Shown piece by piece: positions 1 to 64,000 of a DNA stretch of 64,000 nt (position 1 is its first letter; each line of letters starts with the position of its first letter). The stretch lies in NCBI GenBank assembly GCA_947454485.1, contig CANGJJ010000009.1:62001-126000 (forward strand), read 5' to 3'. The notes beneath the pieces were generated by a model, which saw only the letters and a list, made by a program, of their open reading frames with translations, made no database searches and had not been told where the DNA came from. The position numbers and the translations under genes are program-made. This DNA is from Beijerinckiaceae bacterium. Its GTDB lineage: Bacteria > Pseudomonadota > Alphaproteobacteria > Rhizobiales > Beijerinckiaceae.

Positions 1-808
1 CAGCCGACAAGGTCCAGTTGTTGCGCGCTTCCTGATTGCCGGTGAAGGGCACACTATCAGTATGGCCGCGCACCTTGACCTTGTTGGGCATGCCCGCAAC
101 CGATTTGGCGATCTCATCAATGAGCGCCTGCGCGCGCGGCAACATACGCGATGTGCCAGAGCCAAACATCGAGAAGTCCGACTTGTCGATCACTTCAATG
201 CGCAGGCCTTCGCGATCACGCGTGATCTGCACCTGACCTTCAAGACCAGACAGCAGCGAGCTTTCCTTCATGCGCTTGCGCAACTCAGCTTCGATCTTGT
301 CGAAATTCTGCTGATCAATCTCATCGGCAGCCGCTTTTTTCTGCTCAGGATTGAGCGGCTCTTTCGACGGGCCCTTGCCTTCGCCAGCATCAGGCTCTGC
401 GCCCTTGCCAACATCCTTGTCAGGACCATTGCCCATGCCGTCCTGAGCTTCGGGCATTTTCGGCGGCTCAAGATCGAGGATCGACGTTTGCGAAGCTGCA
501 TTGGGCAGGCCTTCAGGATCAAGGATGGAGCGGCCACCCAAAATACCGTTCGAGCCAGCCAGCTGACCCATTTGCACAAGGCTCTTGGGCGTCGGCTTGA
601 AATAATCGGCGATGCTTTTGCGCTGCGCTTCGGAGGTTGCACCCAAAAGCCACATGAGCAGGAAGAACGCCATCATGGCGGTCATCATATCGGCGAGCGC
701 GATCTTCCACGCACCACCATGCGCGCCAGCCTCTTCACCCTGGATCTTCTTGATGATGATCGGGGCGACCGGAGGGGCTTCTTCCTTGCCTTTCTTGGCC
801 TCAGCCAT
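1..808 (-). CDS. motB: Flagellar stator protein MotB (3' part beyond window)
   Basis: Stator subunit that anchors the motor to peptidoglycan and carries the ion-accepting aspartate. The visible 269 residues start MAEAKKGKEE. A single membrane segment follows at about residues 41-56, led by ALADMM, whose Asp40 matches the conserved proton-binding Asp of MotB. A Pro/Gly/Lys-rich linker follows, then an OmpA-like peptidoglycan-binding region with RGHTDSVPF. The C-terminus lies past the left edge. The ATG is one base downstream of the motA stop, so the two are translated as a pair. Proton use is inferred from family resemblance only. Confidence 0.95.
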   Translation of the reverse strand, partial: MAEAKKGKEEAPPVAPIIIKKIQGEEAGAHGGAWKIALADMMTAMMAFFLLMWLLGATSEAQRKSIADYFKPTPKSLVQMGQLAGSNGILGGRSILDPEGLPNAASQTSILDLEPPKMPEAQDGMGNGPDKDVGKGAEPDAGEGKGPSKEPLNPEQKKAAADEIDQQNFDKIEAELRKRMKESSLLSGLEGQVQITRDREGLRIEVIDKSDFSMFGSGTSRMLPRAQALIDEIAKSVAGMPNKVKVRGHTDSVPFTGNQEARNNWTLSA

Positions 809-809
809 C

Positions 810-1673
810 TTACTTGCCTCTCAGCCCGTCGAAGACTTCGCCGAAGGTCGGCTGGTTATGAGAGCTGATGGCCACGCGCGCCGCCTCAATGACGAGCGGC
901 TGGGGATGGCCATGCAAGCTGGCAACGATGATCTGCTTCACGACGTGATAGATCTGGCCTTCTTCCTTGATGACCTGCGTCAAGCGGCCGGCCATGGGCT
1001 CCACGATACCGTAGGCCAGGAACACGCCCAAGAAGGTGCCCACCAGCGCCGAACCGATGAGGCCACCCAGAACGGTCGGCGGCTGATCGATGGCGGCCAT
1101 GGTCTTCACCACGCCAAGCACGCAGGCCACGATGCCCAGCGCAGGAAGCGCGCCCGCGAGCGAAGCCAGAGCGTGAGCGGGATGACCCGCGTGATTCATA
1201 TGTTCCTTGATCGCAGCATCCATCACCTCTTCCACCGCATAGGCATTGAGATTGCCCGACGAGATGACCATGAGACGGATCGTATCTGTGATCAGATGGA
1301 CGAGATGATGATCGTGCAGGATCTTGGGATATTCACTGAAGATCGCGCTCGATTCAGGATTTTCGACATGGGACTCGAGGGCCACCGGACCATCAACGCG
1401 CAAGATCTTCATCAAGCGCGAGACGAGGAAGATGACATCGAGAAAGTCCTGCTTCTTCCATTTGGAGCCGCCGAAGATCTTACCAAAGCCGCCAGCGACG
1501 CCTTTGATCGTATCAAGGTCGTTGCCCACCAACATCGCCGCGATACCCGCGCCAAGAATGGTTGCAAGCTCCGCAGGTGCGGCGTGGGCAATCACGTCCA
1601 TGCTGCCGCCGTGCAGAATGAACACGCCGAACACGCAGATATGAAGCAGCACGAGGCCGATGATGCCGAACAC
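810..1673 (-). CDS. motA: Flagellar stator protein MotA
   Basis: Membrane stator subunit (287 aa) that forms the ion channel with MotB and pushes on FliG. Four hydrophobic segments are visible: two near the N-terminus (FGIIGLVLLHICVFGVFIL and a second hairpin), and two around residues 165-220 (ALPALGIVACVLGVV; GSALVGTFLGVFLAYGIV). A charged cytoplasmic loop lies between the pairs. The start is GTG at 1673, chosen because GGAG lies 6 bases upstream and the downstream sequence matches the family N-terminus. It lies 85 bases downstream of the hook gene on the same strand with no clear promoter between, so it may be read from the flgE sigma-54 promoter. Confidence 0.95.
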   Translation of the reverse strand: MFGIIGLVLLHICVFGVFILHGGSMDVIAHAAPAELATILGAGIAAMLVGNDLDTIKGVAGGFGKIFGGSKWKKQDFLDVIFLVSRLMKILRVDGPVALESHVENPESSAIFSEYPKILHDHHLVHLITDTIRLMVISSGNLNAYAVEEVMDAAIKEHMNHAGHPAHALASLAGALPALGIVACVLGVVKTMAAIDQPPTVLGGLIGSALVGTFLGVFLAYGIVEPMAGRLTQVIKEEGQIYHVVKQIIVASLHGHPQPLVIEAARVAISSHNQPTFGEVFDGLRGK

Positions 1674-1692
1674 TTGAAACTCCGTCCGTGAA

Positions 1693-1749
1693 GCTGCCGT
1701 GGCAGCAGGGGAAGCCGCCGGAGGCGACTCCCCAACTAGCTGTAGCTAG
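1693..1749. repeat. Inverted repeats between flgE and motA
   Basis: Two perfect inverted repeats lie in the 85-base gap: GCTGCCGTGGCAGC at 1693-1706 and CTAGCTGTAGCTAG at 1736-1749. A GC-rich imperfect hairpin (GCCGCC...GGCG) sits between them. No T-run follows on the minus strand, so a classical terminator is not supported. They may tune read-through from flgE into motAB or mark a protein-binding site. Confidence 0.5.
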
Positions 1750-1758
1750 ACCCTTTTA

Positions 1759-3258
1759 TCAGATTTTGTCGGTAATGCGCGAGGCAACTTCAACGGCTGT
1801 CTGGAGCATACGGGCATTGCCGTTATAGACCTGCTGGGCGCGCAGCATGGTCATCAACTCATGGGTAATATCGACATTGGCCTGCTCAAGTGTACCTGAG
1901 AGGATGTCGCCAGCCGCCGGAGCGCCCGCCTTGCTCTGGATGGCCGGGCCGCTGTCATCCGTCGCCACGAAGTTGGTGTTACCCGTCGGCTTGAGACCCG
2001 ATTCGTTGCGGAAGGTGGCCAGAGCGATATAGCCAACATCAACGCGCGAGCCGTCGCCATAGGTTGCCTGAATGAGGCCCTTCGAATTGATCGAAATGCC
2101 CTGCAAATAAGAGGCGCGATATTCGCTGGCAGCGATCTGGGTGGTGGCCTGAGCTTGGATCGTATTGTTCATGACAACCGAAACGCCGCTCTGGATATAT
2201 TTGGCGGTCATCTGGGCAGGGTCGGTCACGCCGCCAAGATCGGCCTTGGGCCAGGTCACAAAACCCGCATTCACATCGTCAGATGTCAGAACTTTGCTGG
2301 CGAGCACCTGCGAGCCGCTCATCAGTTTCACCGTGTGGCCAACAAGGTCATTCTGGCCCAGTGTCAGCTTGATCAGGCTGGTGTCGGTCGAGTCCTCGGC
2401 AATTGAACCATCGGCATAGGTGCGGTCAGAACCTGTGGTCGTATATTCCGAGCTCAGGCTATCAATCGAGGTGCTCGCCGGCAGTTTGACGTCGATATAG
2501 CCAAGAGCCACATCCGCCTGCGTCAAAACCTTTGTGGCAATAACATCAGCACCATTCTTCAATTCGACCGTCTGACCGGCAACATTCTCGCCGCCAATCA
2601 ACGGAACGCGCACGGTTGTATTGGCATAATCTGCCGACAGATGCGGGGACTCGAGCGAGGTCACACCGTCATAAGAGAATGAGGCATAGCCATTGGTAAT
2701 GTCAGCCGAGGTCAGCGTCTTGGAGGCGATCTCGCCACCATTGAGTTTCAAAGACACGACAGTCCCTTCAACCGCCGTGCTATCCAGCGACACACGAATA
2801 TCGGCAGGCTGTTTCTCGGAGAGGATGGAGGCGCCCGTCAGCTGCGACTGCATCTCGCCATCAACGACGGGGAAGCACTGCAGCTGGTTCTTCAAGCTGT
2901 CAACGATCTGGCCATTGGCATTGATGCCGAAGTTACCAGCGCGGGTGTAGACATAGCTCTTCGCGCCGCCCTCACCTTCCGCGCCCATGATAAAGAAGCC
3001 CTTACCGGCAACCGCCAGATCGGTCACGCTGTCGGTGGAGGTCATCGCGCCCTGACTGGTGACGCGCTGAACCGAAGCGGTCATGGCGCCCGTGCCAACG
3101 GCTGTCTTGGGATTGGCATTGGGATCATTGGCGAAGACGTCGAGGAAGCTCGCCTGCGACCGCTTGAAGCCGACCGTATTGGCATTGGCCATGTTATTGG
3201 CGGAAACTTCGAGGTCTTTCTGGGCGACATTCAGGCCGGACATAATGACTGACAGCAT
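1759..3258 (-). CDS. flgE: Flagellar hook protein FlgE-type, 499 aa, with internal repeats
   Basis: Hook/rod family protein of the axial structure. The N-terminus has the family signature (SANNMANANTVGFKRS, about residues 19-34). The C-terminus ends with the matching helix (GTLEQANVDITHELMTMLRA, from about residue 455), which packs against it in the assembled hook. The middle (about 165-337) holds three related segments with LASKVLTSDDV-type cores. The start ATG has GGAG 8 bases upstream. A perfect sigma-54 promoter precedes it. The standard operon further along encodes a second, giant FlgE (33306-38393), so which one builds the main hook is unclear; this one travels with motAB. Confidence 0.9.
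   Translation of the reverse strand: MLSVIMSGLNVAQKDLEVSANNMANANTVGFKRSQASFLDVFANDPNANPKTAVGTGAMTASVQRVTSQGAMTSTDSVTDLAVAGKGFFIMGAEGEGGAKSYVYTRAGNFGINANGQIVDSLKNQLQCFPVVDGEMQSQLTGASILSEKQPADIRVSLDSTAVEGTVVSLKLNGGEIASKTLTSADITNGYASFSYDGVTSLESPHLSADYANTTVRVPLIGGENVAGQTVELKNGADVIATKVLTQADVALGYIDVKLPASTSIDSLSSEYTTTGSDRTYADGSIAEDSTDTSLIKLTLGQNDLVGHTVKLMSGSQVLASKVLTSDDVNAGFVTWPKADLGGVTDPAQMTAKYIQSGVSVVMNNTIQAQATTQIAASEYRASYLQGISINSKGLIQATYGDGSRVDVGYIALATFRNESGLKPTGNTNFVATDDSGPAIQSKAGAPAAGDILSGTLEQANVDITHELMTMLRAQQVYNGNARMLQTAVEVASRITDKI
2248..2766 (-). repeat. Three protein repeats inside the 499-aa hook protein
   Basis: Residues about 165-196, 228-260 and 307-338 share the pattern G-x-T-V-x-L-(x)-G-x-x-(I/L)-A-(S/T)-K-(V/T)-L-T-x-x-D-(V/I)-x-x-G-(Y/F). 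The copies are GEIASKTLTSADITNGY, ADVIATKVLTQADVALGY and SQVLASKVLTSDDVNAGF. They sit 63 and 79 residues apart in the surface-exposed middle domain and look like small beta-sandwich (Ig-like) units. The protein-level match is clear by eye; the fold is inferred. Confidence 0.75.
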
Positions 3259-3319
3259 CGGGAGTACTCCGTTAAACCGTTGAATTGCCCGGCGTTCCGG
3301 GCGTCTTGGGCGTAACTCT

Positions 3320-3334
3320 GCAATCTGCGTGCCA
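3320..3334 (-). promoter_or_regulatory. Sigma-54 promoter for flgE(-motAB)
   Basis: The minus strand reads TGGCACGCAGATTGC, a perfect -24/-12 match (TGGCAC-N5-TTGC) with the required 10 bases between GG and GC. Transcription should start near 3308, about 50 bases before the flgE ATG. Confidence 0.9.
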
Positions 3335-3370
3335 GCCAGACCGGGGCAGTGGCGCCCCTCTTTTTCTCCC

Positions 3371-3398
3371 TAAAGCTATTTGCCCTTCAACCGTCTCT
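3371..3398 (+). promoter_or_regulatory. FliA (sigma-28) promoter for fliS
   Basis: TAAAG at 3371-3375 and CCGT at 3391-3394 are 15 bases apart (full boxes TAAAGCTA-N11-ACCGTCTC). The same spacing and cores occur before flgM, fliD, flagellin and the 56883 gene. The predicted start is about 20 bases before the fliS ATG. The -10 box differs from the enteric GCCGATAA, so the call rests on recurrence within the window. Confidence 0.7.
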
Positions 3399-3425
3399 AC
3401 CCCTGTTCAGATTGGGCGAGGGACT

Positions 3426-3815
3426 ATGCTGCACCAAGCGATCAAGGCCTATCAAACAGCGGAACAGGAATTCCTGGTCGAGGGCGCCGATGCCCATAAC
3501 CTGGTCCAGATCCTGTTCACCGAGCTTCTTTCCAACCTCGATCGGGCTGGCGAGAGCCTCGAAGCCAAGGACTTCACCGCGAAGTCCTCGCATCTCAGCA
3601 AATCTCTGACCATTCTCCATGTTCTGGCCACCAGCCTCGACTTCGAGCGCGGCGGCGACGTGGCCACCTCACTGGCCGAACTTTATGATTGGGCGCGCCG
3701 CAAGGTCATTCAGGCCAGCTGCAGCAATGTGCGTGCCGAATTGACCGAGGTGCATAAAGTGATCGCCGAGATCGCCAGCGCTTGGGAAAGCATCCGCACC
3801 GTGCGGGCGGCCTGA
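3426..3815 (+). CDS. fliS: Flagellin export chaperone FliS
   Basis: Cytosolic chaperone (129 aa) that binds the flagellin C-terminus, prevents early polymerisation and delivers it to the export gate. The sequence is helical with the family's conserved N-terminal half (Gln/Glu-rich start, HNLVQILFTELLSNLDRA, then SKSLTILHVLATSLDFERGG). Length is near the usual 125-135. The ATG at 3426 follows GGGCGAGGG; the frame is open further upstream, but that part overlaps the promoter. It stands alone rather than after fliD, and a FliA-type promoter precedes it. Its stop lies 2 bases from the convergent fleQ-like stop. Confidence 0.9.
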   Translation: MLHQAIKAYQTAEQEFLVEGADAHNLVQILFTELLSNLDRAGESLEAKDFTAKSSHLSKSLTILHVLATSLDFERGGDVATSLAELYDWARRKVIQASCSNVRAELTEVHKVIAEIASAWESIRTVRAA

Positions 3816-3817
3816 CC

Positions 3818-4909
3818 TCAGGCCTCTTCGCGGGCGATTGAATATTTGCGCATCTTCTCGATGAGAGTGGTGCGCTGCAATCCCAACAGACGGGCAGCCG
3901 CACTGACGGAGCCCTGCGCCTGCGCCAGCGCGCCCTTGATAAAGGCGACTTCGACCATCGTCAGATGATCGCGGAAGTTGAAATCAGGGGTCGCGCGCAG
4001 GAATTCCTGCACATCATCGGGTGCAGTGAGCATATCGGGCATGGTCGAGGGCGCCGCCAAGGGCTCCTCGCGCACCGGCAACATACCCATCACACTATCC
4101 ATCAGCGCCTGCGTTTCCACGACCCGCTCAATGGGCTTGCGCGGCGCAATCATGCGCTCGATCTCAGAATTCCCCAAGGTCTGGCCGGGATAGAGCACGC
4201 TGGCCCGCTCAATCACATTGCGCAATTGGCGCACATTCCCGGGCCAGCTCGCCGCTTGCAGCGCTGCCACAGCGCTGGCGCTGAAAGCGGGCAATTCATC
4301 GAACTGGCTGCGGAAGCGCTTGAGTGTCAGCTCAATGAGCTTGGGAATATCCTCAACCCGGTCATCAAGCCCATGCAGCTGCACGGGGAAGACATTGATG
4401 CGGTAGAACAAGTCTTCGCGGAACTGGCCGCTGTCCACCAAAGTCCCCAGATCCCGGTGGGTCGCGCAGACAAGGCGCACATCCGCCTTGATGACTTGCG
4501 AGCCGCCCACACGCGAGAATTTGCGATCCTCCAGCACGCGTAGCAGCTTCACCTGCATATCAAGCGGCATATCGCCGATTTCGTCGAGAAACAAAGTGCC
4601 GCCGGCCGCCGTCTCCAGCAGACCTGCACGTGTGCGCACCGACCCCGTATAGGCGCCCTTCTCACTGCCAAAGAGTTCGCTCTCAAGCAGCTCCTTGGGG
4701 ATCGCGCCGCAATTGACCGCCACGAAAGGCCCGTCTGCGCGCTGGGAAAATGCATGGACCGCGCGGGCGGCAAACTCTTTGCCGCTGCCAGAGGGACCAT
4801 TGATATAGACAGTGGTGGAGAGCGGCGCGACGCGCGTGATCAAGTCGAGCGCCTCTTTCATGGAGGCACTCGGCAGATCGAGATAACGCATCACTTCATC
4901 GCGGGTCAT
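3818..4909 (-). CDS. fleQ: FleQ/FlrA-like sigma-54 activator, no receiver domain
   Basis: Enhancer-binding ATPase, probably the master activator of the early flagellar promoters. The 363 residues hold an AAA+ domain: Walker A GPSGSGKE at 38-45, the sigma-54 contact loop as GAYTGS at 85-90 (usual GAFTGA), Walker [12 protein letters not shown] at 103-113, and SWPGNVRQL further on. A Fis-type helix-turn-helix ends the protein ([20 protein letters not shown]), as in FleQ/FlrA. The N-terminal regulatory domain of Pseudomonas FleQ is missing. Start ATG at 4909 was chosen because GAGGGG precedes it; the frame stays open to 5248 but would run into the divergent operon's promoter. It is divergent from its likely partner gene at 5193. 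Confidence 0.85.
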
Positions 4910-5139
4910 CAGACCATTCCCCTCAGCTGTCGATTTTTTGACTAAAACGCAGAGGGTTACAAGAAAGCGCAGACGTAGCAGCTGCCCAGATGTCAACACA
5001 GCGTCAGCTATGCCATCGTTAACCAAGTCATTGCGCAAAAACACCATTTTGGGTCTAGTCATTTCATACTGAAATATCAATGCGTTAGCGCAATCCTCAT
5101 GCATTAACCTTGCCTTAACGATAGGCCCAGCTAAGGCTC

Positions 5140-5154
5140 TGGCACAGCCGTTGC
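5140..5154 (+). promoter_or_regulatory. Sigma-54 promoter for the fleT-like/fli operon
   Basis: TGGCACAGCCGTTGC matches TGGCAC-N5-TTGC exactly. The start is expected near 5166, 27 bases before the GTG. The rest of the 283-base gap (4910-5192) shows only AT-richer DNA that may hold FleQ sites and the minus-strand fleQ promoter, which I could not pin down. Confidence 0.9.
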
Positions 5155-5192
5155 GTTTCAGCTTCCGCGAGAAGGTCTCGAAGGAGAACGCT

Positions 5193-6359
5193 GTGAGCGC
5201 TATTCTGTGTGTTACCGATGGTCTGGCCGATGGCGAAGCCTGGATCACCCACCTGCATAATCGCGGGTATGAAGTTCACACCGCTGCTTTGGGCAAGCTG
5301 GGTGCGGTTGAGGTGACATGGCCTCAATGCGGTCTGTTGTTGTCTCATGCTGCGGCCAAGAAGCTTGCGGCCGATTCAACTGGCTTCGTCAAATGGTGCC
5401 GTCAGCTGAAGGCTGAGCGCATTGTTGTTCTGGGCGAGGCTGGCAAAGGCTTCAAGCTCAAGAGCGAGTTCAACGGCACGACACTTCATGTCACGCCCGC
5501 TGACAACAACTGGCGCTTTACGGCCGAAGTTGTAGCCCGCTTCCTTGATGAAGATCAGGCCGCCGCTGCGGGCGACCCTTCCACCTTCAATCTTCTGCGT
5601 CTGGCACGTCGTGTCGCCTATAGCGATGTGACCGTGATGCTTGTTGGTCCCACCGGCACCGGCAAAGAAGTCCTCTCGCGCTATCTTCACAAGTCTTCGC
5701 CCCGCGCCCGCAATCCCTTCATTGCTGTGAACTGCGCGGCTGTTCCCGACACCATGCTCGAAGCTCTGTTGTTTGGTTATGAGCGCGGCGCCTTTACCGG
5801 CGCGCATCATCCCAACAAGGGCATTTTCCGCGCAGCAGACAGCGGCACTTTGCTGCTCGACGAAATCTCTGAAATGGCCCTGCCCCTGCAGGCCAAACTT
5901 CTGCGCGTTTTGCAGGAGAAGGAAGTCACCCCGCTTGGCGCGTCCAAGGCTGTGCCGGTTGATGTGCGCGTGATCGCCACCTCCAACCGCTACATGATGG
6001 ATGAAGTCAAAGCCGGTCGCTTCCGCGAAGATCTCTACTATCGCTTGAATGTGTTCCCCCTTGTCACCAAGGCTCTTGAAGAGCGCACCGGCGACATTCT
6101 GCCCATCGCAGTGAGCTTGCTCGCCAAACATGCAGGCGGCTTTGCCAAGCTGCCGGAAATCACCGAAGAGGCGATTGAAAAGCTCGAAGCCTATAGCTGG
6201 CCGGGCAATGTGCGTGAGCTTGAAAATGTCTTGCAGCGCGCCCTAGTTCTTGCCGGCACTGACCCCATCTGCGGCGAACATCTCATGATTGAGATGGATG
6301 ACATGATGCACACAGCACCTGTTGCCCCGCCCATGCCCCGCCTCGCGGCTGTCGGCTAA
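5193..6359 (+). CDS. FleT/FlbD-like sigma-54 activator lacking a DNA-binding domain
   Basis: AAA+ sigma-54 activator of 388 residues. The first 115 or so residues are not a recognisable phospho-receiver. The AAA+ domain has Walker A GPTGTGKE (about 152-159), an intact GAFTGA (199-204), Walker [12 protein letters not shown] and [12 protein letters not shown]. The chain then stops after a short Met/Pro-rich tail with no helix-turn-helix. Start GTG at 5193 is supported by AAGGAG 6 bases upstream. In R. sphaeroides, FleT likewise lacks a DNA-binding domain, heads the fliEFGHIJ operon and acts together with FleQ; order and architecture here match that. FlbD and Helicobacter FlgR are alternative relatives. 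Confidence 0.8.
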
Positions 6360-6370
6360 GGAGATCTATC

Positions 6371-6673
6371 ATGGTTGCCATTTCACCCGCCTCCCTGACG
6401 CGCGAAATTCAGCAGAACTTCCAGCAGAAGATGGCCCCGCAGAAGCCTGCGGCGCCTGATTTTGGCGATCACATGAAGAATGCCCTGATGCAGGTGGCTG
6501 GCGCGCAGAGTGATGCTGCCAAAGCTGTGTCGGCCTTTGAAAACGGCTCTGAAACTGATGTCGCCAAAGTGATGCTCGCCCGCGAAAAAGCGAGCCTTGC
6601 GTTCGAAGCGACCTTGCAGGTCCGCAACAAGCTGCTCGCCGCCTACAAAGATATTGTGTCGATGCCCGTCTGA
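6371..6673 (+). CDS. fliE: MS-ring/rod adaptor FliE
   Basis: Small protein (100 aa) that joins the FliF ring to the proximal rod and is an early export substrate. The conserved C-terminal half is visible: SDVAKVMLAREKASLAFEA-type sequence followed by LQVRNKLLAAYKDIVSMPV, the usual ending of FliE. Length is typical. It follows the FleT-like gene by 11 bases and precedes fliF, the standard fliEFGHIJ order. Confidence 0.95.
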   Translation: MVAISPASLTREIQQNFQQKMAPQKPAAPDFGDHMKNALMQVAGAQSDAAKAVSAFENGSETDVAKVMLAREKASLAFEATLQVRNKLLAAYKDIVSMPV

Positions 6674-6707
6674 GGCAGTGCTAACTTTCGAGTGGAGTTG
6701 ATGACCC

Positions 6708-8429
6708 GTGTCTGACACAAACATCGCACTTTCCAAGCCGACCGAAGTGGGCCCGATTGGCGCCCAGATCTTCAAGGGCTTTAGCGTGGTGCAGGAGTTC
6801 CTGCGTCAGCCCGCGATGGTTCGCGCCATGCCCATCATCATGGTCACTTTGGTGATCACGGTAGGCATGATCGCTATCTTCTCCATGCGTGAGCCTGCGA
6901 TGACGCAGCTCTTCCCCCGTCTCGGCGAGGAAGACAAATCGGCCGTCATGCAAAATCTCGAAGCTCAGGGCATTCATGCCAAGCTCGATCAGAGCACCGG
7001 ACAGGTTCTCGTGCCGCGCAATGATTTCTATCGCGCGAAGATGCAGCTTGCCGCCGCCGGCCTGCCCAAATCAACCGTCACCGGCTATGACCTCATCACG
7101 CAGATGCCGCTGGGTGCCAGCCGCGCCGTGGAACAAGTGAAGCTGAAACAGGCGCAGGAAGCTGAGCTTGCACGCTCCATCATGGAAATCCGCGACATCG
7201 AAGGCGCGCGCGTTCATCTTGCGATCCCTGAGCGCTCGGCATTTGTGCGCGACCAGAACCCGCCCTCCGCCTCTGTCTTCCTGAAGCTCGCTCCCGGCCG
7301 CAGCCTGTCGAGCGGTCAGGTCCAGTCGATCACGCATCTCGTCAGTTCAAGCGTGCCCTATATGCCTGTCGCCAGTGTGACAGTGGTCGACCAGACCGGC
7401 GCGCTGCTCACCAATCCCCAGCGCGATGCTGATATGGGCCTGTCAGCTCAGCAGCTCGAATATAAGAACCGCATTGAGCGCATGTTGCGCGAACGTGTCA
7501 CCAATCTTTTGACACCCATCGTGGGCCTGGGCAATTTCAACTCGGAAGTGAATGCCGATATCGACTTCACCCGCACCGAACAGACCAATGAAACCTATGA
7601 CCCCTCCTCGCAGGCTGTCCGCAGCCAGCAAGAGACGGTGCAGGAATCTGCTGATGGCCGTGCGCGTGGTGTCCCCGGCGCGACCTCGAACCAGCCGCCC
7701 AACACGCCCGCTTTGACCGCTCAGCCTCCCGCCGCTGCGGCGGCCGCCACCACCACGACGGAAAGCAACCGTAGCCGCTCAAGCACCACGGTTCGCAACT
7801 ATGAAGTCAGCCGCGAAGTGCGCTCGACCCGCAGAGCAACCGGCGAGATCAAGCGCCTGACACTCGCTGTCGTCCTGCGCAATGGCACGACGGTGGATGA
7901 GAATGGCCGTACCATCGACAAGCCCATCTCCGATGAGGATCGCGGCCGCCTGACCCAGCTTCTGCAGGAGGCCATTGGCTTCTCGCCCGAGCGCGGCGAC
8001 AAGCTGACCGTCATCTCGTCAAGCTTCGCGGAAGAGAAGAAATACGAAGGTCGCAGCTGGTATGATGCGCCCTGGCTCGAAGACGCCATCAAGCAGATCG
8101 CCATCGTCCTTGTGTTGGCCGTGGTTGTTCTGGGCGCCCTCAAGCCCTTCCTGACCCGCCTCCTCGACCGTTCCTTCGCAAGTGCTGCTGCTGCAGCTGC
8201 TGGTGAGCCGGTGATTGGTGAGGGTGAATCAATCGAAGTCCGCGAAGGCGAGACCCTCGACCAGATCAAGGCCCGCCTGAAACCCAAGAAGAGCAGCATC
8301 TCTGCTGATCTGCTTGATACGGCAAACACTTATGATGACAAGATTGCCCTCATCCGTATGCTGGTGGGCGACGATTCTGCCCGTGTGACTGCGGTGCTGA
8401 AATCGCTGATCCAGCGCGATCTCGGCTAA
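6708..8429 (+). CDS. fliF: MS-ring protein FliF
   Basis: Membrane ring on which the motor and export gate assemble. The 573 residues have a membrane segment near residues 45-65 (PIIMVTLVITVGMIAIFSM), the periplasmic ring-building domains with EGARVHLAIPERSAFVRDQ, a low-complexity Ala/Pro/Thr-rich insert near 335-355, a second membrane segment near 465 (QIAIVLVLAVVVLGALKPF) and a cytoplasmic FliG-binding tail. Start is GTG at 6708 with GGAG about 10 bases upstream; the nearby ATG at 6701 is followed by an in-frame stop. Confidence 0.96.
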   Translation: MSDTNIALSKPTEVGPIGAQIFKGFSVVQEFLRQPAMVRAMPIIMVTLVITVGMIAIFSMREPAMTQLFPRLGEEDKSAVMQNLEAQGIHAKLDQSTGQVLVPRNDFYRAKMQLAAAGLPKSTVTGYDLITQMPLGASRAVEQVKLKQAQEAELARSIMEIRDIEGARVHLAIPERSAFVRDQNPPSASVFLKLAPGRSLSSGQVQSITHLVSSSVPYMPVASVTVVDQTGALLTNPQRDADMGLSAQQLEYKNRIERMLRERVTNLLTPIVGLGNFNSEVNADIDFTRTEQTNETYDPSSQAVRSQQETVQESADGRARGVPGATSNQPPNTPALTAQPPAAAAAATTTTESNRSRSSTTVRNYEVSREVRSTRRATGEIKRLTLAVVLRNGTTVDENGRTIDKPISDEDRGRLTQLLQEAIGFSPERGDKLTVISSSFAEEKKYEGRSWYDAPWLEDAIKQIAIVLVLAVVVLGALKPFLTRLLDRSFASAAAAAAGEPVIGEGESIEVREGETLDQIKARLKPKKSSISADLLDTANTYDDKIALIRMLVGDDSARVTAVLKSLIQRDLG

Positions 8430-8447
8430 GGGATAAGGACAACCATC

Positions 8448-9476
8448 ATGGCTGATCCAGTAGTCACAGAAGAAGACGACCTCCGACTGCTGTCGGGTAC
8501 GCAGAAATGCGCCATCCTGATGCTGTTGCTGGGTGAAGACGAAGCGTCTGAGATTCTCAAAAATCTTAGCCCGCGCGAAGTGCAGCAGCTCGGCTCGGCC
8601 ATGTATTCAGTGGCCGATGTCGACCAGCGCACGGTCAATCTCGTGCTCGATGAATTTTTGTCGATCATCAAAGCGCAGACCAGCATCGGCCTTGGCGCTG
8701 ACAGCTATATCCGCCGCATGTTGGTGAAAGCTCTGGGCGAAGATAAGGCGGGCAGCGTGCTCACCCGTATCACGCCCTCCTCCTCCGCCAAGGGCATCGA
8801 AATTCTGCAGTGGATGGATGCACGTTCGATTGCTGAAATGATCGAGCATGAACATCCCCAGATCATCGGCCTCATCATCGCTCATCTTGATTACGCCATC
8901 GCGGCCGACGTGCTGATCCTTCTGCCCGATGATATCCAGCATGAAGTGTTGCACCGTATCGCGACGCTCGACTCTGTGCAGCCCGAAGCCATTGAGCAGC
9001 TGGAGCGCGTCATGCAGATGCAATTCCAGGCCAATACTTCGCTGCGCGCCTCGAAGATCGGCGGCATCAAGGCGGCCGCGAAGATCATGAACTTCACCCA
9101 GTCGGCCACAGAGTCGCGCATCATGCGCAACCTGCAGAAGCTCGACAAGGATCTGATGACGAATATTCAGGAAAACATGTTCGTCTTCGAAAATCTCAGC
9201 GCCGTGGACGACAAGAACCTCGGCATTCTCATGCGCAATATCGACCCGGCCGATCTGGCTGTCGCACTCAAGGGCGCCGACGAGCGTCTGCGCGACAAGA
9301 TCTTGGGTTGTATGTCGCAGCGCGCCGCAGCCGCCATCGTCGACGAGATGGAAGCAAAGGGTCCTATGCGCGTGACCGAAGTGCAGGAAGCTCAGAAGCG
9401 TATCGTAGCGGTCGCCCGCAAGTTGTCGGACGCTGGCACGATGGTTCTGGCGGGACGTGGCGACGATTATGTCTGA
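8448..9476 (+). CDS. fliG: Flagellar motor switch protein FliG
   Basis: Rotor protein that binds FliF and takes torque from MotA. It has 342 residues, the usual size. The N-terminal domain starts at LSGTQKCAILMLLLGEDEAS, the middle domain holds the EHPQ motif (EHEHPQIIGLIIAHL), and the C-terminal torque domain contains the conserved charged helix (ALKGADERLRDKILGCMSQR). It overlaps fliH by 8 bases, so the two are translationally coupled. Confidence 0.97.
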   Translation: MADPVVTEEDDLRLLSGTQKCAILMLLLGEDEASEILKNLSPREVQQLGSAMYSVADVDQRTVNLVLDEFLSIIKAQTSIGLGADSYIRRMLVKALGEDKAGSVLTRITPSSSAKGIEILQWMDARSIAEMIEHEHPQIIGLIIAHLDYAIAADVLILLPDDIQHEVLHRIATLDSVQPEAIEQLERVMQMQFQANTSLRASKIGGIKAAAKIMNFTQSATESRIMRNLQKLDKDLMTNIQENMFVFENLSAVDDKNLGILMRNIDPADLAVALKGADERLRDKILGCMSQRAAAAIVDEMEAKGPMRVTEVQEAQKRIVAVARKLSDAGTMVLAGRGDDYV

Positions 9477-10302
9477 TAAGTCGCAGAACATCCCCCTTGG
9501 CGATATCCCCACGCTCTTGCAGCGTGGCGGCGACTTCGTCGAAGAGACGCGCTATGCACGCGATGCTGACGCGTCCTTCGTGCCTTGGGGCAAGAGCAGC
9601 TTCAAGCCGCTCGAAAAGGCAAAAGCACCACAAGAAGACGAGCCCGTCACTGACGAAGCAGATGCCGCCGCAGCTGAAGAGGCTCAGGCCGAAGCTGGTG
9701 CGACTGCGCCGGCCCAAGCACCTGCGCAGGCCAAAGCGCCAGCCCCGCGCGGAGCGCCCGCAACTGCGCCCCCGCTCGCCCCTTCCCCCCCGCCCACACC
9801 AGCAGCACCTGCTCCCTCGCCTGAAGAAATCATCGCTGCGATCGAGAAGGCCCGCGAAGATGGCCGCGCACTTGGCTATCAGCAGGGTATTGACGCTGCC
9901 AAGCGCGAGACGGGTCAGGCGCTTGCCACGATCCGCGCCCTCGAAAAAGAACTCACCATGCTCGCCGATGATGCTGTGCAGCGTAACGCTGACATCATGG
10001 CCCAGCATGTGCGCCGCATCGCACAGGATCTGTTTGGCGCTGTCTTTGCGCAAATGCCCGATGTCTTCGTGGAGCGCATCAAGCGCGCCGCTGATATGTT
10101 CACCAAAGCTGGCGGCGAATTCACACTCGCTCTCAATCCACATGATCTGATGTCGCTGAATGAATTGATTGCAGCTGAAGGTCAGATCTTTGAGAAGATC
10201 CGCATCACTGAAGATGACCGTTTGCAGCCGGGCTCTTTCCGCCTGTTCTCGCGTGATCTCGACTATGAAGATGCGCCCCTGCTCACCGATGCGAAAGCCT
10301 GA
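9469..10302 (+). CDS. fliH: Flagellar export ATPase regulator FliH
   Basis: Export-apparatus stalk protein that binds FliI and links it to the switch complex. The 277 residues begin with a low-complexity N-terminal region (about residues 50-115) rich in Ala, Pro, Gln and Glu. Helical coiled-coil sequence follows (AIEKAREDGRALGYQQGIDA), then the FliI-binding domain (QHVRRIAQDLFGAVFAQMP; DDRLQPGSFRL). Start ATG at 9469 overlaps the fliG stop (ATGTCTGA). Identity rests on position between fliG and fliI plus this architecture; sequence is weakly conserved in the family. Confidence 0.88.
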   Translation: MSDKSQNIPLGDIPTLLQRGGDFVEETRYARDADASFVPWGKSSFKPLEKAKAPQEDEPVTDEADAAAAEEAQAEAGATAPAQAPAQAKAPAPRGAPATAPPLAPSPPPTPAAPAPSPEEIIAAIEKAREDGRALGYQQGIDAAKRETGQALATIRALEKELTMLADDAVQRNADIMAQHVRRIAQDLFGAVFAQMPDVFVERIKRAADMFTKAGGEFTLALNPHDLMSLNELIAAEGQIFEKIRITEDDRLQPGSFRLFSRDLDYEDAPLLTDAKA

Positions 10303-10304
10303 CC

Positions 10305-11630
10305 ATGCCTGACATGGCCGCCCAACTCGAACGCCGCCTCAGCGCCATTAAAGCCTCGCGTCACACGAGTGCAGCTGGCCGCGTGCGTCGTTTTGATGGT
10401 CAGATCGTTCATGCCAGCTCCTTCCCCGCATCTGTTGGCACTGAGTGCCGTGTTGCCTGCGAGAATGGCGACTGGGCAGATGCAGAGGTAATCGGCTTTC
10501 TCGATAATTACACGGTGATGGTGCTCACCAATGGTGCTGCGCCTTTGCTGGCCGGTGCGCGCGTGGAAACCAAGCAACGCGCCGATATTGTCCCCGTAGG
10601 CGATGGCCTGCTTGGCCGCGTCTTTGATGGCGCGGGCAATGAACTGGACGGACTTGGCGCTGCCCATCTGCAAGACGCTTGGCCCTTGCGCGGTGAGCGC
10701 GTCAATCCCCTGCGTCGCCGCCCTGTGCGTGAGGCATTGGATGTTGGTGTGCGCGCACTGAATGGTCTGTTGACTGTTGGTCGTGGCCAGAAGATTGGCA
10801 TCATCGCAGGCAGCGGCGTTGGCAAATCGTCGCTCCTGTCCTGCATTGCGCGCTTCACCGAAGCTGAAGTCGTTATCATCGGCCTCATCGGCGAGCGCGG
10901 CCGCGAAGTCGCGGGCTTTGTCGAAGAATTGTCGAAGGCACCCTCTTTCGCCCATACTTGCGTTGTCGCGGTGCCAGCTGATCAATCACCTGTGCTGCGT
11001 CTGCGCGGTCTGCATCGCGCAACTGCCTATGCCGAATATTTCCGCTCGCGCGGCAAGAATGTTCTGCTGATGATTGACTCTCTCACCCGCGTTGCCCATG
11101 CGCAGCGCGAATTGGGTCTAGCTCTGGGTGAACATCCCACCACCAAAGGCTATCCCCCATCCGTCATCTCGCTCATCGGCTCGGTGCTGGAGCGTGCTGG
11201 TCTTGATGCGCAGACAGGCGGCAGCATCACCGGCGTCTATACAATTCTGGCGGATGGCGATGATACGACCAATGATCCCATCGTCGACACCGCCCGCGCC
11301 ATTCTGGATGGCCATGTCGTGCTCTCTCGCAAACAGGCTGAGCAGGGCATCTTCCCCGCCATTGATGTGAATGCCTCCATCAGTCGCACCATGACGGACT
11401 GCGTGAACCCGCAACATATGCAGCGCTCGCGACTGTTCCGGCGCTATCTCTCCTTGTGGGAGCAGAACCGCGATTTGATGTTGCTGGGCGGTTATCAAAC
11501 AGGGCAAGACCCCGAACTCGACCAAGCCTTCCAGCTTCACCCCAATCTCGTCGCCTATATTCAGCAGGGCATGCATGAGCGCTCGACCTTCGTCGAGAGC
11601 GAAGCCCGCCTGCAGCAGATCATCTCCTGA
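10305..11630 (+). CDS. fliI: Flagellum-specific export ATPase FliI
   Basis: F1-beta-like ATPase that unloads substrates at the type III export gate. The 441 residues carry Walker A (GIIAGSGVGKSSLLS, about residues 165-179), Walker B (NVLLMIDSLTRVAHAQRE), and the conserved GEHPTTKGYPPSV and TGSITGVYTIL stretches. Length is standard. It begins 2 bases after fliH and its TGA overlaps the fliJ ATG by one base. Confidence 0.97.
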   Translation: MPDMAAQLERRLSAIKASRHTSAAGRVRRFDGQIVHASSFPASVGTECRVACENGDWADAEVIGFLDNYTVMVLTNGAAPLLAGARVETKQRADIVPVGDGLLGRVFDGAGNELDGLGAAHLQDAWPLRGERVNPLRRRPVREALDVGVRALNGLLTVGRGQKIGIIAGSGVGKSSLLSCIARFTEAEVVIIGLIGERGREVAGFVEELSKAPSFAHTCVVAVPADQSPVLRLRGLHRATAYAEYFRSRGKNVLLMIDSLTRVAHAQRELGLALGEHPTTKGYPPSVISLIGSVLERAGLDAQTGGSITGVYTILADGDDTTNDPIVDTARAILDGHVVLSRKQAEQGIFPAIDVNASISRTMTDCVNPQHMQRSRLFRRYLSLWEQNRDLMLLGGYQTGQDPELDQAFQLHPNLVAYIQQGMHERSTFVESEARLQQIIS

Positions 11631-12040
11631 TGAGCCGCGCGCGCACCTATCAACTCATCGCCACCAAGCATCAGATTGCCCTCAACGGCTATCGCCGCGA
11701 GGCGGGTAAATTGCTCGATGAGTTGAAGCGCCTCGATGAACGTATCACTCAGATCGGCGAATTAAGCTCCAGCTATCGCGAGCATCTCGCCCTGCCCGCC
11801 CTCAAATCCACCGAAGCCCGCGATGTGCTCCACATCATGGGTCAGCTGCACCAAAGACGAGAGCTCGATCAAGCGCGCGGTGACATTCTGCGCGTCGAAC
11901 GCAACCGTTTGTCTGCCATTCTGGCTGAGAAGAAGCGCCAGATCGAACGACTTGAAGACGCCGCCAAAGATGTCCGCAAGCAGGAACGTCTCGAGCGGGA
12001 GGAGCGCCAGGAGCTCCTCATGCCCGCCCGCAGAAGTTAA
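11630..12040 (+). CDS. fliJ: Flagellar export chaperone/stalk FliJ
   Basis: Small coiled-coil protein (136 aa) that sits in the FliI ring like the gamma subunit of ATP synthase and couples it to FlhA. The sequence is almost entirely helical and charged (LLDELKRLDERITQIGEL; EKKRQIERLEDAAKDVRKQ). It is called from position directly after fliI (TGATG overlap), size and helical pattern; the family has little sequence signature. The 75 bases before fliK hold nothing notable. Confidence 0.88.
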   Translation: MSRARTYQLIATKHQIALNGYRREAGKLLDELKRLDERITQIGELSSSYREHLALPALKSTEARDVLHIMGQLHQRRELDQARGDILRVERNRLSAILAEKKRQIERLEDAAKDVRKQERLEREERQELLMPARRS

Positions 12041-12115
12041 TGGCATGCAGCTTGCTAAGTTATAGGCAAGTGACGGATTTCGGACGGGTTTTTCAAGGGT
12101 TTTCGGGGACAGACT

Positions 12116-14122
12116 GTGGATTCGCTCGCCATTCCAACGGCCATGATTGGCCCTGAGCCCGTAGAGGCTGCCGGTGTGACCCCGGCGGTATCGGGCACTG
12201 CTGCGAGCACTGTTTTCACCGATATTCTGGCCGATATTCTCCCCACCCCTGATACAGCTGTAACCCCCGCAGATCCGGCTCTTGCAGCCATTCCTGCCAC
12301 GCCCGCCCCGCAGGCCGATGGCCTCATGGTCGCGGCTCTTTCGGCGGCCTCCGCACAGGCCCAAAAGGGTGTGCAGGCCAGCCCTGAAAATCCCGCCGCT
12401 GGCCTCCAACTGATCGCCTCGGCGCCTGTCGTCACCCCTGTCGAACTCACTACACAGATCACCCCGCCCCCCGTCGAGATCCCGTCAGTTGAGCCCCAGG
12501 TGGCTCCTGAGAGCGCTGAAAAGCCTGAAGAAATTAACCTTGTTTGGCAGGTCGTGACCGAAGTCACCGCGGCGCTGGAACATGGCCCCAAGATCGACGA
12601 CGCCTCCCAAACCGTGAGCGCCAAGACTGAGACCCCCGTCACAGTGCCCGTCCCCCAGGCCGCGCAGGTCGAGCCCCCCGCGACCCCCGTCATCGCCCCC
12701 GCATCCACACAGGTCGTCGCACCTTCAGTGGAAGACGTCGCTGAGTTGCGAGCCCCCGTCGCAAATATCCCCGCGCCTGTCGCCGTGCCTGTCCCTGATA
12801 TTTTGCCCACCAATGATACGCCGGTGGCACCCGTCACGGTGAGAGCGCCGCAGGCTCCCGAAATTACCCTCATCGCGGAAGCCCCCGCGCCTGCTCCCCA
12901 GTTGCAAGTGCGCGTCATGGCGCCGGCTAAGATGGAGCGCGTGGAAACAGCAACCGTCACCATCCTTGAGAGCAGCGATACGGACAACACGATCCGTGCT
13001 GTTACGCAGCTGTTTGCTGCCCCCGTTCACGATAGCGCCGATGAGCCCGTTGCTCAGGACTATGACACGCTTGACGCCTCCCCTGATGTTGAGACCGACA
13101 CGACTGAGGCAGCGCCCGTTGTTGTCGATCCCGCGATCATCGCCGCGCTGACGCAGCTCGCCACCCATCAGAAGATTGAGGCACCTGAGATCGACGCTCC
13201 AGCAGATGAGCGCCTTGATGACAACACGCCGCGTCACGCCAATTTGCAGGTCATTCTTGCCCGCGCGCAGATGATCACCGCTCAGGAACAAGCCAAGATG
13301 GCTGAGAACCCCGCAGCCCCTGCACAAACCTCGCAGGCCCCCGTTGTGCGCGCTATCGCGCAGAGCGAAGCGCGTGCGATTGTGCTGCCAACTTCTGATG
13401 AGGCAGCTCCGCAATTCACAATGGATATGTCTGCAGATGCGCAAGCAGCGCAGGCCAATCCTGCCGCACCGCGCGCCATGCTCGTGGGTGGCAAAGCGCC
13501 TGCGCCTGAGATGATCCTGCGCAGCGACACCGAACTTGCCCCCGCAACCACAGGCGGCCATGACATTCGCGACCTCGCCAAATTTGATATCCGCGAAATC
13601 GAGATCACTCTGGCCAATCGCAGCGAAACCCAGACGGCTCCGGTCCCACAGGCGCAGCCCGTCACCGAACAGATTGCGGTTGCCGCTCGCGGCACCAGCG
13701 GTGAACAGGCTGTCACCACCTCGGTCTCATATACTGATGACAAAAGCCGCGCGGCAGCCAATGAAGTTCGCCTGCGCACACTTGAGCGCATGGTGATCAA
13801 TGCAGCGCGCGAGGGCAGCGACACAATCAAAATGCAGCTCTATCCGCCGGGATTGGGCCAGATCGTTCTGCGCCTGTCGATGGAAGGCAATCGCCTGCGT
13901 CTGACGGGTCGCACCAGCTCAGCTGAAGCGGTCGACGCATTGCGCGACATTGAAAATAGCCTGCGTGATGCTTTGGCAACTGGCGGGCTGCAACTGACTG
14001 ACTTCGACGTATCCGACGACAATGACCAAAGCGGCGATCACCAGCGCCCGCGTCAGGATGCAAAACCCACCACAGGTGGCAGCTTCGAAACCGAAGCCTT
14101 CGCCATCGACATGAATGCTTGA
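12116..14122 (+). CDS. fliK: Hook-length control protein FliK
   Basis: Molecular ruler that ends hook growth by switching FlhB specificity. The long (668 aa) N-terminal and middle region is Ala/Pro/Val/Thr-rich with little fold signature, as expected for a ruler. The C-terminal domain (about 555-640) is recognisable: IKMQLYPPGLGQIVLRLSME and a DALRDIENSLRDALATGGLQ helix. Start GTG at 12116 has GGGGA about 6 bases upstream. It is longer than many FliK proteins (about 400 aa in enteric bacteria), which may relate to the oversized hook protein here. Confidence 0.9.
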   Translation: MDSLAIPTAMIGPEPVEAAGVTPAVSGTAASTVFTDILADILPTPDTAVTPADPALAAIPATPAPQADGLMVAALSAASAQAQKGVQASPENPAAGLQLIASAPVVTPVELTTQITPPPVEIPSVEPQVAPESAEKPEEINLVWQVVTEVTAALEHGPKIDDASQTVSAKTETPVTVPVPQAAQVEPPATPVIAPASTQVVAPSVEDVAELRAPVANIPAPVAVPVPDILPTNDTPVAPVTVRAPQAPEITLIAEAPAPAPQLQVRVMAPAKMERVETATVTILESSDTDNTIRAVTQLFAAPVHDSADEPVAQDYDTLDASPDVETDTTEAAPVVVDPAIIAALTQLATHQKIEAPEIDAPADERLDDNTPRHANLQVILARAQMITAQEQAKMAENPAAPAQTSQAPVVRAIAQSEARAIVLPTSDEAAPQFTMDMSADAQAAQANPAAPRAMLVGGKAPAPEMILRSDTELAPATTGGHDIRDLAKFDIREIEITLANRSETQTAPVPQAQPVTEQIAVAARGTSGEQAVTTSVSYTDDKSRAAANEVRLRTLERMVINAAREGSDTIKMQLYPPGLGQIVLRLSMEGNRLRLTGRTSSAEAVDALRDIENSLRDALATGGLQLTDFDVSDDNDQSGDHQRPRQDAKPTTGGSFETEAFAIDMNA

Positions 14123-14138
14123 ATAGGGACGCTCCACT

Positions 14139-14777
14139 ATGGCTGATGCAGTTGCTGACGAAGAAGCCCCGAAAAAGAAGCTGCCGATTGTTCGGATCAT
14201 CATCACCTTTCTGGGGGCTATTGTGCTCATCGCTGTGGGCGCTGGCGCAACATTCCTTTACATGAAGCTCACCAAGCCGGCGGAAGAAAACCCGCTCGCG
14301 ATCGTGATCGAACGTAAAGCAGCGCCTGCTGCTGACGCTCATGGTGATGACCATGGCGCTGCAGCTGACAAGGGCGGCGAAAAGGCAGCCGCCGGCGGTC
14401 ATGGCGCACCTGCAGCTCCCGCTGGCCCGCAGGGCAAGCCCGTGCCGACGAAGGAGACCTTCGTCACCAGCTATTTCGAATTTCCCGGCAACTTCACGAC
14501 CAATCTGAAGGGCTCGCGCCGCTTCGTGCAGATGAGCATTGGTCTGGCCACCCAATATGACAAGCGCGTCATCGAGAATGTGCAGAAGCACGAAGTCGCG
14601 ATCCGCTCTGAAGTTCTCGTCATTCTGGCTGATCAGGCTGAACCCGATGTGGTGGGCGTTGAAAACCGCCGTCGTCTGCAGGGTCTCATCAAGGATGCGA
14701 TCAATCGCCTTCTGACTGAGCGCACCAATTTCGGCGGCATCGACGATGTCTATATCACCGCTCTTGTGATGCAGTAA
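14139..14777 (+). CDS. fliL: Stator-associated membrane protein FliL
   Basis: Single-pass inner-membrane protein (212 aa) that rings the stator. It has a short cytoplasmic start, one membrane segment at about residues 19-42 (IVRIIITFLGAIVLIAVGAG), a His/Gly/Ala/Pro-rich linker (about 65-105), and the FliL periplasmic domain, where strands read GSRRFVQMSIGLATQYD and the end reads DDVYITALVMQ. The gene sits between fliK and fliM as in many operons. A second FliL-like protein is encoded at 31117. Confidence 0.93.
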   Translation: MADAVADEEAPKKKLPIVRIIITFLGAIVLIAVGAGATFLYMKLTKPAEENPLAIVIERKAAPAADAHGDDHGAAADKGGEKAAAGGHGAPAAPAGPQGKPVPTKETFVTSYFEFPGNFTTNLKGSRRFVQMSIGLATQYDKRVIENVQKHEVAIRSEVLVILADQAEPDVVGVENRRRLQGLIKDAINRLLTERTNFGGIDDVYITALVMQ

Positions 14778-14778
14778 C

Positions 14779-15747
14779 ATGACAAATCGCAAGCTCAGCA
14801 CTGACGAAGTCTCTGCTCTTCTTGAAGGGCTCAACACGGGCGAGCTGGAAGCCAATTCCGGCCTCGACAAGCAGGTTGACTATCAGCCCTTCGCGCTGGG
14901 TAGCGAAGACACCAATATGCTGGGCGACCTGCATACATTGCGTCTCATCAATGAGCGCTTTGGTCGCCATCTGCGCAATGTTCTCTTGCCGATGCTGCGC
15001 TTTGTGCCGCGCATCAGCACCCTGCCCCCTGAGTCCATGCGCTTTGAAGAACATCTGGCGGGCTGCGAGCAGTTCTCCAGCCTGAACACAGCTCGTGCAG
15101 ATGCGCTCAAAGGCATGATCCTCCTGCGCATCCCGCCCCGTCTTATCAGCATCCTGGTCAACTCGTTCTTTGGCGGCAAGGGTGATTGCAAGACGACGCA
15201 TCAAACCGAATTCACACCGACTGAAGAACGTATTCTCAATATCATCGTTGAAGGCACATTGCGCACACTCGAAGACAGCTGGCGCGAAGTCTATCCTGTT
15301 CAGTTCGATCTTGTTGGTAGCGAGACCAATCCATCGTTCACCTCCTTCGTTGAGGCGTCTGAAATGGTGGTGGTCAACTCCTTCGTCGTTCAACTGCCCT
15401 TCACCCAGCCCGTCACGCTTGATGTTGTCTATCCGCGTCAATCGCTCAAGCAGATCGCCACGATCCTGCGCAGCAAGATCCAGCGCACTAGCGAAGGCCG
15501 TGACATGCAGTGGGAGCATCGCTTGCGTGATGCCATCATGCAGGTGCCTTTGAATTTCGTGCCGCGCATCGCCGAACCCAAGATCAGCCTCCGCGAGCTG
15601 ATGAATCTTCACGAAGGCATGGTGGTCGATATTCCTGCGTTCGAACAGGTCAAGGTTTTCGTCGAGGGCGAACCCCTCTTTCAAGCTCACATCGGCGAAC
15701 GTGATGGCAAGATTGCCATTCGTCTCGACAGCAACCCGGAGGCATAA
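14779..15747 (+). CDS. fliM: Flagellar motor switch protein FliM
   Basis: C-ring protein that receives CheY-P and controls rotation direction. It has 322 residues. Near the N-terminus LSTDEVSALLEGL resembles the CheY-binding LSQxEIDALL motif, so the motor is probably under chemotaxis control although no che genes lie in the window. The middle domain contains the FliG-contact region (LRNVLLPMLRFVPRIST and following) and the C-terminus is a SpoA-type beta domain. One base separates it from fliL. Confidence 0.96.
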   Translation: MTNRKLSTDEVSALLEGLNTGELEANSGLDKQVDYQPFALGSEDTNMLGDLHTLRLINERFGRHLRNVLLPMLRFVPRISTLPPESMRFEEHLAGCEQFSSLNTARADALKGMILLRIPPRLISILVNSFFGGKGDCKTTHQTEFTPTEERILNIIVEGTLRTLEDSWREVYPVQFDLVGSETNPSFTSFVEASEMVVVNSFVVQLPFTQPVTLDVVYPRQSLKQIATILRSKIQRTSEGRDMQWEHRLRDAIMQVPLNFVPRIAEPKISLRELMNLHEGMVVDIPAFEQVKVFVEGEPLFQAHIGERDGKIAIRLDSNPEA

Positions 15748-15752
15748 CCGTC

Positions 15753-16055
15753 ATGAACGATACAGAAGATATGACGGCTGGAGCACCAGAAAACGGCTCC
15801 ACCAATCTCAAGCGTCTCGAAAATATCGAAGTGCAGCTGACTGTAGAAGTGGGCGGCACCAAGATCACCATCGGCGATTTGCTCAAGCTCAATGACGGCT
15901 CCGTCGTTGAACTGGAACGTCTGGCCGGCGAGCCGCTCGACATTCTGGTGAACGGCACTTTGCTGGCACGCGGCGAAGTTGTGCTCATTGGTGAGCGCCT
16001 CGGCATTCGCTTTAGCGAGATCATCTCGCCTGAAAAGCGGGTCCGCAGCCTGTGA
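15753..16055 (+). CDS. fliN: Flagellar motor switch protein FliN
   Basis: Base of the C-ring and docking site for FliH. A short acidic N-terminus is followed by one SpoA domain (VQLTVEVGGTKITIGDLLKL ... GEPLDILVNGTLLARGEVV). At 100 residues it is a compact member of the family. It follows fliM by 5 bases and overlaps the next start (GTGA). Confidence 0.95.
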   Translation: MNDTEDMTAGAPENGSTNLKRLENIEVQLTVEVGGTKITIGDLLKLNDGSVVELERLAGEPLDILVNGTLLARGEVVLIGERLGIRFSEIISPEKRVRSL

Positions 16056-16312
16056 ATGTAAGCACCGCCTATATCGCCACAATGGCGGCGCTTCTGATGG
16101 TCGCTTTTGGCATCGGCCTTGTGTTGATGCGTTATCGCGACAAACTGCAGAGTGCTTTTGGCACGCAGCAGAAACGTTATCGTGCGGTGCTGGATATCGC
16201 CCCCCATGCGCGCCTTGTCGTCGTCGAGATCGACGGATATCGCGTTTTGTGCGGGCTTGGTAAAGATGGTTTGCGCAGCACGCAGGTGCTCGGCAAGGTG
16301 GGCGAAGAATAA
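16052..16312 (+). CDS. fliO: Small export-gate protein FliO
   Basis: Assembly factor for the FliPQR export gate. At 86 residues it has one N-terminal membrane segment (AALLMVAFGIGLVLMRY) and a short basic cytoplasmic part with VVVEIDGYRVLCGLGKDG, matching the conserved half of FliO. It is called from position between fliN and fliP plus this topology. GTG start overlaps the fliN stop; its stop overlaps the fliP ATG (TAATG). Confidence 0.82.
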   Translation: MNVSTAYIATMAALLMVAFGIGLVLMRYRDKLQSAFGTQQKRYRAVLDIAPHARLVVVEIDGYRVLCGLGKDGLRSTQVLGKVGEE

Positions 16313-17079
16313 TGTCAAAAAAGCCCTTCATCGCCGCGCTCGGCCTTGGCGTCGCGCTTACAACTCTGGTCTCTGCCGCCGCCCTCGCGCAGTCTCCGAT
16401 GGATTTGCCACTGCTGAAACTGCAATCAGCGCCTGGCGGCGGTCAGACCCTGTCTTTGACCTTGCAGACACTCGTCTTGATGACGATGTTGACCCTGCTG
16501 CCATCGCTCTTGTTGGTGATGACCAGCTTCACGCGCATCATCATCACCCTGTCCATTCTGCGCCAAGCACTTGGCACGCAGCAAACCCCGCCCAATCAGG
16601 TCTTGGTCGGCCTTGCCCTGTTCATGACGCTCTTCATCATGGCGCCTACCTTCAAGACGATCAACGAAACTGCCTATACGCCCTATACCCAAGGCACGAT
16701 CACGATTGAAGACGCGGCTGCCAAAGGCGCAACCGCCATGAAAGCCTTCATGCTGCGTCATACGCGTGAAGCTGATCTGCTGCTGATGACTGATCTGAAC
16801 GGCGATGGTCGCTATGAGAGCCCCGAGGCAGTTCCCCTGCAGGTGATCGTTCCAGCTTTCGTCATCAGTGAATTGCGCACAGCCTTCACGATCGGCTTCC
16901 TGCTGTTCCTGCCCTTCCTTGTGATCGATATTGTCGTCTCCAGCATCTTGATGTCCCTTGGCATGATGATGTTGTCGCCAACACTTGTGTCGCTGCCCTT
17001 CAAGCTTCTCTTGTTTGTGATCGTCGATGGATGGAGCGCGACTGTCTCCTCCATGGTCGAAAGCTTTGTGAGAGGCTGA
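16312..17079 (+). CDS. fliP: Flagellar export gate protein FliP
   Basis: Core of the flagellar type III export gate (255 aa). A cleavable-type N-terminal hydrophobic signal ends near ALAQ. The body has the FliP membrane segments and the conserved LVMTSFTRIIITLSILRQA, QTPPNQVLVGLALFMTLFI and FVISELRTAFTIGFLLFLPF stretches. All family signatures look intact. Confidence 0.97.
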   Translation: MSKKPFIAALGLGVALTTLVSAAALAQSPMDLPLLKLQSAPGGGQTLSLTLQTLVLMTMLTLLPSLLLVMTSFTRIIITLSILRQALGTQQTPPNQVLVGLALFMTLFIMAPTFKTINETAYTPYTQGTITIEDAAAKGATAMKAFMLRHTREADLLLMTDLNGDGRYESPEAVPLQVIVPAFVISELRTAFTIGFLLFLPFLVIDIVVSSILMSLGMMMLSPTLVSLPFKLLLFVIVDGWSATVSSMVESFVRG

Positions 17080-17081
17080 TC

Positions 17082-17351
17082 ATGCAATACCAACAATTCG
17101 TCATGATTGGCCGCGAGACGATCACCAGCGTCTTGCTGACAATTGGGCCGGCCCTGCTCGCCTCCCTCATCATTGGCTTGATCATCGGTGTCTTTCAGGC
17201 TGCGACCTCGATCAACGAAGCTACCCTCACCTTTGTCCCCAAATTGCTGGTGATTGTGGCCGTTCTCACTCTGGCCGCTCCCTTCATGATCTCGACCCTG
17301 TCCGGCTTTTTCCAGACCATCTTCACTGAAGTGGCGAGGATCGGCCGATGA
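17082..17351 (+). CDS. fliQ: Flagellar export gate protein FliQ
   Basis: Two-helix membrane protein (89 aa) of the export gate. Segments are VLLTIGPALLASLIIGLIIG and LVIVAVLTLAAPFMISTLSG, with the FQAATSINEATLTFVPK signature between. Start ATG at 17082 gives the normal family length. The stop overlaps fliR (ATGA). Confidence 0.96.
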   Translation: MQYQQFVMIGRETITSVLLTIGPALLASLIIGLIIGVFQAATSINEATLTFVPKLLVIVAVLTLAAPFMISTLSGFFQTIFTEVARIGR

Positions 17352-18133
17352 TCGTGTTGCAAGAAGATTTTGTTATGGGGAAATTGGCTGATTTCTTCTT
17401 GCTGTCGATCCGTCTGTCGGCTCTGTTTCTGGCTGCACCCATTCTGTCGGCCTCTGCTGTCTCTTTGCCAATCCGCATCGCACTGACACTAGGCATTACG
17501 GTTGTGCTGGCTGGTGTTATTCCCGTTCCCAAGGTGGATATCGCCGCCCCCGCAGGCATCATGCTGATTTTTGGGGAAGCCCTGATCGGCCTGACCATCG
17601 GCCTCATCTTCCAGCTGGCTTTTGCTGCGCTCGCCATTGCGGGCGAACAAATGGCCGCTTCCATGGGGCTTGGTTTTGCTGCGATGGTTGATCCCCAATC
17701 TGGATCACAGTCGCAGGTCATCACACAGTTTCTGACCATCTTGATGACGCTCATCTTCCTTGTCGTGGGCGGCCATCATGTCATGTTGCGTCATCTGGCC
17801 GATAGCTATCAGGTGTTGCCGATTGGTGGCCCGATCAATACAGCCATGATGATGGGGGTTGTGCGGGCAGCCTCACTGATGTTCTCAGCCGCTTTAATCA
17901 TCGCCCTGCCCATTCTGATCCTGCTCTTTCTGGTGAATATTCTCATCGGCCTGATGACCCGCGTGTCTCCGCAGATGAATATCTTTTCCGTCGGTTTTCC
18001 CTTCACCATCCTCGTGGGCTTTACGGTTCTGCTGGTGTCACTCCCAACAGTCGCCAATGGCATGACCAATCTCATCACGACTGTGTCGGATGTGGCCCGC
18101 GACCTGATCCTGACTGAGAGGCCTCAGCCATGA
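17348..18133 (+). CDS. fliR: Flagellar export gate protein FliR
   Basis: Six-helix export-gate protein (261 aa) that completes the FliPQR pore. Hydrophobic segments run through the chain, with conserved EQMAASMGLGFAAMVDPQSG and the C-terminal PQMNIFSVGFPFTILVGF region. It overlaps flhB by four bases (ATGA), so expression is coupled. Confidence 0.95.
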   Translation: MIVLQEDFVMGKLADFFLLSIRLSALFLAAPILSASAVSLPIRIALTLGITVVLAGVIPVPKVDIAAPAGIMLIFGEALIGLTIGLIFQLAFAALAIAGEQMAASMGLGFAAMVDPQSGSQSQVITQFLTILMTLIFLVVGGHHVMLRHLADSYQVLPIGGPINTAMMMGVVRAASLMFSAALIIALPILILLFLVNILIGLMTRVSPQMNIFSVGFPFTILVGFTVLLVSLPTVANGMTNLITTVSDVARDLILTERPQP

Positions 18134-19272
18134 GCGAACAGGATAGCGGACAGGAAAAAACAGAAAAGCCGACAGAACGACGGCTCAAAGAAGCTCTCGA
18201 ACAGGGGCAGGTCCTTACCTCGCGCGACTTCATGATGGGCGTGATCCTCATGCTGGGCGCGGCGCAGATCTATTTTGGTGGCCGCTATCTGTTCACGCAG
18301 CTGGTCAGCGGTTTCCGGCAAGGCCTCGATTTCGCCTCCCCCTTGCAGCGCGAAGTCTCTCTGCTGCAGGTCTTGGCTGATCGTTTCCTCGACGCACTCA
18401 TTCTGGTTATTCTGTTTGCGACCCCCCTCGCACTCGTCGCCATTGGCGTCCAAACAGTGCTCGGCGGTGGCCTGCATGTCATCTGGCAAAATCTTGCCCT
18501 GAAGGCGAGCCGCATTGATCCGGCTGCTGGATTGGCACGCATGTTCGGCCCCAAAGCTGCGATCGAGCTCGCCAAATCAGTCGCCAAAGTGATCGCAGTG
18601 GGTGTCGTTGGTACTTGGTTCCTGCTTGATGAAATCCCGCAGGTTCTGAGTCTCTCCACGGCGCCTTTTGAGTCAGCGCTCGAACATTCTGGCTCTTTGA
18701 TCACAACCACGCTCTTCATCATCATCGGCGCGATTGTCGTCATTGGCTGCGTCGACGCCTTCTTGCAATGGCGCCAACACAACGAACGCCTCTTGATGAC
18801 GCGTCAGGAAATGAAGGACGAGCACAAGCAGACCGAAGGCTCACCTGAAGTGAAGCAGCGCATCCGCCGTATGCAGCAAGAAATGGCGCAGCGCGGCTCG
18901 GTGTCACAGGTCGAACAGGCACAGGTCGTCATCGTCAACCCCAAGCGCTTTGCTGTGGCCTTGCGCTATGACTTTGAAGAAGGCTCTGCGCCCAAGGTTC
19001 TGGCCAAGGGAACCGATCAGGTTGCGCTCAGCATTCGTGAGAAAGCCGATATGGCTGGCATTCCCGTGCTCACCATTCCCTTGCTCGCGCGCGCATTGTT
19101 CTACACCAGCGAGATTGGCGGCGAGATCCATGCCGATCTTTATCGCGCTGTCGCGACCATTCTCAGCTTCGTCTTCCAGGCCGCGCCCGGCGCGCCCATT
19201 CCTGATGTGGATGTGCCTGAAGAGCTGCGCTTTGACGCGAATGGCCGCAAACTTGCAGGTGCGACTGCATGA
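18130..19272 (+). CDS. flhB: Export specificity switch FlhB with NPKR cleavage site
   Basis: Gate protein that changes export specificity from rod/hook to filament substrates. The N-terminal half (to about residue 215) has four membrane segments; a basic linker (EMKDEHKQTEGSPEVKQRIR) leads to the cytoplasmic autocleaving domain. There the usual N-P-T-H is N270-P-K-R (VIVNPKRFAVALRYDFEEGS). The Asn-Pro scissile pair is kept but Thr and His are replaced. The rest of the domain (APKVLAKGTDQVALSIREKA) is standard. Length 380 aa is normal. It is the last recognised export gene in the operon. Confidence 0.95.
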   Translation: MSEQDSGQEKTEKPTERRLKEALEQGQVLTSRDFMMGVILMLGAAQIYFGGRYLFTQLVSGFRQGLDFASPLQREVSLLQVLADRFLDALILVILFATPLALVAIGVQTVLGGGLHVIWQNLALKASRIDPAAGLARMFGPKAAIELAKSVAKVIAVGVVGTWFLLDEIPQVLSLSTAPFESALEHSGSLITTTLFIIIGAIVVIGCVDAFLQWRQHNERLLMTRQEMKDEHKQTEGSPEVKQRIRRMQQEMAQRGSVSQVEQAQVVIVNPKRFAVALRYDFEEGSAPKVLAKGTDQVALSIREKADMAGIPVLTIPLLARALFYTSEIGGEIHADLYRAVATILSFVFQAAPGAPIPDVDVPEELRFDANGRKLAGATA

Positions 19273-19457
19273 CGACTGTGAACTGCTATGGCTGCCGCCA
19301 TTTCTCGATCACTTACGAGCCAACACGGCCCTATGCGTGCCGTGCCTTTGGTTTCAAGACCCAACGCCTGCCTGCGATTGAAGTGATGCAATCGTCGGGC
19401 AGTCCCTGCGTCCAGCGCCAGCCGGTCACGCAGGCAAAGAGGAGCGCAAGAGCATGA
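19269..19457 (+). CDS. Small four-cysteine protein, putative metal-binding
   Basis: A 62-residue protein with CYGCRHF near the start, a third Cys in RPYACRAFGFKTQR and a fourth in SSGSPCVQ. The spacing suggests a zinc or iron-binding knuckle. I recall small bacterial proteins of this kind (CxxC...C...GFK...SSG..C) as conserved but uncharacterised, sometimes mislabelled as uracil-DNA glycosylase. It is coupled to flhB and to the next gene by 4-base ATGA overlaps, so it belongs to this operon. Function is unknown. Confidence 0.75.
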   Translation: MTTVNCYGCRHFSITYEPTRPYACRAFGFKTQRLPAIEVMQSSGSPCVQRQPVTQAKRSARA

Positions 19458-20314
19458 GCAAAGCCCCCAAAAAGGTCGCAGACGCGAAGCCCGATGTGGC
19501 CCCTGCAACCAGTGATGCGCCCGCCCCCGCAGCCCCTGCTGCTGAGGCACCTGCTGCTGCAAGCTCGCTTGACGCGCTGAAGGCGAAGAAAGCGAAGAAG
19601 GCAGACGCGCCCGTCGAGACGCCCAAGGCTCCGCTCGATGAGGCTATCGAGCTCGCGCTCGCCTCTGCCAGCACGGCGGTGGATTCGGCTCAGGAGATCC
19701 AGCGTCTGCGCACCGAAGTGCAAACGCTCATCACTGGCGGTCGCAAAACCAATATGATCTTGCTCTATGCATCAATCCTGTTGCTGGTCTTTGGCGGTTG
19801 CGGTCTGTTTGGCGCGCTGGTCTTTTACAAGCGCGCTTACAATGAGTTTGAAGCGGTCGCCAAAGTGAACCGCGATGCCCTGCTCGTCTTTGCGGGCGAA
19901 GTGAATGGCCTTGTGGCCAGCAGCAAGAAGATCGACGAAGCCATCTCCAAGACCACCGAATTCCTGGCCGCCAGCAATGAGCGCAGCGAAGAGGTGAAGA
20001 AGAGCATGGCCGGCTTCACAGCTGCTCATAATACGCTGATCCAGAAGCTCTCCGCGCCCCCGCCGCCCCCCGACACCAAGCCGGTCGATGCGCTGCGTCA
20101 GGCCGTGGATGAACTGTCGAAGGACAGCAAAGCCATGTCACAGCGCATTGCTGAGCTTGCGCAGAAAGTCTCTGCAGCACCGGCGGCTGCAGCCGCAGCC
20201 AGTCGCAATCTTGGCCCCGTCCCCGCCCCTGTCATTCGCGGCCCCAATGCGGGCGGCGTTAACCCTGCCCGTGCCCGCGTATCAGAACGCGATAGCATGA
20301 TGCGCTTTCCTTGA
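19454..20314 (+). CDS. Unknown single-pass membrane protein with coiled coil
   Basis: I do not recognise this 286-residue protein. Residues 1-60 are Lys/Ala/Pro-rich and probably disordered in the cytoplasm. Residues 62-95 are helical. One membrane segment lies at about 101-125 (LYASILLLVFGGCGLFGALVF). The rest is a periplasmic helical or coiled-coil stretch with a proline hinge (PPPPPDTKP), ending in a flexible Ala/Pro tail. It is translationally coupled to the cysteine protein and co-oriented with the fli operon, so a part in motor or export-gate function is likely but unproven. Confidence 0.75.
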   Translation: MSKAPKKVADAKPDVAPATSDAPAPAAPAAEAPAAASSLDALKAKKAKKADAPVETPKAPLDEAIELALASASTAVDSAQEIQRLRTEVQTLITGGRKTNMILLYASILLLVFGGCGLFGALVFYKRAYNEFEAVAKVNRDALLVFAGEVNGLVASSKKIDEAISKTTEFLAASNERSEEVKKSMAGFTAAHNTLIQKLSAPPPPPDTKPVDALRQAVDELSKDSKAMSQRIAELAQKVSAAPAAAAAASRNLGPVPAPVIRGPNAGGVNPARARVSERDSMMRFP

Positions 20315-20328
20315 GCTAAGCTCACGCC

Positions 20329-21036
20329 ATGACCACCGAACCGCGCACTTATGAGGCTCCAGCGATCGTCACCCATGTGGCGCGCTATATGCCGGCTGAG
20401 CGCACGGGGGTGATCAAGGGCGATATCATTCTGGCATTCGGCACGCTCTCGCCGGCTGAAGTGATCGAAAATCGCGAAGCCATGGCTGGCCTCAAGCGTC
20501 ATGACTGGTTGCTCATCCAGCGCGGCACTGTTGTTTTCAAACTCGCCTTTGGCGAAGGGCTAGAAGGCTGTTTGATGGAGGCGCATGCGCGCGTCGAAGT
20601 GGATCTGCCATTGGGTGTCGATTATCCGACCTGGTGGGGCGGGGTTCAATCAGGCGGCGCTATGGTGCTTATTCCTGACAAGATCTCGCGGCTCTGGGCC
20701 TTGCTGCCAAGCCTTCTCTATGTGCGGTTTCGCAACTGGATGATGTTTACCGCAACGAGCCTTGTGTGGCTGACGGCCTATAGTGTGGAAGGCCCTGTCA
20801 CGCTGATCATTGCTTATTTGATCACGGTGGCTGTTGCCGCTCTGGGCGGCCCCTCCATGCTGCGCGATGCAAGCGAAAAGCAAGGCTATATCGGCCGGGG
20901 ACATTATGCGATTGCGTCTTATCGTGACGCTGCGGCGCTCGAAATGGTGACAGAAGAGCGTCTCAATCCGCACAAGATCAAGAAGGCGGCAGAGGCCGCA
21001 GCACAGCAGCAACAAGCAGAAAGCGCCGCTGCCTGA
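20329..21036 (+). CDS. Unknown two-pass membrane protein with PDZ-like N-terminus
   Basis: Unassigned 235-residue protein. The N-terminal 80 residues contain GVIKGDIILAFGTLSPAEVI, which resembles the carboxylate-binding turn of a PDZ domain, though it is short. Two close membrane segments follow at about 136-153 and 156-173, with a Trp/Gly-rich stretch just before them. The C-terminus is Ala/Gln-rich and charged. It ends the long fli operon and meets the convergent gene tail to tail within TGATCA. Function unknown; membership of the operon is the only clue. Confidence 0.72.
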   Translation: MTTEPRTYEAPAIVTHVARYMPAERTGVIKGDIILAFGTLSPAEVIENREAMAGLKRHDWLLIQRGTVVFKLAFGEGLEGCLMEAHARVEVDLPLGVDYPTWWGGVQSGGAMVLIPDKISRLWALLPSLLYVRFRNWMMFTATSLVWLTAYSVEGPVTLIIAYLITVAVAALGGPSMLRDASEKQGYIGRGHYAIASYRDAAALEMVTEERLNPHKIKKAAEAAAQQQQAESAAA

Positions 21037-21426
21037 TCAGTGGCGAATGCGGCGCGAATGCATCGACGTGATAAAGTCGATAATGTCTGAAGGCAGGCCC
21101 GTCTTGGTGGCCACAGCTTCAGGCGCCTCTCCCCTGCGTGCAAGTTCAATCGCCATCTCTACCGGCTCTTGCGTCTCGCGCGTGGGCTGACGATTTTGCG
21201 TCTGCAGCAGCTTCAAATCCGATTGCATCTGGCGCACGACGCGGTCCGACTGCATTTCGCGCTCAAGCAAAGCGCGGGTCACTTGCGTCCCCAAGGCTTC
21301 GATGCGCAATGCGAGATCTTCTTGGCGCTTGCGCCATTCGTTTTCACGACGGCGCACATAAAGCCAAGCGCTCACCCACAAAGAGACGCTGGCCAGAAGA
21401 ACGATGAATGCGGCGTCAATGCCCAT
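21037..21426 (-). CDS. SwrB-like membrane-anchored coiled-coil protein
   Basis: 129-residue protein with an N-terminal membrane anchor (AAFIVLLASVSLWVSAWLYV), a long charged helix, and a small C-terminal helix-turn-helix-like module (MAIELARRGEAPEAVATKTG). This layout is that of the DUF2802/SwrB-type proteins found in flagellar operons of several phyla; Bacillus SwrB promotes export-gate activation. Homology is inferred from layout, not from a search. Start ATG at 21426 overlaps the upstream stop by one base (TGATG). Confidence 0.7.
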   Translation of the reverse strand: MGIDAAFIVLLASVSLWVSAWLYVRRRENEWRKRQEDLALRIEALGTQVTRALLEREMQSDRVVRQMQSDLKLLQTQNRQPTRETQEPVEMAIELARRGEAPEAVATKTGLPSDIIDFITSMHSRRIRH

Positions 21427-21716
21427 CACTGATCACCTTGCGTTGCTTGAAAGGCGCTGATGGCCTGGTCATAGGCGCGAATGCGCGAGGCTAACAAGGA
21501 TTCAACATCGCTGCTCACAAGATCCAGCTGTTCGAGCAAGGGACGCTGTGTACGCAGCATCTGCGCATCAAGATGGGTTGATTGGTCCATGAGGGCGCGC
21601 AGCTCCTGCGTCGCCTGCTCAATGGCAGACAGATCTGAAATAGCGATTGCCCGGCCAAGCTGCGCGAAGCAATCGCGCAGGGCCAGGAGCTGCTGGTCCT
21701 GATCAGAAACGGTCAC
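21426..21716 (-). CDS. Probable FlgN-like hook-filament chaperone
   Basis: 96-residue all-helical protein directly after flgM, the usual place of flgN, whose product is the chaperone of FlgK and FlgL. The sequence (LRALMDQSTHLDAQMLRTQR, LLEQLDLVSSDVESLLASRI) is compatible with the FlgN bundle but is shorter than the usual 140 residues and has no diagnostic motif. GTG start at 21716 has GGGAG about 8 bases upstream. Function is inferred mainly from position and size. Confidence 0.6.
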   Translation of the reverse strand: MTVSDQDQQLLALRDCFAQLGRAIAISDLSAIEQATQELRALMDQSTHLDAQMLRTQRPLLEQLDLVSSDVESLLASRIRAYDQAISAFQATQGDQ

Positions 21717-21721
21717 GGTGC

Positions 21722-22024
21722 TTACTCCCGACCGCTCGGCCCCATCATCGTTTCCACCATGCGCTTCGACAGTTCATCGAAGTCGACAGGGTAGGAATTG
21801 TTGCGGATGGCCGTGCGGATCGCTTCGACCTTGGAACGGTCGATGGGAGCGGAGGAGGCCTGCTGGCCGCCCATGGAGGTGCTGATCTCAACGAGTTCAG
21901 CCCCAGCCCCAGAAGAAAGCACTGACGTTTCAGCAGACGCAGAACCCACCGAAGCCTCGGATTTCGAGGACTTGCGGGCGCTCTGGTCGATCATTGTCAG
22001 GTTCTGACGGATACCGTCGATCAT
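21722..22024 (-). CDS. flgM: Anti-sigma-28 factor FlgM
   Basis: Holds FliA inactive until it is exported through the finished hook. The 100 residues have a disordered Ser/Ala-rich N-terminal half and the typical C-terminal sigma-binding part (SKVEAIRTAIRNNSYPVDFD, then KRMVETMMG). The gene has its own strong FliA promoter, giving the classic feedback arrangement, and is followed by the flgN-like gene. Confidence 0.92.
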   Translation of the reverse strand: MIDGIRQNLTMIDQSARKSSKSEASVGSASAETSVLSSGAGAELVEISTSMGGQQASSAPIDRSKVEAIRTAIRNNSYPVDFDELSKRMVETMMGPSGRE

Positions 22025-22048
22025 GGCACTTTACCTTTCATGGGACTA

Positions 22049-22075
22049 CAGACGGTCGCTGACAGCCAAACTTTA
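22049..22075 (-). promoter_or_regulatory. FliA (sigma-28) promoter for flgM
   Basis: The minus strand reads TAAAGTTT, 11 bases, then ACCGTCTG. The -35 box is a perfect match to the enteric sigma-28 consensus. The expected start near 22042 leaves a leader of about 18 bases. Confidence 0.85.
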
Positions 22076-22103
22076 GCGCCAAGCGACCCTGACAGAGACT
22101 TTT

Positions 22104-22820
22104 TTACAAACTCATTACGCTGACCATTTTGCCCGGCCCAAGCCGGCCCTTCAGGGTCGACCCGGTTTTCACGTTTTTCACGGTGATCAAATCGCCCTCA
22201 TAGCCGTCTTGCTCGGCTTTTCCGGGGGTCGAGATCTCAAATCCAGATCCGCCAGCCACCAAAGTGACGGTCTCGCCCTTAGCCACAAGTGGGGCGCGCG
22301 CCACACTTCGGGTCGTCAGAATAATCCCGGGCGCAGAGGTCGCGGCCAGCCGCAGGCCCACAGCCTCAGACAGGCTCTTGAGCGCTTGGGCGGGCGGCGA
22401 GGCATGAACCTGCCGCTCTTCAAGCGCATCAGCCGTCAAGATTGTCCCGATGGGCAATTCGGTTTTGGGGACCACAACAGTCCAGGAGGACTGCAGCTGC
22501 TTCCCATTGGGCGCCATCACAATGGTCGAAGGGCCGACCTGATCGAGGCGCAGCACATGGGACCAAGCATTCGGGCCCTCGCATTTCAGTGTGAAGGTCG
22601 TGGTCGAGGAACCGCGCGGGGCTATTTCAAGATTCTCGCAGGCAGGCACAGACAGGCGCGGATCAAGCGGACCAATGGAGGCAAGCGGGGGAACCGTCCG
22701 CCCCGTTTGCTTCAACCAATCAGCCATGGCCTGACGCAGATCGTCAGCACCCCAATTCTGCGCCATGGCAGAGGAGCTGATGAGGACACAAGCAAGACTG
22801 GAGACGAAACGCTTCATCAT
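22104..22820 (-). CDS. flgA: P-ring assembly chaperone FlgA
   Basis: Periplasmic chaperone for FlgI. The chain begins with a Sec signal (about 20 residues, ending SSSAMAQ). The C-terminal SAF-type domains are visible: LPIGTILTADALEERQV, GIILTTRSVARAPLVAKGET and DLITVKNVKTGSTLKGRLG, as in FlgA. Length is about 238 aa. Start is ATG 22820; an in-frame GTG six bases upstream overlaps the flgT stop (GTGA) and could be used instead. It is the third gene of a flgP-flgT-flgA operon. Confidence 0.9.
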   Translation of the reverse strand: MMKRFVSSLACVLISSSAMAQNWGADDLRQAMADWLKQTGRTVPPLASIGPLDPRLSVPACENLEIAPRGSSTTTFTLKCEGPNAWSHVLRLDQVGPSTIVMAPNGKQLQSSWTVVVPKTELPIGTILTADALEERQVHASPPAQALKSLSEAVGLRLAATSAPGIILTTRSVARAPLVAKGETVTLVAGGSGFEISTPGKAEQDGYEGDLITVKNVKTGSTLKGRLGPGKMVSVMSL

Positions 22821-22822
22821 GG

Positions 22823-23914
22823 TCACCGCATAAGCTTGGCTATTGTGTTGACCGGAATAGTGGGCGAGGCCTTCATCGGGCGTGCGACCGACTGATTGGG
22901 ACTGGCGTCTTCAATACGCAGCACTTGCCAGTCATTGCGCGAGTTGGACAGTGACACGAGGAAGTAGTCGCCCTCGTTAATGCCATGCTCAAGCCCCACA
23001 GAGAGCAGCACCCTGCCCTCACTGCTGTCTTGCACCAACGCCCGCAAGGGACGGCAGGCGAGCGTTTCTTCAAGCTCAGCGCGCACCCCTTCAAAGATCG
23101 GCGTCATGTCGAAATGCGGCTGGCTGCGGAAGCTCTGGGTAAAACCGAAAGGCGCGCGACTGTCGGCCTCTTTCGATGATTTACGGATCAGGCCAATCTG
23201 TGCGCCCGTGAAGTTGTCTTTCAGCTTCAAGGTCAGCGTGACCGTAATGTCCGTGAATTCGGCGACCACATAATCGCGGCGCGCACGCTCAACGATGATC
23301 TCGCCCGACAGCGAATAGCCTGCGGGCGCGGGACGCGAATCCGTAATTTGCGCCATATAGTCATATTGCGAGCGATTATTGCGTTCGCCGCCCGAGATTG
23401 GCCGCAGATGGCGCTGGTCCGAGACGCGGAAATGCGGGCTGTCATTCAACAGAGCGATACCGCGCGTCACGCCATTGGCAACATCGCGTTGCACATGTCC
23501 CTGAATGGCGGGGGCGACTTTGTAGGTGACGGCGCGCATATCAAGATCGACGCGCTTGCCGTCACAGCTGTCCCCCTCATCGCGGCCGATGGCCTCGATA
23601 TGGACGACATAATTCCCGCCCTCCGGTCCTTCGAAGAGAACCCGATGGGCCTGAAATGTGCCAGAGACGACGGCAATGCTCTCATCGCGCACCACCACGC
23701 CCTTATCGACGATATTGACGCCGCGAACCTTGGTTTCCAGCTGTCCTGCAGCGTCATAGAGCGCATTGGCCAGAGCCGCCTTGCGGGCGGCCTCCATATC
23801 CTTGCCGCGAATGGGCGCGCGCCCCTCACCCTTCACATAGCGGGGCGCGGCCTGCGCACCAACAAGGGACAGGGCCAGAAGACTTGCACTCAGACACAGA
23901 AGAAAGCGGCGCAT
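22823..23914 (-). CDS. flgT: FlgT-like flagellar H-ring protein
   Basis: Exported protein (363 aa) with a signal peptide ending near VGAQA. The N-terminal domain (GEGRAPIRGKDMEAARKAAL) matches the start of FlgT, which in Vibrio forms the H-ring around the LP ring and helps stator assembly. A middle domain (RVSDQRHLRPI, then SGEIIVERARRDYVVAEFTD) and a C-terminal beta domain (EGRVLLSVGLEHGINEGDYF) complete the three-domain plan. ATG 23914 is chosen for GGAG 5 bases upstream. Its neighbours are an LPP20/FlgP-type lipoprotein and flgA, the same company as in vibrios. Confidence 0.72.
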   Translation of the reverse strand: MRRFLLCLSASLLALSLVGAQAAPRYVKGEGRAPIRGKDMEAARKAALANALYDAAGQLETKVRGVNIVDKGVVVRDESIAVVSGTFQAHRVLFEGPEGGNYVVHIEAIGRDEGDSCDGKRVDLDMRAVTYKVAPAIQGHVQRDVANGVTRGIALLNDSPHFRVSDQRHLRPISGGERNNRSQYDYMAQITDSRPAPAGYSLSGEIIVERARRDYVVAEFTDITVTLTLKLKDNFTGAQIGLIRKSSKEADSRAPFGFTQSFRSQPHFDMTPIFEGVRAELEETLACRPLRALVQDSSEGRVLLSVGLEHGINEGDYFLVSLSNSRNDWQVLRIEDASPNQSVARPMKASPTIPVNTIAKLMR

Positions 23915-23922
23915 GGTCACTC

Positions 23923-24339
23923 CTACCGGAAGGCCGGACGCGCATGGCTGCGCATGGCTTCAACATCGGCCGCATCCACTTCAAGGACCGCCTCATAGAC
24001 ATCGTTACGAATGGGCTGCAGGCTGATGACACGCGCCCCGCGCACCAAACCTTCCACATTGTTGCGGTTGAGATCGCTGGCGACGCCGCCACGTACGACG
24101 GAGGTCTGCGCCCAGATATCAGCGCCATAAATCTTCTCGGCCAATTCGCGCATCGCAGCTGTTTTGGCAGCGCGGATCGCCATCAATTGCTTTTGCGCAG
24201 GCGATGCGCCGGGCTGCGCTTTCAAAGGCGCATAGCCGGTTGCGCGCAACGGCGCCTGAGGCGCAGAGCCATTAACCATATCGACCCCGGCGCATCCGCC
24301 AAGGGCGACACAGAGGGCTGCAACAAGGAAGCGTTTCAC
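23923..24339 (-). CDS. flgP: FlgP-like LPP20 lipoprotein
   Basis: 138-residue lipoprotein: signal peptide with lipobox ALGGC, Cys at residue 16. The mature part has AIRAAKTAAMRELAEKIYGA and SLQPIRNDVYEAVLEVDAAD, the pattern of the LPP20/FlgP fold. FlgP is an outer-membrane component of the H-ring in Vibrio and of the basal disk in Campylobacter. First gene of the flgP-flgT-flgA unit, with a perfect sigma-54 promoter upstream. Confidence 0.75.
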   Translation of the reverse strand: MKRFLVAALCVALGGCAGVDMVNGSAPQAPLRATGYAPLKAQPGASPAQKQLMAIRAAKTAAMRELAEKIYGADIWAQTSVVRGGVASDLNRNNVEGLVRGARVISLQPIRNDVYEAVLEVDAADVEAMRSHARPAFR

Positions 24340-24379
24340 GCGGGCACACCTTCTTCAGATGAAGTCACACGCATTGGCA

Positions 24380-24394
24380 GCAACAAGTGTGCCA
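24380..24394 (-). promoter_or_regulatory. Sigma-54 promoter for flgP-flgT-flgA
   Basis: The minus strand reads TGGCACACTTGTTGC, a perfect -24/-12 match. The start is expected near 24368, about 30 bases before the flgP ATG. It lies back to back with the flhA promoter, 14 bases apart. Confidence 0.9.
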
Positions 24395-24408
24395 GAGCCA
24401 AAATGGGC

Positions 24409-24423
24409 TGGCACAGCCTTTGC
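24409..24423 (+). promoter_or_regulatory. Sigma-54 promoter for flhA-flhF-flhG-fliA
   Basis: TGGCACAGCCTTTGC matches TGGCAC-N5-TTGC exactly. The start is expected near 24435, about 80 bases before the flhA GTG. This puts fliA under sigma-54 control. Confidence 0.9.
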
Positions 24424-24516
24424 TGTTCCCCATTGCGAGGGTTTTTGAGGCGATTTTCGTGTCGGAAACCAGACGAGTGCCGCCCAAGCGGCGGAAACTC
24501 GACAGTGGAGACAGGT

Positions 24517-26616
24517 GTGACGGACGTAGTTTTGACACCGCCAGGACGTGAAGGGCTGAAGATCGCGAAATCGCTGATCATGCCACTCACCATGATCACC
24601 CTCATTCTTTTGATGGTGATCCCGGTGCCGCCGTTGCTCCTGGATATTTTCTTCACGCTGAACATCGTGCTCGGGCTCGTCATTCTCATGGCGAGCTTAA
24701 ATACCTTCCGCCCTCTCGAATTCTCCGCCTTCCCCACTGTCCTGCTCTTTGCCACAATCATGCGCCTGTCGCTGAATGTGGCCTCCACCCGTGTCGTGCT
24801 GGCCCATGGTCATCAGGGTACGGATGCAGCGGGGCAGGTCATCAAGGCTTTTGGTGAGTTCATCACCGCCGGCAATTTTGCCATCGGCCTTCTGGTCTTC
24901 TTCATTCTCGTCGTCATTAACCTCGTCGTGATCGTCAAAGGCACGGGCCGCGTCTCTGAAGTCAGCGCGCGCTTTACCCTCGACGCGATGCCCGGCAAGC
25001 AGATGGCGATTGACGCTGAAATGAATGCTGGCTTGCTCACCCCCGAAGAGGGCAAGCGCCGCCGCGAAGAAGTGACGCGCGAGAGCGACTTCTACGGCGC
25101 GATGGACGGTGCCACCAAATTTGTGAAGGGCGATGCTGTCGCAGCTTTGCTCATTCTGGCCATCAACATTATCGGCGGCCTGTTGGTCGGCACGATCTAT
25201 CATGATCTGTCGCTCGCCAAAGCTGCCAAGATCTATACGACCCTCGCCATTGGCGACGGCCTTGTCGCGCAGATCCCCTCTTTGCTTCTGTCGCTCGCCA
25301 CCGCTGTCATCGTGACCCGCGACTCTTCGGGCCATGATCTCACCGACCGTATGATGAAGCAGATCGGTGTTGATCGCGCTTGGTGGCCGGTGGCTGGCAT
25401 CCTCGTTCTGTTCGGCCTCGTCCCCGGCATGCCTACAGGCCTGTTCCTCACCGCTGGCGCAATGGCCGCTGGCGTTGCATGGAAAGCCAGCAAGACACGC
25501 CGCGCTGCAGAGGCTGCCCCGACTGCAGATGCTGCCAAAGCGGCTGATGGTGAAGGCGGCGAAGACGAGAAAGACGGCCAGCTCTCGCTGGAAGATGTCT
25601 CCCATCGCACGCAGCTTTTGCTGGAAGTTGGCTACGGCCTCATTCCCCTCATCGAAGATGACAGCAAAAGCTCACTCGTCACGCGCATCACTGGCATTCG
25701 CAAACAGACATCGCGTGATCTGGGCTTCATCATCCCGGCCGTGCGCATTCGCGACAATCTGTCGATTGATCCCAACGGCTATCGCATCACGATTGGCGGC
25801 GTCATCGTGGCTGATGACAAAGTTATGCCGAGCAAGCTCCTCGCCATTCAGGGCGATCAGAGCAATGTCGTTCTGCGCGGCGAACAGGTGAAGGATCCCA
25901 CCTTCGGCCTCGATGCGGTGTGGATTGAAGGCACCGACCGCACACGCGCTCAGGGCGCTGGCTATACGGTTGTTGACCCCAGCACCGTCATTGCCACCCA
26001 TTTCAACCAGCTGCTGCGCCAGCATGCCTCAGATCTGCTGACCCAAGATGAAGTGCAGGCCCTGCTCGACCATGTGTCAAAGAGCTCGCCCAATCTTGTC
26101 ACCGGCACGATCCCCAAGGTCATTCCGCTCAGCATCCTCACGCGCGTTCTGAAGACCCTTCTCAGCGATCAGATCTCCATCAGCGATATGCATCGCATTC
26201 TGGAATCCATCGCCAGCGAGAAGAGCAAAGAACCCGAAGAACTCGTTGACTCGGTGCGTATCGCCCTTGGCCCGCTGATCATCCAGCGTGTCAGCGGCCC
26301 CAAGGATGCGCTCTCGGTCATCACACTCGACCCCAGCCTTGAGCAGCTCATCGTGCAGAACGCACGCGCTGCTGGCCGCGACACAAGCCTCATTGAGCCG
26401 AGCCTTGGTCGCAAGCTCGTCGAGTCCTTTCAGGAACAGTCCCGCCTGCTTGCCGACAAAGGCAATGTGCTGGTCGTGGTTACAAGCCCTGTATTGCGTC
26501 GGGACCTCGCCCCGCTCGTGCGTCAAGCCTCTCCCGATGGTTTGGTGCTGAGCTTCCGCGAAGTGCCGGAGAATAAGCGGATCAATGTTGTCGCAGTTAT
26601 CGGCAGCCAGGAATAG
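24517..26616 (+). CDS. flhA: Flagellar export gate protein FlhA
   Basis: Export-gate protein that converts proton flow into substrate transport. The 699 residues have an N-terminal membrane half with the FHIPEP-region sequence (KGDAVAALLILAINIIGGLL and the SARFTLDAMPGKQMAIDAEM loop), a charged linker with Ala-rich insertion near 330-350, and the cytoplasmic ring domain ending NRARAAGRDTSL-like and NVVAVIGSQE. GTG 24517 is chosen for GGAG 6 bases upstream; the frame is open far upstream but that part runs antisense through flgP and flgT. Confidence 0.96.
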   Translation: MTDVVLTPPGREGLKIAKSLIMPLTMITLILLMVIPVPPLLLDIFFTLNIVLGLVILMASLNTFRPLEFSAFPTVLLFATIMRLSLNVASTRVVLAHGHQGTDAAGQVIKAFGEFITAGNFAIGLLVFFILVVINLVVIVKGTGRVSEVSARFTLDAMPGKQMAIDAEMNAGLLTPEEGKRRREEVTRESDFYGAMDGATKFVKGDAVAALLILAINIIGGLLVGTIYHDLSLAKAAKIYTTLAIGDGLVAQIPSLLLSLATAVIVTRDSSGHDLTDRMMKQIGVDRAWWPVAGILVLFGLVPGMPTGLFLTAGAMAAGVAWKASKTRRAAEAAPTADAAKAADGEGGEDEKDGQLSLEDVSHRTQLLLEVGYGLIPLIEDDSKSSLVTRITGIRKQTSRDLGFIIPAVRIRDNLSIDPNGYRITIGGVIVADDKVMPSKLLAIQGDQSNVVLRGEQVKDPTFGLDAVWIEGTDRTRAQGAGYTVVDPSTVIATHFNQLLRQHASDLLTQDEVQALLDHVSKSSPNLVTGTIPKVIPLSILTRVLKTLLSDQISISDMHRILESIASEKSKEPEELVDSVRIALGPLIIQRVSGPKDALSVITLDPSLEQLIVQNARAAGRDTSLIEPSLGRKLVESFQEQSRLLADKGNVLVVVTSPVLRRDLAPLVRQASPDGLVLSFREVPENKRINVVAVIGSQE

Positions 26617-26626
26617 GAACGCTTAA

Positions 26627-27766
26627 ATGAGCAAGATGAAAGTGTTCGGCGCTGACAGCGTAGAGGCCATGGCCAAAATCACCCGCGAATTGGGTGGCGA
26701 TGCGCGGATCTATTCGACCCGCCGCGTCAATGGTGGCATCGAGATCATTGCTGGCAAAGGCGATGATGAAGATCTGCGCCCCAAGCTGCGTACATCCATC
26801 AATGAGGAGACAGGCGAGCATCACCGCAAGGTCGATGCAGACTTCACCTCACTGCTGGCCAGCGCCCGCAAGGCCGCGCGCGCCTCTGAGCGTTTCGCAC
26901 CGCCCAAGCCCGAAGCCTCCACCTCGATTGATGAAGATCGCCTGCAAGCGCTTGAGCAACAGGTTGCCGATATCAAATCGATGCTCTCTTGCGGCATGAT
27001 GGCCAATGCCCTCACCTCCGCGGGAGCTACGCCCGAATTGATCGCCATCTATCTTGCCCAGTCTGGCGCACATGAGAAGGTCAATGCCGATCAGAAATTC
27101 GGCAACTTCCTTGCGCGTCGCCTGTGCTATCCTGACAGCCACAAGTTGCTGCAACAGCCGCGCGTCTTTGTGGCGCTTGGCCCTTCTGGGTCGGGCAAGA
27201 CCACCCTGCTCGCCCAGATGGTCGCGCGCTTGCGTGTCGACAATCCCAATGGCCGCGTGAGTTTCGTCAATGCCAATGCCAATCGTCTGGTGAGCACAGA
27301 TGGTCTGCGCGCCTTTGGCGGCATTTTGAATGTGCCCACGATTGATGTTGAGACCCCCGAGGAGCTGGTGGAATTCACCTCCATCGTCGATCCCCAGATC
27401 TCGATTTTCATCGACATGCCGAGCGACACTCACGAAAGCCTGGCCTTCCTGAATGCGCTCAATCAACATGCTGATCGTGTCGCGCCCATCACCCGCATTG
27501 GTGTCATGCCCTCCTGGTTCTCGCAGGAAGCAGCCGATGCGATGATCGACCGCTATCAAGGTCTTGATGCCATCGCCCTGACCAAACTGAGCGAATGTCA
27601 CCCTTCCTTGCCCATGCTCGGCAAGCTCAGCATGCGCAAAGTGCCCGTCGCTTATCTTTCCACCAGCGCCCATCTGACGCGCGGTCTCGTTGAGCCCGTC
27701 GTTGATGACATTGATCAGCTCATTAGAGCCCATCACGCTCCCGTCGCCGCAAAGACAGAGGCTTAA
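26627..27766 (+). CDS. flhF: FlhF-like SRP-type GTPase with degenerate motifs
   Basis: FlhF sets the site and number of polar flagella. The N-terminal part (MKVFGADSVEAMAKITRELG) fits the family. The G domain keeps the P-loop GPSGSGKTT (185-193) and a G4-like TKLSE, but the second conserved motif (usually DTYR) reads NANANRL and the third (usually DTAGR) reads DMPSD (263-267). This suggests weak or no GTP hydrolysis. 379 aa is normal. It lies between flhA and flhG, the standard order. Confidence 0.88.
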   Translation: MSKMKVFGADSVEAMAKITRELGGDARIYSTRRVNGGIEIIAGKGDDEDLRPKLRTSINEETGEHHRKVDADFTSLLASARKAARASERFAPPKPEASTSIDEDRLQALEQQVADIKSMLSCGMMANALTSAGATPELIAIYLAQSGAHEKVNADQKFGNFLARRLCYPDSHKLLQQPRVFVALGPSGSGKTTLLAQMVARLRVDNPNGRVSFVNANANRLVSTDGLRAFGGILNVPTIDVETPEELVEFTSIVDPQISIFIDMPSDTHESLAFLNALNQHADRVAPITRIGVMPSWFSQEAADAMIDRYQGLDAIALTKLSECHPSLPMLGKLSMRKVPVAYLSTSAHLTRGLVEPVVDDIDQLIRAHHAPVAAKTEA

Positions 27767-27769
27767 AAG

Positions 27770-28597
27770 ATGACACAGATTCACAACGGTCAGGCCATTG
27801 CGATCACCAGCGGCAAGGGCGGCGTCGGCAAGACGAACCTCTCAGTTAATCTCGCACTCTCCTTGTGCAAACAAGGAAAGAAAGTCGCCCTTTTTGACGG
27901 CGATCTGGCGCTTGCCAACGCCTATATCATGATGGGCCTCAGCCCGAAGCAGACACTCGTGGATGCACTGCAGGCTGATTTGCCTTTGAGCAGCATCATC
28001 ACCGAAGGCCCGCAGGGTCTGAAGCTGATCTCGGGCGGCAGCGGTCTGAATGAGCTGATGAATATTTCAGCCAAGACACGCCACCGCATCATCAGCTCCT
28101 TCCGCGAATTGCAGGCTGAGAATGATTATCTGATCGTCGACACCGCCGCTGGCATTGACGATAACGTCCTCGACTTTGTCTATGCCTGCAACCGCGTCTT
28201 GGTTGTTGTGGTGGGCGAGCCTGCGGCCTTTATCGACGCTTATGCCTGTGTGAAGGTTCTGAGCCAGAGCGGCCGCGTCAATCACTTCGACATTGTCGTC
28301 AATCGCGCGCGCGATGAGGCCCATGGCCGCGATGTGTTCAAGCGCTTCAAGGGCATTGTGGACCGCTTCCTCACCGCCAATCTCTACCATGTGGCAACTG
28401 TGCCTGAGGATGAGAAGCTGCTGGTGGGCGTCAACAATTGCCAGCCCCCCGTTTTGTCCGCCCCCAAGTCAAAAGCTGCCAAGGCCTTTGATGGTCTGGC
28501 CACACTGCTGACGGGTCCCAATGCAACGCCGGTGAATGAAGATGCGGCCGCCTTCTTCACCAAAGAGAGCGCGCCGCAGCAGGGGGCTCTTCAATGA
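27770..28597 (+). CDS. flhG: Flagellar number regulator FlhG (FleN), MinD-like ATPase
   Basis: ParA/MinD-family ATPase that limits flagellar number with FlhF; in Pseudomonas the orthologue FleN also restrains FleQ. The deviant Walker A (SGKGGVGKTNLSVNLAL, about residues 14-30) and Walker B (LIVDTAAGIDD) are intact, unlike the motifs of the neighbouring FlhF. A C-terminal amphipathic stretch is not obvious. 275 aa. Its stop overlaps the fliA ATG (ATGA). Confidence 0.93.
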   Translation: MTQIHNGQAIAITSGKGGVGKTNLSVNLALSLCKQGKKVALFDGDLALANAYIMMGLSPKQTLVDALQADLPLSSIITEGPQGLKLISGGSGLNELMNISAKTRHRIISSFRELQAENDYLIVDTAAGIDDNVLDFVYACNRVLVVVVGEPAAFIDAYACVKVLSQSGRVNHFDIVVNRARDEAHGRDVFKRFKGIVDRFLTANLYHVATVPEDEKLLVGVNNCQPPVLSAPKSKAAKAFDGLATLLTGPNATPVNEDAAAFFTKESAPQQGALQ

Positions 28598-29316
28598 CAC
28601 TTGCTCGCGCCTATGTCGCAGCACCTCAAGACCATAATGAGGTGGAGCAGCGTGTGCGGACGCATATGCAGCTCGTGCGCAAAATTGCGTGGCAGATCCA
28701 CGGCCGCGTGCGCGATGTGTTCGAGATCGAGGATCTCGTGCAGATCGGCATGGTGGCCCTTGTGGAAGCTGCCAAGCGCTTTGAAGATGTTGGACAGGCG
28801 AGCTTCACCAGCTATGCCGCCGTGCGTATTCGCGGCACGCTGACTGATCATTTGCGCAAAAATCTCACCCTCACCCGACTGGGTGTGCAGCGTCGCAGCC
28901 AGATCGAAGCCGCCCAAAATGCGGTGAAGGCCAATGGCGGTGATCCGACCAATCCTGAATTGGTGGCGACCGAACTGGGCATCACCGTTCCTGAGCTTCA
29001 GGCATGGCGCGACAAGGCCTCCTCAACGCCCAACAAGTCGCTTGATGAGATCTATGACGATCACTCGGTCTGGTTTGCGGATAAAGGCCACACGCCCGAA
29101 AGCGCGATTGAGGCGGATGAGCTGCGCACGCAGCTTGCCTTCCATCTGAAGCGGCTCAAGGAGCGCGAAGCCCTCGTCCTGCAGCTCTACTATGTCGAAG
29201 AGCTCAATCTCGAAGAGATCAGCGAAGTCCTGCAGGTGACTGTGGGCCGCGTGTCTCAGCTCAAGAAATCGGCTCTCGCCCAATTGCGCCAATGGATGCA
29301 ATCCGACGAAGAGTGA
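28594..29316 (+). CDS. fliA: Flagellar sigma factor FliA (sigma-28)
   Basis: Sigma factor for late genes (240 aa). Region 2 is visible as EDLVQIGMVALVEAAKRFE followed by FTSYAAVRIRGTLTDHLRK; region 4 as KEREALVLQLYYVEELNLEE followed by VTVGRVSQLKKSAL. It ends the flhA operon, so it should be made under sigma-54 control. Five matching promoters (TAAAG-N15-CCGT) in the window are its likely targets. Confidence 0.95.
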   Translation: MTLARAYVAAPQDHNEVEQRVRTHMQLVRKIAWQIHGRVRDVFEIEDLVQIGMVALVEAAKRFEDVGQASFTSYAAVRIRGTLTDHLRKNLTLTRLGVQRRSQIEAAQNAVKANGGDPTNPELVATELGITVPELQAWRDKASSTPNKSLDEIYDDHSVWFADKGHTPESAIEADELRTQLAFHLKRLKEREALVLQLYYVEELNLEEISEVLQVTVGRVSQLKKSALAQLRQWMQSDEE

Positions 29317-29361
29317 CCAGAAAACATAGCAATATCAGATAACTATGAGGCCACAACCGGC

Positions 29362-29376
29362 TGGCACAGGGTTTGC
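29362..29376 (+). promoter_or_regulatory. Sigma-54 promoter for the 29429 hook/rod-like gene
   Basis: TGGCACAGGGTTTGC is a perfect match to TGGCAC-N5-TTGC, with a start expected near 29388, about 40 bases before the ATG. Confidence 0.9.
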
Positions 29377-29428
29377 TCAAACCTGACCAGACTTCGTGAA
29401 CCATCGTCTCAGGAAAGCCCGAACGCCC

Positions 29429-30250
29429 ATGTTGAACACCCAGCTCACCGGCATCACAGCGGCCTCGCGCGATTTGAGCACCATCTCGAACAATCTCGCC
29501 AACGCTTTGACCACAGGCTTTAAACGCTCGACCGCCCAATTCACCGAAGTCGTGGCGCAGAGCCTTGATGCTCGCCCCGGCACAGAGGGCGGCGTTGGCG
29601 CGCTGACGCAGCAAGTTGGCCGCAGCCTTCAACAAGGCACACTGACCTCCACTGACAGCGCCCTCGATATCGCGATCAATGGCGATGGCTTCTTCACTTT
29701 CCGCGAAGCCCAGACTGAGGGCGATCCCAGCTATGTCTATAGCCGCTCGGGCAAACTAACCCTCAACCGTTCGGGCGAATTGGTTGATCCAGCTGGCCGA
29801 CCGCTCATGGGCCTGGCCGTCACGGCAACGGGCTCGGTTGGCACTAATCCCGCCCCGATCGACATCCAGCGCGCGGCTGGCGGCGATCTCAACAATATTC
29901 GCGGCATCTCGATTGATACGAAGGGCATTGTCTCGGTTCAGCGCGGCGATGGCTCTATCGTGCGCGCTGGCGCTGTGGCGCTCGCCCATTTCACCAATCC
30001 GCAGGGCCTCAAGAGTGCGTCAGGAGCCGTGATGACCGAGACCGAGCGCTCGGGCACAGCCGAATTCAGCCGCCCCGGCCTCAATGGCCTTGGTCAAGTT
30101 CAGCAAGGCTCACTGGAAGAATCCAATGTGGATCTGACCAATGAGATGCTGCGCATGGTACAGGCCCAGCAGGCCTATAATGGCAATGCCCGCGCCCTTC
30201 AGACCGGATCGGAAATGCTGCGTTCGGCCATCGAGACCCTGACCCGGTAA
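29429..30250 (+). CDS. Short hook/rod-family protein (FlgE/FlgF-like paralogue)
   Basis: 273-residue axial protein. N-terminal signature STISNNLANALTTGFKRS and C-terminal NVDLTNEMLRMVQAQQAYNG helix place it in the FlgE/F/G family; the middle is short, so it resembles FlgF/FlgG in size, but those are encoded separately at 38418 and 39189. Start ATG 29429 begins the conserved N-terminus (MLNTQLTGIT); an upstream in-frame GTG exists. It has its own sigma-54 promoter and heads a group with two unknown genes and a second fliL. Likely a minor or alternative rod/hook component. Confidence 0.85.
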   Translation: MLNTQLTGITAASRDLSTISNNLANALTTGFKRSTAQFTEVVAQSLDARPGTEGGVGALTQQVGRSLQQGTLTSTDSALDIAINGDGFFTFREAQTEGDPSYVYSRSGKLTLNRSGELVDPAGRPLMGLAVTATGSVGTNPAPIDIQRAAGGDLNNIRGISIDTKGIVSVQRGDGSIVRAGAVALAHFTNPQGLKSASGAVMTETERSGTAEFSRPGLNGLGQVQQGSLEESNVDLTNEMLRMVQAQQAYNGNARALQTGSEMLRSAIETLTR

Positions 30251-30337
30251 GATCGTGCAGGGCGCCCAACCGCATCTCTCAATTGTCGGGACAGCCCTGA
30301 AAAAGGGGTGGAATTTCACGCCTTTGCGGCATAGTTT

Positions 30338-30856
30338 ATGGTTAATGAGCGCCCGAAATCGGTCGGGTCGCTCACAGGCCAGAAATGTTGCCCCATGGCG
30401 CTGGACATGCCGCCCCTGCTGCAACCTCCCCTCGCCGGTCTCACGCAGCCCGTGGACTGGCGCAAAACTGCGCCTGTTGCAGACAATGTCGACGAACTCA
30501 AGCCAATCACCGATCGCCCCATCAGCGACGACATCGACGCTGCTGAGACGCCGTCAGATTATCCGCAGCTCTTCACCGATGAGAGTTTGCAGCCGCAGCG
30601 CCGCACCGATGCGCGCACGGCCCGCAGCACTGCGCCCGGAGAATTGGCGGATGCGCGTACATGGGATCAAGCCCGTCCCATCTACAATCCGCGCGGTGCT
30701 CCCAGTGATGGCGTCCCTGCTCTCTCGCGTTTGCAAGCCCGCATCTCTTTCGAGCCGCTCTACGTTCATCAATATGCAGCCACGCGCTATGCGATGGTCT
30801 CCTTCATGCCGTGGAACTTTGCGGAGCGTCGCGCCAAGATTGACCTTCTGGCATGA
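30338..30856 (+). CDS. Hypothetical protein in flagellar cluster
   Basis: I do not recognise this protein. It is up to 172 residues; a shorter form starting at ATG 30395 (MALDMPPLLQPPLAG) is equally possible because neither start has a clear ribosome site. The chain is Pro/Ala/Asp/Arg-rich and probably disordered up to residue 125, then has a compact ending (ISFEPLYVHQYAATRYAMVS). No signal peptide or membrane segment. It lies 9 bases before the next gene and shares its direction with the hook/rod and fliL2 genes. Confidence 0.6.
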   Translation: MVNERPKSVGSLTGQKCCPMALDMPPLLQPPLAGLTQPVDWRKTAPVADNVDELKPITDRPISDDIDAAETPSDYPQLFTDESLQPQRRTDARTARSTAPGELADARTWDQARPIYNPRGAPSDGVPALSRLQARISFEPLYVHQYAATRYAMVSFMPWNFAERRAKIDLLA

Positions 30857-30865
30857 GGCTCGCCC

Positions 30866-31117
30866 ATGAGCCTGCCTGCTCTCACTGGCCCAACGCCCAC
30901 GCCCCTGAGCGAAGAACAGTTCCTCGATGAATTGGACAAGCTCGTGAACCGCTATCCAGCCTTTCGCGTGGAGCGCCGCGAGCGCTTTGGTGACATCATC
31001 CTTCGTCGCACCACACCTGGCCAAACAACCGCGCGCGCGCAAAACATTGCCATGGCCTTCAAGATGATCATGGCCTCTGACAATTCCAAAAAGCCGCGTG
31101 GCGGAGGCTGGGTCTGA
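30866..31117 (+). CDS. Hypothetical 83-aa protein in flagellar cluster
   Basis: Small unassigned protein. A Pro/Thr-rich start leads to a charged segment (EEQFLDELDKLVNRYPAFRV) and an Arg-rich middle, then a helix with FKMIMASDNSKK. No signal or membrane segment. Its TGA overlaps the ATG of the fliL-like gene by one base, so the two are coupled. Function unknown. Confidence 0.62.
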   Translation: MSLPALTGPTPTPLSEEQFLDELDKLVNRYPAFRVERRERFGDIILRRTTPGQTTARAQNIAMAFKMIMASDNSKKPRGGGWV

Positions 31118-31668
31118 TGGTCAAGCGCATTCTTGGCGCGATCATTGCGGCTTTCACCGGCCCTTTCGCCATCGCCTTTTACGCAGCGATCTTCATTGCA
31201 GTCGGCGGCATCGCCGGCTTTGTCGTCTATAGCAAGATGGAGGCTGCCGAGGCCGCTCGCAAAGCCGCCGAAAAGGCCGCGATTGAAGAAGCCGCACGAG
31301 GCCCCCTGCCCCCGCAGCGCGTACCAGATGCTCCCCAGGATGATCCATTCGTGCCGCGCTATATTTCGCTGGGCGATGAAATTCTCTCCAATCTTCCCGG
31401 CCGCCGCCGTGCGCTGATCATCCAGCTCGAACTGATGACCCAGCGCGGCGAGGAGGTCGAAGCCCTCATCACCAAGAACCGTATGCCCCTGCGCGCCATG
31501 ACCCTCGCCGTGCTCTCAGAGCTCAAGGTTGAGGATGTGACCCGCCCCGATGCCACCCAGCTGGTGGCCGAGCGCCTGCGTATTGCGCTCAATAATTTCC
31601 TGCGCCCCGGCAACAGCGGCATCAATGCAATTGACCAGGTTTTGGTAAAGCGCCTTTTCGTTCAGTAA
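31117..31668 (+). CDS. Second FliL-like protein
   Basis: 183 residues with FliL topology: short cytoplasmic N-terminus, membrane segment at about 12-37 (AIAFYAAIFIAVGGIAGFVV), an Ala/Glu-rich helix, then a FliL-type domain (VPRYISLGDEILSNLPGRRR, LIIQLELMTQRGEEVEALI, and an ending VDQVLVKRLFVQ-like strand). It has little sequence in common with the first FliL beyond the fold pattern. Duplicate fliL genes have been reported in other bacteria. Here it may work with the unusual hook/rod set or stators. Confidence is in the family, not the role. Confidence 0.75.
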   Translation: MVKRILGAIIAAFTGPFAIAFYAAIFIAVGGIAGFVVYSKMEAAEAARKAAEKAAIEEAARGPLPPQRVPDAPQDDPFVPRYISLGDEILSNLPGRRRALIIQLELMTQRGEEVEALITKNRMPLRAMTLAVLSELKVEDVTRPDATQLVAERLRIALNNFLRPGNSGINAIDQVLVKRLFVQ

Positions 31669-31695
31669 GTATATGATTTTACTAGCCTTATTGGC

Positions 31696-31710
31696 TGGCA
31701 CACCAATTGC
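31696..31710 (+). promoter_or_regulatory. Sigma-54 promoter for the flgB operon
   Basis: TGGCACACCAATTGC is a perfect TGGCAC-N5-TTGC site. The start is expected near 31722, about 27 bases before flgB. Confidence 0.9.
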
Positions 31711-31748
31711 TAGGTGACGAATGTCTCTTCAAGGACCCCGTCACGCAG

Positions 31749-32138
31749 ATGAACACGATCGACAATTATCTCTCTCCCCACGCGACGGCGATTTCACTTC
31801 GCCAGAAGCGTATGGAGGTCATTGGCTCCAACATCGCCAATGCTGCGACGCCCGGCTACAAGGCGCGCGATATCGATTTTGCCACCGCCTATAATCAGGC
31901 GATGCAGGGCTCGGGAACGCTCGAAACCAGCAACGCGCAACATATGTCCAGCACCGCGCCTGCGGGCGGTCCTGAGATGCGCTTCCGCAATCCGATCAAT
32001 CCCTCGCTCGATGGCAATACGGTCGAGTTGCATGTGGAGCAGATGCAGTTCGCTGAAAATGCGACGCGCTACGAGGCCTCTTTGCAATTCCTGTCTGACC
32101 GCATTCGCGGTCTGCGCTCAGCCCTGCGAGGTGAATGA
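31749..32138 (+). CDS. flgB: Proximal rod protein FlgB
   Basis: Rod subunit (129 aa) next to FliE. The conserved SNIANAATPGYKARDIDFAT lies in the N-terminal third and the C-terminal helix ends the chain. Start ATG 31749 gives the usual FlgB N-terminus (MNTIDNYLSPHATAISLRQK). It overlaps flgC (ATGATG). Confidence 0.95.
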   Translation: MNTIDNYLSPHATAISLRQKRMEVIGSNIANAATPGYKARDIDFATAYNQAMQGSGTLETSNAQHMSSTAPAGGPEMRFRNPINPSLDGNTVELHVEQMQFAENATRYEASLQFLSDRIRGLRSALRGE

Positions 32139-32551
32139 TGAAAGATCTCTCGATCTTTGACATCGCCGGTCGCGCCATGTCGGCGCAGCAAGTGCGCCTC
32201 AATGCCATCGCCAGCAATCTGGCGAATGCGGGCACTGTGGCAACCAAGCCCGAAGATACCTATCGCGCGGTACGTCCAATTTTCGAAACCGAATATTCTG
32301 ACGCCCTGCGTCAGAACGGCGTTGCCACCGTCAATTCAGTTGATGTGCAGCGCTCAGACGTGAGCCCCGAGAAGCGCTATGCGCCCACACATCCGCTCGC
32401 GGATCCTGATGGCTATATCTACGCGACCAATGTCGACACCAATGAAGAGATGGTCGACATGATGGAAGCCTCCCGCCAGTACCAAAACAACATTGAGGTC
32501 ATCGCGACAGCGAAAAGCCTCATGCTCAAAACACTCAGCGTCGGCAAATAA
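32135..32551 (+). CDS. flgC: Proximal rod protein FlgC
   Basis: Rod subunit (138 aa). Signatures: IASNLANAGTVATKPEDTYR near the N-terminus and NEEMVDMMEASRQYQNNIEV near the C-terminus, both typical of FlgC. Overlaps flgB and precedes flgD by 17 bases. Confidence 0.95.
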   Translation: MMKDLSIFDIAGRAMSAQQVRLNAIASNLANAGTVATKPEDTYRAVRPIFETEYSDALRQNGVATVNSVDVQRSDVSPEKRYAPTHPLADPDGYIYATNVDTNEEMVDMMEASRQYQNNIEVIATAKSLMLKTLSVGK

Positions 32552-32568
32552 CGAGGACGGCCCAGACC

Positions 32569-33270
32569 ATGGCAGAGATTAACGCAAGCTCGCAACAGAC
32601 ACTGGACTCGATCCTCGCCAAGATTGGCGCGAAGAAAGTCGACACCACAACGACGCCGAAGAACAAGACACAGCTCGGTCAGGAAGACTTCCTGAAACTG
32701 ATGACAGCGCAGCTGTCCAATCAGGATCCCTTCCAGCCGCAATCGAACGATCAGATGATCGCGCAGATGGCGCAGTTCTCGACCGTGTCGGGCATCGCGC
32801 AGCTCAATTCCACCTTGAGCGGCATCCAGACGCAGATCTCTGACAACCGCATCGCAACTGCCGCCAACTTCGTTGGCAAAACGGTTCTTGTGCCAGGCAA
32901 TATTGCACTGCCTGATGACACAGGTGCGATCAGTGGCGCTGTGGACCTGCCCTCGGATGCAACCGGCCTCACAATCCAGATCACCAAGGAAACCGGTGAG
33001 CTTGTGAAGTCGATTGATCTTGGCGCCAACAATGCGGGCCTTGTCGGCTTCTCATGGGATGGCAAAGACAACAAGGGCCAGAACGTCGGCGCACAGCGCT
33101 ATATCGTGAAGGCCCTCATGACGGCGGGCGGCAAGCAGTCGCAGGCCTCCACTGATATCTACGCACCCATCACTGAAGCTCAGGTCGGCACATCCGGCTC
33201 CGATCAGATGTTCAATGTCGGCGGTATTGGCGCGGTCAAAATGACCGACATCAAAGCCTTCAAATACTGA
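32569..33270 (+). CDS. flgD: Hook cap / hook assembly protein FlgD
   Basis: Scaffold that caps the growing hook. The N-terminal region has the conserved GQEDFLKLMTAQLSNQDPF motif. The C-terminal Ig-like FlgD domain contains VGFSWDGKDNKGQNVGAQRY. Length 233 aa is standard. It sits directly before the giant hook gene, which is its expected client. Confidence 0.95.
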   Translation: MAEINASSQQTLDSILAKIGAKKVDTTTTPKNKTQLGQEDFLKLMTAQLSNQDPFQPQSNDQMIAQMAQFSTVSGIAQLNSTLSGIQTQISDNRIATAANFVGKTVLVPGNIALPDDTGAISGAVDLPSDATGLTIQITKETGELVKSIDLGANNAGLVGFSWDGKDNKGQNVGAQRYIVKALMTAGGKQSQASTDIYAPITEAQVGTSGSDQMFNVGGIGAVKMTDIKAFKY

Positions 33271-33305
33271 ACCGACACACACCCATTCACTGAGAGACCT
33301 CACCG

Positions 33306-36300
33306 ATGTCCTTCTATACGTCACTCACCGGCCTCAATGGCGCACAGGCCGATATCGCCGCCATCTCGAACAACATCGCCAACGTCGGCACGACGGGCTT
33401 CAAGCGTTCGCGCGCAGAATTCGGCGATATTTTCGCGACCTCGCCTTTGCAGGCTGCCAGCTCTGCGATTGGTTCGGGCACGATTTTGAAGTCGATCAAG
33501 CAGCAGTTCACGCAGGGTAATATTGAATCCTCGCTGAACGCGCTCGATCTTGCCATTTCGGGCCAGGGCTTCTTCGCTGTGAAGCCCAGCCTGACCTCGA
33601 CGCAGACCGTTTACACCCGTAACGGCGCCTTCAGCGTCAACAATGATCGTTACGTCGTTGACTCGCAGGGCCAACTTCTGCAAGTCTTCCCCGTCAACGC
33701 CGACGGCTCGGTCATCGCGACCGGTATTCAGTCTGCGCAAAATCTGCAGTTGCCCACGACATCGGGCTTGCCGAAAGCCTCGCAGACCATTCAGCTGGGC
33801 CTGAACTTGCCTGCGGATGCGGAGATCATCCCCAACAAGTCGACCTACAGCGCCAGCAATCCTTACGTCTTCGACAAGACCAATCCGGCGACCTATAACA
33901 AGTCGACCTCGATCACGATTTATGACTCGCTGGGCAATCCCACCATTGCGACGATCTATTACGTCAAGACCAGCAATGCGACCGAGACGTCGCCAACCAA
34001 CAAATGGCAGACGCACGTCTTCGTTGGTGATCGTGAAGTGACGCCGCAGCTCATCACCTCAAAGGATGATCAGGGCAAGACCTATTACATCAATAAATTC
34101 GGTCAGATCACGACTGAACCCGAGAAGCTCGACCCGACCTTCAACAAGTCAGCTGGCCATCCGCTTTATAAGCAGGACGATCAGACCGACAAGACCGCCT
34201 CGACCGCGGCCAGCGTCGTGGGCAGCATCATTCGCACGACCGGCTTTGACTTCGGCGATACCGATGCCAACAAGGTCACCATCGTGACCGACCCTGCGCA
34301 TTTCGATGAAACGCGCGAAGGTGGCTCTTCTGCAACGCCCCCAGCCTATTGGGGTGCAGATATGTTCACCATCTCGGTTGACGGCTCTGCGCCGCAGTCA
34401 ATCAGCATCAATGCAGGCACCTATACGGGCACGCAATTGGCCGCTGAAATGACGCGCGCGGTCAATGCCAAATTCGGCAGCACACATTATTTCCGTATCA
34501 ATGACACGGTGCGTCGTGATGGCGGCGCAGCCATTCCGGGCAATGACATCATTCAGCTGAATCTGTCGAAGCTGAATGAAGATGGTTCATCAGCTCCGAT
34601 GACCAATCCGATTGAAATCGATCTTTTGGGGACGGGCGGTTCTGCCGGCACACCCGCTGTCAAGAACGCGACCAATCCTGAAAAGACGCTGCAACTCACG
34701 CGCGATCAACTTCTCAAACTTGCCCAGACAAAACTGAATGACGTTCTCAACGAGCGCCATAATGAGTTTGGTAAGGCTGCCAACTGGGTTGATGCATCCA
34801 AGCCTCCGATTGTGGTGGGCTATGACGTGTCGGCACGCGCTTTGACCTTCACTGTTGACCCGACGCAGCTCGGCCCTGATGCCAACGAACCGGCAAGCCG
34901 TTTCAACAGCCTTCAGGTCTTCAACCCGACCGATGCCAGCAACGACCTGGGCATTCCAAACAAGACAACAAGTTCGGACGTCCTCATCCGCGCCAATACC
35001 GTGTGGACGGGCAATGCTGCTCTGCCTGGCGGTGATCCTATTGTCGATCCGCGCGAACAACGCACCGGCATTCAGGCCATCTATAATAAGGACACTCGCC
35101 AGTTCTCATTCAGCTCTGGCTCTACGGGTGAAACCTCATCCATCACTGTTGGTCGTTCACCGCTTGCCACAGCAAGTTCTGGCGACATCAAAGAACAAGT
35201 CAACAGCTATGACTTCAGCGACATCAAGCTCGATGAAGCCCAGATGATTTCTTTGGAAATCGATGGCCGCACCGTCACTTATGAATATACTCCCCCCGTG
35301 TCTGGAACACCGACTCTCAGCAACCTGCTTGCAGGTATCGAGCAAGCGATCCCGGTCAGCTTCAATACAGCCACCAAGGACGTTGTCGGAACCCTCACGA
35401 CGCAGGAAAAGCAGACACTCAGCTTCGGCGGCAAGCCGATGAATGGTGACCAATTCACTCTGACACTGCCCAATCCAGGCGGTCAGACCAGCCCCTTGAC
35501 CGTTGGTCCGCTTGGAATTGCTGCCAACGCATCGGCCGCCGAGCGGCTCGCAGCTGTCGCCGCGGCGATCAACAATGCTATTCAGGCTGAGCCGTCTTAC
35601 CTCAACGCACAAGGTGCTCCTATCGCGACCGTGCGGATTGGTAAGGGAACGAATGCGCTTGAGTTCACCTATACCGACACTGTCGCTGTTGGCTCACTGG
35701 TGAGTATGAAGCAGACGATCCGCGGCTCAGATGCTGGCTTGAAGTTTGTTCCCTTGCAGGATCGCACTGTCACAAGTGGCACGACCATCACGGTGGCAGG
35801 TTCGGGCGTGACGGGCGCTGAACATCGTGTGCCGCTTTTCGATGCGAACACGGTTGGCGGCATGCCAACAATTTTGGCTGGCGAAGTCTATCGTATCACT
35901 GTTCCCTTGCAGAATGGCGGACAAGTCACGCATGACGTGACTGTTACCGCTGCTGGTGGAATGGCGGGGCTTATTGCTGGCGCGAATGCTGCGGGCTTTA
36001 CCAATGTGAAGTTCAACCCCGACACCGCCAATCCGAACGTCCTTGTTGTCGCTTACAACACACCTGGCAATGTCACCGGCTCCACCAGCATTGAGCAAAT
36101 TCAACGCGCAGGGACTGTCGACGTTACTCCCCATAGCTCGGGTGTGAAGTCCACCATTGGTGCCGATATCACCACAGCGCCTGTCGGGACCACAAACCAG
36201 ACAACCTCGGGCGTCACGGCAGTGACAGGCAATGCTGCTATCCAAAAATTGGCATCGCTTCCAACGACCGCTGGCAACTATAGCCTTGTCATTGGAGGCA

Positions 36301-38393
36301 CGCCTACAGCTCTTACTGTTAGCAGCCCCTATGATGATGCCGCTTGGGTGTCGGCGATCAATAGCGCAGGCCTGAACGTTACGGCTGCCCCCAACACAAA
36401 TGGCGGCGTCGACCTGACCTTCTCCGCAAATGGACCTCAGCAACTCGTTTCCATGACGCAGACTTCGGGCGGATCAACCACTCCGGTTGGGACTGTCACG
36501 CAAACAACCGCTGGTATCACTGACGTGACTGGCGTCCCCGAAGTGCAAGAGCTGGATATTTCCGGCTTGACCACACCCGCAAACGGCGACCAATTTGTCC
36601 TGACGATGCCTGGTGGTCAGCCAACGACCATCACTCTGACAGCCGACGGTACAACTGGGCTTTTGGCAGCGATCAACTCCGCATCGCAGCCCACGGCCAC
36701 AGCCACGCTCTCGGGTAACAACATCGTCTTTACATACAGCAACAACGGTCCTGTTTCCGGGACTATCAACCTTGCAACGCCTGTTGCAGCTGTTGCTGAA
36801 ACACAGACGATAGAACCCGCAACGGCCCTGCGAGCTGGTGAAACCTATACGCTCTCTATCCCAGCTGTCGGCGGCGGCTCAGCGACCAGCATTACCGTCA
36901 CTCTGACGACGGGCGGCCTTACTGATTTGAAGGATAAGCTGAATGCGGCTGGCACTGCGCCAGGCACATTCTCGATCTCGACCAGCAACCCGAAGCTACT
37001 CAGCTTCGACTACACTGCGGCTGGCGCTGTCACTGGCTCCATCTCGATGGAGGGGCCGACCGGCACTCCGGCGAATATCAAGGTTCGCCCGGACTCCATT
37101 GGCGCCATTTCCGCAGGCTTCGGCTACGCCTCGCCTAACCTCAAAATCACCGGCAGCCCGGACGGAAGCCCCTTCCGCCTTGCCCTGCGGGTGAATGGCG
37201 AGCTGCGGACGATGCTCCCGGTTGGTGCATCAAACTCCGATAGCCAAGCTGGTGTTCGGGTTGGTCAAGCCAAGTCGATTGGCTATTCCGACTCCAATGA
37301 CCTTCTTGGCATTGGCTCGCGCTACAGCGCCCAGCAGCGCTTCGTTGCTGGCACCGGCCTGTCCTCGAGCGCGGCAACTGCGGTCGGCTCGCGCGGCATC
37401 ACCCCGATGAACCAGACCTTCTTCTTGAATGAAGGCTTGGGCGAAAACCGCATGACCTTCACGGTCGACGGCATCGTGGGCACGATTACGCTTCCGATCC
37501 GCGCCTATACGGGTGACACTTTCGCCTCGGCCATTGAGGACCGCGTTAACCAAATTCAGGACCCCAAGACTGGCCGCACTGTCAGCGGAGTGACAGTTAA
37601 ATACGAGCCCGACAGCAATCGTCTCGTATTTACGTCAGGCACGACGGGTGCCAACTCGCAGATCAACGTTGTTGGTCACGCGAATTTTGGCCTCGCCAAT
37701 GTCACCCAGACACCAGGTTCCGTGCCGGTTATCACCAATCTGAAGCAGGCGACCGACGAGCAAGGTAACAAGCTCTATGTGGATGCTGAGGGCAATATTA
37801 GCACCCAATCGCCGTCCTCTACGCAGAATTGGTATCCGCTTTACCTACAAGAAGGCCAGTTGACCTTCGATACGGTGGGTAAATTGATCTCGCCGAAGGA
37901 AGGCGTGATCTATTCGCCCTTCGATCCGCAGAACGGTTCTGACTTGCTGCGTCTGACCATCGACTACGGCAAATTCTCGACCCAGTACTCCTCGCCCTTC
38001 TCCGTTTTGTCGCTTTCGCAGGACGGTTATCCCTCGGGCAGCCTCAACGGTTTGGACATCGACGCATCTGGCACGGTTCGTGCTAACTACACGAATGGTC
38101 AGACGGTTGCGCTCGGCAAAGTGATGATTGCCAACTTCGCCAACCCGAACGGACTGAAGCAGGTCGGCAACGCCAACTATGTGGCGACGTCGGTCTCGGG
38201 TCAGGTCGTATTGGGACAGGCGGGCGCAGACGGCTTCGGCACCATCAAGGCCGGCGCGCTCGAACGTTCGAACGTGGACATTACTGAAGAGCTCGTGAAC
38301 CTGATCACTGCGCAGCGCAACTTCCAGGCGAATGCGAAGGCGATCGAAACCACAACCACCCTGTCGCAAACGATCATTCAGATCCGCGGCTAA
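33306..38393 (+). CDS. flgE: Giant hook protein FlgE, 1695 aa
   Basis: Hook subunit by its ends: SAISNNIANVGTTGFKRSRAE-type N-terminus (residues about 18-38) and the C-terminal NVDITEELVNLITAQRNFQA helix (from about 1655). Usual FlgE proteins are 400-600 aa; this one is about three times larger. The extra mass is in the exposed middle, where at least five related beta-rich units occur between residues 714 and 1248. One uninterrupted frame, no stop or frameshift. It follows flgD and precedes flgF, the canonical hook position, so it is probably the main hook protein, with the 499-aa paralogue at 1759 as a second one. Confidence 0.92.
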   Translation: MSFYTSLTGLNGAQADIAAISNNIANVGTTGFKRSRAEFGDIFATSPLQAASSAIGSGTILKSIKQQFTQGNIESSLNALDLAISGQGFFAVKPSLTSTQTVYTRNGAFSVNNDRYVVDSQGQLLQVFPVNADGSVIATGIQSAQNLQLPTTSGLPKASQTIQLGLNLPADAEIIPNKSTYSASNPYVFDKTNPATYNKSTSITIYDSLGNPTIATIYYVKTSNATETSPTNKWQTHVFVGDREVTPQLITSKDDQGKTYYINKFGQITTEPEKLDPTFNKSAGHPLYKQDDQTDKTASTAASVVGSIIRTTGFDFGDTDANKVTIVTDPAHFDETREGGSSATPPAYWGADMFTISVDGSAPQSISINAGTYTGTQLAAEMTRAVNAKFGSTHYFRINDTVRRDGGAAIPGNDIIQLNLSKLNEDGSSAPMTNPIEIDLLGTGGSAGTPAVKNATNPEKTLQLTRDQLLKLAQTKLNDVLNERHNEFGKAANWVDASKPPIVVGYDVSARALTFTVDPTQLGPDANEPASRFNSLQVFNPTDASNDLGIPNKTTSSDVLIRANTVWTGNAALPGGDPIVDPREQRTGIQAIYNKDTRQFSFSSGSTGETSSITVGRSPLATASSGDIKEQVNSYDFSDIKLDEAQMISLEIDGRTVTYEYTPPVSGTPTLSNLLAGIEQAIPVSFNTATKDVVGTLTTQEKQTLSFGGKPMNGDQFTLTLPNPGGQTSPLTVGPLGIAANASAAERLAAVAAAINNAIQAEPSYLNAQGAPIATVRIGKGTNALEFTYTDTVAVGSLVSMKQTIRGSDAGLKFVPLQDRTVTSGTTITVAGSGVTGAEHRVPLFDANTVGGMPTILAGEVYRITVPLQNGGQVTHDVTVTAAGGMAGLIAGANAAGFTNVKFNPDTANPNVLVVAYNTPGNVTGSTSIEQIQRAGTVDVTPHSSGVKSTIGADITTAPVGTTNQTTSGVTAVTGNAAIQKLASLPTTAGNYSLVIGGTPTALTVSSPYDDAAWVSAINSAGLNVTAAPNTNGGVDLTFSANGPQQLVSMTQTSGGSTTPVGTVTQTTAGITDVTGVPEVQELDISGLTTPANGDQFVLTMPGGQPTTITLTADGTTGLLAAINSASQPTATATLSGNNIVFTYSNNGPVSGTINLATPVAAVAETQTIEPATALRAGETYTLSIPAVGGGSATSITVTLTTGGLTDLKDKLNAAGTAPGTFSISTSNPKLLSFDYTAAGAVTGSISMEGPTGTPANIKVRPDSIGAISAGFGYASPNLKITGSPDGSPFRLALRVNGELRTMLPVGASNSDSQAGVRVGQAKSIGYSDSNDLLGIGSRYSAQQRFVAGTGLSSSAATAVGSRGITPMNQTFFLNEGLGENRMTFTVDGIVGTITLPIRAYTGDTFASAIEDRVNQIQDPKTGRTVSGVTVKYEPDSNRLVFTSGTTGANSQINVVGHANFGLANVTQTPGSVPVITNLKQATDEQGNKLYVDAEGNISTQSPSSTQNWYPLYLQEGQLTFDTVGKLISPKEGVIYSPFDPQNGSDLLRLTIDYGKFSTQYSSPFSVLSLSQDGYPSGSLNGLDIDASGTVRANYTNGQTVALGKVMIANFANPNGLKQVGNANYVATSVSGQVVLGQAGADGFGTIKAGALERSNVDITEELVNLITAQRNFQANAKAIETTTTLSQTIIQIRG
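35445..37049 (+). repeat. Tandem protein repeats in giant FlgE
   Basis: Five related units begin at residues 714 (GDQFTLTLPN), 859 (GEVYRITVPL), 990 (GNYSLVIGGT), 1094 (GDQFVLTMPG) and 1178 (GETYTLSIPA). Each continues with a Thr/Val-rich strand, a helix with LIAGANAAG / SAINSAG / LLAAINSAS / LKDKLNAAG, and a closing strand such as LVVAYNTPGNVTGSTSI or LLSFDYTAAGAVTGSISM. Unit spacing is 145, 131, 104 and 84 residues. The repeat is clear at protein level; DNA copies are diverged, so the expansion is not recent. Confidence 0.8.
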
Positions 38394-38417
38394 GGGAGCT
38401 GACGCAGGACTGACGAC

Positions 38418-39164
38418 ATGGAACGCCTTGTTCATGTTACAAGCAACGCAATGCGGATCGCCGGTGAAAACCAGCGCCTCATTGCGTCGGGACTTGCTAA
38501 CCAGAACACGGTCGGCTTCAAGCGCGACTACGGCAACCAGACGTCAATCTATTTCGATGATGCGCAGAGCTTTGCCCGTGTCTTCCCCACCCGTGGCGAA
38601 GGCACGGTCGATCTCGATCCAGGCAAAATCATCGCGACCGAAAATCCCCTCGATGTCTCCATCGAAGGCGCGGGTTTTTTCGCGGCACAAAAAGACAATG
38701 GCCAAACTGTTCTGACCCGACGCGGCGATTTTCGTGTTGGGCCCGACCGTATTCTGCGCAATGGCGAGAATGTGGTGATGGTGGGTGATGCCGGCCCCAT
38801 CCAGATCCCTCCTTATGAATCAATTGACGTGAGCCGCGATGGCTCCGTTCTCATCCGCGCACCAGGGGCTGATGCTCTGACACCGCCTGTGGCCGTAGGT
38901 CGCTTGCGCCTCGTCAATACGCCCCCTGCCAATGTGCAAAAAGGCGCTGATGGTTTGCTGCGCACGCGTGATGGCACCGTCCCGCCTGCTGATGCCACTG
39001 TTGCGCTGAACACCAAGGGGCTTGAATCCAGCAATGTGAACTCCATCGACCAGATGGTCGAAATGCTGAATTCATCCCGCGCCTTCGAAATTAACGTCAA
39101 GCTCCTTGCAACTGCAAAAGAGCTCGATGACCAAACCGCAAGACTCATGCGCTCTGACCGTTGA
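38418..39164 (+). CDS. flgF: Rod protein FlgF
   Basis: Proximal rod subunit (248 aa). N-terminus RIAGENQRLIASGLANQNTV carries a variant of the rod-family SNNLAN motif; the body has LDVSIEGAGFFAAQKDNGQ and the C-terminal ESSNVNSIDQMVEMLNSSRA. Length and place before flgG fit FlgF. Confidence 0.93.
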   Translation: MERLVHVTSNAMRIAGENQRLIASGLANQNTVGFKRDYGNQTSIYFDDAQSFARVFPTRGEGTVDLDPGKIIATENPLDVSIEGAGFFAAQKDNGQTVLTRRGDFRVGPDRILRNGENVVMVGDAGPIQIPPYESIDVSRDGSVLIRAPGADALTPPVAVGRLRLVNTPPANVQKGADGLLRTRDGTVPPADATVALNTKGLESSNVNSIDQMVEMLNSSRAFEINVKLLATAKELDDQTARLMRSDR

Positions 39165-39188
39165 GCCTTAGAAATCCGGAGTTGAACA

Positions 39189-39974
39189 ATGCCTGATGCA
39201 CTCCACGTAGCCAAAACCGGCCTGAATGCGCAGCAGCAGCGCATGACCGTGATCTCGAACAACCTTGCCAACGTGAATACGGTGGGCTTCAAACGCGATC
39301 GCGCAAATTTCGAAACCCTGCTTTATCAAAACTTCCGTGATGCAGGCGCGCAAACATCGCAAACATCGCAGTCACCAACAGGCCTTGCTATCGGTACGGG
39401 CGTACGCATCGTCTCCTCCGAAAAACTCTATAATCAGGGCAATATCATCAATACCGAAAATTCGCTCGACCTGACGGTCGACGGGCCCGGCTTCTTCCAG
39501 GTGCTCACACCTGGCGGCCAGATTGCCTATACACGCGCAGGCAACTTCACCCGCAATGCGCAGGGCCAAGTTGTGACACCCAATGGCTATCCGCTGGAAC
39601 CGGCCATCAACATCCCAGCCAATGCAACCTCGATTACGATTTCGAAGGATGGCATCATCTCGGTCGCAACACCGGGAACCAATGCACTCACGCAGGTCGG
39701 CCAGGTTGAGCTTGCAACCTTCCCCAACACATCCGGCCTCAAGCCGATTGGTGAGAGCTTTGCGCTTGCCACCCCCTCTTCGGGCGATCCGACCGTGTCG
39801 GCACCTGGCCTCAATGGTTCAGGCAAGCTCATTCAGGGTGCCCTGGAATCATCCAACGTCAATGTCGTGGAAGAACTCGTCAGCATGATTGAGACGCAGC
39901 GCGCCTATGAGGTCAACTCAAAGGCCATTGCTGCGGTCGACGGCATGATGAAATTCCTCACGCAGAATGTCTGA
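39189..39974 (+). CDS. flgG: Distal rod protein FlgG
   Basis: Distal rod subunit (261 aa). Conserved N-terminus with ISNNLANVNTVGFKRDRANF; GPGFFQVLTPGGQIAYTRAG in the body; C-terminal SSNVNVVEELVSMIETQRAY and ending FLTQNV, the normal FlgG finish. Length is exactly in the family range. Confidence 0.97.
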   Translation: MPDALHVAKTGLNAQQQRMTVISNNLANVNTVGFKRDRANFETLLYQNFRDAGAQTSQTSQSPTGLAIGTGVRIVSSEKLYNQGNIINTENSLDLTVDGPGFFQVLTPGGQIAYTRAGNFTRNAQGQVVTPNGYPLEPAINIPANATSITISKDGIISVATPGTNALTQVGQVELATFPNTSGLKPIGESFALATPSSGDPTVSAPGLNGSGKLIQGALESSNVNVVEELVSMIETQRAYEVNSKAIAAVDGMMKFLTQNV

Positions 39975-39986
39975 TTGGTGGCGCAT

Positions 39987-40670
39987 ATGATCCGCTTTGC
40001 GACGCTCTTTCTTGTTGGTCTTGCGCTGTCTGGTTGCACCTCGACGATGCGCGAGAACAAAATCTCCGACTCCTTCCAGCTGAACTACGACAATGTGGTT
40101 CCGGTGAAAGAAGAGTCGCCCGATGGCGCAATCTATTCCCGTTCGCAGACAGGCTTCTTTCTCGGCGATCGGCGTGCACAGCGTGTCGGCGATGTTTTGA
40201 CGATCAATCTCAACGAGACTTTTGCCGCCACCAAGTCGAACGACGCCGCCATCGACCGCAAGGGCTCCACCAACGCCTCCCTGCCCTTCACGGCTGGCGC
40301 GATCAATGTGCCTGCCTTGCGTGGCATTGGTGCAAATGCTCTGAACACATCGGATGAGCAAAAATTTTCAGGCAGCGGCTCGGCCAATCAAAGCAACAGC
40401 ATCACCGGTCAAATCACAGTCGTTGTCACCCGCGTCTATGAGAATGGCAATCTTTGGGTGCAAGGCCAGAAGATGCTTACGCTCAATCAAGGCGAAGAAT
40501 ATGTGCGCGTCGCGGGTCTCGTGCGCGCTGAAGATATCAAACCCGGCAATATTGTTGACTCCAACCGCGTTGCCCAAGCCCAGATCAGCTACACCGGCGC
40601 CGGAGATGTGCATGACGCATCCAAGCAAAACTGGTTCGGCAAGTTCTTTGGCTTCATTGCTCCGATCTGA
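39987..40670 (+). CDS. flgH: L-ring lipoprotein FlgH
   Basis: Outer-membrane ring protein. Lipoprotein signal with lipobox ALSGC, then LFLGDRRAQRVGDVLTINLN-like and LWVQGQKMLTLNQGEEYVRV stretches typical of FlgH. ATG 39987 gives the cleanest signal peptide (227 aa); in-frame TTG and GTG codons lie 12 and 9 bases upstream. It starts 12 bases after flgG. Presence of FlgH and FlgI shows a Gram-negative envelope. Confidence 0.94.
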   Translation: MIRFATLFLVGLALSGCTSTMRENKISDSFQLNYDNVVPVKEESPDGAIYSRSQTGFFLGDRRAQRVGDVLTINLNETFAATKSNDAAIDRKGSTNASLPFTAGAINVPALRGIGANALNTSDEQKFSGSGSANQSNSITGQITVVVTRVYENGNLWVQGQKMLTLNQGEEYVRVAGLVRAEDIKPGNIVDSNRVAQAQISYTGAGDVHDASKQNWFGKFFGFIAPI

Positions 40671-40682
40671 GGAAGAACTCTG

Positions 40683-41834
40683 ATGCTCTCGCCTCTCAAC
40701 AAATATCTAGGCGCCCTCGTTGCGCTGTGCATCGCGGTCACGCCTTCTCTGGCGCAGCAGACCCAACCCGCCCAGCGCGACCGCGTCAAAGACATGACCT
40801 CCATCGGCGGCGTACGCAGCAATCAGCTCGTTGGTTATGGACTTGTGGTTGGCTTGAACGGCTCGGGCGATGGTAACGTTGGCGCAACCAACCAGACCAT
40901 CCAGAGCATGCTGCAACGCTTCGGCATGACCGTCGACCAAAGCGCGATCAATGCCAAGAATACTGCAGCCGTGATGGTGACTGCTGAGCTTCCACCCTTC
41001 GCCAAACCCGGACAGCGCATTGATGTCACGGTTGCCGCTATGGGCAAGGCGACCAGCTTGCGCGGCGGCAGCCTGCTGATCACGCAGCTTGTTGGCTCCG
41101 ATAATGAAACTTACGCAGTCGCGCAGGGCAATCTGGCCGTGGGCGGCCTTGGCATCACAGGCAATGACGGCTCAAAAGTTGCTGTCAATGTGCCAACCGT
41201 TGGCCGCATCCCCGGCGGCGCAACAGTTGAGCGGATGATCACGAGCCCTTTTGAATCAGCCGCGTCTTTGATGCTCAATCTGAACTCTCCGGACTTCTCC
41301 AATTCAAAGCGTCTTGCAGAAGCGATCAACAAGACTTTCGGTGCAGGAACCGCAGTGTCAATTGATGGCACCACAATCAAGATTGCTGCACCCAAGGAAC
41401 CCGATCGCCGCGTTGCCTTCATGGCCGCAATTGAAGAACTGCAGATCGCACCCTCGCTTCCACCAGCCCGCGTGATCGTGAACTCACGCACAGGTACGAT
41501 TGTTATCAGTGAAGGCGTGCGCGTGACACCTGCTGCCGTCTCCCACGGCAGTCTGACAGTGCGTATCAAAGAAAACCAGAATGTCTCGCAGCCGGACAAT
41601 GGCGTGAATGTTGGGAACAACAATCAGAATGCCGGACAAACAGCCGTGACCAAAGACAGCCAGATCTCGATTGATGCCCCCCCTGCGCGAACCTTCCTCT
41701 TTGCGCCTGATGTGCAGCTCTCGAGCATTGTTGATGCGGTCAATGCCGTTGGTGCGTCACCTTCAGACATTGTCGCCATTCTCGAAGCATTGAAGCAGGC
41801 AGGCGCCCTGCATGCTGAACTTGTCGTGATCTGA
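40683..41834 (+). CDS. flgI: P-ring protein FlgI
   Basis: Periplasmic ring protein (383 aa) assembled with FlgA and fixed by FlgJ-dependent wall opening. Sec signal ends near PSLAQQ. Signatures: VKDMTSIGGVRSNQLVGYGL, VVGLNGSGDGNVGATNQTIQ, and the C-terminal DIVAILEALKQAGALHAELV. All expected parts are present. Confidence 0.97.
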   Translation: MLSPLNKYLGALVALCIAVTPSLAQQTQPAQRDRVKDMTSIGGVRSNQLVGYGLVVGLNGSGDGNVGATNQTIQSMLQRFGMTVDQSAINAKNTAAVMVTAELPPFAKPGQRIDVTVAAMGKATSLRGGSLLITQLVGSDNETYAVAQGNLAVGGLGITGNDGSKVAVNVPTVGRIPGGATVERMITSPFESAASLMLNLNSPDFSNSKRLAEAINKTFGAGTAVSIDGTTIKIAAPKEPDRRVAFMAAIEELQIAPSLPPARVIVNSRTGTIVISEGVRVTPAAVSHGSLTVRIKENQNVSQPDNGVNVGNNNQNAGQTAVTKDSQISIDAPPARTFLFAPDVQLSSIVDAVNAVGASPSDIVAILEALKQAGALHAELVVI

Positions 41835-41843
41835 GGCAAACCG

Positions 41844-42182
41844 ATGGACCTCTCAGCCAAAGCGACAATGGGCCTGTCCAGCCTCTCGCTCGATCAGAGC
41901 AAGCAGTTTGGTAAGAAGCCGACGATGAAGCAGGCCGGTGAGGCTTTTGAATCGCTGTTCATGCAGACGATGATGAAGTCTATGCGCGATGCAAAGATCG
42001 AAGGTGGCTTGTTCGACGACGAGGGTGAAAAGCCGTTCCAGTCTATGCTCGATAATCTCTACTCAGAAATGGCCGTTAAAAAGACGAAGCTCGGCCTGGG
42101 TGATGCCATTGCACGCCAATTCGAGCCCAAAACACCCAAGTCGGGCGCTGACCCGCTCTTTCCCAAGCCCCCCGGTGGATGA
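41844..42182 (+). CDS. flgJ: FlgJ rod-binding domain only
   Basis: 112-residue protein equal to the N-terminal half of enteric FlgJ: AGEAFESLFMQTMMKSMRDA and the DNLYSEMAVKKTKLGLGDAI helix. The C-terminal muramidase domain is absent, as in many alphaproteobacteria, where a separate transglycosylase (SltF in R. sphaeroides) opens the wall. A candidate is encoded at 48593. Confidence 0.93.
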   Translation: MDLSAKATMGLSSLSLDQSKQFGKKPTMKQAGEAFESLFMQTMMKSMRDAKIEGGLFDDEGEKPFQSMLDNLYSEMAVKKTKLGLGDAIARQFEPKTPKSGADPLFPKPPGG

Positions 42183-42187
42183 GGTAA

Positions 42188-45100
42188 ATGACCGACATCC
42201 TTGGCATCGGCTCTTCTGGTCTCACAGCTTACCGCAAGCTGCTTGAGACCGTTGGCAGCAATATCACCAACGCCAATACCGAAGGCTATGTTCGCCGCGA
42301 TGTCGCCCTGACGACATCGGGCGAAAGCACGATGCTGCCGACTGCCAAGCTGTCAAGCGTTGGCTCGGGTGTGATTGTAGACTCTGTCCGCCGCGCAAAA
42401 GATTACTTCTTGCAGAGCCAGGCTCTCGCAGCCAACTCTACCCAGCAGCAGCAACAGGTTCTGGCTGACTCACTGTCCCAGCTAGAAAAGACAATTTTGA
42501 GTTCAGGAAACGATCCCGGCACAACTGTGCAGGAGCTGTTCAATCGTTTCAGCGATGTTGCAAATGCACCAACCTCTGTGCCTGCTCGTCTAGCCGTCGT
42601 TGAGGCAGGCAACAATGTCGCACGCATGTTCAATCAGGCTGCGTCCGCCATTAATTACAGCATGGATTCGTTGCGCACTGCAATTGATGTCAGCCTTCAG
42701 AGCATCAATGCATTGACGTCGCAACTTGCCACCCTCAATTCGGATATTCAACGCAGCTCAGCCGGCGGTCAAACGCCGAACGATATGCTTGACCAGCGTG
42801 ACAAATTGCTGACAAAGCTTTCGGATCTCACGAGCTTCAACTTTCAGGAAACTGCGACCGGAACCATCACGCTCTATCTGGGTGACAGCACCAGCGGCAA
42901 ACCACTCATTGACGCACAGGGTGCTCACACGCTCGGTGCGCAAGACAATGGTGATCGCCTCGATATTGTTTTTGATCCCTATACAACGCCGATGGTGACA
43001 AGCCAGCTCAAGAGCGGGCTTGTGGCAGGGCTTCTTGACTTCCGCAAAGAGGCGCAAGGCTTCTTGATGGATATGAATCGTTTGGCTGTCGGCCTCACGA
43101 GCGCGATCAACGATGCCCATGAACAAGGCGTTGATCTGAACGGCCGCGCAGGCAAGCCACTGTTCTCGCCGGACAGCCTCGCCTCAACCGCTGGCTCCGC
43201 CAATCGCGGTGTTGCAAATCTCACGCTCTCAATCAGCGAAGCGGCTCAACTTACCAATGCGACTTATGCCGCAAAATTCGACGCAACGAGCGACAATTGG
43301 ACTGTCACATCCTCGCAAGGCCGGATAGTCACCGGCAAGAATGACCTCATCCTTGATGGCGTGACATTCAAATTCGATGGCACCGCAGCTGATGGTGATA
43401 CATTCTCAGCAAGCCCCTTGCGCAACGCAGCCGCGTCGATCCGCTTCTTGCGTCAAGAGCCAGCAGAACTCGCCCTCGCCCTGCCCTATTATATCGATCC
43501 CTCTGCTGCCAATAAGGGCAATGAGACGATCACACTCCAGACAACCTCGACGGCCGCACCTGCAACAAGTCTTTTGTCTGCAACGGCAGTCTTCGGCACT
43601 TCCAATGCGCCGGTCGATTTTCGTCGCGATGGCGCTGCATTTGCCATACCCGCCGGTGCATCTGGCACCCAGCTCACAACGCTGGGCACATCATCAGCGA
43701 TCCATTTCCCAACCAATGAGCCACTCGTCACGGCAAGCACAAACAACCGTGGCTCGGCGCGGATGCAATTTGCGCTCGCAGATGCGACAAAGCCGCTGAC
43801 CAATAGCTATTCGGCGACCTTTAACGGAATTTCCGGCAGCTGGACCGTGCGCTCCTCAACCGGCACAACTACGACCGGTAAGGGCAATATCAGCATTGAT
43901 GGAATCACTCTTTCCTTTACAGGGGCAGCCCAGGAAGGTGACCGCTTCACGCTCGCACCGGTACCAGGCACTCTTGCTGATCATCTTCGCGCGATCGACA
44001 ATTCGGGCGCAACAGTTGCAGGTTCTGGCCTTCATCTGAAGTTCACCTCGACCACACAAACTGACACGAATGATATCGATCTTTTGGTGAAGCCAAACGG
44101 TAACACGCTGAGCGATATCGCTGATGCTATTAATGAGGCTTTAGCCCTACAGGGCCATGCAGACGAGGCCGTTGCAAGTGTAGCCAATGGCATGTTGAGC
44201 CTTAACGCGCTTGGCTCCAACACTATCAGCAATGGTCAATTCACTGGCATCGACAGCAATGGTCTTGCCGCCAATATCTCGGGCCATACGCAAGAGAAGT
44301 CTGATGCGACAAGTCTGCGTCTCTTCACGCGTGAAGGTCGTCAATTGTCGGGTCCCGCCATGTCGGCGGATGAAGCTGCGGCATTTTTGACCGAGGCGAA
44401 CGGATTTCTGCCCGGAGCAGTTTATCAGCCGCCCAGCAGCAATGTCGGCTATCCGGGCGTTGATCTTCTGACGAGCGATAACATCGTTCATGTCACCCAA
44501 AGCTCGACCAACTCAGCCATCATCAATCTGGCTGCCTATGGCAGCCTTGATGCGGCTCATCATACAATTGATAGTGCGACAGCGGGCGCAGTCTATGCCC
44601 TTGACGTCAACGGACTTGCTCCCGTGCGTCTGGCCGGCGACCAGATCGCGGGTCTCTCGGCAGATGAGATTGCCGACAAACTCGCGGACACATTGAATGA
44701 ACAGGCATCGACCTATAGTTGGTCCGGCACTTCGTTCAATCTTGCCTCCTCCTCCGTTCGCAAATTCGACTTTCAGGTCAGCTTCAACGGCAAGGCCTAT
44801 TCGGTTTCATTTAATCGCTCGCAATCTGCCGATGGCAAATGGCTGAACAGCGGTACATTCGACCTGCATGGTGCGACTGGCTTCAGCATTAATATGGTCG
44901 ATGAAGCCCCAACGGCCAATGGTGTTGTCAATCAGCATATCGTGCTAAGCGCTGACCGTATCCTGTCGACGACAGCACCTACATTGAGCATTACGCCGAG
45001 CAACAATACCAAGTTGGTTGGCTTGTCGGATGCCAATGGAGTATCGACGCTCGCCACAAAGGTGACTGCGTCGGGAGATTTGCTGAACTCGGTTCTGGTT

Positions 45101-47104
45101 CGCAATCCGCAACAAATCACCATCAACGGTAATAAGACGATCACGATCAATGCTGCTAGCGGCATGAGCAATGGGATTGCATGGTCAACTGTCGATGGGA
45201 AATTGCGCCTGCGAGGCGATCAAGCCATTAATTCCATCACCCCGGCCCCAGCAGTCAGTGCACTTGGTCTGTCTCAATTTGACTCAACCACAGGCATGGG
45301 GAACACAGATCTCCTGACGGCGATACTGAGCCGCGTGCCCACATCGCAGGAATTGTCAGACGCGATCAACGCAAATCCCCTGACCATCAAAGTCAGCCTC
45401 GACGATGGAAACCCGCCGGTCGACGTCACCATTAATGCACTGAGCGGCACACAGGCTGGATCTTCGATCTCCTGGAGTTTTGTGAATGGCAAGTTGCAGC
45501 TCGCCAGCACAGACCCCGCGCTCAAAATCACAAATGTCAACAATGATGCAGCCGCACTTGAGCTTGGAGTTGCAAATTATGCGACCAATAATGGTGTCCT
45601 CACCGGATCGGCTGTGGCCTATCGTCTGAGCCCGGCTAATCTAACCATAGAGGCCGCTGATGGCCGCCGCTATGCGGTCGACATTGGGACAGCGAGCGGA
45701 TCCAATGCTGCTGCAGGCCTGACTTGGTCCATGGAGAATGGGCGCCTCGTTCTCACGACGCAGAGCAATACACTCAACTTCGTCGCCACAAGTCCACAGC
45801 AAAGAGACAAAGCCGCAAGTGCAGGCTTTATGGGTACAGACCTCAACTTGCAGTCGGTCGACACAACACGCATCACAGCAGGCGGCGATCTTCTACAAAC
45901 GCTCCTGTCGACCCGCAAGCCCCAAATCACTCTGAATACATCCAGTGGTCCGCGCAGCCTAACGATTGCCTCGACAAGCGGATCAGATTCTGTGAGCGGC
46001 ATCTCATGGTCGCTGGTTGATGGAAAACTTCGCTTCTCGAGCAATGATCCTGCTTTGACGGTGGCAGCAAGCGATCAAGCGACGGCGCTCGGACTAGCAA
46101 CACCGCAGAAGAATGGTGGTGTCATCACGGGTGGCGCTCCTCTCCTGTCCACGCTACTGTCAGCCTCTCCCGTCGCATTGCGCGTCAATGGACCCAACGG
46201 AGACGTTACACTCAGCGTCAATGCTACCAGTGGCAGCAGCGATGGCGTCGATTGGGCGTTGACTGATGGACGCCTGACTTTGTCGAGCCGCTTTGCTGGC
46301 CTGAATATCCTCGACCCGACTGAGGCGCAAACCGCGATCACCCGCAGTGCTGGCTTCATCGGCTCTGGTCGTGACACCACCAAAACATCCCGCGAACTCC
46401 ATCTGTCATCATCCATTGAGGCGCAAGACGGCACATTTGTCGATGGCAGCGCAAGCGTTTCCAATGTGGGCGAGACATTGTCCCTCACCAATGAGGTTCG
46501 CGAAGGCCTGATTGTGGCTCTTGCCAGCTCGACGTCGAATGGGCTGCGCCGCTTGGTCGGATCAATCCCACAAACAAGCACGGCGCAAGCTCAAGCAACA
46601 CCAGATGTGCGTGTTCGGATTCTGTCCTCGAACACAGTGGAGATTCTGGATCCCGTCACAGGCATCAGCCTTGCCAATCGCAGCTTCAAGGAAGGCGAGC
46701 CGGTTACATTCCTCGGCCTGCAATTCACCATCCGTGGCACTTCAGTGCCGGGAGACGAATTTGCAATCAATTTCGACACAGGTCGTACTGGCGACAACCG
46801 AAACGCCCTCACGCTTGCGCGCATGTCGAGCAACTCGATCTTTGCAGCGCGTAATGGTACGTTTCAGGATGTCTACAACAGCGTGACCGCAAAGCTGGGC
46901 GCAACCGTTCAGGTTGCAACCAACAAAGCAGACGCTGCGAAGAAATCATCATCGGATCTCAAAGCCGCCTATGATTCAAAGGTCGGCGTTGATCTCGACA
47001 AAGAAGCTGCCGATCTATTGCGCTATCAACAAGCCTATCAAGCGGCCGCTCAGGTCGTTATGGCAGCGCGTGACATGTTCTCCACCATTCTCAAGGTTTT
47101 CTGA
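42188..47104 (+). CDS. flgK: Giant hook-filament junction protein FlgK, 1638 aa
   Basis: First hook-associated protein. The N-terminus (GIGSSGLTAYRKLLETVGSN, ITNANTEGYVRRDV) and the C-terminus (LLRYQQAYQAAAQVVMAARD, ending MFSTILKVF) are typical of FlgK. Usual length is 450-700 aa. The extra 900 residues lie in the exposed middle: two FlgK-type beta units near 370 and 545 (NWTVTSSQGRIVTG; SWTVRSSTGTTTTG), then five repeats with a WS-x-x-(D/N)-G-(K/R)-L core at residues 999-1356. Continuous frame. It follows flgJ by 5 bases and precedes flgL by 8. Confidence 0.93.
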   Translation: MTDILGIGSSGLTAYRKLLETVGSNITNANTEGYVRRDVALTTSGESTMLPTAKLSSVGSGVIVDSVRRAKDYFLQSQALAANSTQQQQQVLADSLSQLEKTILSSGNDPGTTVQELFNRFSDVANAPTSVPARLAVVEAGNNVARMFNQAASAINYSMDSLRTAIDVSLQSINALTSQLATLNSDIQRSSAGGQTPNDMLDQRDKLLTKLSDLTSFNFQETATGTITLYLGDSTSGKPLIDAQGAHTLGAQDNGDRLDIVFDPYTTPMVTSQLKSGLVAGLLDFRKEAQGFLMDMNRLAVGLTSAINDAHEQGVDLNGRAGKPLFSPDSLASTAGSANRGVANLTLSISEAAQLTNATYAAKFDATSDNWTVTSSQGRIVTGKNDLILDGVTFKFDGTAADGDTFSASPLRNAAASIRFLRQEPAELALALPYYIDPSAANKGNETITLQTTSTAAPATSLLSATAVFGTSNAPVDFRRDGAAFAIPAGASGTQLTTLGTSSAIHFPTNEPLVTASTNNRGSARMQFALADATKPLTNSYSATFNGISGSWTVRSSTGTTTTGKGNISIDGITLSFTGAAQEGDRFTLAPVPGTLADHLRAIDNSGATVAGSGLHLKFTSTTQTDTNDIDLLVKPNGNTLSDIADAINEALALQGHADEAVASVANGMLSLNALGSNTISNGQFTGIDSNGLAANISGHTQEKSDATSLRLFTREGRQLSGPAMSADEAAAFLTEANGFLPGAVYQPPSSNVGYPGVDLLTSDNIVHVTQSSTNSAIINLAAYGSLDAAHHTIDSATAGAVYALDVNGLAPVRLAGDQIAGLSADEIADKLADTLNEQASTYSWSGTSFNLASSSVRKFDFQVSFNGKAYSVSFNRSQSADGKWLNSGTFDLHGATGFSINMVDEAPTANGVVNQHIVLSADRILSTTAPTLSITPSNNTKLVGLSDANGVSTLATKVTASGDLLNSVLVRNPQQITINGNKTITINAASGMSNGIAWSTVDGKLRLRGDQAINSITPAPAVSALGLSQFDSTTGMGNTDLLTAILSRVPTSQELSDAINANPLTIKVSLDDGNPPVDVTINALSGTQAGSSISWSFVNGKLQLASTDPALKITNVNNDAAALELGVANYATNNGVLTGSAVAYRLSPANLTIEAADGRRYAVDIGTASGSNAAAGLTWSMENGRLVLTTQSNTLNFVATSPQQRDKAASAGFMGTDLNLQSVDTTRITAGGDLLQTLLSTRKPQITLNTSSGPRSLTIASTSGSDSVSGISWSLVDGKLRFSSNDPALTVAASDQATALGLATPQKNGGVITGGAPLLSTLLSASPVALRVNGPNGDVTLSVNATSGSSDGVDWALTDGRLTLSSRFAGLNILDPTEAQTAITRSAGFIGSGRDTTKTSRELHLSSSIEAQDGTFVDGSASVSNVGETLSLTNEVREGLIVALASSTSNGLRRLVGSIPQTSTAQAQATPDVRVRILSSNTVEILDPVTGISLANRSFKEGEPVTFLGLQFTIRGTSVPGDEFAINFDTGRTGDNRNALTLARMSSNSIFAARNGTFQDVYNSVTAKLGATVQVATNKADAAKKSSSDLKAAYDSKVGVDLDKEAADLLRYQQAYQAAAQVVMAARDMFSTILKVF
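45125..46375 (+). repeat. Five tandem protein repeats in giant FlgK
   Basis: Repeats of about 82-97 residues, each centred on a conserved Trp: IAWSTVDGKLRL (W999), ISWSFVNGKLQL (W1096), LTWSMENGRLVL (W1180), ISWSLVDGKLRF (W1274), VDWALTDGRLTL (W1356). Before the Trp each has a strand and NA-x-SG or similar; after it comes an Ala-rich stretch and, in several, LLxTLLS. The similarity is plain at protein level and weak at DNA level. Confidence 0.85.
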
Positions 47105-47112
47105 GGCTCGCC

Positions 47113-48018
47113 ATGCAAGTTTCAACTCGCTCGTTCTTCCGTCAACAATCTGAGAATTTGCAGGATCTGAAAGGTCAGATCGTGAAGCTGCAGGATGAGG
47201 TCTCCAGCGGCAAGCAGTTGACCGTCCCCTCCGAAGACCCTGTCGCCTTCTCATCGCTCTCAATGCTGAAAGCCAAGGGCGCGCGCATTGAACAGTTCCA
47301 GCGCAACATCGAAGCTGGTCGACAGCATTTGAACCTCGAAGACAATACGCTGACGCAGGTCGCCAACGCTCTCACTCGTATACGCGAATTGAGTGTGCAG
47401 GCGCAGAACGACACTTTGACAGCCAATGATCGCAAATCAGTGGGCGGTGAGATCCGGGTTCTGTCGGATATGATCTTCGACTTGGCGAACACAACCGACA
47501 CAGATGGCAAGCCCATTTTTGCGGGTGCAATCGTCGATCAGGCCCCATTCGAGCGCAGCGCCGATGGATCTGTAGCCTATCGTGGGGACTCCACCAAGAT
47601 CGCTCAATATGTGAATGACTCGACCAGCGTCACCGTCAACAACACCGGCGATGACGTCTTCATGAAAGTCGCGACGCGTGATGGCTCGCGCAAATCAATC
47701 TTTGAAATCGTCGACAGCGTTGCCAATAGCCTAGAAAAGGGCTTGCCTCCCGGTGACGATCTGGCAGACGTCGTCTCATCGCTTGACTCTGTAACAGGTT
47801 GCCAGACGATTACGGGTGCACGTATGGCAGCCCTTGATTCTGAGACCACTCGCCTGTCTGCAGACAAACTGGCAACTTCATCTCATATCTCAGTGCTTGA
47901 AGACACTGATATTGAGAAAGCCATCACTGAGATGAAGCAGAAGTTGACGAGTATTGACGCGGCGCAAAGTGCCTTTGTCAAAATCGCCGACCTTTCGCTG
48001 TTTAACTATTTGCGCTAG
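47113..48018 (+). CDS. flgL: Hook-filament junction protein FlgL
   Basis: Second hook-associated protein (301 aa), flagellin-like. N-terminus FFRQQSENLQDLKGQIVKLQ and SGKQLTVPSEDPVAFSSLSM are characteristic, with a conserved NTTDTDGKPIFAG region and a C-terminal coiled helix. Unlike FlgE and FlgK here, it has normal size. Its last 17 bases overlap the convergent gene at 48002. Confidence 0.93.
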   Translation: MQVSTRSFFRQQSENLQDLKGQIVKLQDEVSSGKQLTVPSEDPVAFSSLSMLKAKGARIEQFQRNIEAGRQHLNLEDNTLTQVANALTRIRELSVQAQNDTLTANDRKSVGGEIRVLSDMIFDLANTTDTDGKPIFAGAIVDQAPFERSADGSVAYRGDSTKIAQYVNDSTSVTVNNTGDDVFMKVATRDGSRKSIFEIVDSVANSLEKGLPPGDDLADVVSSLDSVTGCQTITGARMAALDSETTRLSADKLATSSHISVLEDTDIEKAITEMKQKLTSIDAAQSAFVKIADLSLFNYLR

Positions 48019-48484
48019 GCGCTGCGGGATCAGCGACCGTCTCTGTTTGAGCGGCTGCGAGCTCCTGCTCTGCTGCAAAGTTGGACTTGAGATAGAGCGC
48101 GCGGATAAGCGGCAAGCGTTCGAAATAATCGGACCATTCCAAATCATAAGGCGCGCCCATCCAATCATTGAGCTGCCGCAATTCGTCTGAAATGCGTATG
48201 ACGTGACCGCGCGTTTCGAAGACGAGTTGGATCTCCTGATCGGTTAATTGATCAGGACGCTGCTGGACCAATTGCGCTTCGAGCATGAACAGCGGGTCAA
48301 TCACCTCAAGACGCTGACGACGCAGGCCCTCACCGGCTTGCGGTGCTTTGGCCGGCTTGTCGATTGCATCGAGCTGAGCGCGAATATCAGCGAGGTAACC
48401 GCTCTGCTGCACATAGAGAGTTGCAAAAATGACGATCACGAAGAGCATGATCGCAACAATCGCAATGATGACGAAAAGGTCCAT
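48002..48484 (-). CDS. Unknown membrane-anchored helical protein
   Basis: 160-residue protein of unknown function. One N-terminal membrane segment (LFVIIAIVAIMLFVIVIFAT), then a mostly helical soluble part with EVIDPLFMLEAQLVQQRPDQ and a Trp/Tyr patch (WMGAPYDLEWSDYFERLPLI), ending in an Ala/Pro tail. AAGGAG precedes the ATG. It is convergent with flgL, overlapping its end, and divergent from the transglycosylase. No match to FliO, FliL or MotB that I can see. Confidence 0.7.
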   Translation of the reverse strand: MDLFVIIAIVAIMLFVIVIFATLYVQQSGYLADIRAQLDAIDKPAKAPQAGEGLRRQRLEVIDPLFMLEAQLVQQRPDQLTDQEIQLVFETRGHVIRISDELRQLNDWMGAPYDLEWSDYFERLPLIRALYLKSNFAAEQELAAAQTETVADPAAPSANS

Positions 48485-48543
48485 GAGTCAGCGGCTCCTT
48501 GCAAGGGACTTATAATATAGGGACCCCAGATTGACCACTGATT

Positions 48544-48558
48544 TGGCAAGGAAATTGC
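48544..48558 (+). promoter_or_regulatory. Probable sigma-54 promoter for the transglycosylase gene
   Basis: TGGCAAGGAAATTGC differs from the window consensus by one base (TGGCAA instead of TGGCAC) and keeps the GG-N10-GC spacing. The start is expected near 48570, about 23 bases before the ATG. Confidence 0.65.
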
Positions 48559-48592
48559 TGGGTAAAACACAGAATTGGACCATGGATTGAAC

Positions 48593-49615
48593 ATGCCGGT
48601 AGAACAAATCACAGATACGAAAGCCAGTGTGGTTGCCACGATCAAGCGTGTCGCGCAGTCACAACAGGCCGATTTCTCTTATCTGTTGACGCAGGCCAAA
48701 GTCGAAAGCGGGCTAAACCCTACCGCGCGCGCAGGAACCAGTTCGGCGACGGGCCTCTATCAGTTCACTTCCGGGACCTGGTTAAATGTCGTCAAACGCC
48801 ACGGCGATAGCGTGGGCCTCAACGCCCAAGCGCAGGCCCTGCGCAGCGCCACTTTGAGCGCCGATGCCAAAAACCAGCTTCTCAGTCTCAGAAATGAGCC
48901 CGAGATCGCCACCAAAATGGCCGCTCATCTGGCCGTTGATAATGCGCGCGCGCTGAGCGCCGCGGGCCATGACAATATCGGGCCGACCGAACTTTATCTG
49001 GCCCATTTTCTGGGTTCTGGTGGCGCGACCACTTTCCTCAACGGCATGCGGACCACCCCCGACATGCCTGCAGCAGGCTCTTTGTCAGCGGCCGCTGCCG
49101 CCAATACGCCCGTGTTCTACGATCAGGGCCGTCCGCGCAGCTATCGCGAAATTTATGACCGCTTTGCGCAGAAGTTTAATACACCAGCAACTGCGACAAC
49201 CATGAATACGCTCGCGCAAATCAAGCGCGATGTTGCAACAGGTGCGATCGTGCCCAGCGATGCAAGGCCGAGTTTTGGCAATATTGCTGGCCTCAGCGAC
49301 CGCGCACAGCAGGTCAAATCCGCTGTTAGGGAAGCAATGGGTTCAAGCCAGCAGCAGGCCGATGGATTTGCCATCGACCGCGACGCCAATATGCCCATCA
49401 CTGAAGAAGCACTGACCCGCTATCTCGGCAATTTTGGTCTTGTGGATCACTCGAAGGGGCTCATCAATGGCGGTTCGCGCGAGGTGCGCGACGCATCGCA
49501 AGCTGCACAAGAAACTGCGGATCAGACAACCGGCAAGCTTGATGGGCAGGATCCCCTCACCCTCGGCGCGAATCTGATTTTGAAGGCGACAACGCCTGAC
49601 AAAGAGATCAACTGA
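48593..49615 (+). CDS. Lytic transglycosylase, SltF/FlgJ-partner type
   Basis: Peptidoglycan-cleaving enzyme (340 aa) likely to open the wall for the rod. The SLT fold starts at once: LLTQAKVESGLNPTARAGTS, with catalytic Glu38, and ATGLYQFTSGTWLNVV. The C-terminal 150 residues are Gln/Ala/Thr-rich and unassigned. No signal peptide precedes the domain, so Sec export is not predicted; it may leave through the flagellar export gate. ATG 48593 is used; a TTG 18 bases upstream is in frame. FlgJ here lacks a muramidase domain, which supports the assignment. Confidence 0.85.
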   Translation: MPVEQITDTKASVVATIKRVAQSQQADFSYLLTQAKVESGLNPTARAGTSSATGLYQFTSGTWLNVVKRHGDSVGLNAQAQALRSATLSADAKNQLLSLRNEPEIATKMAAHLAVDNARALSAAGHDNIGPTELYLAHFLGSGGATTFLNGMRTTPDMPAAGSLSAAAAANTPVFYDQGRPRSYREIYDRFAQKFNTPATATTMNTLAQIKRDVATGAIVPSDARPSFGNIAGLSDRAQQVKSAVREAMGSSQQQADGFAIDRDANMPITEEALTRYLGNFGLVDHSKGLINGGSREVRDASQAAQETADQTTGKLDGQDPLTLGANLILKATTPDKEIN

Positions 49616-50113
49616 TTATTTTGGTGGGAGCTGGTCTTCGGAAACCAGAACTGCGCCATTAGCGTCAAGAAGCTCACGCGCATCATCCGCCTCGACTTCG
49701 ATCGTGATGCCTTCGGGCAGCTTCATGCCCTTCACGGTCGCAGGCTTGAGCAGGCGCATTTTAACAAGCCCATCCAAAACAGGCTCAGCGGCTACCTCTT
49801 CAACAACCTCTTCAGGTACTGGAGCCTCATCAATCATCTCTTCGCCCTCACCGGGCGGGAACATCCGCACAGCGTCGGGCTTGATGCTGGGAGGCGGCAC
49901 GTCATTGTGTACATCGATAACACGCAAACGCAGCAACTTTTGCCACAGCTTTAAGAACGCGACTTTGCGAGCCAATTGTTCAGCACTGCGCGGCCCGGCT
50001 GCAATAGCAGCCAGCTGAGCGCGCACTTCCGTCACGCCCGATTGACGCTCGACCTCTGTCAATTTCGAGAGATCGAGCGCTTCCAGTTTCTCAAGAACAT
50101 CGTGGCTCGACAT
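49616..50113 (-). CDS. Unknown 165-aa protein downstream of fliD
   Basis: Unassigned protein. A helical N-terminal part (LEKLEALDLSKLTEVERQSG; EQLARKVAFLKLWQKLLRLR) is followed by an acidic Glu/Val/Pro-rich linker and a small C-terminal beta part (VKGMKLPEGITIEVEADDAR). No signal or membrane segment. It is the third gene after fliD, 8 bases after the 64-aa gene, so it may be a chaperone or an assembly factor in the place of fliT, but nothing in the sequence proves it. Confidence 0.68.
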   Translation of the reverse strand: MSSHDVLEKLEALDLSKLTEVERQSGVTEVRAQLAAIAAGPRSAEQLARKVAFLKLWQKLLRLRVIDVHNDVPPPSIKPDAVRMFPPGEGEEMIDEAPVPEEVVEEVAAEPVLDGLVKMRLLKPATVKGMKLPEGITIEVEADDARELLDANGAVLVSEDQLPPK

Positions 50114-50121
50114 GAGGCTGC

Positions 50122-50316
50122 TTATTCAGCAGCCTGCAGCTCGACTTCCGAGGCTGCGCCCTGCAGACCCTGAGCGCCGAGCTCTTCTGGCCAGCGATTG
50201 GTATCGGTGATGGTCGCAACAAGGCGCTCCTGAGCAATACGCTCAGCGGTCTGCGCGTCGGTTGCTTCAATAATCATTTCACCGTTGAGGATCCATTTCA
50301 CGAGATAGGTCTGCAT
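50122..50316 (-). CDS. Unknown 64-aa protein downstream of fliD
   Basis: Small protein that starts MQTYLVKWILNGEMIIEATD and continues with a helix (AQTAERIAQERLVATI). The pattern suggests a compact beta-beta-alpha fold. AAAGGAG lies just before the ATG. It lies 13 bases after fliD and 8 before the next gene. Function unknown. Confidence 0.65.
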   Translation of the reverse strand: MQTYLVKWILNGEMIIEATDAQTAERIAQERLVATITDTNRWPEELGAQGLQGAASEVELQAAE

Positions 50317-50329
50317 GTGCTTTCTCCTT

Positions 50330-51745
50330 TTAACCTTTGAGACCAGCAGTCCAGGCAGACATAGCCTGCGTGAGACTGGTTTGGCTGTTCTTCGTCGACA
50401 TCAGGTAGTCCTGCATCGAGATGAATTGCTGAAGATACTGCTGCTGCAAGGCATCCATCTGACTTGCCAGCTTGTCAGTGTCATTCTTGATATCGACGAG
50501 ATCTTTCTGCGTCGTCTTATTGTAGAGCTGGACGAAAGGTCCGCTGATACCAAGCACTGTGCTCGTCAATTTGTTAAAACGCTCCAACGCGCCTGGCTCA
50601 GTGGCGGTAGATGCCATGACCTGCGTCAAAAGCTCGGGATCGTCCGACTGCACTGCCGTTAAACGGGTCTCGTCGATTGTGAGCGTCCCATCTTGGTTCG
50701 TACGAACGCCTAGTTCGGCCATCGTCGCGGTCACAGAGCCCTTAGTGATCGGATCTGTCGTCAGGCGGCGCATTTGAGCGAGGAAATTTCGAGCCGTCGA
50801 GTCATTCGAAAGGCCGCCCCGCTTGGTGATATCAGCGTCATAGATGATCTCGTCACCAATTGTTTGCAGCAACTGGTTATAGTTTTCAACAATGCCACGA
50901 AGAGCCGAAACCTGCTTGGTCGTATCCGCCTGTGACGTCAACGTCACCGGCCCCGTATTTTTGACCGCAATCTTCACGCCATCGATCAAGCCGCTAAACG
51001 TATTTGTTGCGGACTTATACGCCACACCATCTAGTGTGATCTTGGCGTCATCACCCTGGCTTTGTGCATTTGCAGAATCAGCTTTGAGACCTGATGTGAT
51101 GTCACTGCCATCGTCATTGACGGTCTCCACGAAGAAGCGGTTTTTTGTACCGGTTCCATGCGAAATCGTCAGACGACGGCTGCCATCCGCACCATTGAAT
51201 ATGATCGCTTCAAATCCGGTGGTGGACTTGATTGCATCGCGCAGGTCTTCCAGCTTGGTATAATTTGCAAGCTTGAATGACTTGAGAAGTGTCTTCGATG
51301 CTGTGGGATCTGATGGGGCATCGCCCGAATATATCTTAAGCACCGGCTTGTTCGCCGCGACCGCCAAAGATTGCCCTGAACTCAGTGGCGATAAGGTGAC
51401 AGAGTTGAGCTTCGCCAGTTGATCAACATTAAAAGACAGATTGATCGTGCTTTGAGTCGAATAGGACGAATAGGAGAAGTCCGCGACCGAAGCATTGCTC
51501 GTCAGCGGGAGATAGGCCAATTGTTTTGGATCGCCAAAGGCCGACAAGGCAGTCTTCATCCCATTGGCAGCTGAGTAAATCCGCCCAATGGAAGAGACTT
51601 TGGCATCTGCCAACGTTTTGCGATCATCGATCAGCTTCTGCTGCGGCGCGCGCGACGCATCGGTCAATTGCTGAGAGAGCGACTGGATATCAATCCCGCC
51701 ACCTGTCAGATTATTGACGATGCTGCTACCGATCGTGTTCGACAT
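50330..51745 (-). CDS. fliD: Filament cap protein FliD
   Basis: Cap under which flagellin polymerises (471 aa). N-terminus SSIVNNLTGGGIDIQSLSQQ and the conserved ATALSAFG-type region are followed by the FliD middle (SVTLSPLSSGQSLAVAANKP) and the C-terminal coiled coil (DIKNDTDKLASQMDALQQQY). ATG 51745 has GGAGG 5 bases upstream; the GTG just before it is too close. Two promoters precede it, one sigma-54 and one FliA type. It leads an operon with two unknown small genes. Confidence 0.94.
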   Translation of the reverse strand: MSNTIGSSIVNNLTGGGIDIQSLSQQLTDASRAPQQKLIDDRKTLADAKVSSIGRIYSAANGMKTALSAFGDPKQLAYLPLTSNASVADFSYSSYSTQSTINLSFNVDQLAKLNSVTLSPLSSGQSLAVAANKPVLKIYSGDAPSDPTASKTLLKSFKLANYTKLEDLRDAIKSTTGFEAIIFNGADGSRRLTISHGTGTKNRFFVETVNDDGSDITSGLKADSANAQSQGDDAKITLDGVAYKSATNTFSGLIDGVKIAVKNTGPVTLTSQADTTKQVSALRGIVENYNQLLQTIGDEIIYDADITKRGGLSNDSTARNFLAQMRRLTTDPITKGSVTATMAELGVRTNQDGTLTIDETRLTAVQSDDPELLTQVMASTATEPGALERFNKLTSTVLGISGPFVQLYNKTTQKDLVDIKNDTDKLASQMDALQQQYLQQFISMQDYLMSTKNSQTSLTQAMSAWTAGLKG

Positions 51746-51767
51746 CACTACCTCCAGCCAAGATTCA

Positions 51768-51782
51768 GCAAGGAATGTGCCA
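51768..51782 (-). promoter_or_regulatory. Sigma-54 promoter for fliD
   Basis: The minus strand reads TGGCACATTCCTTGC, a perfect match. The start is expected near 51756, about 11 bases before the ATG. Confidence 0.88.
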
Positions 51783-51803
51783 GCCGCTGAGCCTGCCCAA
51801 CAA

Positions 51804-51830
51804 GTGACGGCAGCGTCATCAGCAGCTTTA
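51804..51830 (-). promoter_or_regulatory. FliA (sigma-28) promoter for fliD
   Basis: The minus strand reads TAAAGCTG, 11 bases, GCCGTCAC. Core spacing equals that of the flgM and flagellin promoters. It lies just upstream of the sigma-54 site, giving fliD an early and a late promoter. Confidence 0.78.
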
Positions 51831-51846
51831 AGGCAGGGCAGCTATT

Positions 51847-53097
51847 CTAGGCTTGCGTGGCAATGGGCAGTTTTCCAACATTATAGGTCTCAGCACCAAG
51901 CTCCGCATGCGGGCCCATTAACCATGCCTCGAGTGCCGTCGAGCCTGCTAGGCAGGCCGCGCGATCATAGGCCCTGATCAGATCGAGTTTTCGAGCCTGC
52001 GAGGCTGCATCAAGCCCCATACGAATTTCATTTCCCTTCGTGGCGAAGGTAAACATCGTTCCTCGAAACTGCGATTTGATGTGATGATGAATCTGTTGAT
52101 GATGAAGCGGCACATTCTGCCCTACGATCCCATGTGTGAAGATCGTGTCATAATTTCCAAGCGGCACCAGATCGAGAAGTCGAAGCGGGATTTGCGGCCC
52201 TGCATCGAAATCCGGGATGACGATGGGATTTTGTCGCAACTGACGCATCGCATCAAAAAAACACAGCATCTGCTTGGGATGAGCGATCGGAACCGAGCAG
52301 ACAATCACATCCAGTCCCGGCTGATCGCTCAATAGCCCACCCGCCCACAGAACTTCTTCTGAAGGATGAGCCACCACAACAGCCGTGCGCCCTGCAAGGG
52401 TTGACCAACGCGAGGTCAGCTGACCCAGAAGGGCAATCTTTGCCTGCTGGATGATCTGCGTAACAGTCTTGCTCCATTGCAATCCTGTGGCAGAACGCGG
52501 CCCGGTCGAGTGATTACCGCGACAATTGATGAAGAAACGGCGCGGCACTTTCGCACAGCGATGAGATGACCAGAGCTGGAGGTAATATTTGAAGTCCTCG
52601 CCCGTATCCATCGTGACATCAAAGCCGATTTTTTGCGCTAGCTCGGCGCGCACGAAATGGCCCATCTGCAAGGTCAAGAACGGGGGAATATTCAAAATAT
52701 CGAGCAAGGACTCAGTGCTCTCCAACTGGTTTTTACGCAACTGGTGCGAGCGCGGTGCATTGGCAGGGGCTTCACTGATCAGCCCCCACACAGCATCATA
52801 GCGGCCCAGCAAATCGGCCACATTCTGGAAACAGTCCCGATCCATAATGTCGTCTGCATCGAGAAAAAATATCCAGTCGATGCCTTGGGCAACCATCTCC
52901 TTAATACCGAGATTGCGCGCATGAGAGCGACCTAATTTGCCTTCAAGATCCCACACAGGATGCAGAACAATTTCGCTGAAAGGGCCCTTACTATGTGACA
53001 TTGCGGCCTTGATCGAGGCAGCACAAATCTCATAAGTCCCCTGATGGCCGGGGCCAACAGGCGTGATGATCGCACAGCGCGGCTTGGTCGTCTGCAT
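51847..53097 (-). CDS. Family 2 glycosyltransferase fused to PIG-L/LmbE-like deacetylase
   Basis: Two-domain enzyme (416 aa), probably for flagellin glycosylation. Residues 1-220 look like a GT-A transferase: AIITPVGPGHQGTYEICAAS, then a DxD-type site in WIFFLDADDIMDRDCFQNV. Residues about 235-400 resemble PIG-L/LmbE amidohydrolases: TAVVVAHPSEEVLWAGG (His244) and YDTIFTHGIVGQNVPLHHQQ. The usual AHPDDE is AHPSEE, so the Asp that acts as base in the family is Ser. ATG 53097 begins the transferase fold. It lies 16 bases after the TPR enzyme gene. Confidence 0.8.
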   Translation of the reverse strand: MQTTKPRCAIITPVGPGHQGTYEICAASIKAAMSHSKGPFSEIVLHPVWDLEGKLGRSHARNLGIKEMVAQGIDWIFFLDADDIMDRDCFQNVADLLGRYDAVWGLISEAPANAPRSHQLRKNQLESTESLLDILNIPPFLTLQMGHFVRAELAQKIGFDVTMDTGEDFKYYLQLWSSHRCAKVPRRFFINCRGNHSTGPRSATGLQWSKTVTQIIQQAKIALLGQLTSRWSTLAGRTAVVVAHPSEEVLWAGGLLSDQPGLDVIVCSVPIAHPKQMLCFFDAMRQLRQNPIVIPDFDAGPQIPLRLLDLVPLGNYDTIFTHGIVGQNVPLHHQQIHHHIKSQFRGTMFTFATKGNEIRMGLDAASQARKLDLIRAYDRAACLAGSTALEAWLMGPHAELGAETYNVGKLPIATQA

Positions 53098-53113
53098 ATT
53101 GGGGCTTGTGCTA

Positions 53114-54637
53114 TTAGGCTGCAACGTCTTCGCTCGCAAAAATAAGCTGCAGGGTCGAGCGAATATCGGCGACGACTGAGGACCAGTCATTTTGCCGCTC
53201 CTGCCGGAACAGGCGCACCGAATTATACCAATGGGATGTCGTCCCCTCGCAGCCCCAACGCCAATCGGGTGTTGTGGGCAACAACACAAAGGTCGGCTTG
53301 CCGATTGCGCCCGCAAAATGCACGGTTGAATTGTCGATCGAGACAACAAGATCGCAAGCTTCGATCAGTGAGACGAGCCCATCGACATCTCTGAATTTAT
53401 CGATAAAGCCTGCCCCTTCGATACTCGCACCTTCTGCCTGCATATCGTTCAGTGCACTGGCATCATCGCCATATTGCAACGACACGAGCTGAACATTCAG
53501 CCCCTCAAAACAGTCCAGCAAACGACGAAGAGCAATCGAACGGAAAATGCCGGATTTCTCATTCTTGGAAATCCAGGAAATGCCGATGGTGAATCGCTTA
53601 TGTGGATTGATCATCTCGCGGATCATGGCCGCGCGCGCGCGGTCTGGCACAAGAAAGGCCGTCCCCTCACCAAAGCTCGACGGATTCGGGCGCAGATATT
53701 GCGGCAAGCTGCCGAGCGGAATCTGAACGTCAAAATCTGGCGCGCGTTCACCCTTGGCAATCACCTGCACGTGCGGGAAAGAGCGGGCAAACATATCTAC
53801 AAGCCGACCATCGACTTCCAACATCAGTTTGGACTGTAGGGCCGCCACATCCGGGAGGAGCGAGGCAAAGAAAATCTCGTCGCCAATCCCCTGTTCCGGC
53901 CAAACCAGCAGGGTCTTGTTGGCATCCGCCGGACCTGACCATTCAGGCTTTTCATATTTGCGCGATGCGAAGGGCAACTTCTTGCGCCGGCGCCATTCAT
54001 AGGCGCTCCAGCCCTCTTGGAAACGCCCCAAGGCAAGCAAAGCAAGACTTCGATTGAACTGAGCCTCAGCAAAAGCAGGGTCGAGGCAGATCGCCTCATC
54101 ATAGGCCTCAATCCCCAGCAAGAGATCGCCGCGCGCGACATAGGCCGCGCCCAAATTGCTCCACGCCTCGATGAGATCGGGTTTGAGCTTCAAAGCCGTT
54201 TGGCAACAGAAGATAGCTTCATCGTAATAGCCAGCGGACTCAAAAGAGATGCCAAGGTTGGAATAGCAAGCCGGATAGTCAGGCTTCAATGCGAGGGCTG
54301 ATTGATAGCTCTTGATGGCCTGAGTGGTTTGCCCAAGCCCCTGAAGCGCGACACCCCGGTTCATCAAGGATTCAGGCACATCAGGACGCAGGTCGAGAGC
54401 CATGTCGAATTGCTTCAAAGACTCTTCAATCTGCCCATTTACCTTGGCGATGATGCCCAGATGGAAATACACGCGCCAATCGCGCGAGCCGCTTTGGGCC
54501 ATCTGCTCATAAAGCCGCTGGGCACTTACAAGGTCGCCAGCCTTATGAATCAGGCGTGCGGTCTCATAGGCGCTATCCTGCGCCTTCTGGGCTGCCGGGC
54601 GCGGAATCGTGGACGCCTTAGATCGTTTGCTCAACAC
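53114..54637 (-). CDS. TPR-containing glycosyltransferase (GT9-like C-terminus)
   Basis: About 507 residues. The N-terminal half is a row of TPR units (VYFHLGIIAKVNGQIEESLK; KPDYPACYSNLGISFESAGY; KPDLIEAWSNLGAAYVARGD). The C-terminal half resembles heptosyltransferase-type enzymes (LLVWPEQGIGDEIFFASLLP; CDLVVSIDNSTVHFAGAIGK). Such TPR-transferase proteins next to flagellin genes are thought to modify flagellin. The start is uncertain: GTG 54637 begins the visible homology, but GGGAG is only 3 bases away and would suit TTG 54634 better. The gene lies between fliC and the GT2/PIG-L gene. Confidence 0.82.
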   Translation of the reverse strand: MLSKRSKASTIPRPAAQKAQDSAYETARLIHKAGDLVSAQRLYEQMAQSGSRDWRVYFHLGIIAKVNGQIEESLKQFDMALDLRPDVPESLMNRGVALQGLGQTTQAIKSYQSALALKPDYPACYSNLGISFESAGYYDEAIFCCQTALKLKPDLIEAWSNLGAAYVARGDLLLGIEAYDEAICLDPAFAEAQFNRSLALLALGRFQEGWSAYEWRRRKKLPFASRKYEKPEWSGPADANKTLLVWPEQGIGDEIFFASLLPDVAALQSKLMLEVDGRLVDMFARSFPHVQVIAKGERAPDFDVQIPLGSLPQYLRPNPSSFGEGTAFLVPDRARAAMIREMINPHKRFTIGISWISKNEKSGIFRSIALRRLLDCFEGLNVQLVSLQYGDDASALNDMQAEGASIEGAGFIDKFRDVDGLVSLIEACDLVVSIDNSTVHFAGAIGKPTFVLLPTTPDWRWGCEGTTSHWYNSVRLFRQERQNDWSSVVADIRSTLQLIFASEDVAA

Positions 54638-54745
54638 GAACTCCCACACCACATTCCCCAAAGGCGCAGAAAACCGCCAATTTCCCCTGTTTATAACAAT
54701 TTTCATGCCAGCCCAGACAAAGCCCCACCCCAGCGCCCCCAAACG

Positions 54746-54771
54746 AAAAAGGGCGAGCCAGAGGCTCGCCC
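54746..54771 (-). terminator. Rho-independent terminator after flagellin gene
   Basis: A perfect 9-base stem GGGCGAGCC / GGCTCGCCC with a 3-base loop is followed on the minus strand by TTTTT. It lies 25 bases after the flagellin stop and separates fliC from the TPR enzyme gene. Confidence 0.95.
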
Positions 54772-54796
54772 TTCCAGTTCAGTGATCGCGAGGATC

Positions 54797-55945
54797 TTAC
54801 TTCAGGAGCGTCAGCACCTGCTGGGGCTGCTGGTTCGCCTGAGCCAGCATGGCGGTCGCTGCCTGCTGGATGATCTGCGACTTCGCAAGGTCCATGGTGG
54901 ACTGAGCGTAGTTGGTGTCTTCAATTCGGCTACGTGCTTCTGCCGAATGGGTCGAGATGTTGGTCAGGTTGTTGACCGTGTACTGGAGACGGTTGATCAC
55001 CGCACCCATGTTAGCGCGCTGGTCGTTGACAGCACCCAGAGCCTTGTCAATCGCGCCGATGGCGCGGTTGGCGTTGTTCTGCGTGTCGACATCGCTGGCT
55101 GCGATGAAGCCCAAAGCGCCTGTGGCCTTATAGGCGTCGACTGAGAAGTCCGCACCATCGTCAGAGGTGAAGGTCAGGCCGGTGGCAGCGGTGGCAGCAA
55201 TCGTGACGCCCAGAGCATCGGAGATGCTGGTGTCGCCAGCGATCGAGTCGAGGACGTTTTGGAAGTCCACGGCAGCCGAGGCGCCAGCCATATCGTCGGC
55301 AGTCACAGTATACTGAGCCTGCTTGCCATCGATGGCGAGGGTGATGATGTCGCCTTCTTCGAAGGTCTCCGAGGACATGTCGACGAGCTGGGTGCCAGCA
55401 GTGACATTGGAGTCGTCAATCGTCGTGGCATCCGAAGAGGTCATGTTCTTGATCGTCAGATCAATCGTCTGGTTGGCGTTGGCGCCCACCTGGAAGGTGA
55501 ACTTGCCGCTGCTGTCAGCGCCGAAAGAACCGTCGAGGATCTTCGTGCCGTTCCACTCAACCGTCTTGCCGATGCGGTTGATTTCTTCCTTGAGCTGCTT
55601 GAACTCGAGGCTGAGTGACTGGCGATCACCGTCAGTGTTCGTGTCGTTGGCAGACTGAACCGAAAGTTCACGCATACGCTGCATCATGTTGGTGACTTCG
55701 ACGAGCGCGCCTTCACCGATCTGAACGAGCGAAATACCGTCGTTGGCGTTACGCACAGCCTGATTGAGGCCGCGGATCTGCGAGGTCAGGCGGGTCGAAA
55801 TAGCAAGGCCAGCGGCGTCGTCAGCAGCAGAGTTGATGCGCTTGCCGGTGGAGAGCTGTTCCATGGCCTTGTTGAGACCACGGGCATTGGAAGCGAGTGC
55901 GGCCTGGGCATTCAGCGAAGCCACGTTGGTGTTGATCACGGTCAT
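54797..55945 (-). CDS. fliC: Flagellin
   Basis: Filament subunit (382 aa). Both conserved ends are present: MTVINTNVASLNAQAALASN and NDGISLVQIGEGALVEVTNM at the N-terminus; ARSRIEDTNYAQSTMDLAKS and a final QQPQQVLTLLK. The middle (about 150-290) is a Thr/Asp/Ala-rich variable domain. The N-terminal recognition stretch MQRMRELSVQSAND resembles gammaproteobacterial flagellins. It is the only full flagellin in the window. GGAG lies 7 bases before the ATG. A FliA-type promoter, a structured leader of about 77 bases and a strong terminator frame it. Confidence 0.97.
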   Translation of the reverse strand: MTVINTNVASLNAQAALASNARGLNKAMEQLSTGKRINSAADDAAGLAISTRLTSQIRGLNQAVRNANDGISLVQIGEGALVEVTNMMQRMRELSVQSANDTNTDGDRQSLSLEFKQLKEEINRIGKTVEWNGTKILDGSFGADSSGKFTFQVGANANQTIDLTIKNMTSSDATTIDDSNVTAGTQLVDMSSETFEEGDIITLAIDGKQAQYTVTADDMAGASAAVDFQNVLDSIAGDTSISDALGVTIAATAATGLTFTSDDGADFSVDAYKATGALGFIAASDVDTQNNANRAIGAIDKALGAVNDQRANMGAVINRLQYTVNNLTNISTHSAEARSRIEDTNYAQSTMDLAKSQIIQQAATAMLAQANQQPQQVLTLLK

Positions 55946-55976
55946 TGGTTTGCTCCGTTACTTCACGAGAACCTAT

Positions 55977-56019
55977 TCGGCGGCTTCTCCGCCGAGCCCG
56001 GTTCCCTTGGTTAGAACCG
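55977..56019 (-). promoter_or_regulatory. Two stem-loops in the flagellin 5' leader
   Basis: On the transcript, CGGTTC pairs with GAACCG (9-base loop, 56019-55999), starting about 3 bases from the predicted 5' end. TCGGCGG then pairs with CCGCCGA (5-base loop, 55995-55977). The ribosome site lies free just downstream. Such a leader could stabilise the message or be a target for translational control. Confidence 0.65.
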
Positions 56020-56028
56020 ATGCAATAG

Positions 56029-56055
56029 TGAACGGACGTTCCGGGCAGACCTTTA
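56029..56055 (-). promoter_or_regulatory. FliA (sigma-28) promoter for flagellin
   Basis: The minus strand reads TAAAGGTC, 11 bases, TCCGTTCA. The CCGT core and the 15-base core spacing match the other late promoters. The start is expected near 56022. Confidence 0.78.
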
Positions 56056-56096
56056 GTGAGATGATTCCAAATCTTTCTGAATCGCTGCCTTTCAAA

Positions 56097-56121
56097 GAAA
56101 AAGGCGCGCCGCAGCGCGCCT
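56097..56121 (-). terminator. Rho-independent terminator after the 56146 gene
   Basis: The 8-base perfect stem AGGCGCGC / GCGCGCCT with a 4-base loop is followed by TTTTT on the minus strand. It closes the flagellin-tail gene as its own transcription unit just before the flagellin promoter. Confidence 0.93.
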
Positions 56122-56145
56122 CTTGCAGCTGGCAGGCCCAGCCGA

Positions 56146-56883
56146 TCAGTTCAGAATGAGCCGCACAATCTCGGGCGACACATTACCATGGGCCACCACT
56201 GCACTGCGTAGGTTCACCATGACGGCATCGGCGGTGGAGGCGGCCGAATAGACGCCAAACTGGCTGTCATCAATCTGGGCGCGAGCCATATTCAGCCCCG
56301 TCACCGAGCTGCTGATATTCAAAAGACGATCATGAGCGTCCAAACGGGTCGAGCCCAGCTTTTCGCGCAGCTGCCCGACTTTGCGAAGGGCGGTCTCGAT
56401 CCGGGCCAAAGTACGGTCCCGTGTCTGCTCCTCGAAATATTGGGTCGGATCCTTGGCCCGCAGCCGCATCTTCTGCTCTACCGAGGGGGCGCTTTGCGAG
56501 CCGGGCAGATCGAGCTCGAATTCATCGAGCTGGTCAGCTGCCGCAAAAGCCTCGTTCTGCTGCTCCTCGCTCGCGCTGCCCTGCGTCATCGCCTGATAAC
56601 CCGAGAAGATCTTAGCGAAGATTTTTTCGAGCTGGTCATTGGCCTGGTCGGCCTGAGCAATGGCATCGAACTCCCCACGCATCTGCCCAATCACATGGGT
56701 CGCATGGAGCACATTTTCATCTGTGGTCGACCGATGCCCCTGACCAACAGGGGTCACAGCCTTCTCCCGCATCTCGCTGGTTGAAGGGGCTGGTGAAACG
56801 GCAAGCTCCGCACGCGGTGCGGGCGTGGCCTGCACCTTCGCGACAGTTCCGTCATTTTGAAGTCGTTCAATCATGGCAGTCAT
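56146..56883 (-). CDS. Late flagellar protein with flagellin-like C-terminus
   Basis: 245 residues, not a known family to me. The first 180 residues are mostly polar and helical, with no flagellin N-terminus. The last 60 or so parallel the flagellin end: NISSSVTGLNMARAQIDDSQ against NISTHSAEARSRIEDTN, and a finish VAHGNVSPEIVRLILN against LAQANQQPQQVLTLLK. It has its own FliA-type promoter and terminator, so it is a late, single-gene unit. Start may be ATG 56883 or ATG 56874. It could be an export substrate, filament-associated protein or a decoy for FliS. Confidence 0.75.
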   Translation of the reverse strand: MTAMIERLQNDGTVAKVQATPAPRAELAVSPAPSTSEMREKAVTPVGQGHRSTTDENVLHATHVIGQMRGEFDAIAQADQANDQLEKIFAKIFSGYQAMTQGSASEEQQNEAFAAADQLDEFELDLPGSQSAPSVEQKMRLRAKDPTQYFEEQTRDRTLARIETALRKVGQLREKLGSTRLDAHDRLLNISSSVTGLNMARAQIDDSQFGVYSAASTADAVMVNLRSAVVAHGNVSPEIVRLILN

Positions 56884-56909
56884 CCAAGGGACACCTGTCC
56901 GTGCACGAT

Positions 56910-56936
56910 AAGACGGCTCTAAAGGGCCGGACTTTA
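56910..56936 (-). promoter_or_regulatory. FliA (sigma-28) promoter for the flagellin-tail gene
   Basis: The minus strand reads TAAAGTCC, 11 bases, GCCGTCTT, a good sigma-28 match (TAAAGT and GCCG). The start near 56903 leaves a leader of about 20 bases. Confidence 0.85.
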
Positions 56937-57083
56937 GTTTTTAGAGAACCCATTTTGAAAATGAGGCACCAAATTGGTTTTCTATTCGTCCAGCATGCTC
57001 AAATTTCTGCGCGGCAGCCGTTCTGAATCCAATATGGTTCCTCCTAACGGGTGGAGCATCACCCCTACCCCAGAGGTCCTACA

Positions 57084-57707
57084 TTGCGGTGCCAGCCTGC
57101 CCCTGCCCTCGCCCTGCTGATGGGTCTGAGCCTCGCCTGCGCGGCCCATGCTGCGACACCAGCCCCGGCAGCGCCCGACCAGCCAGAGGTCAATGAGGCC
57201 CTGCGCAGCGGCGATATTGCCCAAGCCTTCCGCTCGACCAAAGAACTCGCCGAACAGGGCGGGCTCGAACAGCAGCACAATCTGTCTTTGTTTTATTGGC
57301 ACGGCGTCGGCATTCCGCAGAATTTCGAAGAGGCGCTGCGCTGGAGCACACTGGCCGCCGTGCGCGGGCATCGCAAAGCGGTTGCTGCCCGTGCTATCAT
57401 GATGCGCAACCTGGATAGTCAGCTTGCGCAGAAATCTATGCAGTGGACGCGCGAGCGTTTGATCAAACTGGCGGAGGGTGGTGACGACATGGCCTTGCCG
57501 CCGCTTGCAGTCAGTTTCCGCCCTGATTTTAGCTTTGGAAATGATGTGGAAGCCTATTTCTGGTCCACCCTCGCCGTGTCGGCAGGTAAAGTTGAGGTCC
57601 GACGCCAGCGCGACGCCCTTGTGCCAACCATGAAACAGGCCGATATCCTCAAAGCCCAACAGCGCGCGAGCGAATGGATGGGTCGTTGGAGAAAAGAACG
57701 CAGCTGA
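57084..57707 (+). CDS. Exported Sel1-like repeat protein
   Basis: About 207 residues. A signal peptide (ALALLMGLSLACAAHA) is followed by short Sel1/TPR-type helices (LEQQHNLSLFYWHGVGIPQN, FEEALRWSTLAAVRGHRKAV). TTG 57084 is preferred because AGAGG precedes it and the signal starts there; a GTG at 57051 is in frame. Such proteins often act as periplasmic scaffolds. It is coupled by TGATG to the next gene. A flagellar role is suggested only by position. Confidence 0.72.
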   Translation: MRCQPAPALALLMGLSLACAAHAATPAPAAPDQPEVNEALRSGDIAQAFRSTKELAEQGGLEQQHNLSLFYWHGVGIPQNFEEALRWSTLAAVRGHRKAVAARAIMMRNLDSQLAQKSMQWTRERLIKLAEGGDDMALPPLAVSFRPDFSFGNDVEAYFWSTLAVSAGKVEVRRQRDALVPTMKQADILKAQQRASEWMGRWRKERS

Positions 57708-58219
57708 TGAGCAACGTCGACCCGAACAACTGCCCGCCCCAATTCGTCTTCGAGATGATGGTCGCACAGATTGCGCGCCGCTTTCTCACCGAAGACAAAT
57801 CCGCTGAAGAGATCGTCGCCGAGACTGTAGAGGCGTTCTCTGACCTCTATTCTATTCTTGATCTGGATGCTGATCTGTTGGGAGGTCTCGAGCGCCTCTT
57901 CGGATTTATCGAATCTGTCCAAATCACAGATGTCGATCTGATGTTGCTGTCCTTCATCTGGTATTCGGCCAATTACGAAAAGCTCGATCTGAAGCGCAAG
58001 AAGAAGCCGCTCTTTGGCAATCCCCTCAAGGGGCAGCCACGCCTGACAGCGCGCGTTTACAACAGCGCTGTGGCTTTTAAGGCTTTCGCTTATGCGATGG
58101 GCGCAAATAAAGCGCCGATTAAGCCGACAGAATGGAAGCCCACGGACGAAGTCGAATTTGAAAGCATCTTCGCCCTGCTCTTCCCTGAAGACTTCAAAAA
58201 GGAAGACAAGCCCGCTTAA
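57707..58219 (+). CDS. Unknown cytoplasmic protein, 170 aa
   Basis: Not recognised. The sequence is mainly helical with a conserved-looking core (VFEMMVAQIARRFLTEDKSA; ADLLGGLERLFGFIESVQIT) and a basic patch (LDLKRKKKPLFGN). No signal peptide or membrane segment. Its ATG overlaps the stop of the Sel1-like gene by one base, and its stop overlaps the stop of the convergent regulator by four bases. Confidence 0.68.
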   Translation: MSNVDPNNCPPQFVFEMMVAQIARRFLTEDKSAEEIVAETVEAFSDLYSILDLDADLLGGLERLFGFIESVQITDVDLMLLSFIWYSANYEKLDLKRKKKPLFGNPLKGQPRLTARVYNSAVAFKAFAYAMGANKAPIKPTEWKPTDEVEFESIFALLFPEDFKKEDKPA

Positions 58220-58599
58220 CGGCCCTTATCGCTCAGCGGCAACTGGCGCGCGACCGAAAACCACTGTGAAACATCGCTCACAACGACGCCTTGTGTATTT
58301 TCGATCAGACCCATCGCAGCCAGACGCTTGATCTTGCGACGGGCTGTCTCTTTGGGGATCTTCATAAAGTCGGCAACCGAAGAAATATTGGTCGAGGCAA
58401 TATAGCCGTTGGAGCCGACACGTTGAATGCGCTCGGTGTTGAGATAACCGATGCACAAATAAAGCAGCATCTCTTCGACATCGAGCTTCAAGCTTGAGCG
58501 AATATTGTCGATAGCGCCGAACAAGCCTCTAAGCGCAAGAAGCTGCATAGCCTCTTGCGGGGCGTCCTTGCCGGGCATGTTGACCACTGTCGATTGCAC
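58216..58599 (-). CDS. Small winged-helix transcriptional regulator
   Basis: 127 residues. The C-terminal part reads NISSVADFMKIPKETARRKI followed by KRLAAMGLIENTQGVVVSD, the pattern of a MarR/Crp-type winged helix. The N-terminal part is helical (EEMLLYLCIGYLNTERIQRV). GTG 58599 has GGGG about 7 bases upstream. It is divergent from phaC across 184 bases and could regulate it or itself; no operator repeat was found. Confidence 0.72.
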   Translation of the reverse strand: MQSTVVNMPGKDAPQEAMQLLALRGLFGAIDNIRSSLKLDVEEMLLYLCIGYLNTERIQRVGSNGYIASTNISSVADFMKIPKETARRKIKRLAAMGLIENTQGVVVSDVSQWFSVARQLPLSDKGR

Positions 58600-58783
58600 C
58601 GATGCACCCCATCCACTGTAGAGCCTAGGTTAAGGCAGGTGACGCTACGGCACAGGTAATGTTCATCACGTCAGGGGTTACATCGCCCCGCGCCTTCCCC
58701 TATCCCAATGACGCAATGACTCGGCCAGATTGCAGGCCTAAAAAGATATGGCAGACTGGCCGGACACGGTGACGGGGTAAGGC

Positions 58784-60772
58784 ATGACCACCACGAAGGT
58801 GAGAACCGCAAAAGGGCGTCGCAAGCCCGGCCGTCCCGTTGGTGCCAAGACCAAGGACAAGGTCAAAGATCCGCAGCTGAAGGCGCAGGCGAGCCCTGTT
58901 GCGGCCGCCCCAAAAACGGCAGCGCCCGCACCCACAGCACAGGCCCCCGCCCGCCAAAAGCAGACTGAGGCTGCTGCAACCGCAGCGCCCCCTCAACCCG
59001 CCATGCCCGACTTCGAAGCCCTGTCGCGCAACGCCGCTAAACTGGTCGAGGTCGGCGGCAAGGCTCTTGCGGCCTATGTGAAGCCACTCGAAGAAGGGCG
59101 CACCAATTCAGACCTTGCCGACAATGTTGGCGATGCCGTGAAGACTTTCGGCAAGGTAGCAGAGTTCTGGCTGTCTGATCCCAACCGAGCGATGCAAGCG
59201 CAGAGCGCGATTGCGACCGGATTTCTGGATCTGTGGTCCAACACGATGCGCCGCATGTCGGGTGAAGCAGATACACCTGATGTCGCCCCGCCCGATCCAT
59301 CAGACAAGCGCTTTGCTGATCCTGATTGGCACAAAAATCCGATCTTTAATTTTCTGCAACAGGCCTATTCGCTCACGACCAATTGGGCCAATGAGCTTGT
59401 TACTCATGCCGACAGCGTGGACCCTGCCACGCGTGAGCGCGCGCAATTTTATCTGCGACAAATTGCGGGCGCCGTATCGCCGTCGAATTTTCTGGCGACC
59501 AATCCCGAACTCATTCGCGAGACCTTCCGCGAGAATGGCGAAAATCTCGTGCGCGGCATGAAGATGTTTGCCGAAGATGTTGAGGCAGGCAAAGGCCAGC
59601 TGAAAATTCGACAGAGCGATCCCACCAAATTCCAGCTCGGCGTGAATATGGCTGTGACGCCGGGCAAGGTCGTGTTTCGCAATGACCTGTTCGAACTCAT
59701 TCAATATGCGCCCACAACAGCGCAGGTCTATAAGCGCCCCCTCCTCATCGTGCCGCCATGGATCAACAAATTCTATGTGCTGGACCTCAATCCAGAAAAG
59801 AGTTTTGTGCGCTGGGCCGTAGAGCAAGGCCTCACCGTCTTCGTTATTTCTTGGGTCAATCCTGATGAGCGTCAGGCTGAAAAAAGTTTTGAAGATTATA
59901 TCCGCGAAGGCGTGCTAACAGCCCTCTCCGCCATTGAAGATGCAACGGGCGAGAAAGAGGTCTCCGCGATCGGTTATTGCGTGGGTGGCACTTTGCTCGC
60001 GATGACACTGGCCTATATGGCTGGCACGAATGATCGACGCATCACCAGCGCGACCTTATTCACGACGCAAGTGGATTTCACCGATCCCGGCGACCTCAAA
60101 CATTTTGTCGATGAAGAGCGTATCCGCTCGATTGAAACCAAGATGGATGAGGCAGGCTATCTTGAAGGCGCACGCATGGCCTCGGCCTTCAATATGCTGC
60201 GCCCGAATGAGTTGATCTGGACCTATTTCGTCAACAACTATCTTAAGGGCAAAGAGCCCCCTGCGTTTGATCTGCTCGTGTGGAACTCCGACAATACGCG
60301 CATGCCGAAAGCCAATCATTCTTTCTATCTGCGCAATTGCTATCTGGAGAACAATTTCTCCAAGGGCAAGATCGTGATGAACAATGTGCGGCTTGATGTG
60401 TCGCGCGTGACAATCCCGATCTATAATCTTGCTGCGCGCGAAGATCATATCGCACCCGCCAAGTCGGTCTATACCGGCGCTAAATTATTCGGTGGCGAGA
60501 TGAAATATGTGCTCGCAGGGTCGGGCCATATCGCAGGCGTCGTCAATCCAGCCTCCAAGCCCAAATACCAATATTGGACAGGGCCGCGCCCAACAGGCGA
60601 ATTCGAAGATTGGCTGAAGACTGCGCAGGAACATCCCGGCACATGGTGGCTCGACTGGATCAGATGGATTGCGGCGCAAGCACCAGACATGGTGGAGGCG
60701 CGCATTCCAGGCGAGGGAAAACTCAAAGCCCTGTGCGATGCGCCCGGCGAATATGTGCGCGTGAAATCATAA
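58784..60772 (+). CDS. phaC: Class I poly(3-hydroxyalkanoate) synthase PhaC
   Basis: Polymerises hydroxyacyl-CoA into storage granules. The lipase-like box is GYCVGG with Cys399; the other catalytic residues fit Asp554 (AAREDHIAP) and His582 (SGHIAGVVNP). The PhaC N-terminal domain (SPSNFLATNPELIRETFREN) is present. At 662 residues it is longer than most class I enzymes (about 590) because of a Lys/Ala/Pro-rich extension of 70 residues that holds GRRKPGRPVGAKTK, similar to an AT-hook. Class III is excluded by length and the absence of phaE nearby. Confidence 0.95.
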   Translation: MTTTKVRTAKGRRKPGRPVGAKTKDKVKDPQLKAQASPVAAAPKTAAPAPTAQAPARQKQTEAAATAAPPQPAMPDFEALSRNAAKLVEVGGKALAAYVKPLEEGRTNSDLADNVGDAVKTFGKVAEFWLSDPNRAMQAQSAIATGFLDLWSNTMRRMSGEADTPDVAPPDPSDKRFADPDWHKNPIFNFLQQAYSLTTNWANELVTHADSVDPATRERAQFYLRQIAGAVSPSNFLATNPELIRETFRENGENLVRGMKMFAEDVEAGKGQLKIRQSDPTKFQLGVNMAVTPGKVVFRNDLFELIQYAPTTAQVYKRPLLIVPPWINKFYVLDLNPEKSFVRWAVEQGLTVFVISWVNPDERQAEKSFEDYIREGVLTALSAIEDATGEKEVSAIGYCVGGTLLAMTLAYMAGTNDRRITSATLFTTQVDFTDPGDLKHFVDEERIRSIETKMDEAGYLEGARMASAFNMLRPNELIWTYFVNNYLKGKEPPAFDLLVWNSDNTRMPKANHSFYLRNCYLENNFSKGKIVMNNVRLDVSRVTIPIYNLAAREDHIAPAKSVYTGAKLFGGEMKYVLAGSGHIAGVVNPASKPKYQYWTGPRPTGEFEDWLKTAQEHPGTWWLDWIRWIAAQAPDMVEARIPGEGKLKALCDAPGEYVRVKS

Positions 60773-60783
60773 AAGCCAGCAAC

Positions 60784-60806
60784 CTCGGCGTCAGGTCGAC
60801 GCCGAG
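60784..60806. terminator. Hairpin between convergent phaC and sufA
   Basis: A 9-base perfect stem CTCGGCGTC / GACGCCGAG with a 5-base loop lies 11 bases after the phaC stop and covers the sufA stop codon. No T-run follows on either strand, so it is at best a weak or Rho-assisted end for both units. Confidence 0.5.
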
Positions 60807-61183
60807 TCCTGCCCCAAAGCTTCAGGCTTGGCAGGCTCAATCGCCACGCTCTCACCACAGCCACACGCCGATGTCTGATTGGGATTGTTGAAGACAAAGC
60901 CAGACGAGAGTTTGGACGCTTCAAAATCCATCTGCGTGCCGAGCAAAAACAAAATAGCCTTGGGGTCGATCAAGACCTTCACGCCTTTGTCTTCGACGAC
61001 TTCGTCATGCGGGCCAACGCTCTGCGCCCATTCCATTGTATAAGACATGCCCGCGCAGCCGCCATTTTTGACGCCCACGCGCAAGCCCGCGACCGGTTGA
61101 TCCGCTGTCTCCATCATCTCACGCACGCGCTCTGCAGCGGCATCCGTCAGCGTCATGACCTTGAAGCGTGAAGCGCTTCCCAT
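60791..61183 (-). CDS. sufA: Iron-sulfur carrier SufA (A-type)
   Basis: A-type carrier (130 aa) that receives Fe-S clusters from SufBCD and hands them to apoproteins. The three Cys ligands are present: NGGCAGMSYTM and, near the end, SACGCGES. Start ATG 61183 has GGAG 6 bases upstream. Last gene of the suf unit in the window, 50 bases after sufT. Confidence 0.93.
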   Translation of the reverse strand: MGSASRFKVMTLTDAAAERVREMMETADQPVAGLRVGVKNGGCAGMSYTMEWAQSVGPHDEVVEDKGVKVLIDPKAILFLLGTQMDFEASKLSSGFVFNNPNQTSACGCGESVAIEPAKPEALGQDSAST

Positions 61184-61233
61184 TGCTCACTCCTGCATCG
61201 GCCGGGTTCAAGGCCCGACGAGCCTCATGATTG

Positions 61234-61608
61234 TCACCACATATCCAAAGCGACGCGCGCCTCATCAGACATGCGCGATTGATCCCACGGGGGATCAAAA
61301 ACCATACTCACTTTTGCACCGGACACGCCCGGCACGCCGCCAACTGCATTCTCCACCCAGCCCGGCATTTCGCCAGCAACAGGGCAGCCGGGAGCCGTCA
61401 GAGTCATATCGATATTGACGAAGCGATCATCGTCGACATCAATCTTATAGATAAGCCCCAACTCATAGATGTCGACCGGGATCTCGGGGTCGAACACTGT
61501 CTTGAGCGCAGCCACAAGATCTTCCGTCAACCGGTCGAGCTCTTCCGCGCTCAAAGCCTTGGGCAGTTCGAGTTCAGGCAGATTGCGCTGGATACCGTCT
61601 TCGTTCAT
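61234..61608 (-). CDS. sufT: SUF maturation protein SufT (MIP18/DUF59 family)
   Basis: 124-residue helper of Fe-S cluster assembly. The family motifs are DPEIPVDIYELGLIYKI and MTLTAPGCPVAGEMP with its conserved Cys; the end reads VSMVFDPPWDQSRMSDEAR. ATG 61608 (MNEDGIQRNLPEL) lies 7 bases after the sufS stop; the upstream open frame belongs to sufS sequence. Confidence 0.93.
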   Translation of the reverse strand: MNEDGIQRNLPELELPKALSAEELDRLTEDLVAALKTVFDPEIPVDIYELGLIYKIDVDDDRFVNIDMTLTAPGCPVAGEMPGWVENAVGGVPGVSGAKVSMVFDPPWDQSRMSDEARVALDMW

Positions 61609-61615
61609 CGCCGCC

Positions 61616-62839
61616 TCACGAGAACAGAGCTTCGGCTTTCGCCAAAGCATCAACGAGAACGTCAACCTCTTCCCGCGTATTATAGAGCGCAAAAGAGGCA
61701 CGGCAGGTGGAGGTCACACCAAAATGCTGCATGAGCGGCATAGCGCAATGCGTACCCGCGCGCACAGCAACGCCTGAGCGATCAATCACAGTTGCCACAT
61801 CATGCGCATGCGCACCCTTCATTTCGAAGGAGACAATCGCACCCTTCGTCTTGGCGCGACCAAAGATGCGAATGGAATTCATCCGCGCCAAACGCTCTTC
61901 AGCATAAAGACGCAGCTCATTCTCATGCGCATGGATCGCATCGCGGCCCACTGCATCCATATAGTCGAGCGCAGCACCAAGACCGATGGCTTCCACAATC
62001 GGCGGCGTACCTGCCTCAAAACGATGGGGCGGCGTATTATAGGTGACAGTGTCGGTCGTCACCGTCTCGATCATTTCACCACCACCTTCGAAAGGTGGCA
62101 TCTTCTCCAGCAAAGACTTTTTGCCGTAGAGAACACCAATGCCGGTGGGGCCATAAACTTTGTGACCGGTGAAGGCATAGAAGTCTGCATCAAGCGCGCG
62201 CACATCCACATTCAAATGCACAGCGCCTTGCGAACCATCCACCAGAACCGGCACGCCATGGGAATGGGCGATGCGAATAACATCGGCGATGGGCGTGATC
62301 GTGCCCAGCACATTCGACATATGCGTCATAGCGACCATTTTCGTGCGCGACGAAAAAGCGCGCTCATATTCGTCCATGCGCAGATTGCCGGCCTCATCAA
62401 TGCCGATCCATTTCAGTACTGCACCCTTGCGCTCGCGCAGAAAATGCCACGGCACAATATTGGAGTGATGCTCCATGATGGACAGGATGATCTCGTCACC
62501 CTCTCCAATCGACTGACCGATGGAATTGGCCACCAGATTGAGTGACTGCGTCGCCGAGCGCGTAAAGATAATCTCATCGCTTGAGGCGGCATTGAGAAAG
62601 CGACGCGTCGTCTCGCGCGCAGCCTCAAAAGCATCCGTCGCCGCATTGGCAAGATAATGCAGGCCGCGATGCACATTGGCATATTCATGCTCATAGGCAT
62701 GAACCATGCGATCAATCACAGCGCGCGGCTTTTGCGCAGATGCAGCATTGTCGAGATAGACAAGTGGCTTGCCATAGGGACGCTCGTTGAGGATCGGAAA
62801 ATCCTCGCGCAGCTTAGCCACATCAAAAGGAGCGCTCAT
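61616..62839 (-). CDS. sufS: Cysteine desulfurase SufS
   Basis: PLP enzyme (407 aa) that supplies sulfur for Fe-S clusters. The PLP lysine lies in FYAFTGHKVYGPTGIGVLYG and the active-site Cys in AVRAGTHCAMPLMQHFG. The N-terminus YGKPLVYLDNAASAQKPRAV is typical of SufS. Its ATG overlaps the sufD stop (ATGA), showing tight coupling. Confidence 0.97.
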   Translation of the reverse strand: MSAPFDVAKLREDFPILNERPYGKPLVYLDNAASAQKPRAVIDRMVHAYEHEYANVHRGLHYLANAATDAFEAARETTRRFLNAASSDEIIFTRSATQSLNLVANSIGQSIGEGDEIILSIMEHHSNIVPWHFLRERKGAVLKWIGIDEAGNLRMDEYERAFSSRTKMVAMTHMSNVLGTITPIADVIRIAHSHGVPVLVDGSQGAVHLNVDVRALDADFYAFTGHKVYGPTGIGVLYGKKSLLEKMPPFEGGGEMIETVTTDTVTYNTPPHRFEAGTPPIVEAIGLGAALDYMDAVGRDAIHAHENELRLYAEERLARMNSIRIFGRAKTKGAIVSFEMKGAHAHDVATVIDRSGVAVRAGTHCAMPLMQHFGVTSTCRASFALYNTREEVDVLVDALAKAEALFS

Positions 62840-64000
62840 GACTTGGCCCTCCCCGCAAGCCAGTGCGCGACACTAGCCTCCAGATGTTCACGGATCTCGT
62901 CCTGCACGATGAACTCCAACGCCTCGCGGGCAAAGCCCTCGATCATCAAGGCCTCGGCCTCAACACGCGGAATGCCGCGCGCCATCAGATAAAAGAGCTG
63001 GTTCTCGTCGAGCTGACCCACCGTTGCGCCATGGCCGCACACAACGTCATCCGCAAAGATCTCAAGCTCGGGCTTATTATACATGGCCGCGTCACCGCTC
63101 AGAAGGAGCGCTTGGCTCTTCATGCCGCCATCGGTCTTTTGCGCATGCTGGCGCACGATGACTTTACCCTGAAAGACGCCAGAGGCTTCGTCATCGACGA
63201 TATGTTTAAACAATTCGCGGCTCTCGCCATTGGGCACAGCATGATCGACAACAAGCGTTGTATCTGCGTGTTGCTTGCCCTTCAGCAAGCTCACACCGCG
63301 CATCGCGATCTTGGCATATTCACCAGAGCCACGCACAAAAAGCTGGCGACGCAACACATCGCCGGCGCAAACAAATGCGAAGGACTGGAAAGAACCACGC
63401 GCCGCCACATCGACAATGAGGCTTGAGACATGCACTTCGGGCTGTGCGTCGCGCGTCTCGAAGACATGCGAAAGCTCAGCCTCTTCGCCAACATGAGCCA
63501 CAAGCGCGCTGTGGCGCTGCACTTTGCCCTTGGCGGAGTGAACCTCATGCACCGTTGCCTTGGCGCGCGCGCCCATACGCAGCAGAACGCGCGACACATC
63601 GCCATGCGGCGCTTGGTCTTGTGAGGTAAAGATGATCTCGATGGGCGATGCGATCTCAGCGCCCTCAGCAATGTCGATCACCACACCATCGCGCATCATG
63701 GCAGCATTGAAGGCGACCATCGCATCATCACTGCCCTGGTCAGGGAAAAGTGACTTGATGAAAGCCTCGGTCCCATTGGTCAGGCAATCGCGCAAAGTCG
63801 AGACTTTGATACCCTTGGGAAGTGCGCCAGTGGGCATACTCGCAGCACCATCGCTGATGAGAATGCGCAGACCCGAGGCTGGCGCCAGCGGAGTGCCGAC
63901 GGCAACCGGATAGGCCTCGCGCATCAGTGCGCGCAGATCCGTATAGTGCCAGGCCTCGATGCGACGATGCGGCAGACCCTTTTCATGGAAGCGGTCATAG
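62836..64000 (-). CDS. sufD: SUF scaffold protein SufD (5' part beyond window)
   Basis: Subunit of the SufBCD scaffold. The open frame runs off the right edge: its first visible residues (YDRFHEKGLPHRRIEAWHYT) contain the SufD N-terminal signature GLP-x-R-R-x-E-x-W-x-Y-T-D-L, so the ATG at 63924 is internal and the true start is outside. The beta-helix core (GDAAMYNKPELEIFADDVVC) and the C-terminal helices are complete. Confidence 0.94.
   Translation of the reverse strand, partial: YDRFHEKGLPHRRIEAWHYTDLRALMREAYPVAVGTPLAPASGLRILISDGAASMPTGALPKGIKVSTLRDCLTNGTEAFIKSLFPDQGSDDAMVAFNAAMMRDGVVIDIAEGAEIASPIEIIFTSQDQAPHGDVSRVLLRMGARAKATVHEVHSAKGKVQRHSALVAHVGEEAELSHVFETRDAQPEVHVSSLIVDVAARGSFQSFAFVCAGDVLRRQLFVRGSGEYAKIAMRGVSLLKGKQHADTTLVVDHAVPNGESRELFKHIVDDEASGVFQGKVIVRQHAQKTDGGMKSQALLLSGDAAMYNKPELEIFADDVVCGHGATVGQLDENQLFYLMARGIPRVEAEALMIEGFAREALEFIVQDEIREHLEASVAHWLAGRAKS

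Follow-up and report, generated by a model that had tools for sequence, protein, structure and literature searches.

The window, i.e. the whole stretch of 64,000 nucleotides that was analysed, carries a flagellar gene cluster of the FliA type, encoding FliA, FlgM, FliS, FliD, FlgL and long FlgE- and FlgK-like proteins. Within it lies a gene for a flagellin-related protein of 245 aa, for which the working name CTF is used here. The genes and signals concerned are:

56146..56883 (-): CTF gene, flagellin-related, 245 aa (open reading frame and flagellin matches)
56910..56936 (-): sigma-28 (FliA)-type promoter of CTF, TAAAGTCC-N11-GCCGTCTT (motif and family conservation)
56098..56124 (-): predicted intrinsic terminator of CTF, a T run behind a GC-rich stem-loop (folding energy)
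54797..55945 (-): fliC, flagellin, downstream of CTF and with its own FliA-type promoter (Flagellin_N 8.8e-48, Flagellin_C 1.1e-20)
50330..51748 (-): fliD, filament cap (Pfam match)
47113-48018: FlgL, separate from CTF (both Pfam flagellin domains)
28594..29316 (+): fliA, sigma-28 (domain match)
21722..22024 (-): flgM, anti-sigma-28 (domain match)
3285..3815 (+): fliS, flagellin export chaperone and proposed partner of CTF (domain match)

The original prediction placed CTF next to fliC and gave it a late FliA promoter and a terminator of its own, and the locus agrees on all three points. FliC (382 aa) is encoded 200 nt away by the gene that follows on this strand. The CTF promoter begins 53 nt ahead of the start codon and has the same spacing, TAAAG-N15-CCGT, as the one upstream of fliC; an equally possible start lies at Met4 (codon at 56874), which is invariant in both the 38-row and the 21-row family alignments. 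The stem-loop and T run at 56124-56098 reached a folding energy of -20.5 kcal/mol (z -2.5), with 4/200 shuffles being equally good. This terminator was absent from the output of a mechanical sigma-70/terminator scan, which was uninformative.

Conservation of the promoter motif was assessed in the 250 nt upstream of each gene, using starts picked by family alignment and mononucleotide shuffles as a reference. TAAAG-N15-CCG was found ahead of CTF at 10 of the 16 loci, 52-73 nt from the start, compared to a shuffled expectation of 0.05, and ahead of fliC in 11/27 cases, seven of them at 98-133 nt and four at 223-232 nt. The control genes yielded no or one occurrence each (fliD 1/10, sel1 1/12, p57674 0/20, p58216 0/15, phaC 0/2, p49616 0/6 and p48575 0/5). 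With the looser pattern TAAA[GA]-N14-16-CCG, the counts were 14/16 for CTF, 15/27 for fliC, 2/12 for sel1, 1/2 for phaC and 1/10 for fliD. The CTF promoter motif is of the sigma-28 type and is conserved in the family, and CTF thus looks like an independently transcribed, late flagellar gene, even where it and fliC lie on different strands.

FlgE and FlgK are usually several times smaller than the very long FlgE-like (33306-38393, 1695 aa) and FlgK-like (42188-47104, 1638 aa) proteins of the window. The interval between fliC and fliD (51847-54742) encodes a TPR protein, with a glycosyltransferase-9 match below cut-off, and a GT2 glycosyltransferase, which are possibly involved in flagellin glycosylation. 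Three small proteins near fliD and flgL (50122-50316, 49616-50113 and 48002-48484) matched no family over cut-off, and their order is conserved in relatives (L019-L021 and L058). In one relative (G021), a flagellin-like protein of 932 aa is encoded (L032:11659-14457 (-)), much longer than the 382-aa FliC of the window. On the other side of CTF, at 57051-58599, lie genes for a Sel1-repeat protein, a 181-aa protein and an HTH-like protein, which are frequent neighbours of CTF yet separable from it. The arrangement HTH-p57674-Sel1 is usual at CTF loci, but was rejected as a functional unit with CTF, since p57674 and sel1 are found on another contig in G102 while CTF still lies upstream of fliC.

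Protein searches at E<=0.001 retrieved 48, 62 and 50 homologues of CTF, in total 80 identifiers including that of the window protein itself. The homologues span 157-296 aa, most are full length, none carries a precomputed Pfam domain, and where a source name is given, as in a few cases, it is 'hypothetical protein'. No Pfam or NCBIfam model reached its cut-off for the family among the matches listed. The protein had been proposed to be undescribed, and no published account of the family was found in the literature searched by titles and abstract beginnings. What is new here is the CTF family. Derivatives of flagellin are already known, as are FliS ligands that resemble it, so CTF is not a new kind of thing.

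The distribution of the family is narrow. Scanning named genomes with the single CTF sequence gave no match, while the CTF alignment detected six loci, five in Beijerinckiaceae MAGs and one labelled Rhizobium sp. CTF was found in 14/101 relatives by one-sequence search and in 17/200 genomes by the 38-row profile; the latter number is counted as 16, as the match in G126 (E 9.6e-4, 56 residues) was set aside as a probable chance hit. A 65-row profile found CTF in 16/397 genomes of the taxonomic family, and in 385 genomes of the class, matches came only from the window's own genome and two others (L066 and L067), of which L066 reads as an ordinary flagellin.

FliS was present over cut-off in all 16 CTF genomes of the 200-genome search (G209, from the 397-genome search, falls outside this check), compared to 30/200 overall, the genomes being related rather than independent. 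FliA was found at E<=1e-35 in 13/16, the exceptions being G005, G028 and G044. CTF was absent from 14 of the 30 FliS-bearing genomes, showing that FliS does not need CTF. Ten genomes bearing FliS or FliA gave no CTF match at E<=10, four of these genomes being just 63-86% complete. CTF thus goes with the FliA/FliS type of flagellum but is dispensable to it. A second, weak FliS-like protein was also noted (G000:C2:72379-72669, L038:1333-1869 (-); 24.5 bits, below the Pfam cut-off). It was rejected as a CTF partner, as its neighbourhood looks non-flagellar by eye and matches of this weak sort are also seen where CTF is missing and in relatives without a strong FliS.

The genomic place of CTF was surveyed at 16 loci (15 relatives and the window) using the window proteins as the only queries, so that the wider gaps may hide genes. 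The next recognised filament gene 3' of CTF was fliC or fliD in 16/16 loci, at a distance of <=0.5 kb in 14. In 10/16 loci fliC follows on the same strand, within about 0.4 kb in eight of them, with wider gaps in L028 (1.7 kb) and L019 (2.4 kb, with a TPR-like match between, on the other strand). In the remaining 6/16, fliD follows in convergent orientation within 0.5 kb.

The relation of CTF to flagellin was evident from several sequence comparisons. Against the NCBIfam FliC/FljB model (NF005294), residues 82-240 matched at E=7.7e-7, though with 29 bits compared to a cut-off of 387, and all NCBIfam scores fell similarly far short. Against PDB sequences, the single CTF sequence matched flagellins at E=7.8e-5 over residues 131-241, in an ungapped alignment to residues 381-491 of a 495-residue flagellin that ends four residues short of both C-termini. 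Family profiles matched PDB flagellins at E=1.4e-6 (38 rows), 5e-8 (21 diverse rows) and 5e-9 (65 rows), and the first 26 PDB matches of the 65-row profile were all flagellins. This rise in significance as distant members join is the behaviour of true homology. The NCBIfam flagellin model matched 31 of 38 CTF members at E<=0.1 (best 4.2e-8), while Pfam Flagellin_C matched 1/38 (at 0.036) and did not match the window protein at E<=1.

Two comparisons with local sequences speak against the relation. CTF shares 18/88 identical residues with the C-terminus of the neighbouring FliC, and profile-profile alignment (hhalign) to local flagellins was weak, both for the whole protein (E 0.097, probability 0.6%) and for the C-terminal part (E 0.0046, probability 7.6%). 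Two blind checks agreed with the relation. Outside the CTF family, the 101-genome search gave just two matches at E<=0.001, both within flagellin genes. At E<=10, three flagellins (E 0.0021-0.042) were all that the CTF profile matched outside the family among 1032 local ORFs; it missed most of the flagellins in this set (22 flagellin ORFs were listed in the first loci). When the columns of the CTF profile were shuffled, none of 30 versions gave a flagellin match at E<=100.

Judged by sequence, the C-terminal ~110 residues of CTF are homologous to the D1C/D0C region of flagellin. The original prediction had likened the last 60 residues to flagellin, and the related region proved wider (~131-241; E=5e-9 with the 65-row profile). 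Of the motifs that it listed, NIS lies three residues off in the ungapped alignment, whereas the register is kept by AR-x-x-I-(D/E)-D, by N-x-x-P-x-x-V and by the hydrophobic finish; AR-x-x-(I/V)-D is lost in some distant members of the 21-row alignment. For the N-terminal half, Flagellin_N gave no match to CTF at E<=1, nor to the 38 members among 25 of 30 families listed, and homology was rejected after comparison of the profile with flagellin N-terminal regions (E 0.14-0.2, no match).

Structural models divide the protein into the following parts:

56731..56883 (-): CTF codons 1-51, conserved tail, predicted disordered, where flagellin has the D0-N helix (models)
56509..56727 (-): CTF codons 53-125, predicted helices 53-101 and 106-125, placed like ND1a/ND1b, no sequence match (models)
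56149..56436 (-): CTF codons 150-245, flagellin-like C-terminal part (sequence and model)

Residues 1-51 had block pLDDT values of 35-45, and conserved residues in this tail include M4, R7, R24, L27, E37 and A42. The C-terminal part was modelled as a CD1 helix (150-204), a spoke-like break (205-209) and CD0-like helices (210-232 and 237-244). By mean top-residue fraction, conservation was highest in the CD0-like end (0.64), the CD1-like helix (0.60) and the tail (0.56), and lower in helix 1 (0.50), helix 2 (0.39) and the linker (0.22). Fold comparison of the models, performed by VIA-align 2, gave 16 flagellin/FlgL rows, with STAT, PI3K and other helical proteins ranking equal or higher; by itself, the fold match to flagellin is weak evidence. 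In seven of these 16 rows, representing four different flagellins, the fold end points lay within one residue of the sequence register (four of the seven rows being variants of one protein, and entry numbering being taken as sequence position). In the first CTF model, some end points of the D0 part were 2 to 4 residues off register.

Taken together, the models predict that CTF consists of a D1-like three-helix body behind a conserved disordered tail, which replaces the D0-N helix. The proposal that the flagellin N-terminal half is absent thus stood in part: flagellin N-terminal sequence and a D0-N helix were not found, but the helices predicted in this half sit like ND1a/ND1b.

The D0-N helix is required for filament building, and filament subunits use it together with D0-C. 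Since the flagellin C-terminus is the part held by FliS, we infer that CTF binds FliS and does not polymerise. In Campylobacter jejuni, FliS is reported to bind flagellin lacking ND0 or ND1 and to fail to bind flagellin lacking the last 10 residues (PMC5466977). In Helicobacter pylori, the reported contacts of FliS on FlaB include Ser496, Ala500, Gln501, Asn503, Leu512 and Leu513 and, further upstream, Glu481, Phe485 and Lys487 (PMC7248283). CTF was compared with FlaB by aligning the C-terminal ends, and counts were taken in the 38-row and then in the diverse 21-row alignment. Corresponding residues were found at S227 (Ser496; 34/38 and 13/21), A231 (Ala500; 38/38 and 20/21), N234 (Asn503; 25/38 and 6/21), position 243 as I/V (Leu512; 38/38 and 19/21) and position 244 as L/M (Leu513; 38/38 and 18/21), while H232 stands in place of Gln501 (38/38 and 21/21). 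At the upstream positions 212, 216 and 218 (Glu481, Phe485 and Lys487), the contact residues were not kept. By sequence comparison, the contact positions for FliS thus appear partly kept in CTF.

The preferred explanation is that CTF is a member of the flagellin family that has become a non-polymerising late-class flagellar protein. It would be made alongside flagellin once sigma-28 is freed, and would bind FliS, and possibly the export gate via FliS, without polymerising. It could then compete with or modulate the loading of flagellin on FliS, serving as a co-chaperone or export tuner similar to the role discussed for H. pylori HP1076. Keeping the chaperone-binding end without the filament-building front, CTF may tune the handling of filament proteins rather than form a filament. 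We give such a FliS-centred role, as competitor, co-chaperone or export tuner in the manner of an HP1076-like non-polymerising ligand, an even chance of being correct. FliS binding and association with the filament, which the original prediction offered side by side, are different mechanisms, and the evidence for CTF leans to FliS binding. A broader formulation, which we hold tentatively and at less than an even chance, is that CTF is a lineage-specific 'regulatory flagellin'. In a complete flagellin architecture, the filament-building D0-N helix would have been swapped for a conserved disordered tail, so that a structural subunit became a regulator that is timed by sigma-28 and acts on FliS and the export gate, or else a dedicated protein exported to the base or tip of the filament.

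Alternatively, CTF might itself be exported via the flagellar type III system, with the conserved disordered tail as signal, and become a minor constituent of the filament, the junction or the base, or be secreted as a monomer. The sigma-28-type control, the location near fliC or fliD in 16/16 loci, the conserved and predicted disordered N-terminus and the D1/D0C-like body would all fit an exported protein. However, CTF has no D0-N helix, FlgL, FlgK, FliD and FliC are all separately encoded, and CTF is missing from some relatives whose flagella are of the same type; export of this kind is less likely than not. An action on sigma-28 control, for instance freeing or retaining FlgM via FliS so that late transcription is tied to the chaperone load, would agree with the FliA-type promoter and with the FliS-FlgM interaction reported in Salmonella and Yersinia pseudotuberculosis (PMC5466977), but is improbable given that a normal FlgM is present and no FlgM domain matched CTF among the matches listed. 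CTF as a replacement for FlgM was rejected, FlgM being encoded separately at 21722-22024.

The similarity to flagellin could also be a convergence of long amphipathic helices in an unrelated protein, a view that the near-constant failure of Pfam Flagellin_C, the weak profile-profile scores against local flagellins and the high fold ranks of STAT, PI3K and other helical proteins would favour. It is nevertheless very improbable in light of the 26 leading flagellin matches in the PDB, the ungapped register to the C-terminus, the seven rows with fold end points within one residue of that register and the genomic place. Least credible of all is that CTF is a decaying, functionless flagellin duplicate: the loss of flagellin N-terminal sequence and the patchy presence (16/397 genomes) would suit decay, but the 80 retrieved proteins are mostly full length with invariant residues, promoter and place are conserved, and pairwise dN/dS in the family was 0.16-0.62 (pairs with dS<3, dS being near saturation).

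Returning to CTF as a non-polymerising FliS ligand, its significance lies in the fact that flagellin output has to match export capacity. If the reading is true, CTF splits chaperone binding (C-terminal) from polymerisation (N- plus C-terminal) in one natural protein, and makes it testable whether non-polymerising flagellin mimics recur as FliS tuners.

Among known proteins, flagellin itself (FliC/FljB; NF005294, PF00669 and PF00700) shares with CTF the C-terminal D1/D0 region in register, the predicted D1-like helix order, the sigma-28-type promoter and the place near fliC/fliD. CTF differs in having no Flagellin_N match or D0-N helix, in the disordered tail found instead and in scores far under the cut-offs. 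The hook-filament junction protein FlgL likewise has flagellin-type D0/D1 ends, but is a separate gene in the window genome and carries both Pfam flagellin domains. YvzB is a short, C-terminal-only protein that is plainly flagellin-like. Described as a flagellin homologue of Bacillus subtilis (PMC8929632, PMC9912610), it contrasts with CTF, which is highly diverged and has a conserved N-terminal part of its own. The N-truncated C. jejuni FlaA constructs, which lack ND0 yet bind FliS, share the absent D0-N helix with CTF; they are, however, laboratory-made and were reported as poorly expressed and degraded (PMC5466977), whereas CTF is natural and conserved.

The closest functional parallel may be HP1076, which has a fold like that of flagellin D1 and binds FliS in competition with flagellin (PMC7248283). 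This precedent is itself unsettled, since the hp1076-null strain is reported to have no flagellation or motility phenotype, the protein is found at the membrane whether or not FliS is involved, and the relationship is described by the authors as incompletely elucidated (PMC7248283). The CtpA protease has been reported to cleave HP1076 in vitro (PMC12749690). Structures of HP1076 are available (PDB 3K1H, 3K1I and 6LEA), yet no chain of that name occurred among the PDB sequence matches at E<=10 or among the 50 fold rows listed; 6lea_E was among the single-sequence PDB matches of CTF, as a chain named flagellin. As described, HP1076 is RpoN-dependent, has 171 aa and was found by its authors only in epsilonproteobacteria (PMC7248283), and a sequence relation to CTF was not detected. 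The two resemble each other as small non-filament proteins with a D1-like body, predicted in the case of CTF, that are lineage-restricted and occur in FliS-bearing species; HP1076 is expressed with flagellar genes, as is suggested for CTF by promoter type and place. In contrast to HP1076, CTF keeps a D0-C-like end, the part that FliS binds in flagellin. HP1076 hinted at the existence of flagellin-like FliS ligands (PMC7248283), and CTF would add a flagellin derivative from another lineage that is traceable by sequence and lies beside fliC with the same type of promoter.
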